Part shown: piece after piece, positions 1 to 47,004 of the stretch
Layout of the letters: each line of letters starts with the position of its first letter
Numbering within the stretch: position 1 is the first letter of the stretch
DNA from: a virus
DNA length: 47,004 nucleotides
IMG/VR virus record: IMGVR_UViG_3300009550_000023
Location: 1 to 47,004 of that record
Strand: one strand, 5' to 3'
Made by a program: the position numbers and the translations under genes
The notes under the pieces: generated by a model
What the model saw: only the letters and a program-made list of their open reading frames with translations
What the model was told of the DNA's origin: nothing
The model's database searches: none

Positions 1-545
1 CCATCTTTTTGTAAAGTGTTTATATTATTTGAAGCTCCGGTTATATCCCAGTTCCAAACTACATCATCACTTTCCCAATCGATGTCAAATACATTCGAAC
101 TACCAATGAGTACTAAATCGGCGTTTAAACGTTCTGCACTAAATGCAGTGCCTTGGTCTAAGTCAAATGTATTACTTGAACCAGTCACTCCAAAGTTTAT
201 ATCAGAATCGTCTGAACTACCTGTACCACCAACACTCCAATCAATTATATTTGAATCACCGGTAAAATCCAACTTATATGTTGAATTATCTGCAGTGACT
301 GGACCAAATAAAATATTTGAATTGCCAGTAAAATCTAAATCAAACTCAAGTGTAGTACCAGTTATTAACATTGCAGTTCCAGTAGATTGAAAGTTATTAC
401 CTCCAATCTTATTACCAAAACCTTCTTGGTCAATATATAACTTTAGTGTATCACCAGTTTGAGTGATTATGATTTCGTTATCATCAGTATCAGCGAAAAT
501 GGTTGTTGTCGACAATAATAAAATTAAACTAATTAGTTTCTTCAT
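1..545 (-). CDS. Curlin-like secreted repeat protein, C-terminus beyond window edge
   Basis: This reading frame is open from an ATG at 543-545 to the left edge (181 codons, no stop), so the gene is partial. It starts with a clear Sec signal peptide (Lys-Lys, a Leu/Ile core, then IFA followed by DTDD). The first mature stretch, ITQTGD then IDQEGFGNKI, has the Gln-Gly-Asn spacing of curlin repeats in CsgA/CsgB. After it come repeated strands built on a Gly/Ser-Asn core (GNSNILFG, GDSNIIDW, GSSNTFDL, GSSNVFDI, GASNNINT) with a period of roughly 20-25 residues, as in a beta-solenoid. It overlaps the csgG end by 17 bases and has a GAGG-type ribosome site 12 bases upstream. Placement directly behind CsgF and CsgG suggests it is their export substrate. 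Seen: signal peptide and repeats. Inferred: curlin function. Confidence 0.75.
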   Translation of the reverse strand, partial: MKKLISLILLLSTTTIFADTDDNEIIITQTGDTLKLYIDQEGFGNKIGGNNFQSTGTAMLITGTTLEFDLDFTGNSNILFGPVTADNSTYKLDFTGDSNIIDWSVGGTGSSDDSDINFGVTGSSNTFDLDQGTAFSAERLNADLVLIGSSNVFDIDWESDDVVWNWDITGASNNINTLQKD

Positions 546-1465
546 TTTCGTTATACCCCTCTATTTTCCAATAGCCACGTCTGTGACCTTGGTGTATTAA
601 TTCCAACACGGCTGCTTCTATGGCAGACCTTGTTGCATAAGTCACGCTCTCATTATTAGTCGCTCCGTCCTCGTATTCTACAAGCTCAGTACCCATTTCA
701 ATAAATCTGAATACATCGCCTGATTTACCATAACTTAATATGGTTTTACGAGTTTGTACATTAAGTAAAACTTCTCCAGTAAGAACCGATACGGCTCTCA
801 TAGAAACTGTCACAACATCTTGTCGATATTGTTTTGTATATCCAATACCAAGATAACGAGCTCCTCGTCCACCTGTCTTAATATTAGTATCATACCCTAT
901 TACACCACCTTCGATTATCATACCAGCGAATAGTAGTGAATTTAATTCTTGAAATTTTTCTTGTCCTTCACGTTTAGCAAAATCTTGTCTTGCTGAACGA
1001 ATGATTTGTCTTTCTCTTACTAAATGGTCTAACCCATTTCTTTCTACAACTCTAAACCATTGACCTTGACCTGCAGTTTTTAATGCATCAATTACTAATT
1101 CAACTCCACCTTGTGATACAGCAGTAGAAAAATCAGCTATATTTTCTTTTGGTTTTCTTTGTCCTGTTTTATCAGCAAACTTATAAACTGCAACAACTGG
1201 CATTTCTTCAGCTGGTGGTAAATCTAATAGTTCTATAAAGGATGGAAGTTTAACAACTTCTGGGTCTTCTACGCATAGGAATGGTAAGGCTCTTTCGAAT
1301 GTTCTACCAGAAGCTTGCATAGTTCCATAGGTCATGGTTATACTCAGGTCCCCATGTTTTTTTATTACATTCTTGTGGTAGTTCGGTATAGCGTGGCGAC
1401 ATTGCGCAGCCACTGAGTACTATTAATAGTGCTAAACTAACCGCCGTCAGTCGTCCCATCGCCAT
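529..1465 (-). CDS. csgG: CsgG-like curli secretion channel, reading frame broken once near the N-terminus
   Basis: CsgG forms the outer-membrane lipoprotein pore that exports curli subunits. The body (529-1413) aligns with E. coli CsgG in order: VVAVYKFADKTGQ, FSTAVSQGG, ERNGLDHLVRERQIIR, IIEGGVIGYDTN, GARYLGIG, VSVLTGEVL and TKTILSYG-like TRKTILSYG. It has no signal peptide of its own and could start only at a GTG. The missing start lies upstream in another frame: an ATG at 1463-1465, six bases after GGAGGAG, encodes a signal peptide with lipobox VLSGC. The two frames join if one base is skipped, for example in the run of seven A (minus strand) at 1357-1363, giving 311 residues against 277 in E. 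coli. Either the assembly has an extra A, or the gene uses slippage, or it is broken. The start overlaps csgF by 29 bases. Confidence 0.85.
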
Positions 1466-2027
1466 CGACATCTCCTCCGAAATATCCTGAACCAATTGGT
1501 ATTTCAATAATGGTAGATGTACCATTTTCATCGACTATAGTCATTCTAATAAATTCTGAACCATCTTCATTTGTTATTACTTCATAGGTCACTGTTGAAC
1601 CTTCTAAAACAAACGAACCAAATCGTACAGGGTTATCATTTGAGAACATACTTTCGACTAGCTGTTTTGCCATTTGAGCATATATTCTCGATTCTAAATT
1701 TCTAATAAATTTGGCTAAGGTTGTATTATCCTCAGCTCTTTCGGCTGCTTTTCTAGCAGATTCTAAAGCTTCTTCAATAGCTTTCTTTCTACTGAATTCT
1801 TGGTTCTCAATAGTTAAATAATGAGCACCAGTTCCTTGGCCACTAAATGATGGGTTTTTAAATTTGTGAGTAATCTCTTGTGCGTTTAATTTTTGGCCTA
1901 AGAAAAAATATAATCCACCAGCAATTAACAATAAAGCTACTAATCCGCTAAAAAGCTTTTGTTTAATTGTCCTTCTTTCAGGTCTCATTGGTATATACTT
2001 ATATCTTAAATCTCTATATTCAGCCAT
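1437..2027 (-). CDS. csgF: CsgF-like curli assembly factor
   Basis: CsgF caps the CsgG pore and couples it to subunit nucleation at the cell surface. The protein (196 aa) has a basic N-terminal extension, a hydrophobic export segment at about residues 28-46, then the CsgF signature ITHKFKNPSFSGQG (E. coli mature CsgF has FQFRNPNFGG). A long Ala/Glu-rich helix follows, then the C-terminal strand block ending ENGTSTIIEIP, which matches the CsgF tail (TGQTSTIQV). E. coli CsgF is 138 aa; the extra length is in the N-terminal extension and an acidic Gly/Asp tail. It overlaps the upstream membrane gene by 8 bases and csgG by 29, so the three are co-transcribed and probably translationally coupled. 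Confidence 0.85.
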   Translation of the reverse strand: MAEYRDLRYKYIPMRPERRTIKQKLFSGLVALLLIAGGLYFFLGQKLNAQEITHKFKNPSFSGQGTGAHYLTIENQEFSRKKAIEEALESARKAAERAEDNTTLAKFIRNLESRIYAQMAKQLVESMFSNDNPVRFGSFVLEGSTVTYEVITNEDGSEFIRMTIVDENGTSTIIEIPIGSGYFGGDVDGDGTTDGG

Positions 2028-2292
2028 TTTTCTCTCTCTTCTTCTTTTCGTTTTCTCTCATTTCCAATATAACATCTACTTTTTGCTGTAAACGTATCAT
2101 ATCTTGGTCTAGCATTCTTACTTGGTCAATTAGTTTAATTAATTGAAAATGCATCTTTTCTATCTCAGGTTCAATATTTTCTGAAACAAAGTTCCATACA
2201 AAATATACGTAATAAGCTAAACCAACTACCATAATAACTGGGAATCCATAATCTTGGACGAGGGTGGCAACGGTGCCTAATTGTTCTTCCAT
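2020..2292 (-). CDS. Small membrane protein with one N-terminal TM segment and coiled coil
   Basis: I do not recognise a family with certainty. The 90-residue protein has a hydrophobic segment at about residues 14-34 (YGFPVIMVVGLAYYVYFVW) followed by an amphipathic helix with heptad-like Leu/Ile/Met spacing and a Lys/Arg-rich end. It resembles the neighbouring gene at 2292-2588 in layout, so the two look like tandem paralogues. The pattern GFPV.M..GLAYYV recalls YvrJ-like small membrane proteins. It lies between a late promoter and csgF and overlaps both neighbours, so it is made together with the curli genes. A holin-like or pore-accessory role is possible but not shown. Confidence 0.7.
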   Translation of the reverse strand: MEEQLGTVATLVQDYGFPVIMVVGLAYYVYFVWNFVSENIEPEIEKMHFQLIKLIDQVRMLDQDMIRLQQKVDVILEMRENEKKKREKNG

Positions 2293-2588
2293 TAATCTCT
2301 TCTCACATCAACCTTGCCATCTTCGATAAAATTCTCTGAACGAGAAATTCTTTCGATATCAGGCCGGAGTTCTAATGCTGAACTGACTAATAAATCTATT
2401 TTAATCATTTCATTATTCATTGTACGAACTCTATTCTCTAAACTATTACAAAACATAGTTAGAGTTTTTATATCATCGACCAGTCCTTCAAATATCTGTT
2501 TCATTATGAGAAATATAAAATAACCCATAACCAAAGCTCCCGCTATCGGGAGTCCTACATCAGATATAAATGAGAACGCTTCTTCCAT
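2292..2588 (-). CDS. Small membrane protein, paralogue of the gene at 2020-2292
   Basis: The 98-residue protein starts MEEAFSFISDVGLPIAGALVMG, the same acidic start and Gly-Leu/Phe-Pro entry into a TM segment as its downstream neighbour (MEEQ...DYGFPVIMVVGL). A coiled-coil region follows (LENRVRTMNNEMIKIDLLV, against QVRMLDQDMIRLQQKVDVI in the partner). It is the first gene after the late promoter at 2599-2606 and touches the next gene end to start. Function unknown; two tandem single-TM coiled-coil proteins could form a hetero-oligomer in the inner membrane. Confidence 0.7.
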   Translation of the reverse strand: MEEAFSFISDVGLPIAGALVMGYFIFLIMKQIFEGLVDDIKTLTMFCNSLENRVRTMNNEMIKIDLLVSSALELRPDIERISRSENFIEDGKVDVRRD

Positions 2589-2598
2589 AATACATAGT

Positions 2599-2606
2599 TA
2601 TTTATA
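2599..2606 (-). promoter_or_regulatory. T4-type late promoter ahead of the curli operon
   Basis: The minus strand reads TATAAATA, the exact T4 late promoter -10 element, 11 bases before the start codon of the gene at 2292-2588. It lies in the short gap after the iscA-like gene, so the membrane and curli genes form a separate late unit. Confidence 0.65.
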
Positions 2607-2626
2607 ATAGCTGGAAAGCTAAATCA

Positions 2627-2938
2627 CTAAAATTGGACAGAAACTCCACATCCACATGAGGATTTTTCGGAAGGATTTATAATTTTAAACTGTTCGTTTA
2701 TACCAAGGGTTTGGTAATCTAGGGTTGCCTCAGATAAGTAAGGCATGGAGAGTGTGTCGATGACAATGGTGAATGTACCGTAGTCGAACACGTGGTCGTC
2801 ATGATGTACTGTGGATTCATAATCAAATATATATTCAAAACCAGCGCACCCACCACCAGTGAGACCAATGCGAATAGTGTTGCGTTTTGAGTCAGTTTTT
2901 TTAATAAGTTGTTGAATCGCTTCATTCGTCAGTTCCAT
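2627..2938 (-). CDS. IscA/HesB-type Fe-S cluster carrier
   Basis: A-type carriers accept [Fe-S] clusters from a scaffold and pass them to apoproteins. The 103-residue protein has the full family layout: Cys31 in GGGCAGFEY and the C-terminal pair Cys95 and Cys97 in SSCGCGVSVQF. Length is normal for the family. The start ATG lies inside the last codons of iscU (17-base overlap), so the two are coupled. HesB/IscA-like genes are known in T4-like cyanophages; the combination with a scaffold gene is less common. The exact subfamily (IscA, ErpA, SufA) cannot be set from sequence alone. Confidence 0.9.
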   Translation of the reverse strand: MELTNEAIQQLIKKTDSKRNTIRIGLTGGGCAGFEYIFDYESTVHHDDHVFDYGTFTIVIDTLSMPYLSEATLDYQTLGINEQFKIINPSEKSSCGCGVSVQF

Positions 2939-3356
2939 ATTGATTATGTCTCCTATGCGCCATTTTCTTTTCCCAATCTTTTATAGCAGTTTGGATAGTT
3001 TCTTCGGCTAATACAGAACAATGTAATTTTATAGGAGGTAATTCTAAAGCTTCAGCTATTTCTTTATCTTTAATAAGTTTAGCTTCTTCTAAGGTTTTAC
3101 CTTTTAACATCTCAACAAACATAGTGGATGAGGCAATTGCAGAACCACATCCATACGTTTTAAATTTAACATCTAATATTTCGTCAGTGTCTGGATTTAA
3201 TTTCAAATCTAACTTCATAACGTCCCCGCATGCGGGTGCACCTGCGAGACCAGTCACGACGTTGGGGTCTTTCGGATCGAATCTTCCAACCCCATGTTTG
3301 GCGGGGTTTTTTAATACATCCTCAAATCGGTCTACTACTTTACTTGAGTAGGCCAT
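2922..3356 (-). CDS. iscU: IscU-type Fe-S cluster scaffold protein
   Basis: IscU is the scaffold on which IscS builds [2Fe-2S] clusters. All ligand residues are present: Cys43 with Asp45 (PACGDVM), Cys70 (YGCGSAIASS), His112 and Cys113 (LHCSVLAE), plus the LPPIK chaperone-recognition motif at 106-110. Length (144 aa) is slightly more than E. coli IscU (128 aa), because of a C-terminal extension of about 15 residues. It sits directly upstream of, and overlaps, the A-type carrier. The phage lacks a visible cysteine desulfurase here, so it would depend on host IscS or SufS. Identification is firm; the benefit to the phage is unknown. Confidence 0.93.
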   Translation of the reverse strand: MAYSSKVVDRFEDVLKNPAKHGVGRFDPKDPNVVTGLAGAPACGDVMKLDLKLNPDTDEILDVKFKTYGCGSAIASSTMFVEMLKGKTLEEAKLIKDKEIAEALELPPIKLHCSVLAEETIQTAIKDWEKKMAHRRHNQYGTDE

Positions 3357-3361
3357 TATTT

Positions 3362-3613
3362 TTAATTAGCAAATCCTACACTGACTGCTAATGAGGTTGA
3401 TGCCCCAGTTAATGTGTCAGTAGAAGTTTTTGCTATATAAGCTACTTCGCCAGCAGCCAATGTGACTGTAGCTAATGTTGTACCACCCGCATTTTTCTGA
3501 GTAATAACTTGAACTGATGTTTTGTTATTTAATACTCTTACTAATTTTGCGAATCCAACATTTGAAGCTGAATTTAAATTCCCTTCGGAACCTAATAATC
3601 TTAATACTTGCAT
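3362..3613 (-). CDS. Small Ala/Thr/Val-rich protein, possibly virion decoration
   Basis: I do not recognise it. The 83-residue protein is rich in Ala, Thr, Val and Ser with alternating beta-strand character (VQVITQKNAGGTTLATVTLAAGEVAYIAK), as in small phage decoration or fibre-associated proteins. It starts just after a late-transcribed basic protein gene and ends 5 bases before iscU. Cysteine is absent. A virion role is inference from composition and position only. Confidence 0.65.
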   Translation of the reverse strand: MQVLRLLGSEGNLNSASNVGFAKLVRVLNNKTSVQVITQKNAGGTTLATVTLAAGEVAYIAKTSTDTLTGASTSLAVSVGFAN

Positions 3614-3622
3614 TTTTATTTC

Positions 3623-3847
3623 CTATTTTTTAGCTGTTTTTCTAGGTCTGCCTCTTTTAGCCGGAGCTTTTTTAGCGGCAGGTTTTCTTTTACGCTTTGG
3701 TGTTTTACCATCAGCATATGCTTCGTTAACATTTGGTGTTGATTTATCATCAGCTTTATAACGTCCTTTAGGACCTCTAGCTCTTACACCAGATGCTGGT
3801 TTTTCTTCAACTCCAAAATTAACTAATTTTTTTAACCAATTAAACAT
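3623..3847 (-). CDS. Lys/Arg-rich small protein with AT-hook-like tail
   Basis: The 74-residue protein has a short hydrophobic/basic start (MFNWLKKLVNFG) and a C-terminal half dominated by Lys, Ala, Pro and Arg, including KRGRPRK, which matches the core of an AT-hook (RGRP) that binds the minor groove of AT-rich DNA. A late promoter at 3879-3886 lies 32 bases upstream, so it is probably a late protein. DNA condensation or packaging is a plausible role but is inferred only from charge and motif. Confidence 0.65.
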   Translation of the reverse strand: MFNWLKKLVNFGVEEKPASGVRARGPKGRYKADDKSTPNVNEAYADGKTPKRKRKPAAKKAPAKRGRPRKTAKK

Positions 3848-3865
3848 AATACCTCCATATTATAG

Positions 3866-4015
3866 TTATTCTTCTTTATATTTATAATTAATAAACTCTT
3901 TCCATCTGAAAAAGTCTTTCCTTTCATGACACCAGAATAAGCCTTTCACTTCTTCTATACTTTCTCGAGCCTCGTCATGAGTCTTTCGGCTCTGTTCGTC
4001 ACTTGCTTGTACCAT
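3866..4015 (-). CDS. Possible small protein overlapping the lysozyme end
   Basis: An open frame runs from an ATG at 4013-4015 (49 aa), overlapping the last 61 bases of the lysozyme gene, to a stop at 3866. A shorter version from a GTG at 3947-3949 is also possible. The unshared part (GLFWCHERKDFFRWKEF) looks protein-like. The C-terminus NYKYKEE is spelled by the late promoter TATAAATA, just as the protein at 6043-6216 ends YKYKYIEE over its own late promoter. That parallel is the main support. Function unknown. Confidence 0.4.
   Translation of the reverse strand: MVQASDEQSRKTHDEARESIEEVKGLFWCHERKDFFRWKEFINYKYKEE
3879..3886 (-). promoter_or_regulatory. T4-type late promoter ahead of the Lys/Arg-rich gene
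   Basis: The minus strand reads TATAAATA here, 32 bases before the ATG at 3847. A GGAGG ribosome site follows it and precedes that ATG. Confidence 0.6.
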
Positions 4016-4422
4016 TTTGAATCTCTGCCTTCTACAGCAGCCTCTGTCCAATCACCACTTTGCAGCGCTGCGTTGTGGCGGTTAAATTTGCTCAAGCGCG
4101 TGAGTCCCATATTAAACATCATGTTTGCAACAACTTGTTTTACCTCTTGAGGATAACCGTCCCAACCATCATGTAATTTTTTGCAGTCCTCGATAACAGT
4201 TTGAACGTCTTTTTCAAAACATTCATTAACTCTCTCTTCGGATACTACTTCTCCTTTGGACCATCCACATTCAGGGTCATCTTCTAAAACTAAATGACCT
4301 ATTCCAAATGTTGGATATCCAAGATGATCGTGGTATATTTCATATACTACACCTTCATCTACTTTTAAAGTTTCCTTTAATTGTTCTATGTCTAAATCTT
4401 TATTATCGCCTTTAAAAAACAA
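3955..4422 (-). CDS. e: T4-type lysozyme (endolysin, glycoside hydrolase family 24)
   Basis: It cleaves the murein glycan strand at lysis. The catalytic triad matches T4 lysozyme with identical spacing: Glu23 (DEG), Asp32 (YHDHLG) and Thr38 (PTFGIGH), against Glu11-Asp20-Thr26 in T4. The C-terminal lobe has the family NMMFNMG and W-x-R-like elements. The start used is a TTG at 4420-4422 with AGGAGG seven bases upstream, giving 155 aa (T4: 164). The frame stays open upstream for 22 more codons to the stop of the preceding gene, and that stretch encodes KIFKRKNLLFVITLGGIIL, a textbook signal anchor, but without a standard start codon. A membrane-anchored form is therefore possible. Confidence 0.9.
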   Translation of the reverse strand: MFFKGDNKDLDIEQLKETLKVDEGVVYEIYHDHLGYPTFGIGHLVLEDDPECGWSKGEVVSEERVNECFEKDVQTVIEDCKKLHDGWDGYPQEVKQVVANMMFNMGLTRLSKFNRHNAALQSGDWTEAAVEGRDSKWYKQVTNRAERLMTRLEKV

Positions 4423-4488
4423 AATTATTCCTCCTAATGTTATAACAAAAAGTAAATTCTTTCTCTTAAAAATTTTTCCAATCCTATA

Positions 4489-4962
4489 TTATGTACCAAC
4501 AACAATAGGCGGTGATTCTTCCTCATCGACTGAATCTTCAGCTTTACCATCTCCTTCCGCTGGATTTGATGGTGTCGATATAAAATTAGGATTTTCGTGC
4601 ATCACCGGTTCTCCTAAAGTTTCCAAATATTTATTTATCTCTAAGCTTAATTGTTGAAATACTTCAGTTTCCTCAATCAATTTTTGCCATTCAACGTAAG
4701 CTTCTTTATAATTATTATCATTAATCTCGTTATGAACTTTATCACCTGTTATAGGATGTGTTCCACCTGATGGATGCCAATATGCTGAGGTCTTATGCTC
4801 ATCTGGTATTAACCAACTAAATTCTTTTTTAATCTTTACTTCACTCTCACCATCTATAATACCTTCCAACACAACATCAAGAGACATAGTTAATTCATTC
4901 TGATTTCTATGTTCTATCCAATTATTAGGACCCCATTTTATTCCTATATTCATTATGGACAA
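4489..4962 (-). CDS. Hypothetical protein downstream of a fibre-like gene
   Basis: I do not recognise it. The 157-residue protein is acidic, with a globular N-terminal part (WGPNNWIEHRNQNELT) and a low-complexity tail rich in Glu, Asp, Ser and Pro. It overlaps the end of the fibre-like gene at 4953 by 10 bases, so the two are coupled; a fibre chaperone or tail-associated role is possible. Its TAA stop is in the same frame as the lysozyme, with no other stop between them. Confidence 0.7.
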   Translation of the reverse strand: MSIMNIGIKWGPNNWIEHRNQNELTMSLDVVLEGIIDGESEVKIKKEFSWLIPDEHKTSAYWHPSGGTHPITGDKVHNEINDNNYKEAYVEWQKLIEETEVFQQLSLEINKYLETLGEPVMHENPNFISTPSNPAEGDGKAEDSVDEEESPPIVVGT

Positions 4963-5771
4963 ATCCCTGTATGATTAAATTCATGTTCAGTTCGTATATA
5001 GAATGAACCTACAGTCGTATCAGCGTATCCTGACTTTTTGTATACCATAGTATAAGTAGCTTGATCTGTTTTAGTACCATCCCAACATTCATCGTTTGAT
5101 GTACTCTGTATTTTAAAATCACTAGGTGATTGTCCACTACTTGTACCTGTAGGATAGAAAGTATGATCTGTATTTGGTGGTGAGTGATATGTAGCAGGAC
5201 CAGTTGCAACTGTATGTTGAATAATTCCAAGTCCAGCATTATTACCAATAGAAGAAAAATTTAATCTGAAGGTATCTGGTTTTCCACTAGTACTTGGAAA
5301 GAATACCTCGCATATTTGATATAACGAATTTACTGTCATAAACGAAGTGACATTATTAGCATACACATAATATCCTACTGATGGAAACAATTCTTGTACA
5401 TACCATTTTTGTGTCCATCCTCCACCACTACCTGCAGTAAATGTAGTGACTTGACGTATTGCATAATTTGTAGCGTTAACACCAAATCCATTATAGTTTG
5501 TATACTTATACATTCTAGCTGCTGATAGTGAACCAGTACCTGAACTAGCTTGTCTGGTAAGTGTATGAGGAACGAACTCTGCGTAATTATAAAATTCTCC
5601 CATTTCAAATGGTGCACCATCAGCTGGATCTGTACCGGCTGTTGCGTTATTTGATGCATCCTTTAATGAAATGTTTGATGTGTTAGTATATCCTGATACT
5701 GCTGCTCCTATACTTCTGTCTGTGCCTGCAGTTGTACCAAGGGATAATTGTCCTGATGAAGCCATTGGCAT
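4953..5771 (-). CDS. Tail-fibre or virion surface protein
   Basis: The 272-residue protein begins MPMASSGQLSLG, the start style of many fibre and adhesin-like proteins in marine T4-like phages (SSG..SL then IG...). It is rich in Ser, Thr, Gly, Asn and Tyr and has few charges, typical of beta-rich fibres. No catalytic motif is visible. It lies in a late block with lysozyme and a conserved small protein. The exact structural role (fibre tip, adhesin or whisker) cannot be given. Confidence 0.7.
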   Translation of the reverse strand: MPMASSGQLSLGTTAGTDRSIGAAVSGYTNTSNISLKDASNNATAGTDPADGAPFEMGEFYNYAEFVPHTLTRQASSGTGSLSAARMYKYTNYNGFGVNATNYAIRQVTTFTAGSGGGWTQKWYVQELFPSVGYYVYANNVTSFMTVNSLYQICEVFFPSTSGKPDTFRLNFSSIGNNAGLGIIQHTVATGPATYHSPPNTDHTFYPTGTSSGQSPSDFKIQSTSNDECWDGTKTDQATYTMVYKKSGYADTTVGSFYIRTEHEFNHTGICP

Positions 5772-5772
5772 A

Positions 5773-6039
5773 TTATTTTATAATCGAAGATATGTGGTCT
5801 TCGAACTCCTCTATTTTTTCTGTTCTATTTGGCCAAAGAATATATTCCTTATCAGGATTTTTCTTTAGGTTTGTTAGTAAGGGTAATATAGCATTATATA
5901 ACTTATTTAGTTTTTCTTCTAAGTCCTCTGCTTTTGATGATGTTGATTCTACTTTAGTAGTTGCTTTTTGTACAGCTTCCAACTCAGATTCATCTACAGC
6001 TGTAAATCCAAAATCAAAATCTAATAAATTGTCTGACAT
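5773..6039 (-). CDS. Conserved small acidic protein of T4-like marine phages
   Basis: The 88-residue protein starts MSDNLLDFDFGFTAV and ends with a helix ending FEDHISSIIK. From memory, closely similar short proteins occur in many T4-like cyanophages near structural genes, without known function. The middle is a Glu/Lys helix likely to form a coiled coil (AEDLEEKLNKLYNAILPLL). A late promoter lies at 6062-6069, and an AGAGG ribosome site sits just ahead of the ATG, so it is expressed late. Confidence 0.75.
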   Translation of the reverse strand: MSDNLLDFDFGFTAVDESELEAVQKATTKVESTSSKAEDLEEKLNKLYNAILPLLTNLKKNPDKEYILWPNRTEKIEEFEDHISSIIK

Positions 6040-6042
6040 ACT

Positions 6043-6216
6043 TTATTCCTCTATATACTTATATTTATACTCTCTAGGTATTTGTTTTGACTTATCTGTA
6101 TGTTTTTTTGTAATGGCATGTGTAGGAGTTTTTCTCCTAGGAAATATATTATCCCAAGCTTCTTCAAATTGTTTTTGATTAACAATTTGTGGCCTTCTTT
6201 TACTTCCCTTGCCCAC
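6043..6216 (-). CDS. Small basic protein with GTG start
   Basis: This 57-residue protein starts at a GTG (6214-6216) and reads MGKGSKRRPQIV, then QFEEAWDNIFPRRK, ending YKYKYIEE. The start GKGSKRRP and the E.WD.IF core recall short conserved proteins of T4-like cyanophages. It overlaps the upstream 50-residue gene by 17 bases. Its last codons contain the late promoter for the gene at 5773-6039. Function unknown. Confidence 0.6.
   Translation of the reverse strand: MGKGSKRRPQIVNQKQFEEAWDNIFPRRKTPTHAITKKHTDKSKQIPREYKYKYIEE
6062..6069 (-). promoter_or_regulatory. T4-type late promoter inside the end of a small gene
   Basis: The minus strand reads TATAAATA, 22 bases before the ATG at 6039. It lies inside the C-terminal codons of the gene at 6043-6216. 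Confidence 0.6.
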
Positions 6217-6352
6217 GATATTTTTTTAATGACCTCTTTTTCGATTTGTTCATTGTGGAGGTAGCTATTTTTACTCTTCTACCTCTACCACCATTTCCTA
6301 TCGATGATGATTTTCTACTAGGGGTTATTGTTGTTGTTCTTAAACTTCTCAT
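6200..6352 (-). CDS. Small very basic protein
   Basis: The 50-residue protein is rich in Arg, Lys, Ser and Thr (RSLRTTTITPSRKSSSIG, then GGRGRRVKI) with no acidic residue. Its ATG overlaps the stop of the upstream 28-residue peptide (ATGA), and its own end overlaps the next gene by 17 bases, which fits a translated gene in a tight operon. A nucleic-acid-binding role is suggested only by charge. Confidence 0.5.
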   Translation of the reverse strand: MRSLRTTTITPSRKSSSIGNGGRGRRVKIATSTMNKSKKRSLKKYRGQGK

Positions 6353-6435
6353 TTTATTCTATATTCATACCATATAACCGCAATTGATAAAAATAATACA
6401 ATTAAAAAAGATACAGTTATTAGTGCATCAATCAT
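6349..6435 (-). CDS. 28-residue single-pass membrane peptide
   Basis: The peptide starts MIDALITVSFLIVLF and ends with a basic tail (YEYRIK), so it is one TM helix with a charged end. It overlaps the upstream gene by 8 bases and the next by an ATGA junction. Very short, so the call rests on gene packing and hydrophobicity. Confidence 0.45.
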   Translation of the reverse strand: MIDALITVSFLIVLFLSIAVIWYEYRIK

Positions 6436-6625
6436 TAAATATTACTCCACCTCTACGGACTAATTCATTTTTAATTTTTCTTTTATCTCTTGGACGAGTA
6501 TTATCTGCATTATATTTTTCTATTAATTCAGCTTTACTAAATCCCGTAATCCATGGATGATTTGTTTCAATTTTACCTGTTTGCCTGTTTCTTACAGCAA
6601 TACTTTTTCCTAACTTAATTGGCAT
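6428..6625 (-). CDS. Small conserved basic phage protein
   Basis: The 65-residue protein starts MPIKLGKSIAVRNRQTGK and ends NELVRRGGVIFND. I recall similar short proteins (MAVKLGK start, KNELVRRG end) in T4-like cyanophages, always hypothetical. It overlaps both neighbours by 8-11 bases. No domain or catalytic motif is visible. Confidence 0.65.
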   Translation of the reverse strand: MPIKLGKSIAVRNRQTGKIETNHPWITGFSKAELIEKYNADNTRPRDKRKIKNELVRRGGVIFND

Positions 6626-6749
6626 ACTTATCGTTTAAATATTTTAATAGTTCATATATACCCCAACCAATTACAGCCCATAATGCAATATTAAATGCAA
6701 CATAAGCAAAATTGAGTGGGAACCAAAATAGATTTGTTAAAAATTCCAT
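6615..6749 (-). CDS. 44-residue membrane protein
   Basis: Its ATG overlaps the stop of the HAD gene (TAATG), and its end overlaps the next gene by 11 bases. The sequence (MEFLTNLFWFPLNFAYV, then IALWAVIGWGIYELL) is almost wholly hydrophobic with a charged tail, so it is a membrane peptide with one or two helices. Function unknown. Confidence 0.55.
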   Translation of the reverse strand: MEFLTNLFWFPLNFAYVAFNIALWAVIGWGIYELLKYLNDKYAN

Positions 6750-7354
6750 TATATTTTTTTCACCTTTCCTGTTTTGTTAACTAAAAATGCTTCAAAACTG
6801 ACATGTGGAAATTCTCTCTTTAGTTCTAATAAAGCAGTTAAATTTTCCATGTGGTCATCAAATAATCTTATACGTGCATACTTTTCTGTTTGTAAATATT
6901 TTCTAAATATTATTTGTTTAGCTGCCGCACTGGATTTATTTGACATATTACCAGCTCTTTCAACATATACCTTATCCATTGGAATACCATTCTCTTCAAA
7001 TGTTCTAATGAATAAATCTCTATCATCCATATCAGCTCTAGCCGTTACGATTATTACTTTACTTCCTGCTCTTGTTGCATTCTTAATAATAGCTTTTGCT
7101 TTATTAATCATTCTACCAATTGGTATAGCAGTTTTATAAAAAATCTTTGATGATTTAAATTGGCCATAATCATAATACTCACCTTTTTTTAATTTATACT
7201 TATTAAATTCTTTAGGTGTTAAAATTTTTACAACCTTATTTCCACTCTTAACTTGAACCTTAGCATCTGTTGTAAACATAGTATCATCAATATCAAAGAT
7301 AGTTAAACCTTTGTTTGATTCCGCTAAGTATTGTTCGAAGTTAATTGCTTCCAT
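6749..7354 (-). CDS. HAD-superfamily phosphatase with a capsid-targeting-like N-terminus
   Basis: HAD enzymes hydrolyse phosphate monoesters through an Asp nucleophile. Motif I is FDIDDTMF at about residues 19-26, and motif II is VTARAD; the late acidic pair is in LFDDHMEN. Length is 201 aa. The first residues MEAINFEQYLAES match the pattern M-x2-4-F/Y-x-x-Y/F-I/L-x-E of T4 capsid-targeting sequences, with LAE as a possible gp21 protease site. Transcription probably starts at the promoter 7363-7391, whose -10 box ends only 8 bases before the ATG. Substrate unknown; nucleotide or RNA-end phosphatase are possible. Confidence 0.75.
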   Translation of the reverse strand: MEAINFEQYLAESNKGLTIFDIDDTMFTTDAKVQVKSGNKVVKILTPKEFNKYKLKKGEYYDYGQFKSSKIFYKTAIPIGRMINKAKAIIKNATRAGSKVIIVTARADMDDRDLFIRTFEENGIPMDKVYVERAGNMSNKSSAAAKQIIFRKYLQTEKYARIRLFDDHMENLTALLELKREFPHVSFEAFLVNKTGKVKKI

Positions 7355-7362
7355 AGAATTAT

Positions 7363-7391
7363 ATTATAACACATTTTTAGTGTTTTGTAAA
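7363..7391 (-). promoter_or_regulatory. Extended -10 sigma70-like promoter
   Basis: Minus strand: -35 TTTACA (7386-7391), 17-base spacer ending TGT, -10 TATAAT (7363-7368). It lies 8 bases ahead of the HAD gene ATG, so the mRNA would have almost no leader. Confidence 0.85.
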
Positions 7392-7404
7392 CTGTTAATT
7401 CTAT

Positions 7405-7608
7405 TTATTTTAAATAGGTTCTTATCGCTTCAATTTTATCATGAGCATCAGCTATTTTTTCAACTTCTTTCTCAATAGTTTCTACAATATCGATGTGCTC
7501 ACCGATTCCAACGGAATTCCTTTGATAAACTAATATATTAGCTTTGGCTACTTCTATTTCACCTTCTAACTTAGCAATTAGTGCTTTCAATAAATGGTTA
7601 TCAATCAT
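7405..7608 (-). CDS. Small helical hypothetical protein
   Basis: The start chosen is the ATG at 7606-7608 because AAAGGAG precedes it by five bases; the frame is open further upstream but without a ribosome site. The 67-residue product is helical with heptad-like spacing (LLKALIAKLEGEIEVAKANI, then IEKEVEKIADAHDKIEAI). Its ribosome site is inside the last codons of the nuclease gene. Function unknown. Confidence 0.7.
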   Translation of the reverse strand: MIDNHLLKALIAKLEGEIEVAKANILVYQRNSVGIGEHIDIVETIEKEVEKIADAHDKIEAIRTYLK

Positions 7609-7609
7609 T

Positions 7610-8335
7610 TTATCTCCTTTGATTAGGCCACATTTGCCTACGTTTATATTCTGCAATAGTTTCTTTTAATTTACCAATGTGTTCATCTCGGTCCCCAATA
7701 AATACTTGAGGTCCTTCATCACCAGCTATTGCAACCACTAATTTTTTAATAGGTCTTCCAGTTCTTTCTTCCCACATAACTGCGTATCCAGCTGCTTGCA
7801 TAAAATAACCTTGGACCCATTCTTCTTTCTTTAATTTCTTTGAAGTTTTCCAATCTATTATAGCTTCTTCACCATTCCATTGACCAACTAAATCTACTCG
7901 ACCTGCAATACCTAGATGTTTTGAATATAAAGGTACTTCCATTGCATAAACTTTCTGTAAGTTAGCATCAACAATTGGTTGTATATCTTTAAAGGTTTGT
8001 ATGTTATGTGGTAGTTCACCTTCCAAATAATCTTCTTTATTACTTACATAGTTTTCCAATATGTTATGCACTTGAGTACCACGAGTACTTGCAATACGAG
8101 ATACTCTATTTGCTTCCTCTTCCCCTACGCGCGCACGCCATGCGGCTATTCCTTCTTCACTTAATATTTTTAGGACTGTTGTAATTGATGGATAAGCATG
8201 TCCTTCAGGGTCTAGATAAGTTCTACCAGTTTCTTTAGTTTCTGTTTTTAAATCATCATATCCTATATTAACTAATTCTTGTGGAAATCTTTGAGTACTT
8301 CCATCTACGTATAAATTACTAGTTGTCATAACCAT
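7610..8335 (-). CDS. PD-(D/E)XK family nuclease (RecB/Cas4-like exonuclease)
   Basis: The core motifs are GRVDLVGQW (the Asp) and AIIDWKTSK (Asp-x-Lys), the metal-binding pattern of RecB-type nucleases. A helical motif with Gln/Tyr follows (YFMQAAGYAVMWEE), as in Cas4/AddB-type domains. Length is 241 aa. The N-terminal segment YPSITTVLKILSEEG...WRARVGEEEAN is shared, as I recall, with exonuclease-like proteins of marine T4-like phages. No Fe-S cysteines are visible, unlike Cas4. It overlaps the GroES-like gene at the start and probably acts in DNA recombination or host DNA breakdown. Confidence 0.8.
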   Translation of the reverse strand: MVMTTSNLYVDGSTQRFPQELVNIGYDDLKTETKETGRTYLDPEGHAYPSITTVLKILSEEGIAAWRARVGEEEANRVSRIASTRGTQVHNILENYVSNKEDYLEGELPHNIQTFKDIQPIVDANLQKVYAMEVPLYSKHLGIAGRVDLVGQWNGEEAIIDWKTSKKLKKEEWVQGYFMQAAGYAVMWEERTGRPIKKLVVAIAGDEGPQVFIGDRDEHIGKLKETIAEYKRRQMWPNQRR

Positions 8336-8595
8336 TAGAATACCGCCTTAATATGTTCATCACTTACAATAACAGCCGCTTTACCTTCAACTGTGACTGG
8401 CAATGATTTTGACCAATCTAAAAATATTCTTTTACCTGCTTCTATTTGACCATTTGCACTTGAACCTACAGATAAAACCAATCCTGGTTTTTGTCCTTTA
8501 TCTAAATCAGCTCCACTAGATAGTATTATTCCACCAACGGTGGTTTCTTCCTTTTCTACTTCTGTCACTAATACGTTATTTCCTAATAATTTCAT
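8335..8595 (-). CDS. GroES/Cpn10-like co-chaperonin
   Basis: The 86-residue protein has the Cpn10 barrel features: start LLGNNVLVTEVEKEETTVGGIILSS, a GxVLSVG-type strand (PGLVLSVGSS), and the tail VIVSDEHIKAVF. In T4 the functional analogue gp31 works with host GroEL to fold the capsid protein gp23. The mobile loop (residues about 17-32) contains GGIIL, the hydrophobic GroEL-contact tripeptide type. It overlaps its neighbours by a few bases on each side. Confidence 0.85.
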   Translation of the reverse strand: MKLLGNNVLVTEVEKEETTVGGIILSSGADLDKGQKPGLVLSVGSSANGQIEAGKRIFLDWSKSLPVTVEGKAAVIVSDEHIKAVF

Positions 8596-8837
8596 TTTGT
8601 TTTTATGTTGCTCCTATCTTTTGGTGGCATACCAGATTTAATTCTATCTTGTACTTCTTTCCATCCATCACCGGCTCTGGATAATACAGATTTACCACCA
8701 TCAAAATCTATATTTATTTTTGAATAGTATCCTTGGATATTTGGATTATCTTTTAAATATTGTACTTTGTCATCGTACGACATCATCTTTTCAAACACTT
8801 CATCTGTATCAGTATTTTTAAATTCATACGTTGGCAT
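8592..8837 (-). CDS. FmdB-like small protein lacking the zinc cysteines
   Basis: The start chosen is the ATG at 8835-8837, since MPTYEFKNTDTDEVFEK is the standard FmdB-type opening (MPxYEF). FmdB proteins normally carry a zinc ribbon with CxxC pairs; no cysteine is present here, so the domain has lost zinc or serves another role. The rest (GDGWKEVQDRIKSGMPP) matches the tail of phage FmdB-like proteins. Length is 81 aa. Often annotated as a transcriptional regulator in phages, without proof. Confidence 0.65.
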   Translation of the reverse strand: MPTYEFKNTDTDEVFEKMMSYDDKVQYLKDNPNIQGYYSKINIDFDGGKSVLSRAGDGWKEVQDRIKSGMPPKDRSNIKTK

Positions 8838-9384
8838 GTTGAAACCACTCCGGTATTTTTCTATTGGTCCAAACCATATTGAACCTATCTTGTTTTGTTT
8901 TATAGAACGCACGATATGATTCAATTGGACATTCCATAATACATTCTGGATTGCTAGCCATTGCTAATCTAAACTGAGTTGGACCTACATTGGTAGGTAT
9001 ATTGTTAGGTGCTTTAGATAAAGCATTCCTAAGTTTATTATCAGTCATATGTGTTCTATTGTACCTGTATTTATACTCATCACAAAGAGCAATAAAATGA
9101 TTATAATGCCACATATAATTTTCTTTACTTTCCCTTGTCCATATTGTACTTGGATGATTGAAATGGCAAGCCTTATAGAGTATATCTTCCCTATCATCAT
9201 TGAGTTTCCAATATTGAACTCTTACTTTTCCTGATTTAGATAATCTACGTTCCATAATCCCATCGACCATGCGATGAGTTGTAGATAACATTTGAGCGGA
9301 CTCAACAATCATTTTAACTACATGTTTATCACATTGCTGTTGAGCCGCTTTTATTGGGTCACTATCAAGTATAAAAATATTCAT
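8824..9384 (-). CDS. Conserved phage protein related to pyrimidine-dimer glycosylase-like proteins
   Basis: The 186-residue protein begins MNIFILDSDPIKAAQQQCDKHVVKMIVESAQMLST when read in parts: MNIFILDSDP, then QQCDKHVVKM. From memory this block is conserved in T4-like cyanophages and has been likened to pyrimidine-dimer excision enzymes (T4 DenV type), which bear a HxxK-like helical core. WTRESKENYMWHY and YRNTRH-like YRYNRTH segments are also conserved. The promoter -10 box ends 7 bases before the ATG, predicting a leaderless mRNA. DNA repair is likely but unproven. Confidence 0.6.
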   Translation of the reverse strand: MNIFILDSDPIKAAQQQCDKHVVKMIVESAQMLSTTHRMVDGIMERRLSKSGKVRVQYWKLNDDREDILYKACHFNHPSTIWTRESKENYMWHYNHFIALCDEYKYRYNRTHMTDNKLRNALSKAPNNIPTNVGPTQFRLAMASNPECIMECPIESYRAFYKTKQDRFNMVWTNRKIPEWFQHANV

Positions 9385-9391
9385 AATGTAT

Positions 9392-9420
9392 ATTATAACA
9401 CAGTTTAACGTAAATGTAAA
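9392..9420 (-). promoter_or_regulatory. Extended -10 sigma70-like promoter
   Basis: Minus strand: -35 TTTACA (9415-9420), 17-base spacer ending TGT, -10 TATAAT (9392-9397). The ATG of the gene at 8824-9384 begins 7 bases after the -10 box. Confidence 0.85.
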
Positions 9421-9573
9421 CTATTCTTTTTTCTTTTTCCTTTTCATTCGATGTATTTTAGCATAAAAGTTATGTTGTCTTATCTCTCGAATGTCTTTCA
9501 CCAATCTTCTTCTATTTCTAGCTCTTGAAGATTTTATCATTCTATCTGCTTTGTTTGGTAATTCTTTATCCAT
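9421..9573 (-). CDS. Small Arg/Lys-rich protein
   Basis: The start is the ATG at 9571-9573, preceded by AAAGGAG at good spacing; the frame extends ten codons further upstream without a ribosome site. The 50-residue product (MDKELPNKADRMIKSSRARNRRRL, given in part, ending KRKKKKE) is strongly basic and likely binds nucleic acid. Function unknown. Its stop directly abuts the -35 box of the next promoter. Confidence 0.6.
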   Translation of the reverse strand: MDKELPNKADRMIKSSRARNRRRLVKDIREIRQHNFYAKIHRMKRKKKKE

Positions 9574-9632
9574 TGTTGCTCCTTTGAATAATTGAGTTAA
9601 CATAATAACAGATTGTCTAATAGGCTGCCTCC

Positions 9633-10061
9633 TTATTTTACTATGAGATTAGGAAAAGTATCACTAATTAATTTTTTAGTAATACCATTTATTTTTAGCT
9701 TTTTATCTTTAGCTAAACAGAGCATATCTGCATCTTCTGCATGTAATGACTCTAGTAAACTTATAAACATACTTTCTCTTCTGATAGCATCTACTTCATT
9801 AGCAACTGGTCCTTTGAAAAAGTATTTAAACCTTCTATGGGCTCTGTATAGAGTTTGATACTCATACCCCTTTGGTGCATCATCCCTGGTATAAGGCGGT
9901 GTGCCTTCAGGTAATAAACTTACGACATCAGCATCGAAAGCGACTCTTAATACGTCACGTAATGCTGGGTGATTCATCTTTCTTAAATATTCCATCTTTT
10001 CAGCTTTTGTTTTAAGCTTAGATGCTTTATTAAGTACTTCTGAGATTAACGGTTTCGCCAT
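9633..10061 (-). CDS. Conserved T4-like phage protein (DUF6433-like)
   Basis: The start is taken as MAKPLISEVLNKASKL because this matches the usual N-terminus of a conserved protein in T4-like cyanophages (DUF6433, from memory). The 142-residue product is helical; the blocks LRKMNHPALRDVLRVAFDADV and LLPEGTPPYT are the family hallmarks. It overlaps the end of the RNase H gene by 32 bases. Its position next to rnh suggests a replication role, such as helicase loading, but that is inference. Confidence 0.7.
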   Translation of the reverse strand: MAKPLISEVLNKASKLKTKAEKMEYLRKMNHPALRDVLRVAFDADVVSLLPEGTPPYTRDDAPKGYEYQTLYRAHRRFKYFFKGPVANEVDAIRRESMFISLLESLHAEDADMLCLAKDKKLKINGITKKLISDTFPNLIVK

Positions 10062-10917
10062 TGTAAAATTCCTCCACGACTTCAATCAATTGATTACATC
10101 TCTTTTTTATTAAATAATTTAAAACTCTCATTCGCGGTGCGATTGGTTGTTCTATAAAAGTATTTATAATGTTATTTTCTATATCATCAGGAATCTCAGT
10201 TAAATCAATTAACCTTTTATTCCTTTGATAATTCCTATAGATATTCTCATCCATACATTCTCTGAGATTATCTGATTTTTCTAACCAATCATCTATCCTT
10301 GTTTGTCTCAAAGGTGATTGACTTTTTTCTGTAATAAATGTATCATCAGCTGATAGAACGTTTGGTATACCATCACCTGCATCTCCTCTCATAATATGAT
10401 TAAATAAATAAGTCCTAGGATTATTATCTTTATCCTTAACTAATTTTTTTTGCATAGGTGAGAATTGTTTTACATTTTTAAACTTTTGTAATTGTATAAA
10501 ATCTTTATCAGATGATATAATCATTATAGGTTCATCTTGTCCAAACTCTTGGGTTTTTAAAGTAAGTGCTCCTATTATATCATCAGCTTCACAACCTTCC
10601 ATGTGAATAACTTTATATGGTAGATACTCTTTTATTTCAGTACGTACTAAATCAAGTACTCTAAATACTTCTCCCCAATCTTGAGAATCATCGGTATCTC
10701 TGTGTTTCTTTCTATTTGCTTTATACTCAGGAAAGTATTCTCTTCTCCAAGTATTCATACCATCACAGCATATAACCATTTGTCCATATTCATTCCTGTA
10801 TTTTTTGTTATACATTCGAATAGAATTAAGTATCATATGCCTAATCATATCTTCGTCATTTAGCTTTTGAATAAAAATATTCGATAAAGCAATTTGGTTA
10901 AAATCAAGTAATATCAA
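10030..10917 (-). CDS. rnh: RNase H / 5'-3' exonuclease (T4 Rnh, FEN-1 family)
   Basis: It removes RNA primers during lagging-strand synthesis. FEN-type acidic residues are visible: LLDFNQ near the start, CCDGMNTWRREYFPEYKANR, MEGCEADDIIG, SSDKDFIQL and GDAGDGIPN (the H3TH entry). Length (295 aa) is close to T4 RNase H (305 aa). The start codon is a TTG at 10915-10917, since no ATG is suitable and GGAG lies seven bases upstream. A 31-residue membrane peptide overlaps its first codons. Confidence 0.9.
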   Translation of the reverse strand: MILLDFNQIALSNIFIQKLNDEDMIRHMILNSIRMYNKKYRNEYGQMVICCDGMNTWRREYFPEYKANRKKHRDTDDSQDWGEVFRVLDLVRTEIKEYLPYKVIHMEGCEADDIIGALTLKTQEFGQDEPIMIISSDKDFIQLQKFKNVKQFSPMQKKLVKDKDNNPRTYLFNHIMRGDAGDGIPNVLSADDTFITEKSQSPLRQTRIDDWLEKSDNLRECMDENIYRNYQRNKRLIDLTEIPDDIENNIINTFIEQPIAPRMRVLNYLIKKRCNQLIEVVEEFYNGETVNLRST

Positions 10918-10999
10918 AATAATCTCCTATTAATATAAATCCATAAGGTAATATAACCCATGCGAAAAAGGTTAATACCCACCAACTAATCTCTGTCAT
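10904..10999 (-). CDS. 31-residue membrane peptide
   Basis: A run of three ATG codons follows GGAG; the third (10997-10999) has the best spacing. The peptide (MTEISWWVLTFFAWVILP, then YGFILIGDYFDIT) is one hydrophobic helix. It overlaps the genes on both sides (by 14 bases each), which fits a translated gene in this compact operon. Function unknown. Confidence 0.5.
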   Translation of the reverse strand: MTEISWWVLTFFAWVILPYGFILIGDYFDIT

Positions 11000-11423
11000 C
11001 ATCATCTCCGTCTAAGTCAAAATCAGGGTCAAAGAATATTTCCATTTGTTCCATTGACTGTTCAAGTTGCTTACTGGTTTCAGCAATCTTTTTTGTCTTA
11101 ATGTACATTTTATCTAATTCTCTTGTTAAATCATGTGGCATTCCGAGATATCTATTTAACATTGCATTAAATAGGTTTACCATTACATACATATCTCTGG
11201 ACTCAGGATATTCTTCATTCCTAAATTCCATACCTTCGAATATTCTCCAATCTGATAATACTCCATCTTGAATTACATGCTCTATATAATTCAAAAACTC
11301 TTGTGTCATTGCTACGCATTCAACACTTGCTTCTGCTACCATATCAGCTGATTGTTGGAGCTCATCAGCCATTTGTTTCTTTTTCATTTCCTCAGAAGTA
11401 GGAAACTTTATTATTTTACCCAT
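10986..11423 (-). CDS. Conserved hypothetical helical protein with acidic tail
   Basis: I recognise the general type, as similar proteins occur in T4-like cyanophages beside rnh, but no function is known. The 145-residue protein starts MGKIIKFPTSEEMKKKQ, is helical in the middle (MYVMVNLFNAMLNRYLGMPHD) and ends in an Asp-rich tail (DFDLDGDDDDRD). The promoter -10 box lies 11 bases ahead of the ATG, leaving little room for a ribosome site. Confidence 0.7.
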   Translation of the reverse strand: MGKIIKFPTSEEMKKKQMADELQQSADMVAEASVECVAMTQEFLNYIEHVIQDGVLSDWRIFEGMEFRNEEYPESRDMYVMVNLFNAMLNRYLGMPHDLTRELDKMYIKTKKIAETSKQLEQSMEQMEIFFDPDFDLDGDDDDRD

Positions 11424-11434
11424 ATATAAGATAT

Positions 11435-11463
11435 ATTATATCACAGTTTTATTCATTTGTAAA
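11435..11463 (-). promoter_or_regulatory. Extended -10 sigma70-like promoter inside the end of the upstream gene
   Basis: Minus strand: -35 TTTACA (11458-11463), 17-base spacer ending TGA, -10 TATAAT (11435-11440). The -35 and half of the spacer encode the last residues (QFTNE) of the gene at 11449-11901. Confidence 0.85.
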
Positions 11464-11901
11464 CTGTTTTTTTAAGTTTTTAACACTATTACCGCCAATA
11501 CGTACATTGATAATCCCATTGTAGTAATCCTCACGAAGTAATACGCTATTATCGAATTGTTCTTTTGCTTCCAAATAAGCACATTCTCCTTTAGATTTGC
11601 AAAGGTGAAGTATTTCCCTATGGTATATATCTTTTCCTTGAAATGCGACTTCTTCATTTAATTGTTTATTTGAACCAAAGTAATCTCGCCAATCAGACTC
11701 GACTAATAATCTTTTTCTCCGTTTGCGAGTTTTTGTAATAGGTAAGGTTTTCTTGGACCAGAAAAATTTTTTTCCAATATATTTTCTATTCGTGCCACGA
11801 TTAGTAATAACGTAAACAAAACCGTAATAGTCATCCGAACTAAAATTCTCTGGAGGTTCGTACGGTCTTCCATTATAAACCCAAGGGCTAATCATTATCA
11901 T
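11449..11901 (-). CDS. GIY-YIG-like endonuclease-related protein
   Basis: The 150-residue protein has YGFVYVITNRGTNRKYIGKKFF, a degenerate GIY-YIG core (GFVYVI then YIGKK) with a basic patch behind it (KTRKRRKRLL) and a conserved ESDWRDYFGS block. Such proteins occur in T4-like cyanophages as putative endonucleases. Here it is not inserted into another gene, so it is not clearly a homing endonuclease. The first ATG may be at 11899 or 11893. Its last codons contain the -35 box of the promoter at 11435-11463. Confidence 0.7.
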   Translation of the reverse strand: MIMISPWVYNGRPYEPPENFSSDDYYGFVYVITNRGTNRKYIGKKFFWSKKTLPITKTRKRRKRLLVESDWRDYFGSNKQLNEEVAFQGKDIYHREILHLCKSKGECAYLEAKEQFDNSVLLREDYYNGIINVRIGGNSVKNLKKQFTNE

Positions 11902-12040
11902 AGTAGTTAAAGTCTAAATCATTAGTCTCTTCGTCATCGTTGGTTGGTTCACCACAATGCGGACAAAAATTCACTTTAACATCTCTATCGTCTGCCCTAA
12001 TTACTATTCGGTTATAACAGTATTCGCACTCTAAAATCAT
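11888..12040 (-). CDS. Small zinc-ribbon protein
   Basis: The 50-residue protein has two CxxC pairs, CEYC near the start and CPHC in the middle, separated by about 20 residues, followed by an acidic tail. This is the classic minimal zinc ribbon. The ATG overlaps the glutaredoxin stop (ATGA) and its end overlaps the next gene by 14 bases. Probably binds nucleic acid or protein; partner unknown. Confidence 0.7.
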   Translation of the reverse strand: MILECEYCYNRIVIRADDRDVKVNFCPHCGEPTNDDEETNDLDFNYYDND

Positions 12041-12270
12041 ACTCTACGTATTCCTCTTGACCATTCTTCTAATTCTGTATAACCACCCACTCTTTCGCCA
12101 TTTACTTTTATTTGTGGAAAAGTTCTAGCTGTTGGAAATTTTTCAAACAATTCTTCTCTTGTAAAATCTACACCTAATTGTTTGTACACATATTCATAAT
12201 CCTTTTGTTCACATAAAGCTTTTGCTCTATCACAATAAGGACACATTGGTTTTCCATATATCTCTATCAT
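12037..12270 (-). CDS. Glutaredoxin
   Basis: Glutaredoxins reduce disulfides and supply electrons to ribonucleotide reductase. The dithiol active site is Cys10-Pro-Tyr-Cys13; the cis-Pro motif TFPQIKVNG and the glutathione-site GGYTEL follow at the expected places. Length is 77 aa, as for T4 thioredoxin/glutaredoxin-type proteins. It is in one operon with nrdA and nrdB, with the cytochrome gene in between, and its start overlaps the cytochrome stop by 4 bases. Confidence 0.92.
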   Translation of the reverse strand: MIEIYGKPMCPYCDRAKALCEQKDYEYVYKQLGVDFTREELFEKFPTARTFPQIKVNGERVGGYTELEEWSRGIRRV

Positions 12271-12710
12271 TTCATTGTCTCCTCAATAAATTTCCCTATA
12301 GTATCTATATCGCTATCTGATAACATTCCTGCTTGAGCCCACATTGTTGAACTCATCGAACCTACTTCTTCCCTATTTTTGTACGCATATAACTTTTCAG
12401 AAATATACGATGCATCTCTTCCGGCAAGTTTGGGAAAGACTGCCATTCCTTGACCTTCTTGTCCGTGACACGCTGCGCATCCTGCCCAAAGTCCTTTAAT
12501 GGAACTATAAGGATCTGCGTTGGCAATTTCTTTTTTCCTTTGTTCAATCTCAACAACCGTGCCATTGATTTTAACATATTCTTCATAACATTCTCCATAA
12601 CATGAGTGGCCTCCACCAACTCCAGTATATTCTAAATTTGGATATACTTTAGCGGCAAAAAATAATCCTATTGCCATACATCCCATTAATACCATTCCTA
12701 ATTCTTTCAT
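12267..12710 (-). CDS. Membrane-anchored c-type cytochrome
   Basis: The 147-residue protein starts with a hydrophobic export/anchor segment (residues about 4-21), then a periplasmic part. The heme c attachment motif is Cys78-Ala-Ala-Cys81-His82 (CAACHG), followed by PKLAGRDASYI and a C-terminal LSDSDIDTIGKFIEE helix, as in cytochrome c4/c5/c553-type domains. Met119, Met123 or Met129 could be the distal ligand. An extra Cys37-x3-Cys41 pair lies before the domain. Heme attachment would need the host Ccm system. It sits between nrdB and glutaredoxin with coding overlaps on both sides, so it is not a stray insertion. Electron transfer to a host oxidase is inferred. Confidence 0.88.
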   Translation of the reverse strand: MKELGMVLMGCMAIGLFFAAKVYPNLEYTGVGGGHSCYGECYEEYVKINGTVVEIEQRKKEIANADPYSSIKGLWAGCAACHGQEGQGMAVFPKLAGRDASYISEKLYAYKNREEVGSMSSTMWAQAGMLSDSDIDTIGKFIEETMK

Positions 12711-12877
12711 ACAAATTTTCCTATTAAATAAAAAGATAATAACATAAAGCCAAACACTAATACTTGTACTACTGACATTATAGCAACTTGTTTCATTGGA
12801 TGTACATCATGTATCTTTTCTACCCAAGATTCACTTGGTGATAAATTTATCACCTGTAAAACTTTTTCTTTTTTCAC
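12707..12877 (-). CDS. 56-residue membrane protein upstream of the cytochrome
   Basis: It starts at a GTG overlapping the nrdB stop (GTGA) and ends in an ATGA overlap with the cytochrome start. The C-terminal half (VAIMSVVQVLVFGFMLLSFY) is one TM helix, and the N-terminal half is soluble (NLSPSESWVEKIHDVHP). The double overlap suggests coupled synthesis with the cytochrome, so it may be its membrane partner. No family recognised. Confidence 0.6.
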   Translation of the reverse strand: MKKEKVLQVINLSPSESWVEKIHDVHPMKQVAIMSVVQVLVFGFMLLSFYLIGKFV

Positions 12878-13953
12878 AGTGATAATCCTGATAATGTTTT
12901 TTCATCAACATCCTTTTTAACTCCTCCAACAACATAAGAACTTATCTCAGTTTCTTGAGGAGCAACCTGTACGTTTCCTCCAGATATCCACTTTTCCGTC
13001 CAAGGCAGTGGATTAATCTGAGGAACTGTGTATGGACATTGTAAACCAACGGCTCTCATTCTTTTACATCCTATCCATTCAACATATTGTTTTAATATAT
13101 TTTCATTTAGTCCAATCATTGAACCATTTGCAAATAGATATTCTGCCCATTGTTTCTCTTGTTCAATTACATTAATATATAATTCAGTTGATTCTTTTTC
13201 TGTTTCTTTTGCAATCTTTGCAAAATCTTTATCTTCTTTTTTTAATAATTTTAACATAGTTGTTGTACTTGCTAAATGAACATTCTCATCTCTTGCAATA
13301 AATTTAATTATCTTAGCATTACCTTCCATTTTTTTAAGCTCAGCAAATGCCCAACTGCAGGCGAAGGATACGTAAAAACGAATTCCTTCAAGGGCATTCG
13401 CTGATTGCATGCACATCCATAAAGATTTTTTATGGTTATATTTACTGGTAGGTCCATTATTATCAGTTATTAAATCATCATAATACTTTGCAATATCTTC
13501 TCCACATTCCATAATCTCTTTTACATTGAGCATAGTATCAAAGACATCTGAAGGATTAGGATAAATATTCCTAATGATATGAGTATATGAACGGCTGTGA
13601 ATTGTTTCAAAAAACGACCAGGTTTCAACCCAGTTCTCAATCTCGGGTAGCGAACATATAGGAAGGAAAGCAAGGTTCGGGGCCCGACCTTGAACAGAGT
13701 CCAAAAGTATTTGCCTTTTGAGATTAGATGTGAATATATGTTGTTCGTGTTTCGATAGTTCATGGAAATCCTTTTTATCTTTTGATACATCTACTTCTTC
13801 CGGTCTCCAGAAAAATCCTAGTTGTTTGTCAGTAATTTTATCTATTTGTGGATATTTTAATTGGTCATATCTTGCTACATCTACACCTTCATCAAAAAAC
13901 ATATTTTTGGCTAAGTGTGATTTTTTATTTTTTTTCAATATTGTCACGTTCAA
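12874..13953 (-). CDS. nrdB: Class Ia ribonucleotide reductase small subunit NrdB
   Basis: NrdB holds the diiron-tyrosyl radical for ribonucleotide reduction. All key motifs match E. coli NrdB: LLDSVQGRAPN (Asp84), FFETIHSRSYTHIIRNI (Glu115, His118, radical Tyr122), ANALEGIRFYVSFA (Glu204) and ARDENVHLAST (Glu238, His241). Length is 359 aa (E. coli: 376). The nrdA gene lies directly upstream with a small gene in between, and the next gene starts inside its stop. It is the aerobic class, so the host lives with oxygen. Confidence 0.95.
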   Translation of the reverse strand: MNVTILKKNKKSHLAKNMFFDEGVDVARYDQLKYPQIDKITDKQLGFFWRPEEVDVSKDKKDFHELSKHEQHIFTSNLKRQILLDSVQGRAPNLAFLPICSLPEIENWVETWSFFETIHSRSYTHIIRNIYPNPSDVFDTMLNVKEIMECGEDIAKYYDDLITDNNGPTSKYNHKKSLWMCMQSANALEGIRFYVSFACSWAFAELKKMEGNAKIIKFIARDENVHLASTTTMLKLLKKEDKDFAKIAKETEKESTELYINVIEQEKQWAEYLFANGSMIGLNENILKQYVEWIGCKRMRAVGLQCPYTVPQINPLPWTEKWISGGNVQVAPQETEISSYVVGGVKKDVDEKTLSGLSL

Positions 13954-14059
13954 ATTCCTTTAATTTTTTGAGTTCTCTATTTACTATTTTTTCTAAATCT
14001 TCAACGTCTGGGAGCATGTCCCAATCTTCAGATGACACAGGCTTCGCAGTCTTCGTCAT
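13925..14059 (-). CDS. Small gene between nrdA and nrdB
   Basis: An open frame overlaps the end of nrdA and the start of nrdB. With the ATG at 14057-14059 the product is 44 aa; a GTG at 14036-14038 would give 37 aa (SSEDWDMLPDVEDLEKIV core). The acidic-then-basic helix (VNRELKKLKEFERDN) looks like a real small protein. A regulatory or linker role with the reductase is possible; the start is uncertain. Confidence 0.5.
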   Translation of the reverse strand: MTKTAKPVSSEDWDMLPDVEDLEKIVNRELKKLKEFERDNIEKK

Positions 14060-16319
14060 CGATTTGTGTTGATTCTTGTTGGATTTCTTCTTCATCCATT
14101 TCTCCTGCACCATCATGAGTATTAAAATAATATAATTGCTTCAATCCATATTTGTATGCTGTCACTAAATCGGTAATCATGTCCGACATAGGAATCTTAC
14201 CATCCTCATAATGTTCTGGATTATAAGATGTATTTACGGATATTCCTTGGTCGATATATTTTTGTAATATACCACATATCGCTAAATATCCTTGAGGAGA
14301 TTTTTGCTCCCATAGTAAGTCGTACTTATTTTTTAGGTGATGATAGCCAGGAACAACCTGTGCCATTACACCATCTTTACTTTGTTTGTATGATACTAAA
14401 GCTCTAGGAGGTTCAATACCATTAGTACTATTACTAATTTGAGCGGATGTTTCAGCAGGCATTAATGCCATTAAAGTCGAATTGCGTATTCCTGTTTCTA
14501 CGAGCTGCTTTCGCAAATCCTTCCAAGGTAATCGCTCACGATGCTTTGTTAAATTATTTATCGCTCTTTTATATGTATCAATCGGGAGTTTTCCACGGGC
14601 ATATTTTGTTTGATGATTTAAAGGTATTTTACCTTTTTCTTTGGCTAAATCAGCTGATGCCTTAATTAAATAATAACTCCAAGCTTCAGCATATTCATCT
14701 ACTATATCATATGCTGATTCATCATACCTTAAATCTCTTTTTGCTAAGAAATATGCGAGGTTGATGATTCCCACCCCAAGGGGGCGTCTATTAAAAGTTC
14801 CTCTTTCAGCGGCGGGTATAGGATATGATTGATAATCCAATAACTCATCAAGAGCGCGCACAGTAAGATTACAATATTTTTCAAATTCAGATGGTTCATT
14901 TATTAGTCCCCAATTAATTGCAGATAAAGTACAAAGAGATATCTCAGCATCCCTATCATCATAAGCGTCTAAAGGTTTTGTTGGTAAATCGATTTCACAA
15001 CATAAATTACTCATACGTATTGGAGCAACCTTTTCATCAAATGCACCATGTTTATTTGCATGGTCAACATTCATTAGATATATTCTACCTGTATCTTTTC
15101 TTTCGGTTAAAAACATTTGGAATACTTCCAGTGCTGGTAATTGTTTTTTACGTACAGAAGTTTTCCTTTCATACATTTCGTATAATTCTTTAAATTTATC
15201 TTGGTCTTCAAAAAAGGCTTCATATAAACCAGGTACATCGTTAGGGTCAAAGAAAGTTATATTACCTCCTTCAATTAACCTTTCATACATTAACTTATTG
15301 AATTGAAAGGCATAATCCATGTGACGAACTCTTGTTTCATCAGTTCCTTTATTGTTTTTTAATACCACTAAGTCTTCAAATTCAAAGTGCCAGACCGGTA
15401 AATATACAGTCGCGGCTCCTCCACGTACACCTCCCTGGGAACAGCTCTTTACAGCACTTTGAAAATATTTGAGGAATGGTATTAATCCTGTATGTACTAC
15501 AGAACCATCTCCAATCTTTGCACCAAGGGCCCGTATACTTCCGGCTCCAATTCCGATACCAGCCTTTTTACTGATATAACGGACAATGGAAGTTGAAGTA
15601 GCATTAATAGAATCAAGGCTATCGCCAGACTCAATAAGAACGCAGGATGAAAATTGTCTCGTAGGTGTACGTACACCCGCCATAATTGGTGTTGGCAATG
15701 AAATATAAAATTGTGATATTGCATCATAATAATCTTTAACATATTTTAATCTATCTTCTTTATAATTAGAAAAAAGAGTAGCCGCTATCATCATATACAA
15801 AACTTGTGGTGTTTCAAATATTTCTTTTGTTCTTCTATCTTGGACTAAATACTTTCCTCTAAATTGTTCCATACCAGCATAAGTAAATGTATCATCTCTC
15901 TCATGCTTAATATATGCATCCAATTCTACTAATTCATCTTCTGAATATTTTTGTAATATCTCAGAATCATAAACACCAAGTTCAATATTTGTTTCTATAA
16001 TTTGTGTTAAGGGTGGTGGTGCGTATTCGCCATAGGCTTCTTTTCTCATTTTATATGATATAAGCCTGGCTGCTACGAATTGATAGTTTGGGGTTTGTTC
16101 AGATATTAATTCTGCTGCTGATTTGATTAGCAACTCATGAATATCATATGCTGGAATTTTATCATATAGTTGAATGTTAGCTTTTAATTCTATTTCTGAC
16201 ATTGATACGCCAGTAATATCTTCGACAGCCCATTCTAAAACTTTATGAACTTTATCCAAATCAAATGGCTGCTGAGAGCCATCACGTTTAGTCACTTTTA
16301 TACTGTTAATTCCATTCAT
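14028..16319 (-). CDS. nrdA: Class Ia ribonucleotide reductase large subunit NrdA
   Basis: NrdA reduces ribonucleoside diphosphates. The N-terminal ATP-cone is present (VTKRDGSQQPFDLDKVHKVL). Active-site cysteines appear in order: SSCVLIESGDS (Cys225 equivalent), MSNLCCEIDLP (Cys439 with Asn437 and Glu441) and SLCTLSAINWG (Cys462). PAETSAQISNSTNGIEPPRA is the phosphate-binding loop, and the radical-transfer Tyr pair is in KQLYYFNTHDG. The tail ends CEACVI, the swinging Cys pair that glutaredoxin reduces. Length is 763 aa (E. coli: 761). The ATG lies 10 bases after the -10 box, so the mRNA is nearly leaderless. Confidence 0.96.
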   Translation of the reverse strand: MNGINSIKVTKRDGSQQPFDLDKVHKVLEWAVEDITGVSMSEIELKANIQLYDKIPAYDIHELLIKSAAELISEQTPNYQFVAARLISYKMRKEAYGEYAPPPLTQIIETNIELGVYDSEILQKYSEDELVELDAYIKHERDDTFTYAGMEQFRGKYLVQDRRTKEIFETPQVLYMMIAATLFSNYKEDRLKYVKDYYDAISQFYISLPTPIMAGVRTPTRQFSSCVLIESGDSLDSINATSTSIVRYISKKAGIGIGAGSIRALGAKIGDGSVVHTGLIPFLKYFQSAVKSCSQGGVRGGAATVYLPVWHFEFEDLVVLKNNKGTDETRVRHMDYAFQFNKLMYERLIEGGNITFFDPNDVPGLYEAFFEDQDKFKELYEMYERKTSVRKKQLPALEVFQMFLTERKDTGRIYLMNVDHANKHGAFDEKVAPIRMSNLCCEIDLPTKPLDAYDDRDAEISLCTLSAINWGLINEPSEFEKYCNLTVRALDELLDYQSYPIPAAERGTFNRRPLGVGIINLAYFLAKRDLRYDESAYDIVDEYAEAWSYYLIKASADLAKEKGKIPLNHQTKYARGKLPIDTYKRAINNLTKHRERLPWKDLRKQLVETGIRNSTLMALMPAETSAQISNSTNGIEPPRALVSYKQSKDGVMAQVVPGYHHLKNKYDLLWEQKSPQGYLAICGILQKYIDQGISVNTSYNPEHYEDGKIPMSDMITDLVTAYKYGLKQLYYFNTHDGAGEMDEEEIQQESTQIDDEDCEACVI

Positions 16320-16329
16320 AATATTATAT

Positions 16330-16358
16330 ATTATATCACAAATCGTACGATTTGTAAA
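16330..16358 (-). promoter_or_regulatory. Extended -10 sigma70-like promoter of the nrd operon
   Basis: Minus strand: -35 TTTACA (16353-16358), 17-base spacer ending TGA, -10 TATAAT (16330-16335). The spacer is almost filled by an 18-base palindrome. Confidence 0.85.
16338..16355. promoter_or_regulatory. 18-base perfect palindrome in the nrd promoter spacer
   Basis: ACAAATCGTACGATTTGT is a perfect inverted repeat between and touching the -35 and -10 boxes. None of the other nine promoters of this type carries it. The position is that of a repressor operator. It does not match the NrdR box I know (ACACTATATNTTGTGT-like), so the binder is unknown. Confidence 0.5.
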
Positions 16359-16375
16359 GGTTTATTTTAAATTAA

Positions 16376-16894
16376 TTAACCGCGGATATTTTCGACAGCT
16401 TCGGGTTTGGCTATTTCAATTGCAATCCCTTCACCTTTTTCACCATCAGGCATTGTGACATTTCTGTAATAGATTACGACTTCACCTAATTGTTTTATAT
16501 ATCTTTTTATTTCTTGCATATCTTCAGCCATGACTTTATAATCACCAACCGAAGTTGCTACAAATACTATCTCACCGTTATTCTGTTCTTTCATATCATC
16601 TAAAAATCTATCTAGATATGTGTAGCCTTCTGGCCAATCTGGGTTTTCTCTTTCAGATAGGTCACAGGATTTAGGTCTCTTATCATCAACCTTTTTACAT
16701 GGGTTAGCTATTCTAGCTTCTGATACAACATACCATTTAGGTGCTGTTAATTGAACCGCCCGTGGTAAGTCCGGTTGCATAATATCTATTTCTATTGGTT
16801 TAGATACTATATCTATTTTTTTACTTGGTAGTAAACTACACCCACTAATTATTAGGATTAGTGAGATTGTACAAAGCTTCTGTATCATCTTCAA
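16376..16894 (-). CDS. Lipoprotein, probable outer-membrane spanin subunit
   Basis: The N-terminus (KLCTISLILIISGCSLL) is a signal peptide with lipobox IISGC, so the mature protein is lipidated at Cys19. The start overlaps the coiled-coil inner-membrane gene by 50 bases, the usual arrangement of two-component spanins (Rz/Rz1 type), which fuse the membranes at lysis. It is longer (172 aa) than typical o-spanins and has a folded domain (YLDRFLDDM, then VFVATSVGDYKVMAEDM), so another lipoprotein role cannot be excluded. Confidence 0.65.
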   Translation of the reverse strand: MKMIQKLCTISLILIISGCSLLPSKKIDIVSKPIEIDIMQPDLPRAVQLTAPKWYVVSEARIANPCKKVDDKRPKSCDLSERENPDWPEGYTYLDRFLDDMKEQNNGEIVFVATSVGDYKVMAEDMQEIKRYIKQLGEVVIYYRNVTMPDGEKGEGIAIEIAKPEAVENIRG

Positions 16895-17222
16895 GTCCCT
16901 CCATCACTGCTTCACTTGCATTATTAAATCTATTTTCCATTAGGCCAGGCTTCTTTAGCGCAAGATTGTCTAAATTATGTCTCGAGAATATTGCTAAATA
17001 TTCAGCTTTTTCTTGTTCTATTTGAGCATTGACTCTACTCATATTCTGTAAAGCCTTGCCTTGTTTTTCGTATGATTCTCTTAAAGATTCTATAGCTTTA
17101 GTTTGTTCTTCTAAAGCTCCTTCTAATTTCATATTGTTTTGTGTAAGGGTTTGGTTCTCAGTATATAAGTACCAACTTCCTAAACCCAATACTAAAAGTA
17201 TTCCTATAAGTGCTTGTTGCAT
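16845..17222 (-). CDS. Rz-like inner-membrane spanin candidate
   Basis: The 125-residue protein has an N-terminal TM helix (ALIGILLVLGLGSWYLY) and a long coiled coil (residues about 25-75), the layout of i-spanins. RHNLDNLALKKPGLMENRFNNAS is, from memory, a conserved block in cyanophage Rz-like proteins (DLxxLAxxKPGLIExRIN). It precedes and overlaps the lipoprotein gene, supporting a spanin pair. The ATG sits in a TAATG overlap with the upstream gene. Confidence 0.75.
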   Translation of the reverse strand: MQQALIGILLVLGLGSWYLYTENQTLTQNNMKLEGALEEQTKAIESLRESYEKQGKALQNMSRVNAQIEQEKAEYLAIFSRHNLDNLALKKPGLMENRFNNASEAVMEGLEDDTEALYNLTNPNN

Positions 17223-17473
17223 TATTCGTCCTCAATCCTATATCTTAAACCATTCATACCTTTTATATGAATAGTTCTTTTATCATTTGTTCTAAATTTT
17301 AATTCCTTAAAATTTGCCTTGATTATTTTTCTTACGTGATTCCATTCTTGGTCATCTTCATTTCCCCATTGTGAATCATAGGAAACAACAATAGTATATC
17401 GTTTTTGGAATAAATTGATTAACCACCACCAAAAGGCTTTGGTGTATTTAAGTATTATTTTTAAGTGCTTCAC
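17222..17473 (-). CDS. Small conserved protein with N-terminal membrane helix
   Basis: The 83-residue protein has a hydrophobic, Trp-rich start (YTKAFWWWLINLF) and a soluble part (IVVSYDSQWGNEDDQEWNHV, then KELKFRTNDKRTIHIKG). I recall YDxQWGN-type proteins in T4-like cyanophages, without function. It is coupled to the spanin candidate by a TAATG junction. Confidence 0.65.
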   Translation of the reverse strand: MKHLKIILKYTKAFWWWLINLFQKRYTIVVSYDSQWGNEDDQEWNHVRKIIKANFKELKFRTNDKRTIHIKGMNGLRYRIEDE

Positions 17474-17681
17474 GTGCTTGTCTTCTCTTGAGGATACGTT
17501 CTACAAATTTTCTACCCTCTTTTGTTCGACCATCATATACTGATTTCTTTACTCGGTCCTTATGTTTTTTATGTTTATCTTTAGGCATCATATCTGATGG
17601 CATTGATACACCACCATGAGCTACAGCATTTGCGGCTGCATCTTCCCATTGTTGTTGATAATCTTTAAAACTTCTTCTCAT
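17448..17681 (-). CDS. Small basic protein, weak capsid-targeting-like start
   Basis: The 77-residue protein starts MRRSFKDYQQQWEDA, close to but less exact than the M..F..Y motif of the genes between 18.6 and 29.9 kb. The rest is Lys/Arg/His-rich (KDKHKKHKDRVKKSVYDGR), consistent with a DNA-associated internal protein. It overlaps both neighbours. Function unknown. Confidence 0.6.
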   Translation of the reverse strand: MRRSFKDYQQQWEDAAANAVAHGGVSMPSDMMPKDKHKKHKDRVKKSVYDGRTKEGRKFVERILKRRQAREALKNNT

Positions 17682-18262
17682 CTAGTAATATCCTGATTTG
17701 ATATATAAATCATTTGTCCTGTCGGAATATGTTTTACTTCATATATATTTATACCATTTATAACTTCATGTGGTATAAGAAAATCTTCTATTTTTATTTT
17801 AGTACGAGCCATAGCAATCATTTCTTTATTTTTATTATCTAAATGGTCGTTTATTAACATATATGTTCCAGGCATTAGTTCATCATCTCTCATAAACCAA
17901 TTACTTTCATATATATCAACTGGGTCAAATTCATATCCTAAAGCTTCTTCAATTACTTCTTTAATTTTTTTATCCGACATTCCAGTATGTTCTTTAATAA
18001 GCAACATTGCAGCTGCATAAGAACCTACAGTTGATTTACCACCTGGTACTTTTCTTATTAATCTTTTAATATTAAAAACTATTCTATGAAATATTGTATA
18101 GTTTTCTTTTTGAATTTTTGTTCTTTCTTTTGCAGGTATTAATATTGAATAGTTCTTATCTATTACACCTTGTTTAAATGCACCAGTTTTTTCAACTGGC
18201 ATAGTAAGTAAACGTAAGAATCTTACTGCGTATCCAAAATCTGCTAGTGCTGAAAATCCCAT
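17678..18262 (-). CDS. Conserved marine phage protein of unknown function
   Basis: The 194-residue protein contains LRLLTMPVEKTGAFKQGVID and TIFHRIVFNIKRLIRKVPGG; from memory, the FHRLxFNLKRxL block recurs in T4-like cyanophage and other marine phage proteins. The second half (YAAAMLLIKEHTGMSDKKI) is globular and acidic. It has no targeting-like start. It overlaps its neighbours by 4 and 1 bases. Confidence 0.65.
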   Translation of the reverse strand: MGFSALADFGYAVRFLRLLTMPVEKTGAFKQGVIDKNYSILIPAKERTKIQKENYTIFHRIVFNIKRLIRKVPGGKSTVGSYAAAMLLIKEHTGMSDKKIKEVIEEALGYEFDPVDIYESNWFMRDDELMPGTYMLINDHLDNKNKEMIAMARTKIKIEDFLIPHEVINGINIYEVKHIPTGQMIYISNQDITR

Positions 18263-18633
18263 TATAGTTTTCTTAATACCTCTACAATATATGGGTCCAT
18301 ACCCACTTCTACTTTTTCTTCTTCAGGTAAATAATGTAAGTATACTAAGAACGGTTTTATATAATGCCAATGTTCTTCGTTGATTTTAAACCACATCATT
18401 TTATTGCATGGTTTAATTCCAAAAACATTATATAGAACTATTATATGATTTAGTATAAGCCTTTCCTGTAAATCACCTGTTAGCTCATACCGTTTTAATA
18501 ATCTTTTAAGATACTTAAACCTATTTAAATCCTGTTTAAACTCTTCTACATCTAAACACTCTGGATTATTATAATAGTGTGCTGCAAAGAGTTTAAAATT
18601 TCTATGTGTCAATTCATCAAATACTTTCATCAT
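18262..18633 (-). CDS. Conserved phage protein (DUF7207-like)
   Basis: The 123-residue protein has the block RLILNHIIVLYNVFGIKPCNKMMW when read in parts (LNHIIVLYNVFG, KPCNKMMWFKI), which I recall as widespread in T4-like phages with no known role (DUF7207 type). It is rich in Tyr, His and Leu and probably all-helical. A 28-base AT-rich gap separates it from the cassette upstream. Confidence 0.65.
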   Translation of the reverse strand: MMKVFDELTHRNFKLFAAHYYNNPECLDVEEFKQDLNRFKYLKRLLKRYELTGDLQERLILNHIIVLYNVFGIKPCNKMMWFKINEEHWHYIKPFLVYLHYLPEEEKVEVGMDPYIVEVLRKL

Positions 18634-18661
18634 ATATTATATATACTCAAACAATATATGT

Positions 18662-19186
18662 TTAATATCGTATATTTGTATATTTGCCTGTTGTATCTAG
18701 AAAAAACTCGGTTGATTTGTTCAAGAATGTCACTTCCCATTTATCGTCAGAACTAATAAAACAATAATCTATTATACCTTTGTTCTTTCCTTCGATGACT
18801 TCCCATAACCAGCATGTCCAGCCTGGTTTAAATTTTTTATCTTCTTGACTTATTAAATTAAAAAAGTGATTCATCTTATCTAAAGAATTCCAATATTGTC
18901 CATATCTAAAGTCGTCAGCTTTCCAAATTGTATTATACTTCTTTTGTACATCTTTGTAATCACTACCAACGATATGTCTTTTATTAGCATTTTTCCCATA
19001 AGGAACTATTCCTACACCTAAGACCTTAACTTTTCCACCATAAACATCTTCATCTTTAATGCCATAATTTCTAGCTGAACGTCCAGCATGTATAACATTT
19101 ACTTTTAAATTAGGCTTAAGTTTTGACATAGTCACTTTACCTTCAGATAAAATTCTTTGTTCTTCTCTAAATTCAAAATAATTCAT
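18662..19186 (-). CDS. Unknown protein with capsid-targeting-like N-terminus
   Basis: The 174-residue protein starts MNYFEFREEQRILSEG: aromatic residues at positions 3, 4 and 6 and an ILSE site at 12-15 that fits the T4 gp21 cleavage rule (Ile/Leu-x-Glu). The rest (VYGGKVKVLGVGIVPYG, PGWTCWLWEVIEG) is globular and unknown. It is the last gene of a run of similar-start genes. Packaging in the capsid is inferred. Confidence 0.6.
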   Translation of the reverse strand: MNYFEFREEQRILSEGKVTMSKLKPNLKVNVIHAGRSARNYGIKDEDVYGGKVKVLGVGIVPYGKNANKRHIVGSDYKDVQKKYNTIWKADDFRYGQYWNSLDKMNHFFNLISQEDKKFKPGWTCWLWEVIEGKNKGIIDYCFISSDDKWEVTFLNKSTEFFLDTTGKYTNIRY

Positions 19187-19197
19187 TTTATTCTCCG

Positions 19198-19695
19198 TTA
19201 ATTGCTTACGATTCTTCTTCCTTTGTTAGGGTTTTCTCCGCCGTAATTTGCTTGAAAGTCTGTTCTTGGGAAGTTAGCAAATGATTTTAATTTGCCTAAC
19301 TCAATTACCATATCATCGAGATTAATATCCTTTTCTTCTTTACCACTTGGTAATTTTGGATTCTTACCAGAAAAGCCTGGATATATATTTATGCAAAAAT
19401 CTCTATCGCCTTCACCTATCTTAAATTTTTGTTTCTTAGCAATATCCGCTGGTCCATTAAGAACTTCTTCTTCTTTATATCGCATTCCTTGTTTTTTAAG
19501 ATGTTTTTCTACTATCTTTAATCCCTTTCTAATATCGTTCCAAACTTGTGGTGTATCATTATCAGGATGCATTGATTGCACATTCATTTTAAAATAACCT
19601 TCAAATCCAACGATATGATAATAATCAAATGGTGGCTTAGGTAATTTAAACTTTTCTTGTATATCTACAATCTTTTTAAATTGAAAATAATCCAT
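19198..19695 (-). CDS. Unknown protein with targeting-like N-terminus
   Basis: The 165-residue protein starts MDYFQFKKIVDIQEKF, which fits the M-x-x-F-x-F pattern but has no good Ile/Leu-x-Glu site. It contains DYYHIVGFEGYFKMNV and DFCINIYPGFSG. No family recognised. It starts at a TAATG overlap with the upstream gene. Confidence 0.6.
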   Translation of the reverse strand: MDYFQFKKIVDIQEKFKLPKPPFDYYHIVGFEGYFKMNVQSMHPDNDTPQVWNDIRKGLKIVEKHLKKQGMRYKEEEVLNGPADIAKKQKFKIGEGDRDFCINIYPGFSGKNPKLPSGKEEKDINLDDMVIELGKLKSFANFPRTDFQANYGGENPNKGRRIVSN

Positions 19696-20489
19696 TAGTC
19701 TGCCTCGTTATCGCTTTTATAATTTTTATCTACGTAATTAAAGAATTCTTTCTTCTTCTCACCATCTAATTCAGCCGGTGATTTAACTCCAAATTTCTTA
19801 AGAGCTTTATCAAAAAAAGCTTGATATTTTTTTTGCTTCTCAGATTCTTCTCTCTCAATAGCTTTTTCTTCTTTATCAGCTTCGTCATGGTTATCTTTAG
19901 CTTCGAATAACTCAGGGAATACATCTTCAATATCACCATCATCCATACCATACATCTCTGGGTCTTGTAAGAATGCTAATACATTTTTCTTTTCCCCTTT
20001 AAGGTCAGCTGTTTGGTTTGATGTAGGTTTAATATCTACTTTATATTTTCTCTTAGCGTCAGCTCTGAGTTTATTGTCGCCGATAAAATCTATATCTAGA
20101 GCAGTTTTACCTCGACCTGGTTTCTTTTTTAAGCGTTCGTTTATTACCGCCTCATCTATTTGAACTTCAACTTCTTCTTTAGCTACAGTGCCATCTGGTC
20201 TTTCACCTGATTTTTTAACACCATGTCTTTTCTTAAAGTTTAGTTCGCCTTCTTTAGAACCTGTTTGACCGGTAGGTACTTTTGGTTCTTCTACTTCTGC
20301 TACTACTATATTTAATTTGGTTTCTTGATTAGCAACTACGTATTTATTAGCTGCTTCTTTATTAGGAAAGCCTTTTACAACTTTACCGTCTTCATCAACC
20401 ACGTTAAATTTAACTGGAGCAGGTTTTCCTTCCATAACATTCTTAACAGAATTTGCTATGTCCAGAGTTATGTCGTCATTAAAATTCAT
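19695..20489 (-). CDS. Acidic phage head-associated protein candidate
   Basis: The 264-residue protein is very rich in Lys and Glu. Its N-terminal part (LDIANSVKNVMEGKPAPVKF, then DEDGKVVKGFPNKEAANKYV) and C-terminal block (YQAFFDKALKKFGVKSPAEL, then KKKEFFNYVDKNY) recur, from memory, in proteins of T4-like marine phages next to virion internal genes. The charged low-complexity middle resembles scaffold or internal core proteins. Exact role unknown. Confidence 0.6.
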   Translation of the reverse strand: MNFNDDITLDIANSVKNVMEGKPAPVKFNVVDEDGKVVKGFPNKEAANKYVVANQETKLNIVVAEVEEPKVPTGQTGSKEGELNFKKRHGVKKSGERPDGTVAKEEVEVQIDEAVINERLKKKPGRGKTALDIDFIGDNKLRADAKRKYKVDIKPTSNQTADLKGEKKNVLAFLQDPEMYGMDDGDIEDVFPELFEAKDNHDEADKEEKAIEREESEKQKKYQAFFDKALKKFGVKSPAELDGEKKKEFFNYVDKNYKSDNEAD

Positions 20490-20500
20490 TTTTATTTCTC

Positions 20501-20821
20501 CTAAAAATTAGCGTTGTGGACTATAAATTCCCACGTTATGGCTGATATTAACCCAACCACTATAACCCAAACAATTTTATTTATTAGGTTAACTGTTGAA
20601 CTGTTTTGGGTGACCATGTTCTCAACCTTGTCTATTCTATTTATAAGATTTTGTATTTGTTCAGACTGCTGTTTGCTGAATGCTGTAAGAGTATGTATCT
20701 TTTCTTCAGCTCTCGCAAGAGCTATAACTGCATCTGCTAAGTTATCTAACTTTTCTTCAATACGGTCCAACCTTTGGGCTTGTACTGTATATACTTGTTT
20801 CATTTCTCTATCGTCTGGCAT
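20501..20821 (-). CDS. Coiled-coil protein with C-terminal membrane anchor
   Basis: The 106-residue protein has a long coiled coil (RLDRIEEKLDNLADAVIALA onward) and one TM helix near the end (IVWVIVVGLISAITW). This XhlA-like or DUF7201-like layout is common in T4-like cyanophages. Possible roles include holin accessory or membrane tether; no proof. Confidence 0.65.
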   Translation of the reverse strand: MPDDREMKQVYTVQAQRLDRIEEKLDNLADAVIALARAEEKIHTLTAFSKQQSEQIQNLINRIDKVENMVTQNSSTVNLINKIVWVIVVGLISAITWEFIVHNANF

Positions 20822-21084
20822 TTTACAATCCTACATTTTAGAATATTATAACCTTTTATTAATCTATGGTATTCACCTTCCGGTATATCGAACACCATCC
20901 CCTTTTTTAAATGATAAGGCATACAATTTTCATATTGAAATTGCCATCCCTCACCTTCCAAAACTTCTATTTCTCTATCTTCCATATCACGATGCCAAAC
21001 ATATTCAGCATCATCCCGAGTCGGGTCAAACTCTCTTATATCGCCGTCTTCCCAGTACGGCTTACCAAAAGTAATTTCCACCAC
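20800..21084 (-). CDS. Cupin-like small protein
   Basis: The 94-residue protein has a single-barrel cupin-like pattern: WHRDMEDREIEVLEGEGWQF, then MPYHLKKGMVFDIPEGEYHRL, with His and Glu residues placed as in metal-binding cupins (H.......E, later H). The end KCRIVKC is a final strand. It overlaps both neighbours. Enzymatic role unknown. Confidence 0.6.
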   Translation of the reverse strand: MVEITFGKPYWEDGDIREFDPTRDDAEYVWHRDMEDREIEVLEGEGWQFQYENCMPYHLKKGMVFDIPEGEYHRLIKGYNILKCRIVKCQTIEK

Positions 21085-21451
21085 CCTTTAATCCTAATTC
21101 TTTTGCGTATTGTGGTAATCTACAGCTCCAGTATCCAGCTTTTGTTTTATCTTTCTTCATATCACAATTATGACGTGAAGCAAAATTCCTTGCTGCATCT
21201 CTATCACCGATATCTGATTTTAATCCACCCTTAACATCACCAAATTCTATTTTGATAACATTACCTGTATCTGGTTTCTTTACATATACCACATACTTTT
21301 TATCTCCACCACTACGACTTGGTTTATTTAATTCAACTTCTCTACCTTGATATTTAGCTTCAACCATAGGTTGTTCTAAAGGAACCCATGCACCTTCAAA
21401 TAATCCAAATCTTTCGTCTGAAAATTTAGCCACCGAACTCATGACCTGCAA
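21062..21451 (-). CDS. DUF5872-like internal virion protein
   Basis: The 129-residue protein contains LNKPSRSGGDKKYVVYVKKP, VIKIEFGDV, AARNFASRHNCDMKKDKT and AGYWSCRLP, the blocks of a small domain (DUF5872, from memory) found in many T4-like and related phages, usually in multi-domain virion or head-associated proteins. The two conserved Cys residues (HNCD, SCR) are present. Start is uncertain: ATG at 21451 or 21442, or GTG at 21433. Confidence 0.7.
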   Translation of the reverse strand: MQVMSSVAKFSDERFGLFEGAWVPLEQPMVEAKYQGREVELNKPSRSGGDKKYVVYVKKPDTGNVIKIEFGDVKGGLKSDIGDRDAARNFASRHNCDMKKDKTKAGYWSCRLPQYAKELGLKGGGNYFW

Positions 21452-22193
21452 CCCTCTTCATTTGTTTAGTATATTCTTGATAACTTGGTTTAGTTTTATA
21501 TAACTTAATTGAAATCTCATTTCTTTCTTTACCTTTGATTCTCCAATTATAACCTTTTTCTTTATGTTCTGGTTTAGTTGTTTTTACAACTCTTCTCTTA
21601 TATCCAGCTTCCCATGATTCACCTTTGTTAGGTCCATCACCTTCTTCAACTGATTCTTTGAAAGGTACTCTCTTAATTTGCTTAGGTGCTATGTCTTGAC
21701 CTTCATCTTCTTTACTAAAATCTCTTACTTTATCACTAGCCTTTAATACTTTATCCATGTATTCTTTAGCATCATTCATTGCATATTTTTTCAATTCGGC
21801 TGTTGACATGGTACCAGTTGAATCTACCATATATACTTGAAAGGTATCATCTGGGTTAACATTTCTAGCATCCCCTACTTGTTTATGCCCAGCTTGTGCT
21901 AATACATATTTACCATCTGTATAATAAATGTAATCTTCATGATAACCATCAACTACACCATGAACTACAACTGGTTTTCCAACCTGGTGAAACTTCATAG
22001 GATTGCCACCTAATGTTTTACGTACACTTTGTGATTTCATTAGCTTATCACCAATAGCACTTTCATTTACATCCACTGATTCAATTGGTACACAGTTAGG
22101 AACTCTTTTACCATTTTTCATTTTGGTTCCAACTTGTTTATACCCTGTCCAACATGGACCTTTTTCTAAAATATATTCTCTAAAATTTTTCAT
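21426..22193 (-). CDS. Targeting-signal protein with CWxGYKQVG domain
   Basis: The start chosen is MKNFREYILEKG, because it matches the capsid-targeting pattern with ILE as a gp21-type site; the frame opens five codons earlier. Directly behind is PCWTGYKQVGTKMKNGKRVP followed by NCVP, a well-known short domain of phage virion proteins (CW..YKQVG.K.K.GK.VPNCVP). Internal ESVDVNES and ESVEEG motifs recur as in the 690-residue protein. The C-terminus contains a KSYQEYTKQ-like helix. Probably an internal capsid protein; biochemical role unknown. Confidence 0.65.
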   Translation of the reverse strand: MKNFREYILEKGPCWTGYKQVGTKMKNGKRVPNCVPIESVDVNESAIGDKLMKSQSVRKTLGGNPMKFHQVGKPVVVHGVVDGYHEDYIYYTDGKYVLAQAGHKQVGDARNVNPDDTFQVYMVDSTGTMSTAELKKYAMNDAKEYMDKVLKASDKVRDFSKEDEGQDIAPKQIKRVPFKESVEEGDGPNKGESWEAGYKRRVVKTTKPEHKEKGYNWRIKGKERNEISIKLYKTKPSYQEYTKQMKRVAGHEFGG

Positions 22194-22432
22194 TTCTTTA
22201 ATACCCACAAATAACTTTTACCCTTTGTTTGAGCCTTCTTAGTTATACCATATCCAGCCATGGCTGCTAGTGTTTGCATTTTAGGCCAAGACTTTTCAAA
22301 TCTTTTTTTAAGTTTTTCTCTAGATATATCATCTTTTATTTTAGTAAGAATAGTATCTAATATGTTTAAATCACTAGCTACTAGTTTCTCATCAACCTGT
22401 GTAGATTCTCTAAACTCTTTAAATGTTTTCAT
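22190..22432 (-). CDS. Small protein with T4-IPIII-like capsid-targeting sequence
   Basis: The 80-residue protein starts MKTFKEFRESTQVDEK; T4 internal protein III starts MKTYQEFIAE. The rest is basic and helical (ILTKIKDDISREKLKKRFEK), like T4 internal proteins. The first 40 bases are almost identical to those of the next gene upstream (one mismatch). Predicted to be packaged in the prohead and injected with the DNA. Confidence 0.65.
   Translation of the reverse strand: MKTFKEFRESTQVDEKLVASDLNILDTILTKIKDDISREKLKKRFEKSWPKMQTLAAMAGYGITKKAQTKGKSYLWVLKK
22393..22432. repeat. 40-base direct repeat, copy 1, encoding the targeting sequence
   Basis: This stretch encodes MKTFKEFRESTQV and matches 22617-22656 at 39 of 40 bases. 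The two genes diverge completely after it, so only the signal part is shared. Confidence 0.85.
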
Positions 22433-22656
22433 TATACTCTTAGTTTACCTATATTGTTCTTAAAAAACTGTTGTAATTTTTTAAAATCATTCTTTTTCAT
22501 AAGAATATCACCGTCACTAATATTCACCGACAACCTAGGATTCCACTCTAAACGCATCATACCATTTTTGAGTTCTACCACTTTGTAGTCTGTATCAGAA
22601 GCTAGGGTTTTATTTTCAACCTGTGCAGATTCTCTAAACTCTTTAAATGTTTTCAT
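22432..22656 (-). CDS. Small protein with the same targeting sequence as its neighbour
   Basis: The 74-residue protein starts MKTFKEFRESAQVENK, the same leader as the gene at 22190-22432, but the body is different (VELKNGMMRLEWNPRLSV, then GDILMKKNDFKKLQQFF). This is what is expected when a targeting peptide is moved onto new cargo. Body family unknown. Confidence 0.65.
   Translation of the reverse strand: MKTFKEFRESAQVENKTLASDTDYKVVELKNGMMRLEWNPRLSVNISDGDILMKKNDFKKLQQFFKNNIGKLRV
22617..22656. repeat. 40-base direct repeat, copy 2, encoding the targeting sequence
   Basis: Second copy of the repeat at 22393-22432, with one base difference (Thr to Ala codon region unaffected by the rest). Confidence 0.85.
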
Positions 22657-22658
22657 TT

Positions 22659-23105
22659 TTATTTAAATGTTGCTACTTTATGTTTCTTTAAGAAATCTTT
22701 GTATTTTTTACTTGCAGCTTTAAAAAGTTTACCTCTTCTCTCGTATTCTTTTCTTTGAGAACTTCCTTCTTTACCCATAGGTACAAACACGCCATCCCAT
22801 GTTCTATCATAGTCTTTTTTCAAATCTAAGATTTGTTGTTGAATCTTATCGGGAAGTTTTCGTGCTTTTTCTATATCAACCATTCCTTCATCAAGTATAG
22901 AATTAGTCACACTTTCTTTTACATCTTCATACATAGGTGCTAAAGCTTCAACTACTTTACCTATTATAAAAGGGTCTATAGAAGCAATCATATCAGCTTC
23001 TGCTCTTTTTAAATTTTTAATACCCTTGATTTTATTATAGATATTTGTATATCTAACTTCATTCACAACTTGTGTGTATGCTTGTTTCCATGTTTTATAT
23101 GTCAT
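22659..23105 (-). CDS. Basic helical protein with targeting-like start
   Basis: The 148-residue protein starts MTYKTWKQAYTQVVNEV, with aromatic residues at positions 3, 6 and 10 and a possible site VNE. The body is helical and Lys-rich (KIKGIKNLKRAEADMIAS, KEYERRGKLFKAASKKYKDF). An internal ESVTNSILDEG resembles the ESV-x-E motifs of the 690-residue protein. Probably an internal head protein; function unknown. Confidence 0.6.
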   Translation of the reverse strand: MTYKTWKQAYTQVVNEVRYTNIYNKIKGIKNLKRAEADMIASIDPFIIGKVVEALAPMYEDVKESVTNSILDEGMVDIEKARKLPDKIQQQILDLKKDYDRTWDGVFVPMGKEGSSQRKEYERRGKLFKAASKKYKDFLKKHKVATFK

Positions 23106-23113
23106 TTTATCTC

Positions 23114-23386
23114 CTATTTTAGTGGCTTAGCATCTTTCATTGCTCTCATGGCTTCATTTTTAAGTAAGCCATAAGTTAATGTTAACCATCTTATTAAAGC
23201 TGGTTTAGTGCCTGCTATTGTCATTTCATATTTTCTTTTATTCCAATCATGTACAAAGACACCTTCATTTTCCCACTCATCTGCTCCTTGGTCATTTGGA
23301 TTTCCATGTTCCCAATCTATTGTAAGCATAAAAGCTCTAGCTTTATCTAATTTAAACTCTTTTAAATGTTCTTTAAAGGTTAACAT
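23114..23386 (-). CDS. Small protein with targeting-like start
   Basis: The 90-residue protein starts MLTFKEHLKEFKLDK, with LKE as a possible gp21 site. The rest (AFMLTIDWEHGNPNDQGADE, then VHDWNKRKYEMTIAG) is globular and not recognised. It touches the 690-residue gene end to start. Confidence 0.6.
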   Translation of the reverse strand: MLTFKEHLKEFKLDKARAFMLTIDWEHGNPNDQGADEWENEGVFVHDWNKRKYEMTIAGTKPALIRWLTLTYGLLKNEAMRAMKDAKPLK

Positions 23387-25458
23387 TATTCGTATCCTCT
23401 TCCTTTTACGAAATCTTCTAGGTTATCTTCTAACCATTCAAGCCATAAGTCTGGATCGTCATGTGGTATTTCTTCTGGATAATTATCCATAACATATAGT
23501 ATTAAATCTTCTTCGGCTTTATCAGATAATTCGAAACTATTTGATGAAGGACTTATAACTTTTCTCAATTCCCTACCATGCTTACGCATTATATCTCGTC
23601 TTTTCATCGTACGAACTTCTTTAAAAGTTTTCTTACCTTCAAATGTTTTCTTACCTTCAAATCTAGGTGCTTTCATTCTTTTACCTACCATAATACCAGC
23701 TTTAGTCCTTATATGTTTTTCAATAATTTTTGATTCACTAATTTTTCCGTACATATGTTGTGCAGAGCTCCATATTTCTTCTCTTGTCATAGTATCACCA
23801 AAGCCTAACCTTCTTGGGAATTTAACAGCTTTTCTATCACCAACCTTTTGGCCTTCTAAGTATCTACCTACTGCTACAAACATTTCATCTGGTCCTACTT
23901 CTTTAGCTGGGCTTAGTGAATCGATTCCATTTTTCTTTATATCTTTCATAAAGTCGTTCAGCATTTCATTATACTTCATATTTTCTTTTTCATTCTTAGA
24001 AATAAATGCAAAGTAATAATCGCCATCTCTGACAGGATAGCTTAAAGCTATCCAAGCCTTTGGCCTTGCTGAATTACCTGGGTGGTAATCATTTAATTTC
24101 ATCTCTGCTCTTGCTTTATCTAAATCACCATAAAAAGCTTTTTGTTTTTCTATACTACCAAATGATTTAAATTCTTTATCTACATCTTTATCATTAAATC
24201 TTCTAGAATAAGCTTCATAAAGAACTGATTCTTTCATAGCAATTGACATTTGAGATTTAAATTCTTGCATCTTCTTAGCATCACCTACTATTTTTAGATG
24301 ATTCTCATCTCTTGTTATCTCAACACCAACATCTTTTGCTATTTTAGATAGTTTATTAAATGTAGTTGAACTAGTATCAGATACTTTTAACTCAGATGTA
24401 TCAGCTTCAGGTAATTTCTTTTTATTTTTTACTGTAGTATGACCATATTCTTTAATCTTATTTCTAAAATCAGATAATTTCATTTTATATTCTAATTCTT
24501 TTAGTTTAAGATTTACTTTATCAAGTTTTCCTTCGGTGACTGATTCATTTGTTCCATAATATCCTGCATCCTGTATTCTAGTTAATACACCTTCTTTACG
24601 AGATACTGAAACATGATTTCTCATACCAAATTCATCAATTGCTGTTAACATAGCATTTAAACCTTTATCAATATTTAGTTTTCCGCCATAGTTGCTAATT
24701 GAAATTTCATGTGATTGTGCTAATACTTTACCACCAAATGCTTTAGCAGCTTTTTTCATATCTCCAAATAATTCTTTTGCTTCAGCTTTTGTAAGTGGAC
24801 CACTTCTAATCATATTAGTAATATTACCACCTGGTTTTACACTATTAATTAAATTTAACCAATCAGTTCTATTCTTATCTCTAGCTCTTCCATCAGGTAC
24901 TCTAATTGCTATTGAATTACAATCATCTCTTAATTCGAATTCATTATCCTTTATATCTTGATATAAATCTGAAGTTTCAATAGTTGAATGACTAGAAAGT
25001 CCTTTACCAAATTGATTAGAATTTTGTCTTTGTGGTCGATAAGTTAATTTAACTTTTTTACCAGTCATTCCATTGACACCTTCATTAACTGATTCCAATG
25101 CTTTAATTGCAGCCAATGCATCTTTCTTAGCCATCTTGAGTTCTCTATCTTTCATCTTCTCAACAGCTTTCTTAATCATTAAAAGTCTTTTCTTCTTATC
25201 AGCTGCTGATAGTCTTTCATTTACTGATTCATTCGCAAATCTTAAAGCAGCTTTAACAGCTGGATGATCGCCTAAACCTCTTTCTATCTTCTCTATTTTC
25301 TTATAGGCTCCAGTCATATTACCACCCATATCTAGAGCAATAGCTATAGCCATTTGAAGCCTCATCTTTGGAGAAGTTGGTTTTAAAACTTTACCATCCC
25401 TTGTAGTATACTCCTTGAGCCTTTGTAATCTCTTTTGTCTAATTTCTTTAAATTTCAT
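23386..25458 (-). CDS. 690-residue modular internal virion protein candidate
   Basis: This is the largest cassette member. It starts MKFKEIRQKRLQRLKEY. Several short motifs recur along the chain: ESVNERLS, ESVNEGVNG, ESVTEGK and ESVLYEA, about 45-200 residues apart, which look like module borders or protease sites. Near the C-terminus a perfect tandem duplication gives FEGKKT twice, directly followed by FKEVRTMKRRD, which resembles the MKTFKEFRES leader of the small neighbours, as if another gene had been fused on. The N-terminal block RLQMAIAIALDMGGNMTGAYKK is, from memory, common in marine phage virion proteins. No enzymatic motif recognised. Confidence 0.65.
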   Translation of the reverse strand: MKFKEIRQKRLQRLKEYTTRDGKVLKPTSPKMRLQMAIAIALDMGGNMTGAYKKIEKIERGLGDHPAVKAALRFANESVNERLSAADKKKRLLMIKKAVEKMKDRELKMAKKDALAAIKALESVNEGVNGMTGKKVKLTYRPQRQNSNQFGKGLSSHSTIETSDLYQDIKDNEFELRDDCNSIAIRVPDGRARDKNRTDWLNLINSVKPGGNITNMIRSGPLTKAEAKELFGDMKKAAKAFGGKVLAQSHEISISNYGGKLNIDKGLNAMLTAIDEFGMRNHVSVSRKEGVLTRIQDAGYYGTNESVTEGKLDKVNLKLKELEYKMKLSDFRNKIKEYGHTTVKNKKKLPEADTSELKVSDTSSTTFNKLSKIAKDVGVEITRDENHLKIVGDAKKMQEFKSQMSIAMKESVLYEAYSRRFNDKDVDKEFKSFGSIEKQKAFYGDLDKARAEMKLNDYHPGNSARPKAWIALSYPVRDGDYYFAFISKNEKENMKYNEMLNDFMKDIKKNGIDSLSPAKEVGPDEMFVAVGRYLEGQKVGDRKAVKFPRRLGFGDTMTREEIWSSAQHMYGKISESKIIEKHIRTKAGIMVGKRMKAPRFEGKKTFEGKKTFKEVRTMKRRDIMRKHGRELRKVISPSSNSFELSDKAEEDLILYVMDNYPEEIPHDDPDLWLEWLEDNLEDFVKGRGYE
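23627..23662. repeat. 18-base perfect tandem duplication
   Basis: Two identical 18-base units in the 690-residue gene encode the hexapeptide FEGKKT twice. It sits at the junction before a targeting-like FKEVR segment. Confidence 0.85.
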
Positions 25459-25460
25459 TT

Positions 25461-26837
25461 TTACCCTCTTACTTTTGCGGCTAAGTCTTTATCGGCTTTA
25501 CCCCATGTTCCTGATGATTTTGTTACGAAAGAATTAACTCTTGCTAATCCCCATTGTGTTGGATTGGTTCCAGGTCTATGTCCTGTTTTCCATGCCGCAA
25601 CACCTCTATTAAAAACTTGTTTTAGTATACCTAATGGCATACCACTTTTATCCGCTTTCTTCTTTAAGGCTGCGTCGGACCCACCTTCTTTTACCATGAA
25701 ATCTTCAAAAGTTATATGGTCAGCAAATTCGCCGAACATAGCTTTAAATTTCTTAGTATGTTTGGATGGTTTAGTCTTTGCAGTTTTATCACCAGGTGCT
25801 GGCTTATATGCTGCTGGATTATCATCATCCATCTTTGTTTGTTTATTAAATTGTGCTTGTCTTTTATCTTGTGTAGATTTACCTAAACCTTTGTGATAAG
25901 CTTTATTTCTCTTTTGAGGTTTTTTATCTTCAGTTTTAGGCTTTACTACTTGAGAGAATGGTGTATCTTTTAGATATCTATTCAGTGCTTTGCTTGTTCC
26001 GAAGTCTCCTGCTCCATGCTCCTCTACGAGTTCTACGGATTCGAGCCAATATCTTTTTCTTATGTCGTTGCTTTCCACCATTACGTAATTCGAACCGCAT
26101 ACTATGATTCTCCCTTTGTGATTATTTTCTTTAATACGAACTAGGTCGCCGACTTTAAAGAGACTTCCTTCGATATACTCTTCACGAGTTTCTGATACTG
26201 GAGGTAATTCAATATGTTGCCTAAAAGAACGTGATTCATTTAATCCCATTCCTTTTCTTACTGCGTTGAATAGACCGGAAGAATCCTTAAAGCCGGACGG
26301 TAAACCTTTTGCAAAATTTGCAAGGTCATTTTGTTGAGCGAAAGCTCTTAGTTTTGAAGCGGACATTCCAGCTGCACCTTCTGCATCTGGGTCCCTTTCA
26401 CCTGCGGATACTACTGTTATGGATTGAAAGTTATAGAAACCATGTCTACCTTTTTCACCATTGTACTTATTTAGTAAGGCGTCAAATTCAACAACTCTAT
26501 CTGAACCAACAACCATATTAATATTTACAAACCCTTGGTCATATAATTTAACAACTATATCAAATACTGTTCTTACATCCATATCTCCCATGACCGCACG
26601 CGCGTGCCTAGGAAACATTTTTCTTAAATATTTAATTTTATCTTTTGGTGAAAGTGGATTCTTTTTAGAATCTTCTGTTTTTGATGTATATATTCTATAA
26701 GCACCAGAACGTGCTTGTTTTTTTACAGCGTCAAATAGTTTTTCGTGACCAGTTGTTGGAGGATTATACCTCCCAAATGTAAATGTGACTTCTTTAGTTG
26801 ATTCAGTTAAATAGTCACTAAATGATTTAATCGTCAT
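25461..26837 (-). CDS. Targeted nucleotidyltransferase with KOW-like and DUF5824-like domains
   Basis: Order of parts in the 458 residues: (1) targeting-like leader MTIKSFSDYLTES with site LTE; (2) HIGH-type nucleotidyltransferase domain with FTFGRYNPPTTGHEKLFD and the late GMSASKLR motif (ISSTxIR equivalent), as in NMN or cytidylyl transferases; (3) an ESRSFRQHIELP linker that itself resembles a leader; (4) FKVGDLVRIKENNHKGRI, a KOW-like barrel; (5) a C-terminal block MPLGILKQVFNRGVAAWKTG and RVNSFVTKSSGTWGKAD, matching DUF5824 of phage virion proteins, from memory. It is probably carried in the head and acts early in the host. Substrate (NMN, CTP or other) unknown. Confidence 0.75.
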   Translation of the reverse strand: MTIKSFSDYLTESTKEVTFTFGRYNPPTTGHEKLFDAVKKQARSGAYRIYTSKTEDSKKNPLSPKDKIKYLRKMFPRHARAVMGDMDVRTVFDIVVKLYDQGFVNINMVVGSDRVVEFDALLNKYNGEKGRHGFYNFQSITVVSAGERDPDAEGAAGMSASKLRAFAQQNDLANFAKGLPSGFKDSSGLFNAVRKGMGLNESRSFRQHIELPPVSETREEYIEGSLFKVGDLVRIKENNHKGRIIVCGSNYVMVESNDIRKRYWLESVELVEEHGAGDFGTSKALNRYLKDTPFSQVVKPKTEDKKPQKRNKAYHKGLGKSTQDKRQAQFNKQTKMDDDNPAAYKPAPGDKTAKTKPSKHTKKFKAMFGEFADHITFEDFMVKEGGSDAALKKKADKSGMPLGILKQVFNRGVAAWKTGHRPGTNPTQWGLARVNSFVTKSSGTWGKADKDLAAKVRG

Positions 26838-26856
26838 TAGTATCCTCGGTATCCCA

Positions 26857-28098
26857 TTAGCCTGGGTTATCCCAGCCTTTTATAATATTTGGCGAAAAGT
26901 TATTTGTAGAAAATTCTAATCTATCAACTAACTTTACCGCACCACCTTCCGTACGGTCTATAGCTACAAAGCCCTCAGGGCCGGTGACTTTAAACCCGGA
27001 TTTAGTTTTAACAAACGTACCAATTTTTGATAACGTCTTTAGTTTATTTATAATAATTAGTTTTGCATCTGTGACTAAAGTGTGTAAAATAAACACTTGT
27101 GTAAGTATATCTAAATTTTTATTTGAGAAAAATTCTAATAGTTTATCCCTTTCATCTTCTTGTCTGCCTTTACCTGCTGGAGTTTTAAGTTTATCTATTT
27201 TCTTTTTATATCTTTCATTTACAAATTTAATTAAACCCCTTGCATGTTTAGCAGGGTCTCCAATTCTTTCACCTTTACGAACTACAGTATTGTTGTATAT
27301 GTTTACTACTAAATTAAGTTCTTTATTATTTTCTAATTCTTTTAATACAGGAGCTTCTACTTTTCTAAATACTACTCCAGCTTGTGATAATTTGGATGTC
27401 ACCTCAGCAGTTTCGGCTGCACTCATTACTGCTTTTCCTGATATATCTGGATAGGTTGCATCTACCATCCAAACATTTTTATTTTTTCTTAATCCTGTTG
27501 CTATTGATTTACCAAAGGATGCTTTCATATTCTCAAACTTTGTTCCAGTATATATTGTATGCCATACTATTCCTATCTTAGCTTTTGCTATTGTTTTTGC
27601 TAATGGCGTACCAAATGGAATAGCATAAACGATAGTATTAGGATGGAAAGTAATATGTCTAACTCCATTTATTTTCTCCGCTTTTAAATCGCTTGCCTCA
27701 AACATAAAGTCACCTTGTATAACACCTCTTATACCAACATCCTTTAAGTTATCAAAAGCTAATTTTAATTTTTTATTTAAATCACCTGATGTATCATCAT
27801 CTATATCTGAATGATTTTTATATACCTTAGGATTTTTTGCAAATATACCTTTTTTAGCTACAAAAAATTGACCATCACTTGGGTCAATACCTGCAAAAAC
27901 AGCGGGGGCTCCGTCCCATTTGACAGAAATGTCCACAGGTGAACTTGCATTTCCGCTCAACATATCCCTCAATGACCTTAGCGTTAGGATAGCCTGGCGA
28001 GCCCCCTTAACTCCACCGTCCAAGATTAAATCCTCAATATGTGTCATATGAGTATTCTTGGCTTCGGTTATATAGTTATGATTTTTAAAACTTATCAT
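26857..28098 (-). CDS. Ligase-like protein (DUF6267 type) with targeting sequence
   Basis: The 413-residue protein starts MISFKNHNYITEA, with ITE as gp21-type site. The motif SVKWDGAPAVFAG is a KxDG-type nucleotidyl-lysine motif of the DNA/RNA ligase superfamily, followed by GVIQGDFMFEASD (motif III/IIIa-like) and later WHTIYTG. Similar proteins in T4-like phages are annotated DUF6267, from memory. The most likely activity is ligase or other covalent nucleotidyl transfer, but the final basic motif is not clear. The leader suggests that it enters the cell with the DNA. Confidence 0.7.
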   Translation of the reverse strand: MISFKNHNYITEAKNTHMTHIEDLILDGGVKGARQAILTLRSLRDMLSGNASSPVDISVKWDGAPAVFAGIDPSDGQFFVAKKGIFAKNPKVYKNHSDIDDDTSGDLNKKLKLAFDNLKDVGIRGVIQGDFMFEASDLKAEKINGVRHITFHPNTIVYAIPFGTPLAKTIAKAKIGIVWHTIYTGTKFENMKASFGKSIATGLRKNKNVWMVDATYPDISGKAVMSAAETAEVTSKLSQAGVVFRKVEAPVLKELENNKELNLVVNIYNNTVVRKGERIGDPAKHARGLIKFVNERYKKKIDKLKTPAGKGRQEDERDKLLEFFSNKNLDILTQVFILHTLVTDAKLIIINKLKTLSKIGTFVKTKSGFKVTGPEGFVAIDRTEGGAVKLVDRLEFSTNNFSPNIIKGWDNPG

Positions 28099-28750
28099 AG
28101 TTCATAAAGTCCATAAGTTTATGTGCTAATTCAATACCTGCATCGTAATCTGATGGGTAATGTAAACCAGCTATTACTCTTCCGTATCCACAAATTTTAG
28201 CACCTCTAATTAATTCATTCTTATGCTCAGGATATTTTTTGCTATAATGTAATGCAACAACCATAGGCTGCATAGCATGTCCTGATGGATAAGCAGGTGT
28301 TTTTGCTGTTCCGGTTTTGAATCTATTTAATGTCTTATTATATAAATCTGCTACTTGATAAGGTCTTGGTCTATTAAAGTTATTTTTAAAATGACGAATA
28401 ATTGGCGAACATTGTTCTTCAATATATTCTATTACATCCTCATCATAATCTAAACTATTCTTATTTAAATGTTCTTTTATATAATATGACGCATCCTTAT
28501 CGCAATTTTCATAATCTTTTTTCTGTTGGTCTGAAGCTCCTTCAACTGCTGCAATCACTGCATCAATTTCTCTATCTTCTCTTGGAGGTGATGGTAATAT
28601 AATTCTTTGCCAGCCATCTTTCCATATTTCCATATCATCATAATCAGGTTCTTTTAAATCATCTTGGTCTCTAAATATTAAATGTTTTAAAGCACTGTCT
28701 GGTCTATCATCTAGTCTTGCTTCTCTTATAAATCCAGTAAAGTTTTTCAT
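28085..28750 (-). CDS. PAP2-family acid phosphatase with targeting sequence
   Basis: The three PAP2 motifs are complete: K-x6-RP in KNNFNRPRP, PSGH in TPAYPSGHAMQ, and R-x5-H-x3-D in GRVIAGLHYPSDYDAG. The enzyme uses a phospho-histidine intermediate to remove phosphate from lipids or small molecules. The 221-residue protein starts MKNFTGFIREARLDD, fitting the targeting pattern with IRE as site. There are no TM helices, so it is a soluble class A-type phosphatase. Injection with the DNA is inferred; the target is unknown. Confidence 0.85.
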   Translation of the reverse strand: MKNFTGFIREARLDDRPDSALKHLIFRDQDDLKEPDYDDMEIWKDGWQRIILPSPPREDREIDAVIAAVEGASDQQKKDYENCDKDASYYIKEHLNKNSLDYDEDVIEYIEEQCSPIIRHFKNNFNRPRPYQVADLYNKTLNRFKTGTAKTPAYPSGHAMQPMVVALHYSKKYPEHKNELIRGAKICGYGRVIAGLHYPSDYDAGIELAHKLMDFMNYDKF

Positions 28751-29880
28751 GAACGGTAAAACTCTTTATCGATATCAAATAAATCGCCCCAGCCATTTCT
28801 TTTCATATCATTAATATACCATTTACCATCTTCTCCTTTTAAAAAGCATGATGAGTTTTTAATATCTGATGAACCTCTTATTGATAATCCAGCTTTGATT
28901 TTCTTTGACATTTCACCAGCAGTTTTAGTACCAGCAAGTATTTGTTGTATCATATCTGGTTTCTTAGGTACATCACCACCATAGAATACGTTAGCTGCAC
29001 CTTCACCATCATTAAACTTAACACCACCTGATATTACTTCTCTCATTTGAGCAGCATTTAATGCAGGTGCAAAGTTCCATTTCTTAGCAATGAATGGACA
29101 TAATGAATGTGTATTAGTTTTAGTACCACCAATCTTTCCTGTATCTCTTAATTCTTTTAATGCTTCATTTAATAATTTAGAGGCATAAGGTTTATTGTAG
29201 ATTTGTAGAAATCTTTCAGGCAACATCCAATTTTCGAAGTAAGTAGCATTTTCAGATTTTAAACTATACTTCAATACATCTCCAAGGGTTGGTATTTTTT
29301 TATCTAATACAACAGTGACATCTGTTTTTGGATTACCCGGACCTCTCCAATTTGGTGCTCTTAATTCTACAATCCGATATTCTTTTCCTTTATAATCAAA
29401 TTGCCAATTATCACCTGAGCCTTTTATCCATGCTTCAGTAAATTGACCTTCATGGCCATGGCCAGCTTTAAAGTTTGTAAATACGTTTGGATTAATTTTA
29501 TCGTCTAGGTCAACCTGCATAGGTTCAACATTTTTACCAGATGGTTTGAGTATTTTATTTAATTTTATTAAGAAATCTTGTCCTTTATATCTACGGTATT
29601 TTGAATCTGATAAATTAACTCGAATTGCCTTAGCACCTCTTCCAACTATTTTTATATCTTTTTCTTCCCTATCTATAATCTCTAGTTTAGTTCCCTTTTT
29701 CAAGGTTTCATCCATAGGTGTGCCATCCATCTGATATAACTCAGCATCTTTTTCTAATTCAAAGATTTTATTTTTTGGTGATAGCGTTACGTACTGTTTA
29801 AAAGCGCCTAGACTTCCGGAATATTTGGTTGTTCTACCTAGTAGACTTGCTTCGTAAATATATGATTTGAATGATATCAT
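28747..29880 (-). CDS. Unknown 377-residue protein with targeting sequence
   Basis: It starts MISFKSYIYEASLLG (site IYE, cleavage before Ala), nearly the same leader as the ligase-like protein (MISFKNHNYITEA). The body has GHGHEGQFTEAWIKGSGDNW and VELRAPNWRGPGNP, a possible His/Glu-rich active site, but I cannot assign a family. It is the first gene behind the late promoter at 29919-29926, so the whole cassette appears to be late-expressed. Confidence 0.65.
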   Translation of the reverse strand: MISFKSYIYEASLLGRTTKYSGSLGAFKQYVTLSPKNKIFELEKDAELYQMDGTPMDETLKKGTKLEIIDREEKDIKIVGRGAKAIRVNLSDSKYRRYKGQDFLIKLNKILKPSGKNVEPMQVDLDDKINPNVFTNFKAGHGHEGQFTEAWIKGSGDNWQFDYKGKEYRIVELRAPNWRGPGNPKTDVTVVLDKKIPTLGDVLKYSLKSENATYFENWMLPERFLQIYNKPYASKLLNEALKELRDTGKIGGTKTNTHSLCPFIAKKWNFAPALNAAQMREVISGGVKFNDGEGAANVFYGGDVPKKPDMIQQILAGTKTAGEMSKKIKAGLSIRGSSDIKNSSCFLKGEDGKWYINDMKRNGWGDLFDIDKEFYRS

Positions 29881-29918
29881 TGTACACAGTTCCCATATAA
29901 ATTAAATTAATATAAAAC

Positions 29919-29926
29919 TATTTATA
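29919..29926 (-). promoter_or_regulatory. T4-type late promoter ahead of the internal-protein cassette
   Basis: TATAAATA on the minus strand, 38 bases before the ATG at 29880. Internal head proteins need late expression, so the position fits. Confidence 0.6.
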
Positions 29927-29931
29927 CAAGT

Positions 29932-30117
29932 TTATTCGTCAAGAAAGAATGGATTTGGTTTTATATTACCTTTATTATCATAACAAATGATTTTGGCTTC
30001 ATGTAATTTATCGATACACGCGGACGTACCCGCACGTATACCTAAGTTATATGCATTCCATGCTGCACCACCAATGAGAATTACTAAACATATTAATTGA
30101 AGGAAAAAGTATTCCAT
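29932..30117 (-). CDS. Small single-pass membrane protein
   Basis: The 61-residue protein has an N-terminal TM helix (FLQLICLVILIGGAAW) then a short soluble tail with two Cys (SACIDKL, IICYD). The ATG touches the stop of the upstream gene. Function unknown. Confidence 0.6.
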   Translation of the reverse strand: MEYFFLQLICLVILIGGAAWNAYNLGIRAGTSACIDKLHEAKIICYDNKGNIKPNPFFLDE

Positions 30118-30299
30118 TAGTCTAATAATAACCTTTGCATTGTAGTAGTATAACCTTTATCTTGCATTCCTAATTGAAATTTTAAAGCTTCTTGTAATTC
30201 AGAAAACATATATTCAGCTTTTAGCTCATCGTTTTCATCATAGGCTATTACTTTAAAGGCTTTGGTTTTTTCTTTAGCTTTGTTCGTAGATATAAACAT
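30117..30299 (-). CDS. Small hypothetical protein
   Basis: The 60-residue protein (start MFISTNKAKEKTKAFKV, end MQRLLLD) looks like a small alpha/beta fold with a helix ELQEALKFQLGM. It overlaps the upstream gene by 26 bases. No family recognised. Confidence 0.55.
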   Translation of the reverse strand: MFISTNKAKEKTKAFKVIAYDENDELKAEYMFSELQEALKFQLGMQDKGYTTTMQRLLLD

Positions 30300-30573
30300 C
30301 CATTTTCTCCGCTTTGCTTAATGGTATAGACCTATCATAAGCTCTAGGATGCCTTCCTTCAGCCCTTGCGACTGATGCTCTTGGTCCTCTACCTTGACAT
30401 TTAACTCTGTATCTAGGAAACTTTGAATTTAATTTATTTCTATAAGAACTTTCTTCAGCTCTTTTAGCTTCCTTATTAATAATCTTAACTGCTTTTCTAA
30501 TTGTTTCCAACTCAAGCATATCACCAGCACTTTTAACGTGGGCTGTCATCACGTAATTTTGAGAACCTCTCAT
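30274..30573 (-). CDS. Small basic hypothetical protein
   Basis: The 99-residue protein has a helical start (MLELETIRKAVKIINKEAKR) and an Arg/Gly-rich part (CQGRGPRASVARAEGRHPRA). Basic charge suggests nucleic-acid contact. It overlaps both neighbours. Unknown. Confidence 0.6.
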   Translation of the reverse strand: MRGSQNYVMTAHVKSAGDMLELETIRKAVKIINKEAKRAEESSYRNKLNSKFPRYRVKCQGRGPRASVARAEGRHPRAYDRSIPLSKAEKMDVYIYEQS

Positions 30574-30881
30574 ACTAACTCCTTAATTTCATTTAATTTA
30601 TCTTCAACATCAACCCATTCCAAATAACCAATTACGTCATTTGTTATAGGTGTTGTATAATCTAATTCACCGTTTTCATCTAAAACAGCTAATTCCCATA
30701 AACCCTTTTCATTACCATAAGAACCTGCGTGTCTTACAACACTGGCTCCCATTTCATTTTCAAATTTATAGATATATTGAACACCATCGTTAAAATCTTT
30801 GGATTCAATTTTATATTTATCGAACCTATCTATTTCAATAGGTTCACCTTTTCCAAAAATATCTGGCATAAACTTTTTCAT
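30570..30881 (-). CDS. Small hypothetical protein
   Basis: The 103-residue acidic protein (GVQYIYKFENEMGASVVRH, then GLWELAVLDENGELDYTTP) looks like a beta-rich single domain, similar in style to short phage proteins for which I know no function. It is coupled to its neighbours by 1-4 base overlaps. Confidence 0.6.
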   Translation of the reverse strand: MKKFMPDIFGKGEPIEIDRFDKYKIESKDFNDGVQYIYKFENEMGASVVRHAGSYGNEKGLWELAVLDENGELDYTTPITNDVIGYLEWVDVEDKLNEIKELV

Positions 30882-31075
30882 TATTGAGACATTTCCTCAA
30901 ATCTTTGGAAGACTAATTTATCTCTTAATCTATCCATATCACAAAATGCTAAGAACTCATCATGTGAATCAGCAATTGGTGTAATACCTAATTCTTTCAC
31001 AACTTGCATTGTAGATAATTCATTAACCTCTTCAGCAATGCTTTCCAAGATTTGTGTATTTACTTCGTTTGACAT
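30881..31075 (-). CDS. Small acidic hypothetical protein, first gene of its unit
   Basis: The 64-residue helical, acidic protein starts MSNEVNTQILESIAEEV. It has a proper leader: the promoter at 31109-31137 and an AAGGAG ribosome site. Small acidic early proteins of phages often bind host enzymes, but nothing specific is visible. Confidence 0.65.
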   Translation of the reverse strand: MSNEVNTQILESIAEEVNELSTMQVVKELGITPIADSHDEFLAFCDMDRLRDKLVFQRFEEMSQ

Positions 31076-31108
31076 ATAAACTCCTTATTTAATTTTTTAT
31101 ATAGGTAT

Positions 31109-31137
31109 ATTATAACACGTATTTTCGCATTTGTAAA
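31109..31137 (-). promoter_or_regulatory. Extended -10 sigma70-like promoter
   Basis: Minus strand: -35 TTTACA (31132-31137), 17-base spacer ending TGT, -10 TATAAT (31109-31114). The leader before the ATG at 31075 is about 27 bases and contains a ribosome site. Confidence 0.88.
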
Positions 31138-31160
31138 CGGTTTTTTGAAAAAAAAGTGAA

Positions 31161-31718
31161 TTATTTTTTAGGAGGTAATTGCACGTATGATGATATAACG
31201 TACTTAGGTGATGATATAGGCATTACACCTCTATGTGGATATAAGAAATTTGGTGGGAAACAAACTACTGAACCTCTCTTAGCAGGATTTTTTATTATAT
31301 CTTCTCCAATACTAAACTCAGTTTCACCACCTTCTTCAACATCATTTAAATACCAAAACATTACTAATAATCTTTTTCCAGTTTCAGCTGTTGCTGAATC
31401 TATATGCCAATTAAAGTATCCTTCGTTTGGTTCATATTTCTTTATCCTTGGTGCTTCATAAGCTAAATCCTCTGGCCAAAAAGCTCTAGTATAATCTCTA
31501 TATGATTCAGCTAAATTTTTAGCTTTCATTAAAAAGAGTTCTCTAAAGGATTCGAATGGTTTGGCTTTGAATATATTAATCTCACGAAATTTCATGAGGT
31601 TATTATTTCTTTCTTGGATATGATTAGGACTTTTATTATATGTATCAATTAATATTTCACATGCCGTTTCATCTAAAACGTTATCAAATACCACAATATA
31701 ATCATCTAAATTTTTCAT
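31161..31718 (-). CDS. 2-oxoglutarate/Fe(II)-dependent oxygenase (prolyl-4-hydroxylase type)
   Basis: The 185-residue protein carries the double-stranded beta-helix motifs: iron ligands in WHIDSAT (His-x-Asp) and the distal His in YPHRGVMP, EEGGETEFS between them, and the 2-oxoglutarate-binding Lys in SPKYVISSY. It would hydroxylate a protein or nucleic-acid target. Such genes are common in marine T4-like phages. Its start follows the predicted terminator at 31727-31755, and it ends 24 bases before the promoter at 31109-31137. Substrate unknown. Confidence 0.88.
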   Translation of the reverse strand: MKNLDDYIVVFDNVLDETACEILIDTYNKSPNHIQERNNNLMKFREINIFKAKPFESFRELFLMKAKNLAESYRDYTRAFWPEDLAYEAPRIKKYEPNEGYFNWHIDSATAETGKRLLVMFWYLNDVEEGGETEFSIGEDIIKNPAKRGSVVCFPPNFLYPHRGVMPISSPKYVISSYVQLPPKK

Positions 31719-31726
31719 AATTTCTT

Positions 31727-31755
31727 AAAGAAATGCAGGGCTTTTACACCCCGCA
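31727..31755 (-). terminator. Probable rho-independent terminator
   Basis: On the minus strand a 7-base-pair stem (TGCGGGG with CCCTGCA, one G-U pair) encloses an 8-base loop and is followed by TTTCTTT. It lies in the 62-base gap after the small membrane gene at 31780, so it would end the uvsX-helicase unit. Confidence 0.5.
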
Positions 31756-31779
31756 CTACTATCATTATATAGTTTTATG

Positions 31780-31962
31780 TTAAACTTCTGATTTAACTAA
31801 GGTGTAAACACCATACGCAAGAGCTAACCAAGCACCCCACCATACTAAATCTCCTAAAAGAAGTAGTGATAGTGAAATTGCAACGATAACTGCTCCGTCC
31901 CAGGATGTCCTTTCGGCAAATCTGGCTAGTATCCAATCCTTAACTGAACTAAGCATGTTCAT
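31780..31962 (-). CDS. Small membrane protein with two hydrophobic segments
   Basis: The start is the ATG at 31960-31962, preceded by AGGAG at good spacing; upstream in-frame codons overlap the helicase and lack a ribosome site. The 60-residue product has an amphipathic start (MNMLSSVKDWILARFAERT) and two TM stretches (AVIVAISLSLLLLGDLVW, AWLALAYGVYTLV). Similar membrane proteins follow the helicase gene in cyanophages, from memory. Function unknown. Confidence 0.65.
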   Translation of the reverse strand: MNMLSSVKDWILARFAERTSWDGAVIVAISLSLLLLGDLVWWGAWLALAYGVYTLVKSEV

Positions 31963-31972
31963 ACATTTTCTC

Positions 31973-33358
31973 CTATATTTTAAAGTTGGCAAATGTGTCG
32001 GGATTCTCACGTTCACCAAACTTATTTATTGGTTTGTCCGGAGTCATATCATTCATAATATCTGACTGCGCGGACTCCTCCACATCATATAATTTCATGC
32101 GGGAACGATCGATACCAATCACGAATCTTCGATATTTGGTTGGATCGTTATAACGATTTTTCAATTGCTTTACCATTAATTGACCTAGCTCATCAAGTTC
32201 CTCTGTTGATATAAGAGCAAACATTAAATCAGCTGTCGCTGGTAAACCAAATGATTCAGATGTATCTTCAAGTCCAAGGTCTGTATTACTATATCCCGCC
32301 CTTGTTGTCTGCGTAGCAGAAACTATCGGTACATTGAATTCTACTGCCAAGCCTCTTAATTCTTCGGCTATGGCTTTGATATAACTATAAGTATTTATAC
32401 TTCCTCCCAACCCGCGCATACGGCTTGATGAACAAATATTTAAATAATCTATATAGACCATATCAGGTTTAAAGTTTTTCTTTAATTTTAATTCGTTGAG
32501 TAAAGCTCTAAAATGTCCAGTATGTGCTGAGCCAGTTGGATACTCTTTTACAATAAGTTTTCCAATAGCACCTTTTGCAATCTTTCCAATCTTTTCTGCA
32601 AATACATTTTGTGGTAATGAACTAAGTTGCTCTATTGGAAGATTCATTAAGTTTGCATCTATCCTTTCAGCAATTCTTTCCTCAGCCATTTCCATTGTAA
32701 TATATAAAACATTCTTACCTTGTTCCAAGGCAGCTGCTGCACAATGACACATGAATAATGATTTACCAACACCAGTACCAGCTAAAGCTATGTTTAATGT
32801 TTTATTTGGTAAACCACCTTTTGTTATTTTATTAAAGTAATCCAAATCAAAAGGTATTCTATCTTCTTTATAATTATAAAAATCATATCTTTCATCACTA
32901 TCATCGATATAGTCATGACCTATTTGTTGGTCAAAGGAAACACCAAGTGCGTTTGAAAGTATTTCAGGTATAGCACCTTCACTTTTCTCTTGATTTTTTC
33001 CATCAATAATTTGTATTGATTCCATGATTGCATTGTATACTGCTTTCTCTTTACACCAGGTTTCTGCTTCACCTATAAGATACTCAGTATCAATTTCAGT
33101 TTTTTCTCGGATTTCATTAATTAATTGAGCACTATTATTTAGTACATCTTCTGGAGCATTGACTTTTCTCAACTCCATATCTAGAACTTTAGCTGTTGGT
33201 AAACGATTATGTTTACTTACGAATTTTACAATTAAATCAAAAACATTTCTATGCGAACCTTCAAAATAGTCAGGTTGCAAATAAGGTATGACTCTCCTAC
33301 AAAACTCTTCGTTATTGAGTAGGTGATTCAGTATTTGTGTTGGTATCTGATTCTCCAA
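31973..33358 (-). CDS. 41: Replicative DNA helicase (T4 gp41, DnaB family)
   Basis: It unwinds the fork ahead of the polymerase. The RecA-type core has Walker A LAGTGVGKSLFMCH, Walker B-like MVYIDYLNICSS, and the DnaB-type loops TMEMAEERIAERID and SATQTTRAGYSN. The N-terminal helical domain is shorter than in bacterial DnaB. Length 461 aa (T4 gp41: 475). The start is a TTG at 33356-33358 with AGGATAGGA just upstream. It overlaps the preceding gene by 47 bases. Confidence 0.93.
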   Translation of the reverse strand: MENQIPTQILNHLLNNEEFCRRVIPYLQPDYFEGSHRNVFDLIVKFVSKHNRLPTAKVLDMELRKVNAPEDVLNNSAQLINEIREKTEIDTEYLIGEAETWCKEKAVYNAIMESIQIIDGKNQEKSEGAIPEILSNALGVSFDQQIGHDYIDDSDERYDFYNYKEDRIPFDLDYFNKITKGGLPNKTLNIALAGTGVGKSLFMCHCAAAALEQGKNVLYITMEMAEERIAERIDANLMNLPIEQLSSLPQNVFAEKIGKIAKGAIGKLIVKEYPTGSAHTGHFRALLNELKLKKNFKPDMVYIDYLNICSSSRMRGLGGSINTYSYIKAIAEELRGLAVEFNVPIVSATQTTRAGYSNTDLGLEDTSESFGLPATADLMFALISTEELDELGQLMVKQLKNRYNDPTKYRRFVIGIDRSRMKLYDVEESAQSDIMNDMTPDKPINKFGERENPDTFANFKI

Positions 33359-33668
33359 TTCCTATCCTCGCTAAATTATTTTCCTTTCCCCACTCTAGGG
33401 AATCCATTATTATATATCTCAGTACATCGCCTAAGTAATTTTTAAATGCTTCATCAGCATTAAGTTCATCTATAGTAAAATCAGCTGGGTCCATAATAGT
33501 AAAATTAAATGATAGCTTTGCTAAATCATTTTCTACTTCTTCCTCGATTCCAACTGTACCATATATAACTGTGACATCTTTCCATTCACCCTTTTTAAAC
33601 TTTACACCAGTCATTGGATGACTTGGATTTTCTACAAAGGTGTAGTGAGATTCATCTATGGTATACAT
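33312..33668 (-). CDS. Hypothetical protein between uvsX and helicase
   Basis: The 118-residue acidic protein (WKDVTVIYGTVGIEEEVEND, then FNFTIMDPADFTIDEL) appears at the same place in T4-like cyanophage genomes, from memory. It probably has a beta-sandwich front and helical back. Its location suggests a replication or recombination accessory, but no motif proves it. It touches uvsX (1-base overlap). Confidence 0.65.
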   Translation of the reverse strand: MYTIDESHYTFVENPSHPMTGVKFKKGEWKDVTVIYGTVGIEEEVENDLAKLSFNFTIMDPADFTIDELNADEAFKNYLGDVLRYIIMDSLEWGKENNLARIGIGESDTNTNTESPTQ

Positions 33669-34723
33669 TACTCTCCCTCGACTTCTATATCAAGGTCAAC
33701 TTCTAATAAAGGTTTGTGTCCTATTGAATAATAAGTTTTTACAAACTCTTTGAAATCAGTATCTTTAAAGATTGGTTCCCAAAAAGCTTTTGTTAAAGTT
33801 TGCTTTTCTCTTACCTTTCCTTCTTCAATTTCTCCAGTTTCTTTATTAACTCTTGCATACCAACCTACATTTGGTTTAGTGACATAACCACCAGCCAATG
33901 CAACTTGTAGTAATCCTGAGTAAGGTTCTATTCCACCTTCCCATGATACACCTACTGGTATTTTAGATTTCTCTTTTACAAACCTTGATTTTTCTACATT
34001 GATTACAAAGTTATAACCAGCTACTTCAGTACCAGCTTTTACTTGTTGCCTTCCAATAATCCATATATTGTCAGCTGAATAATAAATACCTGTACCACCA
34101 CCTACAACATTCTTTGGAAATAATCCAATTTCTTTATAGGTATGATTAACAGCAAGTAAAGGGACGTTCTTCATCGTTAAATAAGGAGTGACCATTCTGA
34201 ACAATCCCTTTAATGCCTTCGCTCTTGACATATCCGCGACAGATTTTTCGTTGAGCGCATCTTCTAATTCTTTTTTACTTGCTAAATTACCAATTGAATC
34301 AATAACAATTACTACCTTGTCATCTCTATCGATTGCTTCTAATTGATTTACTAAATCAAACTTAAGTTGTTCTACATCAGTAATTGGAGTATGTAATACT
34401 CTTGATGTATCAATTCCAAATGATTCAAAATAATTTTGTGGTGAACCAAACTCAGAATCATAAAATAACATAACTGCATCTTCATACTCATTTAAATATG
34501 CTGCACCCATTAAGAGAGCAAATGATGTTTTAAAATGTTTTGATGGACCAGCTAATACTGTAAGTCCGCTTGTCATACCACCATCCATATCACCTGATAA
34601 AGCTACGTTTACCATTGGTACAGTTGTTGATATTACATCTTTATCTTTGAATAGCATGGAATCCGATAGGATATCCGTAGTTTTAATTTTACTATTCTTT
34701 TTTAATTTGTCCATTACTCCCAT
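33668..34723 (-). CDS. uvsX: UvsX recombinase (RecA family)
   Basis: It forms filaments on single-stranded DNA and drives strand exchange and recombination-dependent replication. Walker A is LAGPSKHFKTSFALL, Walker B is KVVIVIDSIGNL, and the following loop NHTYKEIGLFPKNVVGGGTG is the UvsX type (L2). Length is 351 aa (T4 UvsX: 391). A strong AGGAGG ribosome site precedes the ATG. It is transcribed together with bS21 from the promoter at 35010-35038. Confidence 0.94.
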   Translation of the reverse strand: MGVMDKLKKNSKIKTTDILSDSMLFKDKDVISTTVPMVNVALSGDMDGGMTSGLTVLAGPSKHFKTSFALLMGAAYLNEYEDAVMLFYDSEFGSPQNYFESFGIDTSRVLHTPITDVEQLKFDLVNQLEAIDRDDKVVIVIDSIGNLASKKELEDALNEKSVADMSRAKALKGLFRMVTPYLTMKNVPLLAVNHTYKEIGLFPKNVVGGGTGIYYSADNIWIIGRQQVKAGTEVAGYNFVINVEKSRFVKEKSKIPVGVSWEGGIEPYSGLLQVALAGGYVTKPNVGWYARVNKETGEIEEGKVREKQTLTKAFWEPIFKDTDFKEFVKTYYSIGHKPLLEVDLDIEVEGE

Positions 34724-34724
34724 A

Positions 34725-34976
34725 TTAATACCTCCTCTCTGGTCTAAGTTGCATGGTTTTTTCTTTTTTTCTCCAGCGTGCTATGGCTTCTTTCCTTTTA
34801 CGCTGTTTAGCTTGAGCGGGTTTTTCGTAAAATTCTCTCTTACGAACTTCCTGGACTATTCCAGCTCGCTCACATTGCTTTTTAAATTTTCTTAAAGCTA
34901 CATCGAAAGGCATAGCTTTTGGTGGACGCTTATCTCTTGGATTACGTTTTCTTGGTCTTAAATCGACACTTGGCAT
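34725..34976 (-). CDS. rpsU: Ribosomal protein bS21
   Basis: bS21 sits at the mRNA exit region of the 30S subunit and helps initiation. The 83-residue protein has the family core [20 protein letters not shown], then [20 protein letters not shown] and a basic tail, only with a longer Arg/Pro-rich N-terminus. Cysteine and the KR-rich helices are conserved. Phage bS21 genes are known, and I recall one in pelagiphage HTVC008M. The gene has its own promoter and ribosome site and is first in the uvsX operon, so a phage-made S21 may enter host ribosomes early. Confidence 0.95.
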
Positions 34977-35009
34977 ATTTCACTCCTATTGTTAAACATT
35001 ATAATGTAT

Positions 35010-35038
35010 ATTATATCATAAAATCAGTCAATTGTAAA
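35010..35038 (-). promoter_or_regulatory. Extended -10 sigma70-like promoter inside the end of the methyltransferase gene
   Basis: Minus strand: -35 TTTACA (35033-35038), 17-base spacer ending TGA, -10 TATAAT (35010-35015). It encodes the last residues (LTDFMI) of the upstream gene and drives bS21-uvsX. Confidence 0.87.
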
Positions 35039-36207
35039 CTGTTTTTTTCATATTTGTACTCTTTTTTCTTGTTATCTATTAATAGGAAAGGTGTGTCAAT
35101 CAAATCCACTCTGTTGTCAAAATAATCTAATAGGTTTTGCACCATATCTTCTGCTGTTCTTACAGGCACGTTTTGACATATATGATTAATACTACTATTT
35201 ATTAAATTAAAATCTTCAGGTAGATGCATTATCCTCATTGATTCTCTAACTGTTAAATATCTATCTTCGTATGGATGACAAGTTTGAACTGGTAAATGAC
35301 CTACAAAAGCTCCAATATAATTCTTAGCCCATGTAGTTGTTCTTCTCATTACATTACCACCAGCTTTTATTTTAGTATTCATTCTATCAATAATTCCATA
35401 GTGTCTTGGATGTCCTTGTTCTTTTAACCATGGTAAAAGTTTATCGTATGAATCAAACTCCTCTATATAATCAAAACAATTATTCGAATGTTCTAACGTA
35501 TCGTAAAATTCTCTATGAGTTATACCACCATGTAGCTCTTCTAATATGTACCTGTAAAAAGGTAAATCAGATGGTGTATGTTGATTTGGTATATAATTCA
35601 TTGGATCGTCATCTCTACGAGGCCCAGAGGTGATAACTGATTCAATTCTTTCGTTAGGATAACGGTTTACATAAGGTAAAAGTGGTGCCTTATCGCCTTT
35701 AAAAAAGAAATAAAAGGTTCTATCTCTGATTTGAGAATACCCTTGTACTAAGGATTTAGTCTTTAATAGTACAAAGGTATACCCATACTTTTCCCCTATC
35801 TTACGTAGCTTCTCTACTACAGGCTTACCGGTTTTTTGTGCTAACCTCGGAGCGTTCTCTCCCCAAAATACTTTTGGCTCTATTTTATCTAATACGAAAT
35901 GTGCAGTTTCATACATCCAATTATTTACTTCTCTATCTGCTGATGAGTGTGGTGATAATGTTGAAAGACCAGCACAAGGACATACAGTATTTACCATATC
36001 TACTTTCTTTGGTTTATGATTTTTCTTTTCATCCAAATGTACATAATCACCTTGCCAACCTTTACCTCTTATATAGTTTATAAAATGAGAATCATTAGGT
36101 TCAAAATCTGAATATGATAAAACTTCTTCTGGCATTTGACCATCGAGCTTATTCATTATTGCTATACTTTCACCACCTACAAGTGGTACGATACTACTGT
36201 ATTTCAT
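35011..36207 (-). CDS. DNA cytosine-C5 methyltransferase family protein
   Basis: The 398-residue protein has C5-methyltransferase motifs: PLVGGESIAIM (motif I-like), VCPCAGLSTLSPHSSAD (motif IV with the catalytic Cys after Pro-Cys context), WGENAPRL (motif VI, ENA), QIRDRTF (motif VIII), LTVRESMRIMHLPEDF (motif IX/X border) and NVPVRTAEDM (motif X). The start is the ATG at 36205-36207 inside the end of the fusion gene. Its product would modify host or phage cytosine. If the phage DNA carries hydroxymethylcytosine it may instead act in a modified step; that is open. The last codons form a promoter. Confidence 0.85.
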   Translation of the reverse strand: MKYSSIVPLVGGESIAIMNKLDGQMPEEVLSYSDFEPNDSHFINYIRGKGWQGDYVHLDEKKNHKPKKVDMVNTVCPCAGLSTLSPHSSADREVNNWMYETAHFVLDKIEPKVFWGENAPRLAQKTGKPVVEKLRKIGEKYGYTFVLLKTKSLVQGYSQIRDRTFYFFFKGDKAPLLPYVNRYPNERIESVITSGPRRDDDPMNYIPNQHTPSDLPFYRYILEELHGGITHREFYDTLEHSNNCFDYIEEFDSYDKLLPWLKEQGHPRHYGIIDRMNTKIKAGGNVMRRTTTWAKNYIGAFVGHLPVQTCHPYEDRYLTVRESMRIMHLPEDFNLINSSINHICQNVPVRTAEDMVQNLLDYFDNRVDLIDTPFLLIDNKKKEYKYEKNSLQLTDFMI

Positions 36208-37687
36208 CAATCACCTTTGTTATCATTCTTCCTTGTCTTTCTGCATCATCATAGTGTAGAGGTATACAGGTTGCAAGTAATAGTAAACCACCCATAAGTA
36301 TTTCATTCTTAGGCAATTCATATTCATCTAATTTTCTTTCAAATAAATCTTTAACATATTCATTTTGTGGAACATCAGCAACAATAGCATTATATCCATA
36401 ATAACAATCATGAGCTAACTTAGCCCAATCATAAATATTATCACCCATTTTTCCATGCCAAGTTCCATACTCTCCTCTTGGGTCAAGGAGTTTAAATTGG
36501 TCTGTTTGTTGGTTATATAAAATATTTGCTAAATGTAAATCACCATGCATTCCATTTATTGGTGAAGTATATCTATATATGTGTTCTGCCATTTGATGTA
36601 ATTCAGCTATCTTCCAAGCTTCCACAACATTGTAAAATTCATGACTTAATCTTTCTGTAGTTTTACCAACCCACATTGCTTTTGCATTCTCACTAAAACT
36701 ATCAATTAAACTTTCATCTTCTATAGGATTATTAAAATAATTAATTTTAATTTTAAATATTCTATCCATGATATAATCCCAATGTGTCTCAGGCATATTT
36801 TCATATAACATTAAATCACTAAGTAATGTACCACTTTCATATGACATTATTAATTGAGTTGGATGGTCTAATATTCTTGGTACAAACATTGATTGCTCAT
36901 CGCTTAAACACTTATACCAATATGCTTCATTCTTTAAAGTTTTTCTAGAATGTTTATCATGATAATCTGGTAATTTTGTAATTGTTCCAAGCTCAGGATT
37001 AAACTTCAAATTATTAAATGCTCTTGCCTTAGTATTAAGTAGTGATGCACAGGTTTTGTAGTATGTTGGCAGATCACCTATGTCATACCATTCTTTAGTA
37101 ATATATTGGCTAAAATTTCCATAGAGTTCTAGTGCACCTGATATATCGTAGGCCCTACTTTCTGTGAAAGCTTGCTTAGCTCTTAAACCTTCCTTAAATG
37201 AATATAGACCAACTAAAGCATTTGCATTTGGAATTGGTTTATCTGGTTTATTATAATAATTATTACCATCCCACATACACCAAGCTGATTGATTCTTAAC
37301 TTCTTTAGTCAATAAAAAGTTTTCTCCAAGTGGCATATTCTTTTCTAATATAATAGCATCACCTAACCAAACCACAACTGGTTTCAAAGGATTTTTTAAT
37401 GCATTCATACCAATAGATATAGCATCCCTTGGACCATCAAAAGATGGTTGATTAGCAAACCTTACCTTGGGATGTCTTACAGCACAGTATTCTCTGATAT
37501 CAGAATATTTTCCATCCACAACAACTATTTCGTCAACGCTGCCATTGACTGCCTCTATTATATAATCTAGGCAAGGTTTACCATTTACACGTACCATAAC
37601 CTTCGACGTGCCAGAAGATAGAGGTCTTAGTCTTGTTGCTGCACCAGCAGCAGGTATAACTAAATTGAATCCATTTTGTTTGTCCAT
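36194..37687 (-). CDS. Nucleotidyltransferase-kinase fusion protein
   Basis: The N-terminal domain (residues about 5-230) is a sugar/choline-phosphate nucleotidyltransferase: VIPAAGAATRLRPLSSGTSK (signature GxGxRLxPxT..PK type), VNGKPCLDYI and VVWLGDAII (the metal Asp). The C-terminal domain (about 250-497) is an aminoglycoside/choline-kinase-like fold with catalytic NGMHGDLHLANILYN (HGDLHxxN) and LLDPRGEYG (DPRGE in place of DFE). Together they could phosphorylate a small alcohol or sugar and activate it as an NDP derivative, as LicA and LicC do for choline. It sits between a HAD phosphatase and the methyltransferase, with overlaps. Substrate is unknown. Confidence 0.85.
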   Translation of the reverse strand: MDKQNGFNLVIPAAGAATRLRPLSSGTSKVMVRVNGKPCLDYIIEAVNGSVDEIVVVDGKYSDIREYCAVRHPKVRFANQPSFDGPRDAISIGMNALKNPLKPVVVWLGDAIILEKNMPLGENFLLTKEVKNQSAWCMWDGNNYYNKPDKPIPNANALVGLYSFKEGLRAKQAFTESRAYDISGALELYGNFSQYITKEWYDIGDLPTYYKTCASLLNTKARAFNNLKFNPELGTITKLPDYHDKHSRKTLKNEAYWYKCLSDEQSMFVPRILDHPTQLIMSYESGTLLSDLMLYENMPETHWDYIMDRIFKIKINYFNNPIEDESLIDSFSENAKAMWVGKTTERLSHEFYNVVEAWKIAELHQMAEHIYRYTSPINGMHGDLHLANILYNQQTDQFKLLDPRGEYGTWHGKMGDNIYDWAKLAHDCYYGYNAIVADVPQNEYVKDLFERKLDEYELPKNEILMGGLLLLATCIPLHYDDAERQGRMITKVIDEIQ

Positions 37688-38037
37688 TTAATAAATTCCT
37701 CCAAGTTCATTGCTTTATCATCTACGTAATATGTAGACGAATAGGGTTTACCCCATTGTAATTCATCGTAAGGTACATCATGTTCGTCCAACCATTCAGT
37801 TGTGATGTCACCTACATCATCTATTATCTTTTGAATATCACCATCAAATGTTAGCATTCTTCTGGCTGTAAGCAATATTATATAATAGCCTTGATTGTGT
37901 AATGTTCTCATTCCATGTATTACCTTTTTATTGGGTAATGCATTTCCATATTTGTGTTTTGCATCTTTATAATTATGATTGGTATGACAAATAGTATCAT
38001 CAATATCAATCACTATGCTAGGTTTAGGTTTATCCAA
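37660..38037 (-). CDS. HAD-type small-molecule phosphatase
   Basis: The 125-residue protein has HAD motif I IVIDIDDTICHT, motif II LLTARRM and the late acidic pair in YVDDKAMN. It resembles short capsule-biosynthesis or polynucleotide-kinase-type phosphatases. It is compact, with a small or no cap, so it can accept bulky substrates. It overlaps the fusion gene by 28 bases and the glucosyltransferase-like gene by 8, and so belongs to the same pathway. Confidence 0.8.
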   Translation of the reverse strand: MDKPKPSIVIDIDDTICHTNHNYKDAKHKYGNALPNKKVIHGMRTLHNQGYYIILLTARRMLTFDGDIQKIIDDVGDITTEWLDEHDVPYDELQWGKPYSSTYYVDDKAMNLEEFIKWTNKMDSI

Positions 38038-39385
38038 AAAATTCCTCCAAACTGTTTGTATTTAAATCTTGTATTTTTGTATGTACAATTCTTTTCTTCT
38101 TTTCAAAATAACTTAATTGTTGTTCAATTACTTCTTTAGCACCAAATGCTGGAATATTGTTATTTAAAATATTGTTAAAAGTATCTATAGCGTTCGTACC
38201 AAAGCATTTTTCAATCAATTGAGTCACTGACATTTTATCTGTTTGCTTTCCTACGGACTCAATATGTTTTAACATAGGTGGTATTACATTAGATGCATCA
38301 GCTTCCTGTCTGAGAAACTGAATACCATTATCCAAATAATCATTATACATTGTTTCATTATTTGATAATTCATGTATTTTATCTTTTGTCTCATTTAAAT
38401 CTTCTCTATTGGACCATATAGCAATTGGATTAGATATAAACGTTGAACCATCTTCAGCTATGTTGTTCATTCCATAATCATAATCAAATACTGGAACTGT
38501 ACCTACAGCAATTATTTCCATTTGCGCATATTCAAACCTATCGCCATAGTTATGTCTTTCCTTTGGAAGATTATATCCACTATAACCAAACAATGAATTT
38601 GAGATTAAGTTCATACCATCTTCATATTCATAAGGACCAAAGCTTTCGCATATATCGCTATCATAATTATAACCATCAAACTTATCAGTCCATTTTGTTA
38701 TATCGATAATATCAAACTTAGCACCTATAGACCTTTCAATACCATGAATAGAGTAATGGAAATCTTTATCTAAGTTATACATTTCAACCATTCTTTTAGG
38801 GTCTTTCATTGTTGTCCAACGACTTGCGTATATACAACTTTTTCTTTTATCTTTAAAGGGTACCCAATACTTTTCATAATCAGAAACAGTAAAAGGTAAT
38901 TTCATACGAGCAATCCTTTCACCTAGTTTTTTATCAGTTAAAATGTTTGATATATCTTGAGCATAAGTTGTTGTAGTAGAAAAGTTAAATACAATATCAC
39001 ATGCATTTGCTATAGGAATGTGAATTGGTATTCTATCAAAATTCATTCTCTTAATCTCATGCATCATACCAACAAGGATTGGTTTCTCTATTTTAAGAAC
39101 TAAATCTTCAAAGAAACTTTTTACTGTAGATTGGTTGTGCAAAGGACTAGGATAAGAGTTAAGCATAACAATATCATAATTCTCATTTAATTTTTTTCCT
39201 ATGTCAGGTATTTCATCAGCTTTGAAAGATATAGAATTTTTTATATGACCACCTGAACGAGTGAATCCTCTTTCTTGTAAATCATATATGTCTACATCAT
39301 TAGGCATATATCTTTGGAATTCATATCCAAATTTTTCTACACCACAACCATCAAGGCCTTTTCCAAATACTATTGCAATTTTCAT
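38030..39385 (-). CDS. agt: DNA alpha-glucosyltransferase-like enzyme (T4 AGT type) with clamp-binding-like tail
   Basis: T4 AGT transfers glucose from UDP-glucose to hydroxymethylcytosine in DNA. The N-terminus GKGLDGCGVEKFGYEF matches, as I recall it, T4 AGT (ARGLEGCGVTKFSLEQ), and RGFTRSGGH matches KSFTRTSSH. The donor-site region YAQMEIIAVGTVPVFDY matches the AGT block LELGACGTIPVF. Length is 451 aa (T4 AGT about 400). The protein ends NTNSLEEFFG; the phage polymerase here ends NLEDFFG, a clamp-binding peptide, and T4 AGT is known to interact with clamp gp45. The -10 box lies 8 bases before the ATG. Activity is inferred. Confidence 0.75.
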   Translation of the reverse strand: MKIAIVFGKGLDGCGVEKFGYEFQRYMPNDVDIYDLQERGFTRSGGHIKNSISFKADEIPDIGKKLNENYDIVMLNSYPSPLHNQSTVKSFFEDLVLKIEKPILVGMMHEIKRMNFDRIPIHIPIANACDIVFNFSTTTTYAQDISNILTDKKLGERIARMKLPFTVSDYEKYWVPFKDKRKSCIYASRWTTMKDPKRMVEMYNLDKDFHYSIHGIERSIGAKFDIIDITKWTDKFDGYNYDSDICESFGPYEYEDGMNLISNSLFGYSGYNLPKERHNYGDRFEYAQMEIIAVGTVPVFDYDYGMNNIAEDGSTFISNPIAIWSNREDLNETKDKIHELSNNETMYNDYLDNGIQFLRQEADASNVIPPMLKHIESVGKQTDKMSVTQLIEKCFGTNAIDTFNNILNNNIPAFGAKEVIEQQLSYFEKKKRIVHTKIQDLNTNSLEEFFG

Positions 39386-39393
39386 ATAGTTAT

Positions 39394-39422
39394 ATTATAA
39401 CATAAAATCAGTGATTTGTACA
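39394..39422 (-). promoter_or_regulatory. Extended -10 sigma70-like promoter inside the end of a glycosyltransferase gene
   Basis: Minus strand: -35 TGTACA (39417-39422), 17-base spacer ending TGT, -10 TATAAT (39394-39399). It encodes the last residues (ITDFML) of the gene at 39395-40234 and serves the AGT-like gene. Confidence 0.85.
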
Positions 39423-40234
39423 CTGTTATTTTCTAAATCTTTCAAATGTTTAGGTACTCCAGTTGGTTGTACCTTGAGATTAATCTTACGATTATGTGTT
39501 TTATCCTTCATATTTACTAACTTAATATGTTTAGGATATAGTTTGTTGAGCTCGCTCGCGGCCGTATGCATGACGTCCGCGTGACGCGCGGCAGCATTAC
39601 CACCTTCTTTTTCTTTACCAATGACTAATTGCCATTTAGTTATATAAAAATTATTAAATCCTTTTTGAATCGCACTACAAAATGCTGCTACATCTTCATA
39701 ATATTTTACTTTTGTATAACCTAAATCGTCAGCTGTTAATTGTTCTAAATTTATAAAAGAACTAAAAGCTCCCCAACGATTTAATCCTATAGGAAATATA
39801 TCTTTACCTTTGACAAAGGTTGCAGTAGCGATTACACCAAATGGCATATCCTCTAATAATCCAATTGAATAATTAATTAAATCATAGAACGATTCTTCTG
39901 ATAATTCCTTTTCTTTTATTACGTAATCTTTCTCATCAGTAATATGGCAAGGGACTATTTTAATATCATCATCCATCATCCAAATTTTTTCACCAGCAAA
40001 ATGTTCACATATAGCATGTCTTTTTTCTGGTATACCTGAATCTTTAGGTACGTTAAGTGGAACTAAGTTTACACCTGGATAATCAACTGTAATTTTTTTA
40101 TAGCGTTCCATTTCTGATACATCTCTTCTTATACAAACATAAACTCTTCTATAAAAACTTTCTGGAATCCAGCCATTTTCTAATACATCAATTTTACCAT
40201 CGACTCTACCATAAGTTGGTATAACTATTTTCAT
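39395..40234 (-). CDS. GT-A fold glycosyltransferase
   Basis: The 279-residue protein has a GT-A nucleotide-sugar start (VIPTYGRVDGKIDVLENGWI) and the metal-binding DxD in IWMMDDDIKI. EKRHAICEHF and KYYEDVAAFCSAIQKGFN are further family-like blocks. It could add a second sugar, or be a TET/JBP-associated glycosyltransferase-like enzyme of the DNA-hypermodification kind. It lies between the AGT-like gene and the dCMP enzymes, so the DNA base is a likely acceptor, though cell-surface sugars cannot be excluded. Its final codons double as the promoter at 39394-39422. Confidence 0.75.
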   Translation of the reverse strand: MKIVIPTYGRVDGKIDVLENGWIPESFYRRVYVCIRRDVSEMERYKKITVDYPGVNLVPLNVPKDSGIPEKRHAICEHFAGEKIWMMDDDIKIVPCHITDEKDYVIKEKELSEESFYDLINYSIGLLEDMPFGVIATATFVKGKDIFPIGLNRWGAFSSFINLEQLTADDLGYTKVKYYEDVAAFCSAIQKGFNNFYITKWQLVIGKEKEGGNAAARHADVMHTAASELNKLYPKHIKLVNMKDKTHNRKINLKVQPTGVPKHLKDLENNSVQITDFML

Positions 40235-40530
40235 AAAATATATTCCATTAATATTGTTCTAAATAATAATACAGCTCCAGCACCATTCAACATTATAAGA
40301 GCTCTGTCTTTCCAAAGGAAACTAACGATTAACCATAATAAGACACCTATGAAGGATAACATAACATCCCACATAGCAAATTCTGGTATACCTCTCATTC
40401 CCATACCTGCTAATACAAATGATGAGGCAACCCATTTAATATACCAATCGGCAGTATATTTTGGTGTTGCACTTTTATATATACGATTTGAATTAGCTAA
40501 CTCTTCTTTACTATACTTCTGCGAACTCAT
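40231..40530 (-). CDS. Membrane protein with about three TM helices (DUF6552-like)
   Basis: The start taken is the ATG at 40528-40530 (MSSQKYSKEELANSN). The 99-residue product has hydrophobic segments WVASSFVLAGMGMRGIP, MLSFIGVLLWLIVSFLW and ALIMLNGAGAVLLF. From memory, RGIPxxxxxDxxLSxIG is a recurrent block of T4-like phage membrane proteins (DUF6552). Role unknown. It overlaps both neighbouring genes. Confidence 0.65.
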   Translation of the reverse strand: MSSQKYSKEELANSNRIYKSATPKYTADWYIKWVASSFVLAGMGMRGIPEFAMWDVMLSFIGVLLWLIVSFLWKDRALIMLNGAGAVLLFRTILMEYIL

Positions 40531-40951
40531 ATTTAATTCCCGCTTCTTTAAAAATTTCATCTGTTTTTCCTATTGCTTCTTTCCATCTATCAGGAGTATT
40601 ACGAGAGATTGCTACTACTCTTTTTACACCTGCTTGTATTATTCCTAAAGCACAATCACCACAAACTGGTAAACCATAAATATATAATGTGGAATCTTTT
40701 AATGATATTCCATTCTCAGCTGCATTGTATATGCAATTCATTTCTGCATGTACAACGTACTGATACTTTATTTCTCTTACTCTTAATCTTGCTTCAGTAT
40801 CTTCTATCCCTTTAGGAAATCCATTATAACCTGTGGATAGTATTTTTCTATTTCTTACAGCGATTGCACCAATTTGTCTACTTGGGTCTTTACTCCATGT
40901 TGATACTAATTGAGATATCTCTACAAATCTTTTATCCCACTTACTTAACAA
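40511..40951 (-). CDS. cd: dCMP deaminase
   Basis: It converts dCMP to dUMP for thymidylate synthesis. Zinc and catalytic residues are in HAEMNCIYNAAENG (His, Glu) and PVCGDCALGI (two Cys). STGYNGFPKG is the usual substrate loop. The start used is a TTG at 40949-40951 giving MLSKWDKRFVEISQLVS, because relatives begin M-SKWD.RF and GAGAGG lies 10 bases upstream; an ATG at 40969 is the alternative. Length is 146 aa. It overlaps the hydroxymethylase gene, which uses the same dCMP pool. Confidence 0.9.
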   Translation of the reverse strand: MLSKWDKRFVEISQLVSTWSKDPSRQIGAIAVRNRKILSTGYNGFPKGIEDTEARLRVREIKYQYVVHAEMNCIYNAAENGISLKDSTLYIYGLPVCGDCALGIIQAGVKRVVAISRNTPDRWKEAIGKTDEIFKEAGIKYEFAEV

Positions 40952-41624
40952 GATCGAAATGCCTCTCATAAACATGCAAGTTTTGTACTTGCCAATGGAT
41001 ATCACCTTTTTCTAAAGGTTCCAATGTATCAAATATTCTTAAATCACTAATCAACTGATTCCTTACATACTCTTGCCAAGCAAAATCATTCTTATATCCA
41101 AACACTACATCATTACTTCTCATTTGAACTACACAATGTAATTTATTATCTCTAATATAATATGTCACAGCATTTGTACATATAAAATCATTCTTACCAT
41201 TTTCTTTATACTCTTGCCAGATACTTGGACGTTGATATATCATTGATGCTCTACGAGAATCAGGATTTATTTCCATTAACTCATGTAAAACTTGTTCGTA
41301 TTGATTATGATACTTATTAGCATAGATTAATAATCCATAATTAGAATTAATTTCACCATGTTCATTAGCTGAATATTCCCAGGCTTGAGGAGCTCTTTGC
41401 GATTTCCTATCACCCCATATATCTTTGATGTTAGTTGACATTGATTCATACCAATCTAATTCATCACTTACATATTGGTGATTTACTTCACCAAAGATTG
41501 TTGGTTTATCAGCAATAAAGGATGCACCAATTAGTTCAATAGTTTTTTGACCGGTTTTATCGGTTGTAAAGTTTTCTATTTTTAATTGATTAATAAAGTG
41601 TTTTTTAATATCAGACGTTATCAT
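40941..41624 (-). CDS. 42: Thymidylate-synthase-fold enzyme, probable dCMP hydroxymethylase (T4 gp42 type)
   Basis: These enzymes add a one-carbon group from methylene-THF to the pyrimidine C5. Residues line up with E. coli TS at a constant offset of +3: Cys149 (ICTNA; TS Cys146), Arg169, Ser170 and Asp172 (QMRSNDV; TS Arg166, Ser167, Asp169) and Asp180 (KNDFAW; TS Asn177). His217 and Tyr219 (LHVYERH) match TS His207 and Tyr209. Asn177 selects dUMP in TS, while T4 hydroxymethylase has Asp there, so the substrate is most likely dCMP. Length is 227 aa (T4 gp42: 246). Neighbouring dCMP deaminase and AGT-like genes fit. Confidence 0.82.
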   Translation of the reverse strand: MITSDIKKHFINQLKIENFTTDKTGQKTIELIGASFIADKPTIFGEVNHQYVSDELDWYESMSTNIKDIWGDRKSQRAPQAWEYSANEHGEINSNYGLLIYANKYHNQYEQVLHELMEINPDSRRASMIYQRPSIWQEYKENGKNDFICTNAVTYYIRDNKLHCVVQMRSNDVVFGYKNDFAWQEYVRNQLISDLRIFDTLEPLEKGDIHWQVQNLHVYERHFDLVK

Positions 41625-41955
41625 CTCTTTTAGTCCCTAGCTTTTTTGTTTGATTAAACATATCTTTTGAAGGGTCTTGGCCTTCCATTTTACCACGTAA
41701 ATATGCAACACAAAAGGATGCATAGTTAATTAAATCTTTGTAGGAATCTTCTAAGGATTCAAAGTTTGGTTCTTTACCTGATTCAAGCAAAGATGTGGCT
41801 CTGATTAGTTTACCTAAACAAGCATCATGCAAGGTATCAATACCTCTACGATAATGCATAGCTTGGGTTATAGAACTATTATCACTTTGATAATCGGCTG
41901 ATTTTTTAGCTTGCAGTTCAGCACATTCCTGCAGTACTTTCATACTTTCTCTCAT
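41611..41955 (-). CDS. DUF1599-like nucleotide-modification-associated protein
   Basis: The 114-residue helical protein has LQECAELQAKKSADYQS, then KLIRATSLLESGKEPNFESL and EDSYKDLINYASFCVAYLRG. These are the blocks of a phage family (DUF1599, which I believe has also been called nucleotide-modification-associated domain) often found with base-modification genes. Biochemical role unknown. It starts the unit after promoter 41976-42004 and has a GGAG ribosome site. Confidence 0.65.
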   Translation of the reverse strand: MRESMKVLQECAELQAKKSADYQSDNSSITQAMHYRRGIDTLHDACLGKLIRATSLLESGKEPNFESLEDSYKDLINYASFCVAYLRGKMEGQDPSKDMFNQTKKLGTKRDDNV

Positions 41956-41975
41956 AATTTACTCCATAATTATCT

Positions 41976-42004
41976 ATTATATCACATTTCACTGTAAATG
42001 TAAA
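41976..42004 (-). promoter_or_regulatory. Extended -10 sigma70-like promoter
   Basis: Minus strand: -35 TTTACA (41999-42004), 17-base spacer ending TGA, -10 TATAAT (41976-41981). The leader to the ATG at 41955 contains a GGAG site. It serves the hydroxymethylase unit. Confidence 0.85.
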
Positions 42005-42005
42005 C

Positions 42006-42482
42006 TTATTTTTTAATTTCTTTTCCATACTTATTGAGCTCGGGAAGTTCAACTCCTCGCTCTAATAATACCTTTCGATTTTCCAAATGTTTTGCTTCTA
42101 TGTCTTCTTTTGATTGTCCATAGTATGCTACTCCATATCCATCCTTAATCATTTCTTGATTAAGATTAAATTCAGTCTCGTAAACTGGATGTCCTTCTTG
42201 TTCAGTTATAAAAAACTCTCCAAGTATTCTACCATATTTACCTTTATCCAAAGAGGTTTTTAATTTGTATTTCTCACCTAACTTGAGATATTTTTGAACA
42301 TATTTTTTAGAAGCTAAACCAAATTTCTTTTCTTCTAAATCTCTTGTTCTTGACTCAGGTGTATCTATACCTAACATTCTTACTCTTTGTTTTACATATG
42401 CCATTCCAAAACCAAGGTCGATATCTACATCAACCGTATCTCCATCTACTACTCTAAGTATTTTTGCGTTATATTCAAACAT
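42006..42482 (-). CDS. Staphylococcal-nuclease-like (thermonuclease) protein
   Basis: The SNase fold motifs are clear: VVDGDTVDVDIDLGF (calcium Asp), RVRMLGIDTPES (Arg35 and Glu43 equivalents), and KGKYGRILGEFF (Arg87 equivalent). Length is 158 aa. It has no signal peptide, so it works inside the cell, on RNA or DNA (possibly host DNA breakdown). SNase genes are frequent in marine T4-like phages. Confidence 0.88.
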   Translation of the reverse strand: MFEYNAKILRVVDGDTVDVDIDLGFGMAYVKQRVRMLGIDTPESRTRDLEEKKFGLASKKYVQKYLKLGEKYKLKTSLDKGKYGRILGEFFITEQEGHPVYETEFNLNQEMIKDGYGVAYYGQSKEDIEAKHLENRKVLLERGVELPELNKYGKEIKK

Positions 42483-42490
42483 GTTTTTAC

Positions 42491-43408
42491 CTATATATTA
42501 TTTCTAAAAACGAACTCTATTGCACGTTCGGCTTCCTTTTCTATATCTCTCTTAGCATACCAACTACCAGTATCGCTATCCAATTGTCTACATAAGTATT
42601 CAACTTCTTTTGCTGTAATAGGATAACCTTTAGCCATTGCATTTCCAGCAGTACTTACCATGATTTGATATAGTTTCGCATACCAACCTGTATCAGTTAT
42701 TCCTTTGTACTCTTCAATTTGTTTCTTATTAACAAAAGGACAATCATCATAATTAGTCCAACTAAAATTGGTATTTTGAAGTTGACCTTTTCTATGTTCG
42801 ATTAATCCTTTTTGAATTGCATCAGGTAATCGATTAAAAAAGCCTTCTTGTCTATTTATATATGGATGTTTCCCCATCAGTTCTACTGGGTCCATTTGTG
42901 TACCTTCATGAGTAAAGATAAAGTTATTTGCATTTTCATATTGATTGGGTATATAATACATACGTGATAAATCTTTTGTTTGTGCATCAGATGCATCTAA
43001 AAATTCTTTATTCAAAGCATACCAAAAATGTTTAATGTCATCTTTAAGAACTGGATATCTTAAATCAAATACTAAACGAAACTTTGGTGATTCTTTTGTA
43101 GATGATGCTGTTGAATAACATACGTACTTATAATCAGGATAAGTTTTTTCAATAGTTCTTATATCACCTTTATAATCATCAATATCTAAAGCGGCCCAAC
43201 CACCCCAACCAACAACATTAGCATTGGCTCTTGTGGTACCTGGCTCATAAGTAGCAGGTGATATTAAAGGTGCTTCCTTTTTAGTAGGATACTTATCATC
43301 ACTAGCTAACTTATATAATACACCAGCAAACTCATCAAAAGAACTATAATCCATTCTCTTATGAGTTTTGTTATCGTATATATTATCAAATATCGTTAAA
43401 CTTACCAT
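42491..43408 (-). CDS. Primase-like protein (possible archaeo-eukaryotic primase fold)
   Basis: The 305-residue protein has WAALDIDDYKGDI (an acidic pair), VCYSTASSTKESPKFRLVFD (Ser/Thr loop then R/H-type strand) and a later LSRMYYIPNQY block. This is the pattern of AEP/Prim-Pol or VirE-N-like domains (D-x-D, sxH/STxS loop, R). It might act as the priming enzyme or a DNA polymerase of a small type; gp61-type primase motifs are not visible in the window. The N-terminal and C-terminal helical parts are unassigned. Confidence 0.6.
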   Translation of the reverse strand: MVSLTIFDNIYDNKTHKRMDYSSFDEFAGVLYKLASDDKYPTKKEAPLISPATYEPGTTRANANVVGWGGWAALDIDDYKGDIRTIEKTYPDYKYVCYSTASSTKESPKFRLVFDLRYPVLKDDIKHFWYALNKEFLDASDAQTKDLSRMYYIPNQYENANNFIFTHEGTQMDPVELMGKHPYINRQEGFFNRLPDAIQKGLIEHRKGQLQNTNFSWTNYDDCPFVNKKQIEEYKGITDTGWYAKLYQIMVSTAGNAMAKGYPITAKEVEYLCRQLDSDTGSWYAKRDIEKEAERAIEFVFRNNI

Positions 43409-43787
43409 GGTTTCCTATATGACTTGGTGCTTCCCAATCTTCTGGTTTTGCTAAATCAGGTAATCCAAGTGGGTTTGGTCTTGATTCTTTAATTCCTACA
43501 TTCTTTCTCATGTTTGCATATAATACTTCATCCCATGCTTTGTATGGGTCAACACCATAAGCATCTAGAGTACCAATTGCTACAACACATAAATCAATTA
43601 AACCATCCACAATCTCTTCAGCATCTTTACGTTGATACGCAGCTTGTGTTTCATCTAATTCTTCTTGTAGGAAATTAATTCTAAACTTTAAAAATTCATT
43701 TAACTTTTCTTTATTAGCATCAACCCAATCACGAGTTTGATACTTAGTTTGCATATCATGAATATCTTTTACCCAGTCTTTGCTCAT
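43386..43787 (-). CDS. All-alpha NTP pyrophosphohydrolase (MazG-like)
   Basis: The 133-residue protein carries the metal-binding motif FLQEELDETQAAYQ...EEIVDGLIDLCVVAIG (given in parts: EELDE and EEIVDGLID), the ExxE-12-28-ExxD pattern of MazG/HisE/dimeric dUTPase proteins. It hydrolyses NTPs to NMP and pyrophosphate. In T4 the dCTPase gp56 keeps normal dCTP out of phage DNA; this enzyme could do that for the hydroxymethylation pathway. Specificity not shown by sequence. Confidence 0.8.
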   Translation of the reverse strand: MSKDWVKDIHDMQTKYQTRDWVDANKEKLNEFLKFRINFLQEELDETQAAYQRKDAEEIVDGLIDLCVVAIGTLDAYGVDPYKAWDEVLYANMRKNVGIKESRPNPLGLPDLAKPEDWEAPSHIGNHGKFNDI

Positions 43788-44068
43788 ACTATGATGTCCT
43801 TTTTAGGTGTCATGATTCTACTGCCAACTCCTTTTACTTGGTCCACTAATGAATCAAGTGGGTCTACAATAAACATAACAAATTGTCTATCAATGGTTAT
43901 ACCTTCTTTTGCTTTGGTATATGGCATGAAAGGAATGAATCCAATCTTACCAGGTTCCGGTGCAAAGAGAGCATGACCATCTTTAATTGTAATAGTTTCA
44001 GAAGATGATTCGTCAACTTGACCAATGACCTCTTCACCATTACTTAGTCTTACTAATTTATATTCCAT
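43784..44068 (-). CDS. Sm-like small beta-barrel protein
   Basis: The 94-residue protein begins MEYKLVRLSNGEEVIGQVDE, the strand-turn-strand look of Sm/Lsm-type barrels, and continues with IGFIPFMPYTKAKEGITID and FVMFIVDPLDSLVDQV. Similar proteins are conserved in T4-like cyanophages at this place, from memory. It may bind RNA or act as a fork accessory; not established. The ATG has an AGAGG site and the promoter 44088-44116. Confidence 0.6.
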   Translation of the reverse strand: MEYKLVRLSNGEEVIGQVDESSSETITIKDGHALFAPEPGKIGFIPFMPYTKAKEGITIDRQFVMFIVDPLDSLVDQVKGVGSRIMTPKKDIIV

Positions 44069-44087
44069 TTTTTTTTCCTCTTGGTAT

Positions 44088-44116
44088 ATTATAACACATT
44101 TCTGCGTAAATGTAAA
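44088..44116 (-). promoter_or_regulatory. Extended -10 sigma70-like promoter inside the end of the UDG-like gene
   Basis: Minus strand: -35 TTTACA (44111-44116), 17-base spacer ending TGT, -10 TATAAT (44088-44093). Almost the whole promoter is coding sequence for the last residues (YLHLRRNVL) of the gene at 44089. Confidence 0.86.
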
Positions 44117-44430
44117 TAGTTATTTAATTTATTTACAGTATCAATCTCAGTTTGTGGATTGTTCCATTGCCTGTTTAATCTACTTGGATGTGGTATCTTA
44201 CAATGTTCGACACCTAATCTCTTTAGATATTCAGAGGCTACATTTCCTAAAGCCACTATGTGAGAGTATTTATACGATTGTTCTACAGTAAATATAACTT
44301 CATCTTCTAAGTTATAGATATTAGTCCAATCATATTCTTCCTTTATCCAACCATTAACTCTATTCCAAGTAGTTGATTTGGATTTATCTACTAAACCAGG
44401 TTTCTGTCCTACAACTAATATATTAGCCAA
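44089..44430 (-). CDS. Uracil-DNA-glycosylase-fold protein
   Basis: The 113-residue protein shows UDG-superfamily features: ILVVGQKPGLVD at the start (GxxPG water-activating loop) and IVALGNVASEYLKRLG, followed by KIPHPSRLNRQW, with the HPS motif that contacts DNA. It is shorter than normal UDGs (about 200 aa), so it may be a minimal or inactive member. It overlaps the DNA polymerase gene by 8 bases. Possible roles are uracil repair, or binding and protecting modified bases. Confidence 0.65.
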   Translation of the reverse strand: MANILVVGQKPGLVDKSKSTTWNRVNGWIKEEYDWTNIYNLEDEVIFTVEQSYKYSHIVALGNVASEYLKRLGVEHCKIPHPSRLNRQWNNPQTEIDTVNKLNNYLHLRRNVL

Positions 44431-46942
44431 AGAAATCCTCCAGGTTTGCTACCTCCTCGCTTGTCCATCCAACCGCTCCAAGGATTGGTTCAATAGGGTC
44501 AAGGAAAGTCTTTTGAAATTGCAAATCATAATCAACATACGAATGCAGTTTGAATTCTTCTGGCAAATAATCAATAAAGCCAATAACGTTTTCTTTCATT
44601 GGATTTGCTTTGCGTAAATAGATGAATTTAATCTTATCACCATTTTTTATGTGTTGGTATTTTTTTCCTAGGGCAAGATTATCTATGCGATTATTGTAGA
44701 GCAATGCTGCTCGTACGTGCATAGGTGTACCCTTTTTATAGATGGCACCACCCTGTTTAAACTCACGAACCTTTGTGACTCCACGTGGGAATGCAACTTC
44801 ATGTGGTTCCAAAGTTTTGAAATGATTTTTAAATTGGTTAATTGCTTGTTGAGTTTCCCTTTCATCTTTTTCGATAATTACTTTGAATAAAGCTTTTAAT
44901 GCATCTCGGCATGGTTCAGGTGTACTAGATTTGATTGCTTCAATACCCATGATTTTTAACTTAGGCTTAGAATATCTTACACCCTCGTTGTCATGTACGT
45001 TTAAGATATAACGTTTTTTAGCTGTCCATATACCACGATCTGCAATAACTTCCCTTTTCATAACCATGCGATTAGATACACCACCTAGTATTTCATATAG
45101 CTTTTCATAAGATTTAGCCAGTTCAGGCTCAAGCATATCATTGGCAACTTTATCTAAGAAGTCAATAGGATTCTCAGGATTAAATTTAGATACTATATCA
45201 TCTAAGCATACATACAAACTATCGGTGTCGATTGCGACAACATAGTCTTTTCGTTTTGTCGTTTTGAGCACTCTATTAACATAGGAGTTAAGTGCATATT
45301 CGGCCCATCGAATTGTAAGTTGCCCGGTGAGTGTAATGGCTTCAGCAATACGTTGGTCGAAGAATCTAAAATAACGATTACCCAAAGCGCCATAAAGAGA
45401 GTTAAGGAGAATCTTAATCGCCACTTGCCTATTCTCGGCAATTGCAATTTTTCTTTCAATATCATAAGTTTTTTGTCTATCATCTTTATCAACCTTTTCT
45501 TTTTCTTGTTGTGCTTTAATCATTTCCTCTTTGATTCCAACACGTTCATTATACATTTCATTTATTATAAGAGGAATAATACCTGGCTTAGTAGTATCAA
45601 AATGCTGACCATTTGCAGCAACAGCTTCATCTTCTGGAGATGGAAACCTGTCACCAGTTGCTAGCATATCTTCCATATCAACTTTACTTACTACACCATT
45701 CAATATTGTCTCAGGAGACATATTGTATTGCATAATAATAGATGGATATAGAGAATTCAAATCAAAACTGACTATATTATTATGAATTCCAACATGTGGG
45801 TCTTTTACATAACCACCTGGATATGCTGTTTTTGTTTTATCTTCGGCAAAAGGAATAACAATATTATTCTCATGCAGCTTACGATAAATGATTGTGTCCC
45901 ATATTGCTGTAGTGCCAAAGGTATCATTATAGTTAACACCACCTTGGTAAGCCATAGTTAAACAAAGAGTAATCAATCCAAGTTTATCTTCGATTCTATC
46001 AACCAACTCAACATCCTTTATATTATAATCAATAAACTTTTGGAAGTTATGTTTGTAAAGAGAATGCAAAGAACCATATTCTTGATATGATAACTTTTTC
46101 TCACCAAGTACTACATGAGCAATGTGGTCTAACTTATAGGATTCCTGTGGTCCATAGGAATATCCAAACTTTTTAAATAGGTCAAGGTAATCTAGATTAG
46201 ATATACCTTTTAGTTCATAGGCAGTTTGTGTTCTACCCATTTGTGTAATATCCCTACGTTCAATCATACCCCATGGTGATAGCCTTTTTACGTATGCTTC
46301 ACCTAATAGTTTATGTACACGATTTACAACATAAGGAATATCAAAGAATCTGGTATTCCAACCGGTCACTACATCAGGAGAGTGAGATGCCGAGGACCAA
46401 TGTGTTATGAAGTTGACCAAAAGGTCAGCCTCGGTATCGCAGTGTTTGTACACCACCCGGTTGGTTTTCATTATAGATTCATCTACGTTATAGGTGCCGA
46501 GACCCCACACATAATATGTATTGTCGATATTATTTTTAATCGTAATCGCAGTGATTTGATTTTCAGCTTTATCTGGCTCGGGGAAGCCATTGTCCGACGC
46601 AACCTCAATATCAATCGTAGTCACATTTACTTTGTTACGATTGAATTCGATCTGACCTGGAAAGTAGTCATTGACAAAAGCTGAAATATATCGAGTGTTT
46701 CCAAAGATATGGAGCCCGGCGGTGTGTTTGTTCTTTTGAAGCCATTCTTTTGCTGAACGCATAGAATCAAATGGTACCTCACCAACGGGAGTACCATCCA
46801 GTGCTTTCCATTTTGTAGGACGATTCGTACTTACGTAAAGCTTTGGTTCGTATTTAATTTTTTCTTGGATTCGTTTATTGTGGTCATACCCACGTAGGAG
46901 TATCATATTTCCATAACGACTTACATTAGTATAAAACTTCAT
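44423..46942 (-). CDS. 43: DNA polymerase, family B (T4 gp43)
   Basis: Replicative polymerase with proofreading. Exonuclease motifs: TIDIEVASDNG (Exo I), VTGWNTRFFDIPYVV (Exo II) and YNIKDVELVDRIED (Exo III). Polymerase motifs: SFDLNSLYPSIIMQ (A), KILLNSLYGALGN (B) and AIDTDSLYV (C). All catalytic Asp and Lys residues are present. Length 839 aa (T4: 898). The last residues VANLEDFFG form the peptide that binds the sliding clamp. The ATG lies 9 bases behind the -10 box of the promoter 46952-46980, so the mRNA has virtually no leader and no ribosome site. Confidence 0.97.
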   Translation of the reverse strand: MKFYTNVSRYGNMILLRGYDHNKRIQEKIKYEPKLYVSTNRPTKWKALDGTPVGEVPFDSMRSAKEWLQKNKHTAGLHIFGNTRYISAFVNDYFPGQIEFNRNKVNVTTIDIEVASDNGFPEPDKAENQITAITIKNNIDNTYYVWGLGTYNVDESIMKTNRVVYKHCDTEADLLVNFITHWSSASHSPDVVTGWNTRFFDIPYVVNRVHKLLGEAYVKRLSPWGMIERRDITQMGRTQTAYELKGISNLDYLDLFKKFGYSYGPQESYKLDHIAHVVLGEKKLSYQEYGSLHSLYKHNFQKFIDYNIKDVELVDRIEDKLGLITLCLTMAYQGGVNYNDTFGTTAIWDTIIYRKLHENNIVIPFAEDKTKTAYPGGYVKDPHVGIHNNIVSFDLNSLYPSIIMQYNMSPETILNGVVSKVDMEDMLATGDRFPSPEDEAVAANGQHFDTTKPGIIPLIINEMYNERVGIKEEMIKAQQEKEKVDKDDRQKTYDIERKIAIAENRQVAIKILLNSLYGALGNRYFRFFDQRIAEAITLTGQLTIRWAEYALNSYVNRVLKTTKRKDYVVAIDTDSLYVCLDDIVSKFNPENPIDFLDKVANDMLEPELAKSYEKLYEILGGVSNRMVMKREVIADRGIWTAKKRYILNVHDNEGVRYSKPKLKIMGIEAIKSSTPEPCRDALKALFKVIIEKDERETQQAINQFKNHFKTLEPHEVAFPRGVTKVREFKQGGAIYKKGTPMHVRAALLYNNRIDNLALGKKYQHIKNGDKIKFIYLRKANPMKENVIGFIDYLPEEFKLHSYVDYDLQFQKTFLDPIEPILGAVGWTSEEVANLEDFFG

Positions 46943-46951
46943 AACATGTAT

Positions 46952-46980
46952 ATTATATCACAGTTTACAGCGTTTGTACA
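46952..46980 (-). promoter_or_regulatory. Extended -10 sigma70-like promoter of the DNA polymerase gene
   Basis: Minus strand: -35 TGTACA (46975-46980), 17-base spacer ending TGA, -10 TATAAT (46952-46957). Beyond it, to the window end, I see only AT-rich sequence. Confidence 0.85.
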
Positions 46981-47004
46981 CTGTTTTTTTCAAAAAGGTT
47001 GGGG

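Follow-up and report, generated by a model that had tools for sequence, protein, structure and literature searches.

A cassette of leader-tagged proteins, several of them enzymes, read as T4-type internal head proteins of a marine phage

The window analyzed here, i.e., the whole stretch of 47,004 nucleotides, represents part (47 kb) of the genome of a marine T4-like phage, with gp41, UvsX, gp43, NrdA and NrdB recognisable in it; a nucleotide search of it against phage records gave no match. Between gp41 on one side and nrdA on the other, the minus strand carries a cassette (17448-29880) that in our judgement is very probably a late operon whose products are internal head proteins of the T4 type, for the most part basic and tagged by a common type of N-terminal leader. 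Docking, cleavage, injection and the roles of the cargo are inferred. Packaging in the head is strongly supported by homology, through orthologs detected in the virions of relatives, and is inferred for this phage itself. The first-pass annotation, made from the sequence alone, had already read the cassette as a large set of internal proteins packed in the head and injected with the DNA. That reading gains support from the mass spectrometry of relatives' virions, from the T4 control, from the presence of gp21 in relatives and of the same cut in their capsid propeptides, and further from conserved late promoters and from leaderless orthologs that start at the predicted cut. The genes are listed below in the order in which they follow the promoter (a slash marks the predicted cut; R1 is the strict motif defined after the list).

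28747..29880, minus strand: cargo 1, 377 aa, restriction-endonuclease-like (GNPKTD...SLK), leader MISFKSYIYE/A; the leader (29851..29880, minus strand) matches the motif
28085..28750, minus strand: cargo 2, 221 aa, PAP2 phosphatase (Pfam PAP2, E=2.8e-9), leader MKNFTGFIRE/A (28721-28750, minus strand)
26857..28098, minus strand: cargo 3, 413 aa, DUF6267 (Pfam, E=2e-105) with ligase-like motifs KWDG/EGFV/VKLV, leader MISFKNHNYITE/A (28063-28098, minus strand)
25461..26837, minus strand: cargo 4, 458 aa, fusion of an NMNAT-like cytidylyltransferase and DUF5824 (phrog_3041/395, DUF5824), leader MTIKSFSDYLTE/S (26802-26837, minus strand)
25485..25901, minus strand: DUF5824 domain of cargo 4, with the internal leader-like motif ITFEDFMVKE/G
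23386..25458, minus strand: cargo 5, 690 aa, unknown, basic, weak leader MKFKEIRQKRLQRLKE without R1 match
23114..23386, minus strand: cargo 6, 90 aa, leader MLTFKEHLKE/F
22659..23105, minus strand: cargo 7, 148 aa, longer leader MTYKTWKQAYTQVVNE/V
22432..22656, minus strand: cargo 8, 74 aa, leader MKTFKEFRES, first 7-mer identical to T4 IPI
22190..22432, minus strand: cargo 9, 80 aa, leader MKTFKEFRES
21426..22193, minus strand: cargo 10, 255 aa, leader MKNFREYILE/K
21062..21451, minus strand: weak candidate, 129 aa, no clear leader in the window copy
19198..19695, minus strand: cargo 11, 165 aa, leader MDYFQFKKIVDIQE/K
18662..19186, minus strand: cargo 12, 174 aa, leader MNYFEFREEQRILSE/G
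17448..17681, minus strand: weak candidate, 77 aa, MRRSFKDYQQQW
6749..7354, minus strand: stray cargo outside the cassette, 201 aa, HAD, polynucleotide-kinase-like (phrog_415, E=2e-10), leader MEAINFEQYLAE/S (7319-7354, minus strand)

All the N-termini quoted by the first-pass annotation were found in the window, on the minus strand, and the pattern that it described, M-x1-4-[FY]-x-x-[FYH], is met by 11 of the 19 cassette genes and by only one of the 57 other window genes (Fisher p=1.4e-7). That single gene is the HAD gene at 6749-7354, the additional match that it had pointed out. Over the whole window the 12 matches compare with a mean of 2.65 and a maximum of 9 in shuffled sequences. Since this pattern had been drawn from the same data, we added a stricter one, R1 (^M.{1,6}[FYW]..[FYWH][ILMVF].E), derived from T4 IPIII and the window, which gave six matches against a shuffle mean of 0.09 and a maximum of 2. 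Some details of the original description have to be amended. A run of tagged genes does exist, but it is not strictly consecutive, being interrupted at 17678-18633, 19695-20489 and 20501-21084 by genes without leader; and the early I/L-x-E, present on most leaders, is missing from MKTFKEFRES. The leader is weak or absent in the proteins of 690, 77 and 129 aa and absent in one of 264 aa. A cut site was sought in the N-terminus of the 77 aa protein and none was found, while in the 129 aa family 15 of 37 orthologs, from several relatives, match the leader. The open reading frame of MKNFREYILE starts at 22193 and not at a GTG located farther upstream. Outside the window, R1 also picked the MazG of cyanophage Syn9 and gp30 of S-CREM2, both of which we regard as likely false positives.

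Conservation of the leader was followed over a sample of 80 IMG/VR loci and isolates. Within families the leaders vary in sequence and length, and what is retained are the aromatic residues at P7 and P4, the I/L-x-E cut and then A, S or G. The cut motif was kept in all 40 distinct leaders of DUF6267, in 40 of the 41 of NMNAT and, as hydrophobic-x-E, in the 18 of PAP2 tested (18/18), as well as in three other families (6/6, 4/4 and 7/7 distinct leaders). In the family of cargo 7, six distinct leaders differ in length and sequence and keep the E at the same mature start (6/6), and the four of the cargo 12 family, 10–15 aa long, all end in E/G or E/A. The leader of cargo 1 has I8, E10 and A11 invariant across nine aligned orthologs. 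The stray HAD protein behaves in the same way, with changed leader sequences in relatives (MESFKQYIYE/G, MINFKTYLSE/A) and the motif retained. In phage C48C1 DUF5824 stands alone as a protein and bears a leader itself, MITFKKYLEE, and the fusion found in the window retains ITFEDFMVKE internally. The Methylophilales phage Melnitz has leaders on gene 15 (MQGFKTFLSE/A), gene 16, a DUF6267 (MINFSKYITE/D), and gene 27 (MKNFKNHIAE/E), whose products are thereby predicted to be cargo. A family-weighted logo, aligned solely on [hydrophobic]-x-E so that P7, P4 and P1' played no part in the choice of site, recovered F at P7, Y/F/H at P4, L/I at P3 and A/S/G at P1'. P7/P4 and P3/P1 correspond to residues 4/7 and 8/10 of T4, which Mullaney and Black tied to targeting and processing (reviewed in PMC9026906). 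The aromatic residues of T4 positions 4 and 7 were thus recovered, being weak or absent in some cassette genes, and so was an I/L-x-E gp21 cut site closing a leader of 10-19 aa.

The same cut motif occurs in the major capsid propeptides of relatives (FLTE/T, LLTE/A, FISE/A, MISE/T). As to the protease itself, gp21 was found, with its His and Ser motifs conserved, in T4, C48C1, Melnitz, HTVC008M, S-CREM2, S-SZBM1 and IMG/VR relatives, including those with complete records and several long contigs. It is absent from the window's own record, which is only a 47 kb fragment.

Members of the DUF6267 family occur with and without the leader. In phages of heterotrophs the protein starts MISFKNHNYITE/AKNTHMTHIED, and cyanophage orthologs lack the leader and start MAKNTHLEHLED, MKNTHLEHLED, MATQNKHLEHLED or similar, so that the first residues of the leaderless forms coincide exactly with the predicted cut of the tagged one. 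In the mass spectrometry list of S-SZBM1 (30 proteins) the leaderless DUF6267 is missing and the adjacent leader-bearing NMNAT is present, the absence being weak evidence (PMC9146016).

The first-pass annotation had also placed a late promoter ahead of the cassette, and a T4-type sequence, TATAAATA, is indeed there, on the minus strand at 29919-29926, 39 nt 5' of the first cassette ATG. By itself the sequence is at chance level in the window (12 found, 11.8 expected); what is unusual is its placement ahead of leader genes, not its frequency. In relatives the operon-first leader gene has it upstream in five unrelated families (REase-like, L004/Melnitz type, L052 type, NMNAT in S-CREM2 and HAD in L116). 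We found it upstream of 16 of 20 operon-first leader genes, to be compared (Fisher test) with 66 of 526 among the other genes that have a gap upstream; the count was curated by hand so as to exclude truncations by the gene caller, contig edges and one contig present in duplicate. Among leaderless DUF6267 genes with an upstream gap it was found in 0 of 4. The expectation that the cassette is expressed late is met, as far as sequence alone can tell.

As a control, R1 was run on T4, where it matches three of the 260 genes: IPII, IPIII and one small uncharacterised gene, which we take to be the gene at the 61.1 position and which begins MKTFKEFIKE/D. IPI begins MKTFKEF and has ITE/A later, at residues 17-19, a form that resembles the MKTFKEFRES pair of the window and the longer leaders at 23105 and 19186. 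The likeness to IPI, IPII and IPIII extends to a leader of 10-19 aa, aromatic residues 4 and 7, an I/L-x-E cut, a basic mature protein, the late promoter in the window and gp21 in relatives. Only the leader is shared, no homology to T4 internal proteins having appeared among the Pfam or PHROGs matches of the cassette protein bodies. The scale also differs: T4 has three small internal proteins plus Alt, whereas the window has about a dozen tagged genes, several of them for enzymes, in a single gp41-nrdA operon. Alt, the virion ADP-ribosyltransferase, is likewise a head-borne enzyme from which gp21 removes a short N-terminal propeptide (ITE-6), but its leader, MELITELFDE, falls outside the aromatic pattern, and no Alt homolog was found by Pfam or PHROGs among the cassette proteins.

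Independent evidence of packaging comes from cyanophages. In CsCl-purified virions of S-CREM2, 52 proteins were identified by mass spectrometry (PMC10665884). Among its 219 annotated proteins, once translated, R1 matches five, four of which were detected in the virion and are not known structural parts (Fisher p=0.0012): gp6, a SAM hydrolase (MKDFDSFLEE), gp14, a kinase (MKRFDAFLTE), gp136 (MQTFSMFFSE) and gp154, a cytidylyltransferase (MKNFSSFLTE). The predicted mature forms would start FDRDQE in gp6 and ADEKQQ in gp154. Shuffling the whole genome gives 0.4 expected matches. A looser motif, R3, that allows L/I/M at P7 adds gp13, which was detected, and gp175, which was not (5/7 detected, p=0.0005). 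The Cas9-like gp12, also detected, has RFASFMAE/A slightly inside its annotated start. The motif itself came from T4 and the window, and the N-termini of S-CREM2 were known before the test. NMNAT-like orthologs of cargo 4 belong to the virion proteomes of S-CREM2, S-SZBM1 (PMC9146016) and S-SCSM1 (PMC9602691), and all three examined carry a leader (MKNFSSFLTE/A, MRFRQFIIE/A and MKSFLQFLKE/A, respectively). In S-SZBM1 the NMNAT gene is flanked by gp41 and nrdA, i.e., it has the same genomic position as in the window; its neighbor _139 and the nearby _136 are both listed by mass spectrometry and both lack a leader. Many of the proteins detected in S-CREM2 have no motif either; therefore, the motif is not the sole route into the virion. 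The published virion lists give proteins and not cut N-termini, and our literature search found no mass spectrometry for this phage or for any heterotroph-phage member of the group.

These data bear on other ways of explaining the shared N-termini. They could be the product of recent duplication of one ancestral gene, or of recombination at start regions, without any targeting role, and two adjacent small genes do carry the same MKTFKEFRES while some cassette families chain together in clustering. Nevertheless, the bodies belong to many unrelated families (PAP2, DUF6267, NMNAT, REase-like, HAD, kinase, SAM lyase), leaders of one family differ in sequence and length and yet keep the aromatic positions and the E cut, and in S-CREM2 the presence of the motif tracks detection in the virion, all of which leaves this explanation barely credible. 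The leader could instead serve to attach its carriers to some different late structure (the tail, a membrane, or the scaffold or core alone), the cassette then coding for assembly factors that leave the head and are not injected. Several T4 core proteins are in fact cut by gp21 and then exit the head, and the gene immediately upstream of gp21 in C48C1 begins MRTFKELREA. We still hold this to be improbable, since CsCl-purified virions have yielded orthologs of NMNAT, SAM lyase and kinase, and scaffold parts with catalytic domains would be odd.

It might also be that matches of the S-CREM2 type are abundant late enzymes that co-purified and that the leader has another role in late expression; that abundant proteins could co-purify with virions is a possibility voiced by the S-CREM2 authors themselves (PMC10665884). 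Such contamination leaves unexplained the enrichment of T4-like leaders among the detected non-structural proteins, the recurrence of the cut motif in the capsid propeptide and the loss of the whole DUF6267 leader exactly at the cut, and we consider it very improbable.

As to what would be packaged by a set of internal head proteins, the best reading that the sequences allow is a largely enzymatic cargo, with restriction-nuclease-like, PAP2 phosphatase, ligase-like DUF6267, NMNAT-like and HAD proteins plus small basic ones. Cargo 1 matches the PADLOC profile REase_II, a type II restriction enzyme (E=4.5e-6, residues 160-245), over a region that spans GNPKTD...SLK. In DUF6267 the conserved KWDG, EGFV and VKLV follow the motif order of covalent nucleotidyltransferases, from which a ligase-like activity may be inferred. 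AlphaFold models of cargo 1 (pLDDT 82) and DUF6267 (pLDDT 70), predicted from alignments that contained only window and IMG/VR sequences, gave no significant fold match in the PDB, and profile searches of PDB sequences returned nothing convincing. What supports the nuclease call is thus the PADLOC match together with the motif, and motif order is all that supports the ligase-like call. For the HAD protein at 6749 the best score was to polynucleotide kinase. The mature pI is 8.2-10.1 in 11 of the 12 numbered cassette cargoes and in the HAD cargo, the exception being PAP2 at 5.5; other window genes have a median of 5.5 and the T4 internal proteins 9.0-9.7. Across relatives the medians are 9.5 for leader-bearing proteins versus 6.0 for the others. 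Basicity was dropped as a discriminator and is taken only as a tendency and not as proof, because leaderless DUF6267 orthologs are basic too and several leader-bearing cyanophage cargoes are not.

By analogy with T4, from which the whole chain of late expression, docking, gp21 cut, trapping and ejection is taken, each precursor would bear a capsid-targeting leader of 10-20 residues whose aromatics at P7/P4 (residues 4 and 7 in T4 IPIII) would attach it to the prohead's scaffold core. Cleavage by the prohead protease gp21 would follow, on the C-terminal side of the Glu in I/L-x-E, and would leave the mature protein in the head with the DNA until its ejection at infection. A role in its first minutes, in nucleic-acid or NAD metabolism or in counter-defence, is a guess from the domains; phage pathways that restore NAD are known (PMC12774641). 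The steps backed by sequence or by published mass spectrometry are the leader, the cut site, the relatives' protease, the promoter and the presence of orthologs in virions. Because the leaders match the head-loading tag of T4 and tagged relatives have been found in particles, the virus is likely to bring a prepared set of enzymes into the cell along with its DNA, injection being inferred.

The virion proteins of T4-like cyanophages (NMNAT/cytidylyltransferase, SAM hydrolase, kinases) have the same type of leader, and the NMNAT of S-SZBM1 is an ortholog of cargo 4. In the parts that could be consulted, the cyanophage virion proteomics papers describe these proteins without mention of an address tag. 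The ejection proteins of giant phages (phiKZ, SPN3US) are similar in that a gp21-related protease cleaves the N-terminal propeptides of many head proteins after Glu, but the motif differs (A-X-E in SPN3US; S-X-E is quoted for phiKZ). The mechanism is already known from T4, and for marine phages no earlier description seems to exist of a swappable cargo set rich in enzymes. In the library searched, the T4 review was the only paper to contain both “capsid targeting” and “cyanophage”; older and subscription literature was poorly covered, and an earlier mention cannot be excluded.

Study of the T4 tag has so far centred on a handful of small proteins of T4 itself. In the present case the tag labels a whole enzyme operon in a widespread marine group and coincides with which non-structural proteins appear in cyanophage particles. 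A broader reading, that in marine T4-like phages the leader is a transferable address code attached to a pre-emptive payload for repair and counter-defence, is not excluded by the evidence, and we put it forward only tentatively, as a possibility somewhat short of an even chance. If true, unrelated enzymes would gain or lose the leader and so switch between being made in the infected cell and being injected at time zero. The shared kit would comprise the NMNAT-like protein, ligase-like DUF6267, PAP2, the PNK-like HAD and the nuclease, to which cyanophages would add SAM lyase and kinases, and its targets may be, for example, NAD-depleting or restriction defences. Apart from this broader reading, the coincidence of the tag with virion detection provides a sequence rule from which the proteins that a phage injects can be predicted, further cargo included, and several unexplained proteomics lists become testable predictions. 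It also suggests that conserved unknowns such as DUF6267 may act at the first moment of infection.

Every exact match to the T4-type late promoter sequence TATAAATA in the window lies on the coding (minus) strand (12/12), and yet the total of 12 is what would be expected by chance, despite this one-strand placement. Other genes carried by the window are:

529-2027, CsgG and CsgF curli secretion genes
2627-3356, phage-borne pair of Fe-S biosynthesis genes (Fe-S_biosyn, NifU_N)
12267-12710, phage-encoded cytochrome c domain protein

Curli operons have been reported too in the related methylophage Melnitz (PMC9004378). The cytochrome c domain gene adjoins ribonucleotide reductase and a glutaredoxin-like gene.

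Leaders resembling capsid-targeting sequences were also seen in other phages. A second match to the strict leader motif in cyanophage S-SZBM1 is found in S-SZBM1_191 (OL473597, 122311-122628), which starts with MKSFKSFLSE and continues with S after the predicted gp21 cut. This gene, which adjoins a virion structural gene and whose product is absent from the published S-SZBM1 virion mass spectrometry list, is a candidate cargo. The Cas9-like nuclease gp12 of cyanophage S-CREM2 (7704-10313), found by mass spectrometry, has RFASFMAE at residues 18-25, with A following the predicted cut, and not at its N-terminal start; either the annotated start is wrong or the leader is internal. For the C48C1 cytidyltransferase (21604-23031), an upstream GTG start yields VIKNFSQYLLEEEREVYFTFGR, regaining the leader and a HIGH-like motif, and the annotated ATG looks to have been placed too late. 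Between portal and gp21 of C48C1, directly upstream of the latter, a 65 aa gene (1233-1430) has the N-terminus MRTFKELREA, similar to MKTFKEFRES of the window cassette.

In T4 itself (AF158101), the 53 aa product of 18969-19130, which by position we take to be gene 61.1, begins with MKTFKEFIKEDMVAGDSGG, a textbook capsid-targeting leader, and is possibly an unrecognised T4 internal protein.

Follow-up and report, generated by a model that had tools for sequence, protein, structure and literature searches.

The window analysed here, a stretch of 47,004 nucleotides from a marine virus of bacteria, contains three neighbouring complete ORFs that occupy positions 25461-28750 on the minus strand. 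Does this phage bring the encoded proteins into its host as working enzymes? The original prediction was that a HIGH-type nucleotidyltransferase (NTase), a ligase-like protein and a PAP2 phosphatase are injected with the DNA and control host NAD, RNA or lipids before any phage gene is expressed. Our analysis indicates that the three enzymes are probably carried in the particle of this phage, since predicted intact active sites are combined with a T4-like head-loading tag; by analogy with T4, they may enter the host with the phage DNA. The ORFs belong to a longer run of tagged genes (Table 1), in which the PAP2 and DUF6267 ORFs overlap by 14 nt.

Table 1. Features of the tagged gene run and of a distant tagged gene in the window. 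In tags, the vertical bar of the predicted cut is written as a slash.
Feature	Coordinates	Strand	Length, tag or basis
HAD phosphatase, polynucleotide-kinase-phosphatase (PNKP)-like, tagged, some 14 kb away from the run	6749..7354	-	phrog_415, 2.3e-10; tag
255-aa protein	21426..22193	-	tag MKNFREYILE at inner ATG; tag pattern
80-aa protein (p80), start MKTFKEF	22190..22432	-	first seven residues as in T4 IPI; N-terminus comparison
74-aa protein (p74), start MKTFKEF	22432..22656	-	first seven residues as in T4 IPI; N-terminus comparison
90-aa protein (p90)	23114..23386	-	tag MLTFKEHLKE; tag pattern
690-aa protein in which ESV-x-E-(G/R) linkers recur; may be a polyprotein of internal proteins	23386..25458	-	linker count
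HIGH-superfamily NTase (adenylyltransferase-like), KOW/SH3-like beta segment (called by eye on the model), C-terminal DUF5824, tagged	25461..26837	-	458 aa; tag MTIKSFSDYLTE/S
DUF6267 protein, covalent-nucleotidyltransferase (RNA-ligase-like) fold, helical insertion of ~130 aa, tagged	26857..28098	-	413 aa; tag MISFKNHNYITE/A
Soluble PAP2 / class A acid-phosphatase-like enzyme, tagged	28085..28750	-	221 aa; tag MKNFTGFIRE/A
Restriction-endonuclease-like (PD-(D/E)xK-like) protein, tagged, heads the tagged run	28747..29880	-	PADLOC REase_II, invariant residues, tag

Each of the three enzymes begins with a T4-type capsid-targeting tag of 10-12 residues. The strict pattern F-x-x-[FYH]-[LIV]-x-E was found at 7 of the 723 candidate starts in the window. 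Five of these were gene starts within the run 21426-29880, one was the start of the HAD gene and one lay inside gp43. The tagged gene cassette is real. The strict pattern missed the DUF6267 tag, which is a variant longer by two residues. The window tags are similar to MKTYQEFIAEA of T4 IPII/IPIII and to the stretch FGSFLTEA of T4 gp23. The accessible text of PMC9026906 assigns targeting in T4 to residues 4 and 7 of the tag, and processing to residues 8 and 10; the PAP2 and restriction-endonuclease-like (REase-like) tags fit these positions with F4, F7 or Y7, I8 and E10. In the structural models, pLDDT was below 50 for residues 1-16 of the DUF6267 protein and 49 on average for residues 1-10 of the NTase. 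The predicted cut in the DUF6267 protein coincides with the start of untagged cyanophage orthologues; the mature protein would begin shortly ahead of a conserved KN(T/L)H block.

Among relatives, the tag was present in 116 of 154 NTase, 26 of 33 PAP2 and 14 of 14 REase-like matches, and in 17 of the 25 HAD homologues read, counts that do not represent independent events because the tag-bearing loci are redundant (near-identical contigs). For DUF6267, a first regular-expression count gave 74 tagged, 91 untagged and 6 truncated sequences out of 171. Reading by class, which leaves out 3 of the 171 rows, gave 88 full tags (90 after hand correction), 21 sequences with only the FxxF half of the tag, 44 with none or at most 8 aa (two of them misfiled and truly tagged, hence 42 untagged) and 15 without anchor. 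Thus, the DUF6267 family does not need packaging, since many of its members are untagged or half-tagged. Methylophilales phage Melnitz has a tagged DUF6267; the S-SM1 protein (T4-GC71) is untagged.

ESV-x-E linkers occurred four times in 10 cassette proteins (2806 aa) versus none in 26 other chosen window proteins (7826 aa), and the linker-rich 690-aa protein had no convincing family match among Pfam and PHROG profiles. The motif [LIV]xE[GAS] exceeded shuffled sequences in cassette proteins and in other window proteins alike, and therefore does not single out the cassette. The late-promoter-like sequence TATAAATA was not enriched in the window (12 sites for 11.76 expected), and ATAAATA was less frequent than expected. 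All 12 TATAAATA sites were on the coding strand; the site at 29919-29926 (minus strand) lies 39 nt upstream from the first tagged gene.

Published virion proteomes provide a link between tag and particle. In the cyanophage S-CREM2 (219 genes), the strict tag was found at three annotated gene starts, and all three products are among the 52 virion proteins detected by mass spectrometry (p=0.013, a modest value taken alone). The three proteins, which include a member of the window NTase family, are exactly the three entries of the 'regulatory protein' class. According to the accessible parts of the published proteomes, tagged NTases are found in the virions of S-SM1, S-SCSM1 and S-CREM2, and the NTase of S-PM2, which is fused behind an untagged DUF6267 and has no tag, is absent from the reported virion proteins; among the three window families, this virion detection covers NTase homologues only. 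Three virion proteins encoded in the NTase region of S-CREM2 (gp155, gp156 and gp160) have no tag, which counts against the packaging reading. S-SCSM1_90, a 'virion protein' encoded upstream of the NTase, was considered as kin of the nuclease-like window gene and rejected (probability of 0.8% by profile comparison). Earlier work on cyanophages put forward an NMNAT that is carried in the virion and acts at infection, with the caution that the NTase seen in virions may stem from carry-over, the protein being abundant (PMC9602691; PMC10665884). Injection of a virion NTase was already in print as a proposal (2022, 2023); the tag, DUF6267, PAP2 and the tagged nuclease-like neighbour extend this proposal. 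In the open-access papers searched, we found no mention of DUF6267 or DUF5824, nothing on capsid targeting in cyanophages beyond a T4 review, and no link between capsid targeting and a phage adenylyltransferase.

The sequence of the NTase bears out the predicted domain arrangement. The protein contains both HIGH-superfamily motifs (GRYNPPTTGH and MSASKLR) and matches DUF5824 (PF19141) with 63.5 bits for a cut-off of 25. Its score against PF01467 (18.4 bits) is under the cut-off of 21, which is passed by the relatives L157 (24.3 bits) and S-CREM2 (22.3 bits), the other relatives scored falling short. Residues G30, H31, S159 and R164 are invariant across 66 sequences, and the HIGH-type motifs are kept in 144 of 145 relatives. 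The protein also matches a PHROG cytidyltransferase family (1e-103). The best matches of the predicted fold were adenylyltransferases (Z 13.9-12.2 over 145-164 residues; Foldseek, 4.1e-5), with NadD, NadM and CoaD together on top, and the predicted CTP-type activity is therefore not favoured. CTP-transferases were absent from the 50 fold matches listed, although this absence is no test of CTP use. A PDB sequence search with the NTase alone gave no match. Relatives occur as PAP2-Pol beta-NTase-DUF5824, kinase-NTase and DUF6267-NTase fusions and reach 1131 aa with four domains.

The KxDG ligase-like protein was also recognized as predicted. It matches PF19782 (DUF6267) with 353.5 bits and contains KWDGAP, QGD, PEGFV and KLVDR. 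Motif I (KxDG, with the catalytic lysine) and motif IV (EGxV) are invariant in 62 sequences, and motifs I, III and IV are kept in 167 of 167 relatives. Motif V of ATP-dependent ligases is KxK. In DUF6267 this motif is KLV, the first lysine being invariant and the second replaced, and the protein was for this reason classified as ligase-like rather than as an RNA ligase. The model weakly resembles RNA ligases: the best 17 VIA rows were RNA or tRNA ligases with Z scores of 8.2-7.0, near noise level, and Foldseek matches in the PDB were weak (best E, 0.19). Comparison with a viral structure library returned the family itself, followed by a phage RNA ligase (7.5e-3). A PDB sequence search with the DUF6267 profile gave no relevant match. 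The family is present in 416 phage records.

The PAP2 protein matches PF01569 with 37.2 bits (cut-off 27.2), and all expected catalytic motifs (K-x6-RP, PSGH and R-x5-H-x3-D) are present in the window protein and in 31 of 33 relatives. The closest PDB sequences were class A nonspecific acid phosphatases (1.4e-9), which are soluble. The enzyme is therefore probably acid-phosphatase-like and soluble, and control of host lipids, as originally proposed, is not favoured. The adjacent nuclease-like protein matches PADLOC REase_II (4.5e-6, 24.1 bits), and E144, PKTD187 and SLK208 are invariant in its family; it had no relevant PDB match. The HAD phosphatase matched Pfam families only below cut-off.

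Together, these observations led us to a reading, to which we assign a probability of about two in three, in which three working enzymes are packaged as tagged precursors, matured in the head and delivered to the host. We infer packaging in this phage, cleavage, injection and substrates as follows. Through the tag, the precursors would attach to the core of the prohead; the prohead protease would then cut after [LIV]-x-E, and the mature enzymes would remain in the head beside the DNA, to enter the host at infection as do T4 Alt and internal proteins. In the host, the NTase would transfer an adenylyl group, perhaps to NMN or NaMN. The DUF6267 protein would pass through an enzyme-AMP before acting on the ends of nucleic acids or on a different acceptor. 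Soluble phosphomonoesters, for instance nucleotides, would be the substrates of the PAP2 enzyme. Of this scheme, loading into the head through a T4-type tag is well supported.

The three proteins could instead be ordinary intracellular nucleotide or RNA enzymes acting after expression, their N-terminal motif being a chance occurrence or a non-targeting helix. Cyanophages do have untagged DUF6267 proteins and DUF6267-NTase fusions, and the genes sit in a replication neighbourhood, with gp41 on one side and nrdA on the other. We nevertheless consider this unlikely, as the tag pattern recurs at the starts of unrelated adjacent genes, the three tagged S-CREM2 proteins are all virion enzymes, and the PAP2 tag pattern is constant while the residues right after it vary. 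Packaged but passive proteins, involved in DNA condensation or scaffolding without catalysis, would be in keeping with the small size of p74, p80 and p90, which resemble T4 internal proteins in this respect; the small T4 proteins IPI-IPIII are not known to be enzymes. The near-complete conservation of catalytic motifs in all three families contradicts structural capsid parts with degenerate active sites, and the same enzymes are found untagged elsewhere, making a passive role very improbable.

Assuming delivery, what might the enzymes do? NMN or NaMN would be the single likeliest adenylyl acceptor of the NTase, and control of NAD is possible, as is action on other acceptors. An injected NMN/NaMN adenylyltransferase might restore NAD upon entry, for instance where host defences deplete it, as the authors of PMC9602691 suggest in the accessible text. 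NadD and NadM are among the best fold matches, the NTase profile retrieved NadM and NadR, together with CoaD, from the PDB (E 0.25-1.5 among 10 rows, not significant), and the kinase-NTase fusion L130 recalls NadR, in which a P-loop kinase is joined to a HIGH NTase. However, the CoaD (PPAT) and NAD-type fold rows are tied (Z 13.9 versus 13.0), and the NCBIfam NAD models score only 13.4 and 12.5 bits, far below cut-off, so that this role remains tentative. Repair of RNA or DNA ends, with DUF6267 sealing or adenylylating ends and the HAD, PAP2 and nuclease-like proteins acting on the same substrates, appears rather unlikely. The RNA-ligase-type fold, the tagged PNKP-like HAD protein and the fusion of NTase relatives to kinase and Pol beta domains are consistent with it, whereas the missing second lysine of motif V and the distance of the HAD gene from the run argue against it; HIGH NTases are not known to take part in RNA repair. 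A broader and doubtful proposal is that T4-like phages of marine heterotrophs carry a head-borne kit for nucleic-acid attack and repair on one interchangeable tag that is gained or lost, the same enzyme being cytoplasmic in one phage and injected in another. The kit would comprise the nuclease-like, RNA-ligase-like, phosphatase and adenylyltransferase proteins and, in relatives, a kinase and a Pol beta NTase.

If delivery is confirmed, a short tag would make it possible to predict, from nothing more than the genome sequence, the proteins that a T4-like phage introduces before any of its genes is expressed. Three widespread families, DUF6267, DUF5824 and phage PAP2, would become testable injected effectors, the recurrent 'cytidylyltransferase' of cyanophage virions would be accounted for, and tagged and untagged orthologues would offer a natural experiment on what packaging adds.

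The proposed system has several known counterparts. T4 Alt is an ADP-ribosyltransferase, and the window enzymes are of other types; unlike T4 Alt and internal proteins, they are encoded by a run of adjacent tagged genes. NadR, NadM, NadD and CoaD share the fold and both HIGH-superfamily motifs with the window NTase (10-16% identity in the fold alignments listed), which additionally contains the tag, the beta segment and DUF5824. Naegleria Rnl, T. brucei REL1 and T4 Rnl2, the top VIA matches of DUF6267 (Z 8.2-7.2), share motifs KxDG and EGxV; DUF6267 differs from RNA ligases by KLV in place of KxK and by the helical segment inserted between motifs IIIa and IV. The class A nonspecific acid phosphatases PhoN and PhoC share the PAP2 motifs. 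These enzymes are secreted, and the window protein has a capsid tag where they have a secretion signal, as judged by eye. The virion cytidylyltransferase/NMNAT (T4-GC190) of S-SM1, S-SCSM1 and S-CREM2 has both the NTase family and the tag in common with the window, although no tag is named in the accessible parts of that literature; the window NTase adds DUF5824 and adjoins the tagged DUF6267, PAP2 and nuclease-like genes. Polyvalent proteins are likewise packaged multi-enzyme effectors that include Pol beta NTases, and the term 'PAP2' does not occur in the accessible main text describing them (Iyer et al., 2017; PMC5512222). The window system is distinguished from polyvalent proteins by its predicted cleavable T4-type tag and by the combination of HIGH NTase, PAP2 and DUF6267.

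The window, a virus record of 47 kb, comes from a T4-like phage, with a gp43 DNA polymerase (44423-46942), a DnaB/gp41-like helicase, UvsX, NrdA and NrdB recognised, and a run of minus-strand genes lies between the helicase and nrdA. The original prediction of three enzymes was borne out by the gene content of 25461-28750, where exactly three complete open reading frames of note encode a HIGH-type nucleotidyltransferase (NTase) with DUF5824, a DUF6267 ligase-like protein and a PAP2 phosphatase. Pfam scores were above cut-off for DUF5824 (63.5 bits), DUF6267 (353.5 bits) and PAP2 (37.2 bits), and below it for CTP_transf_like on the NTase (18.4 bits, cut-off 21). PHROGs labels this NTase a cytidyltransferase, and PHROG 455 spans both DUF6267 and NTase, which points to fusion. 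The window also has an alpha-glucosyltransferase-like gene (38030-39385) and a DNA methyltransferase-like gene (35011-36210), both on the minus strand, which could indicate modified DNA.

N-terminal capsid-targeting tags have long been known from the internal proteins of T4. In the T4 record, IPII and IPIII begin with MKTYQEFIAEA and IPI with MKTFKEF, and gp23 has FGSFLTEA, the same pattern, near its maturation cut. Residues 4 and 7 of the T4 tag serve targeting and residues 8 and 10 processing, gp21 being the protease (PMC9026906, available text). A strict pattern (^M.{0,6}[FYW]..[FYH][LIV].E) run over 723 candidate starts in the window fitted seven: five at genes in the run at 21426-29880, one at a HAD phosphatase gene and one inside gp43. 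The tag was disordered in structure models (DUF6267 residues 1-16, pLDDT <50; NTase residues 1-10, mean 49), and among PAP2 homologues the residues after the tag vary while the pattern persists. The protein heading the tagged run is hit by a profile for type II restriction enzymes (4.5e-6), and its family keeps E144, PKTD187 and SLK208 in 10/10 aligned sequences (10 of 14 homologous loci). The full tag was present in 17 of the 25 HAD homologues read, most others having the FxxF half. The 690-aa protein at 23386-25458 (minus strand) consists of small blocks joined by ESV-x-E-(G/R) linkers resembling prohead-protease sites, and may represent several internal proteins made as one polyprotein.

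Tagged proteins of the window and fusions in related loci (L numbers); several domain scores behind the fusion calls lie under Pfam cut-offs
Feature	Location	Strand	Tag or remark
Restriction-endonuclease-like protein, just upstream of PAP2	28747-29880	-	MISFKSYIYEA; tag in 14/14 homologues
PAP2 (221 aa)	28085-28750	-	MKNFTGFIREA
DUF6267 (413 aa)	26857-28098	-	MISFKNHNYITEA; two residues longer, outside strict pattern
NTase-DUF5824 (458 aa)	25461-26837	-	MTIKSFSDYLTES
HAD phosphatase, polynucleotide kinase/phosphatase-like	6749-7354	-	MEAINFEQYLAES; ~14 kb from tagged run
PAP2 + Pol beta NTase + HIGH NTase + DUF5824 fusion	L135:4208-7600		1131 aa
AAA_33 kinase + NTase fusion	L130
Pol beta NTase + NTase fusion	L141, L157
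DUF6267 + NTase fusion	L176

The fused relatives suggest that the enzymes act together or are delivered together.

The DUF6267 family contains tagged and untagged members. Untagged orthologues of cyanophages P-TIM40, S-PRM1 and P-HM2 start with M(A/S)KNTHLEHLED; the window protein reads MISFKNHNYITE followed by AKNTHMTHIED, and the predicted cut between the two coincides in the alignment with the untagged start. Among 171 matches, three of which are left out of the class counts, 88 have a full tag (90 after hand correction), 21 the FxxF half, 42 none or at most 8 residues, and 15 are without anchor. The half tags (loci L130 to L177, e.g. MFSFKGFITKDKNTH) keep the aromatic targeting positions and have lost or shifted the xxE cleavage position. 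Targeting is possible without processing in T4, according to the available text of PMC9026906.

The tag was tested against chance in phage S-CREM2, whose virion proteome has been published. Six of 3802 start codons matched in the five stretches covering the genome. At the annotated starts of 219 genes, the strict tag occurred at three, SAM hydrolase gp6, APH-like kinase gp14 and cytidylyltransferase gp154, and all three are among the 52 proteins detected by mass spectrometry (hypergeometric p 0.013). The same three constitute exactly the 'regulatory' class in Table 3 of PMC10665884, as far as the available text goes. With a relaxed pattern, 4/5 were detected (p 0.012; gp13 detected, gp175 not), and in the detected, Cas9-annotated gp12 a stretch resembling the tag lies some 17 residues from the start. 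Detected proteins gp155, gp156, gp160, gp165, gp174 and gp176 were without tag when their starts were inspected; thus, the tag is unnecessary for detection. In the same genome, gp12-gp15 (L092:7704-13331) form a run whose products, a Cas9-annotated nuclease, a kinase and small proteins, were detected in the virion and begin with tags or tag-like stretches. They make up another tagged cassette, at a different genomic site.

NTases have been found in the virions of S-SM1 (PMC3037559), S-SCSM1 (PMC9602691; the record label likewise marks virion presence) and S-CREM2 (gp154; PMC10665884), as stated in the available parts of these papers. All three are tagged (MKKFSAFLNEA, MKSFLQFLKEA and MKNFSSFLTEA, respectively). 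The S-PM2 homologue, fused behind an untagged DUF6267 starting MATQNKHLEHLED in one S-PM2 record, was undetected in the S-PM2 virion according to the available text of PMC3037559. This agreement (detection of the three tagged NTases and non-detection of the single untagged one) is suggestive, the sample being small. Carry-over might also account for the NTase in virions, a caution raised by the authors themselves in the accessible parts of PMC10665884 and PMC9602691. That the proteins are structural capsid parts with degenerate active sites is unlikely: in counts that include redundant contigs, both NTase motifs were conserved in 144/145 spanning matches (154 in total), DUF6267 motifs I, III and IV in 167/167 and V in 165/167 (171 in total), and all three PAP2 motifs in 31/33 matches (29 distinct), the exceptions reading PAGH and PSNH. 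Such near-complete conservation of catalytic motifs speaks for these proteins being enzymes, tagged or not.

The substrates proposed for these enzymes fared less well. The 'CTP-type' assignment of the transferase derives solely from automatic names; model domain 14-201 matches CoaD, NadM and NadD (Z 13.9-12.2), with NadD as best Foldseek match (4.1e-5), and since these groups tie, the fold singles out no acceptor. A NAD-specific role is doubtful. For DUF6267 (pLDDT 86.2, pTM 0.83), the first 17 rows of the VIA fold search were RNA or tRNA ligases (Z 8.2-7.0), followed by an unrelated Hsp70; the Foldseek match in PDB was weak (E 0.19), and among viral models its own family, including the S-PM2 fusion, ranked first, then a phage RNA ligase (7.5e-3). 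Its motif V reads KLV instead of KxK, so the protein is ligase-like, as predicted, without being filed under RNA ligase. Among solved proteins, PAP2 comes closest to the soluble class A acid phosphatases (1.4e-9), which makes small phosphoesters likelier substrates than the lipids first proposed.

We estimate at about 0.8 the probability that this enzyme set is packaged in the head, and packaged enzymes would probably be injected. The enzymes, assumed to be synthesised late, would bind the prohead core through the tag, as in T4, be cleaved after [LIV]xE and stay in the head, published evidence for this last step being confined to NTase homologues. They would then be ejected along with the DNA and, judging by their motifs, could perform adenylylation, end-joining or dephosphorylation inside the host.

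In our search of the open literature, neither DUF6267 nor DUF5824 was named in any paper, and none linked capsid targeting with these enzymes. Within the literature searched, the tag on the NTase and its agreement with virion proteomics are new, as are the extension of the tag to DUF6267, PAP2, nuclease-like and HAD proteins and the clean tag boundary in DUF6267. Action of a virion-borne NMNAT-like enzyme on the new host has already been proposed (PMC9602691, PMC10665884); packaged multi-enzyme effectors are known as polyvalent proteins (PMC5512222) and have also been described for NAD-ADPr enzymes in myoviruses (PMC9503650), in the available portions of these sources.
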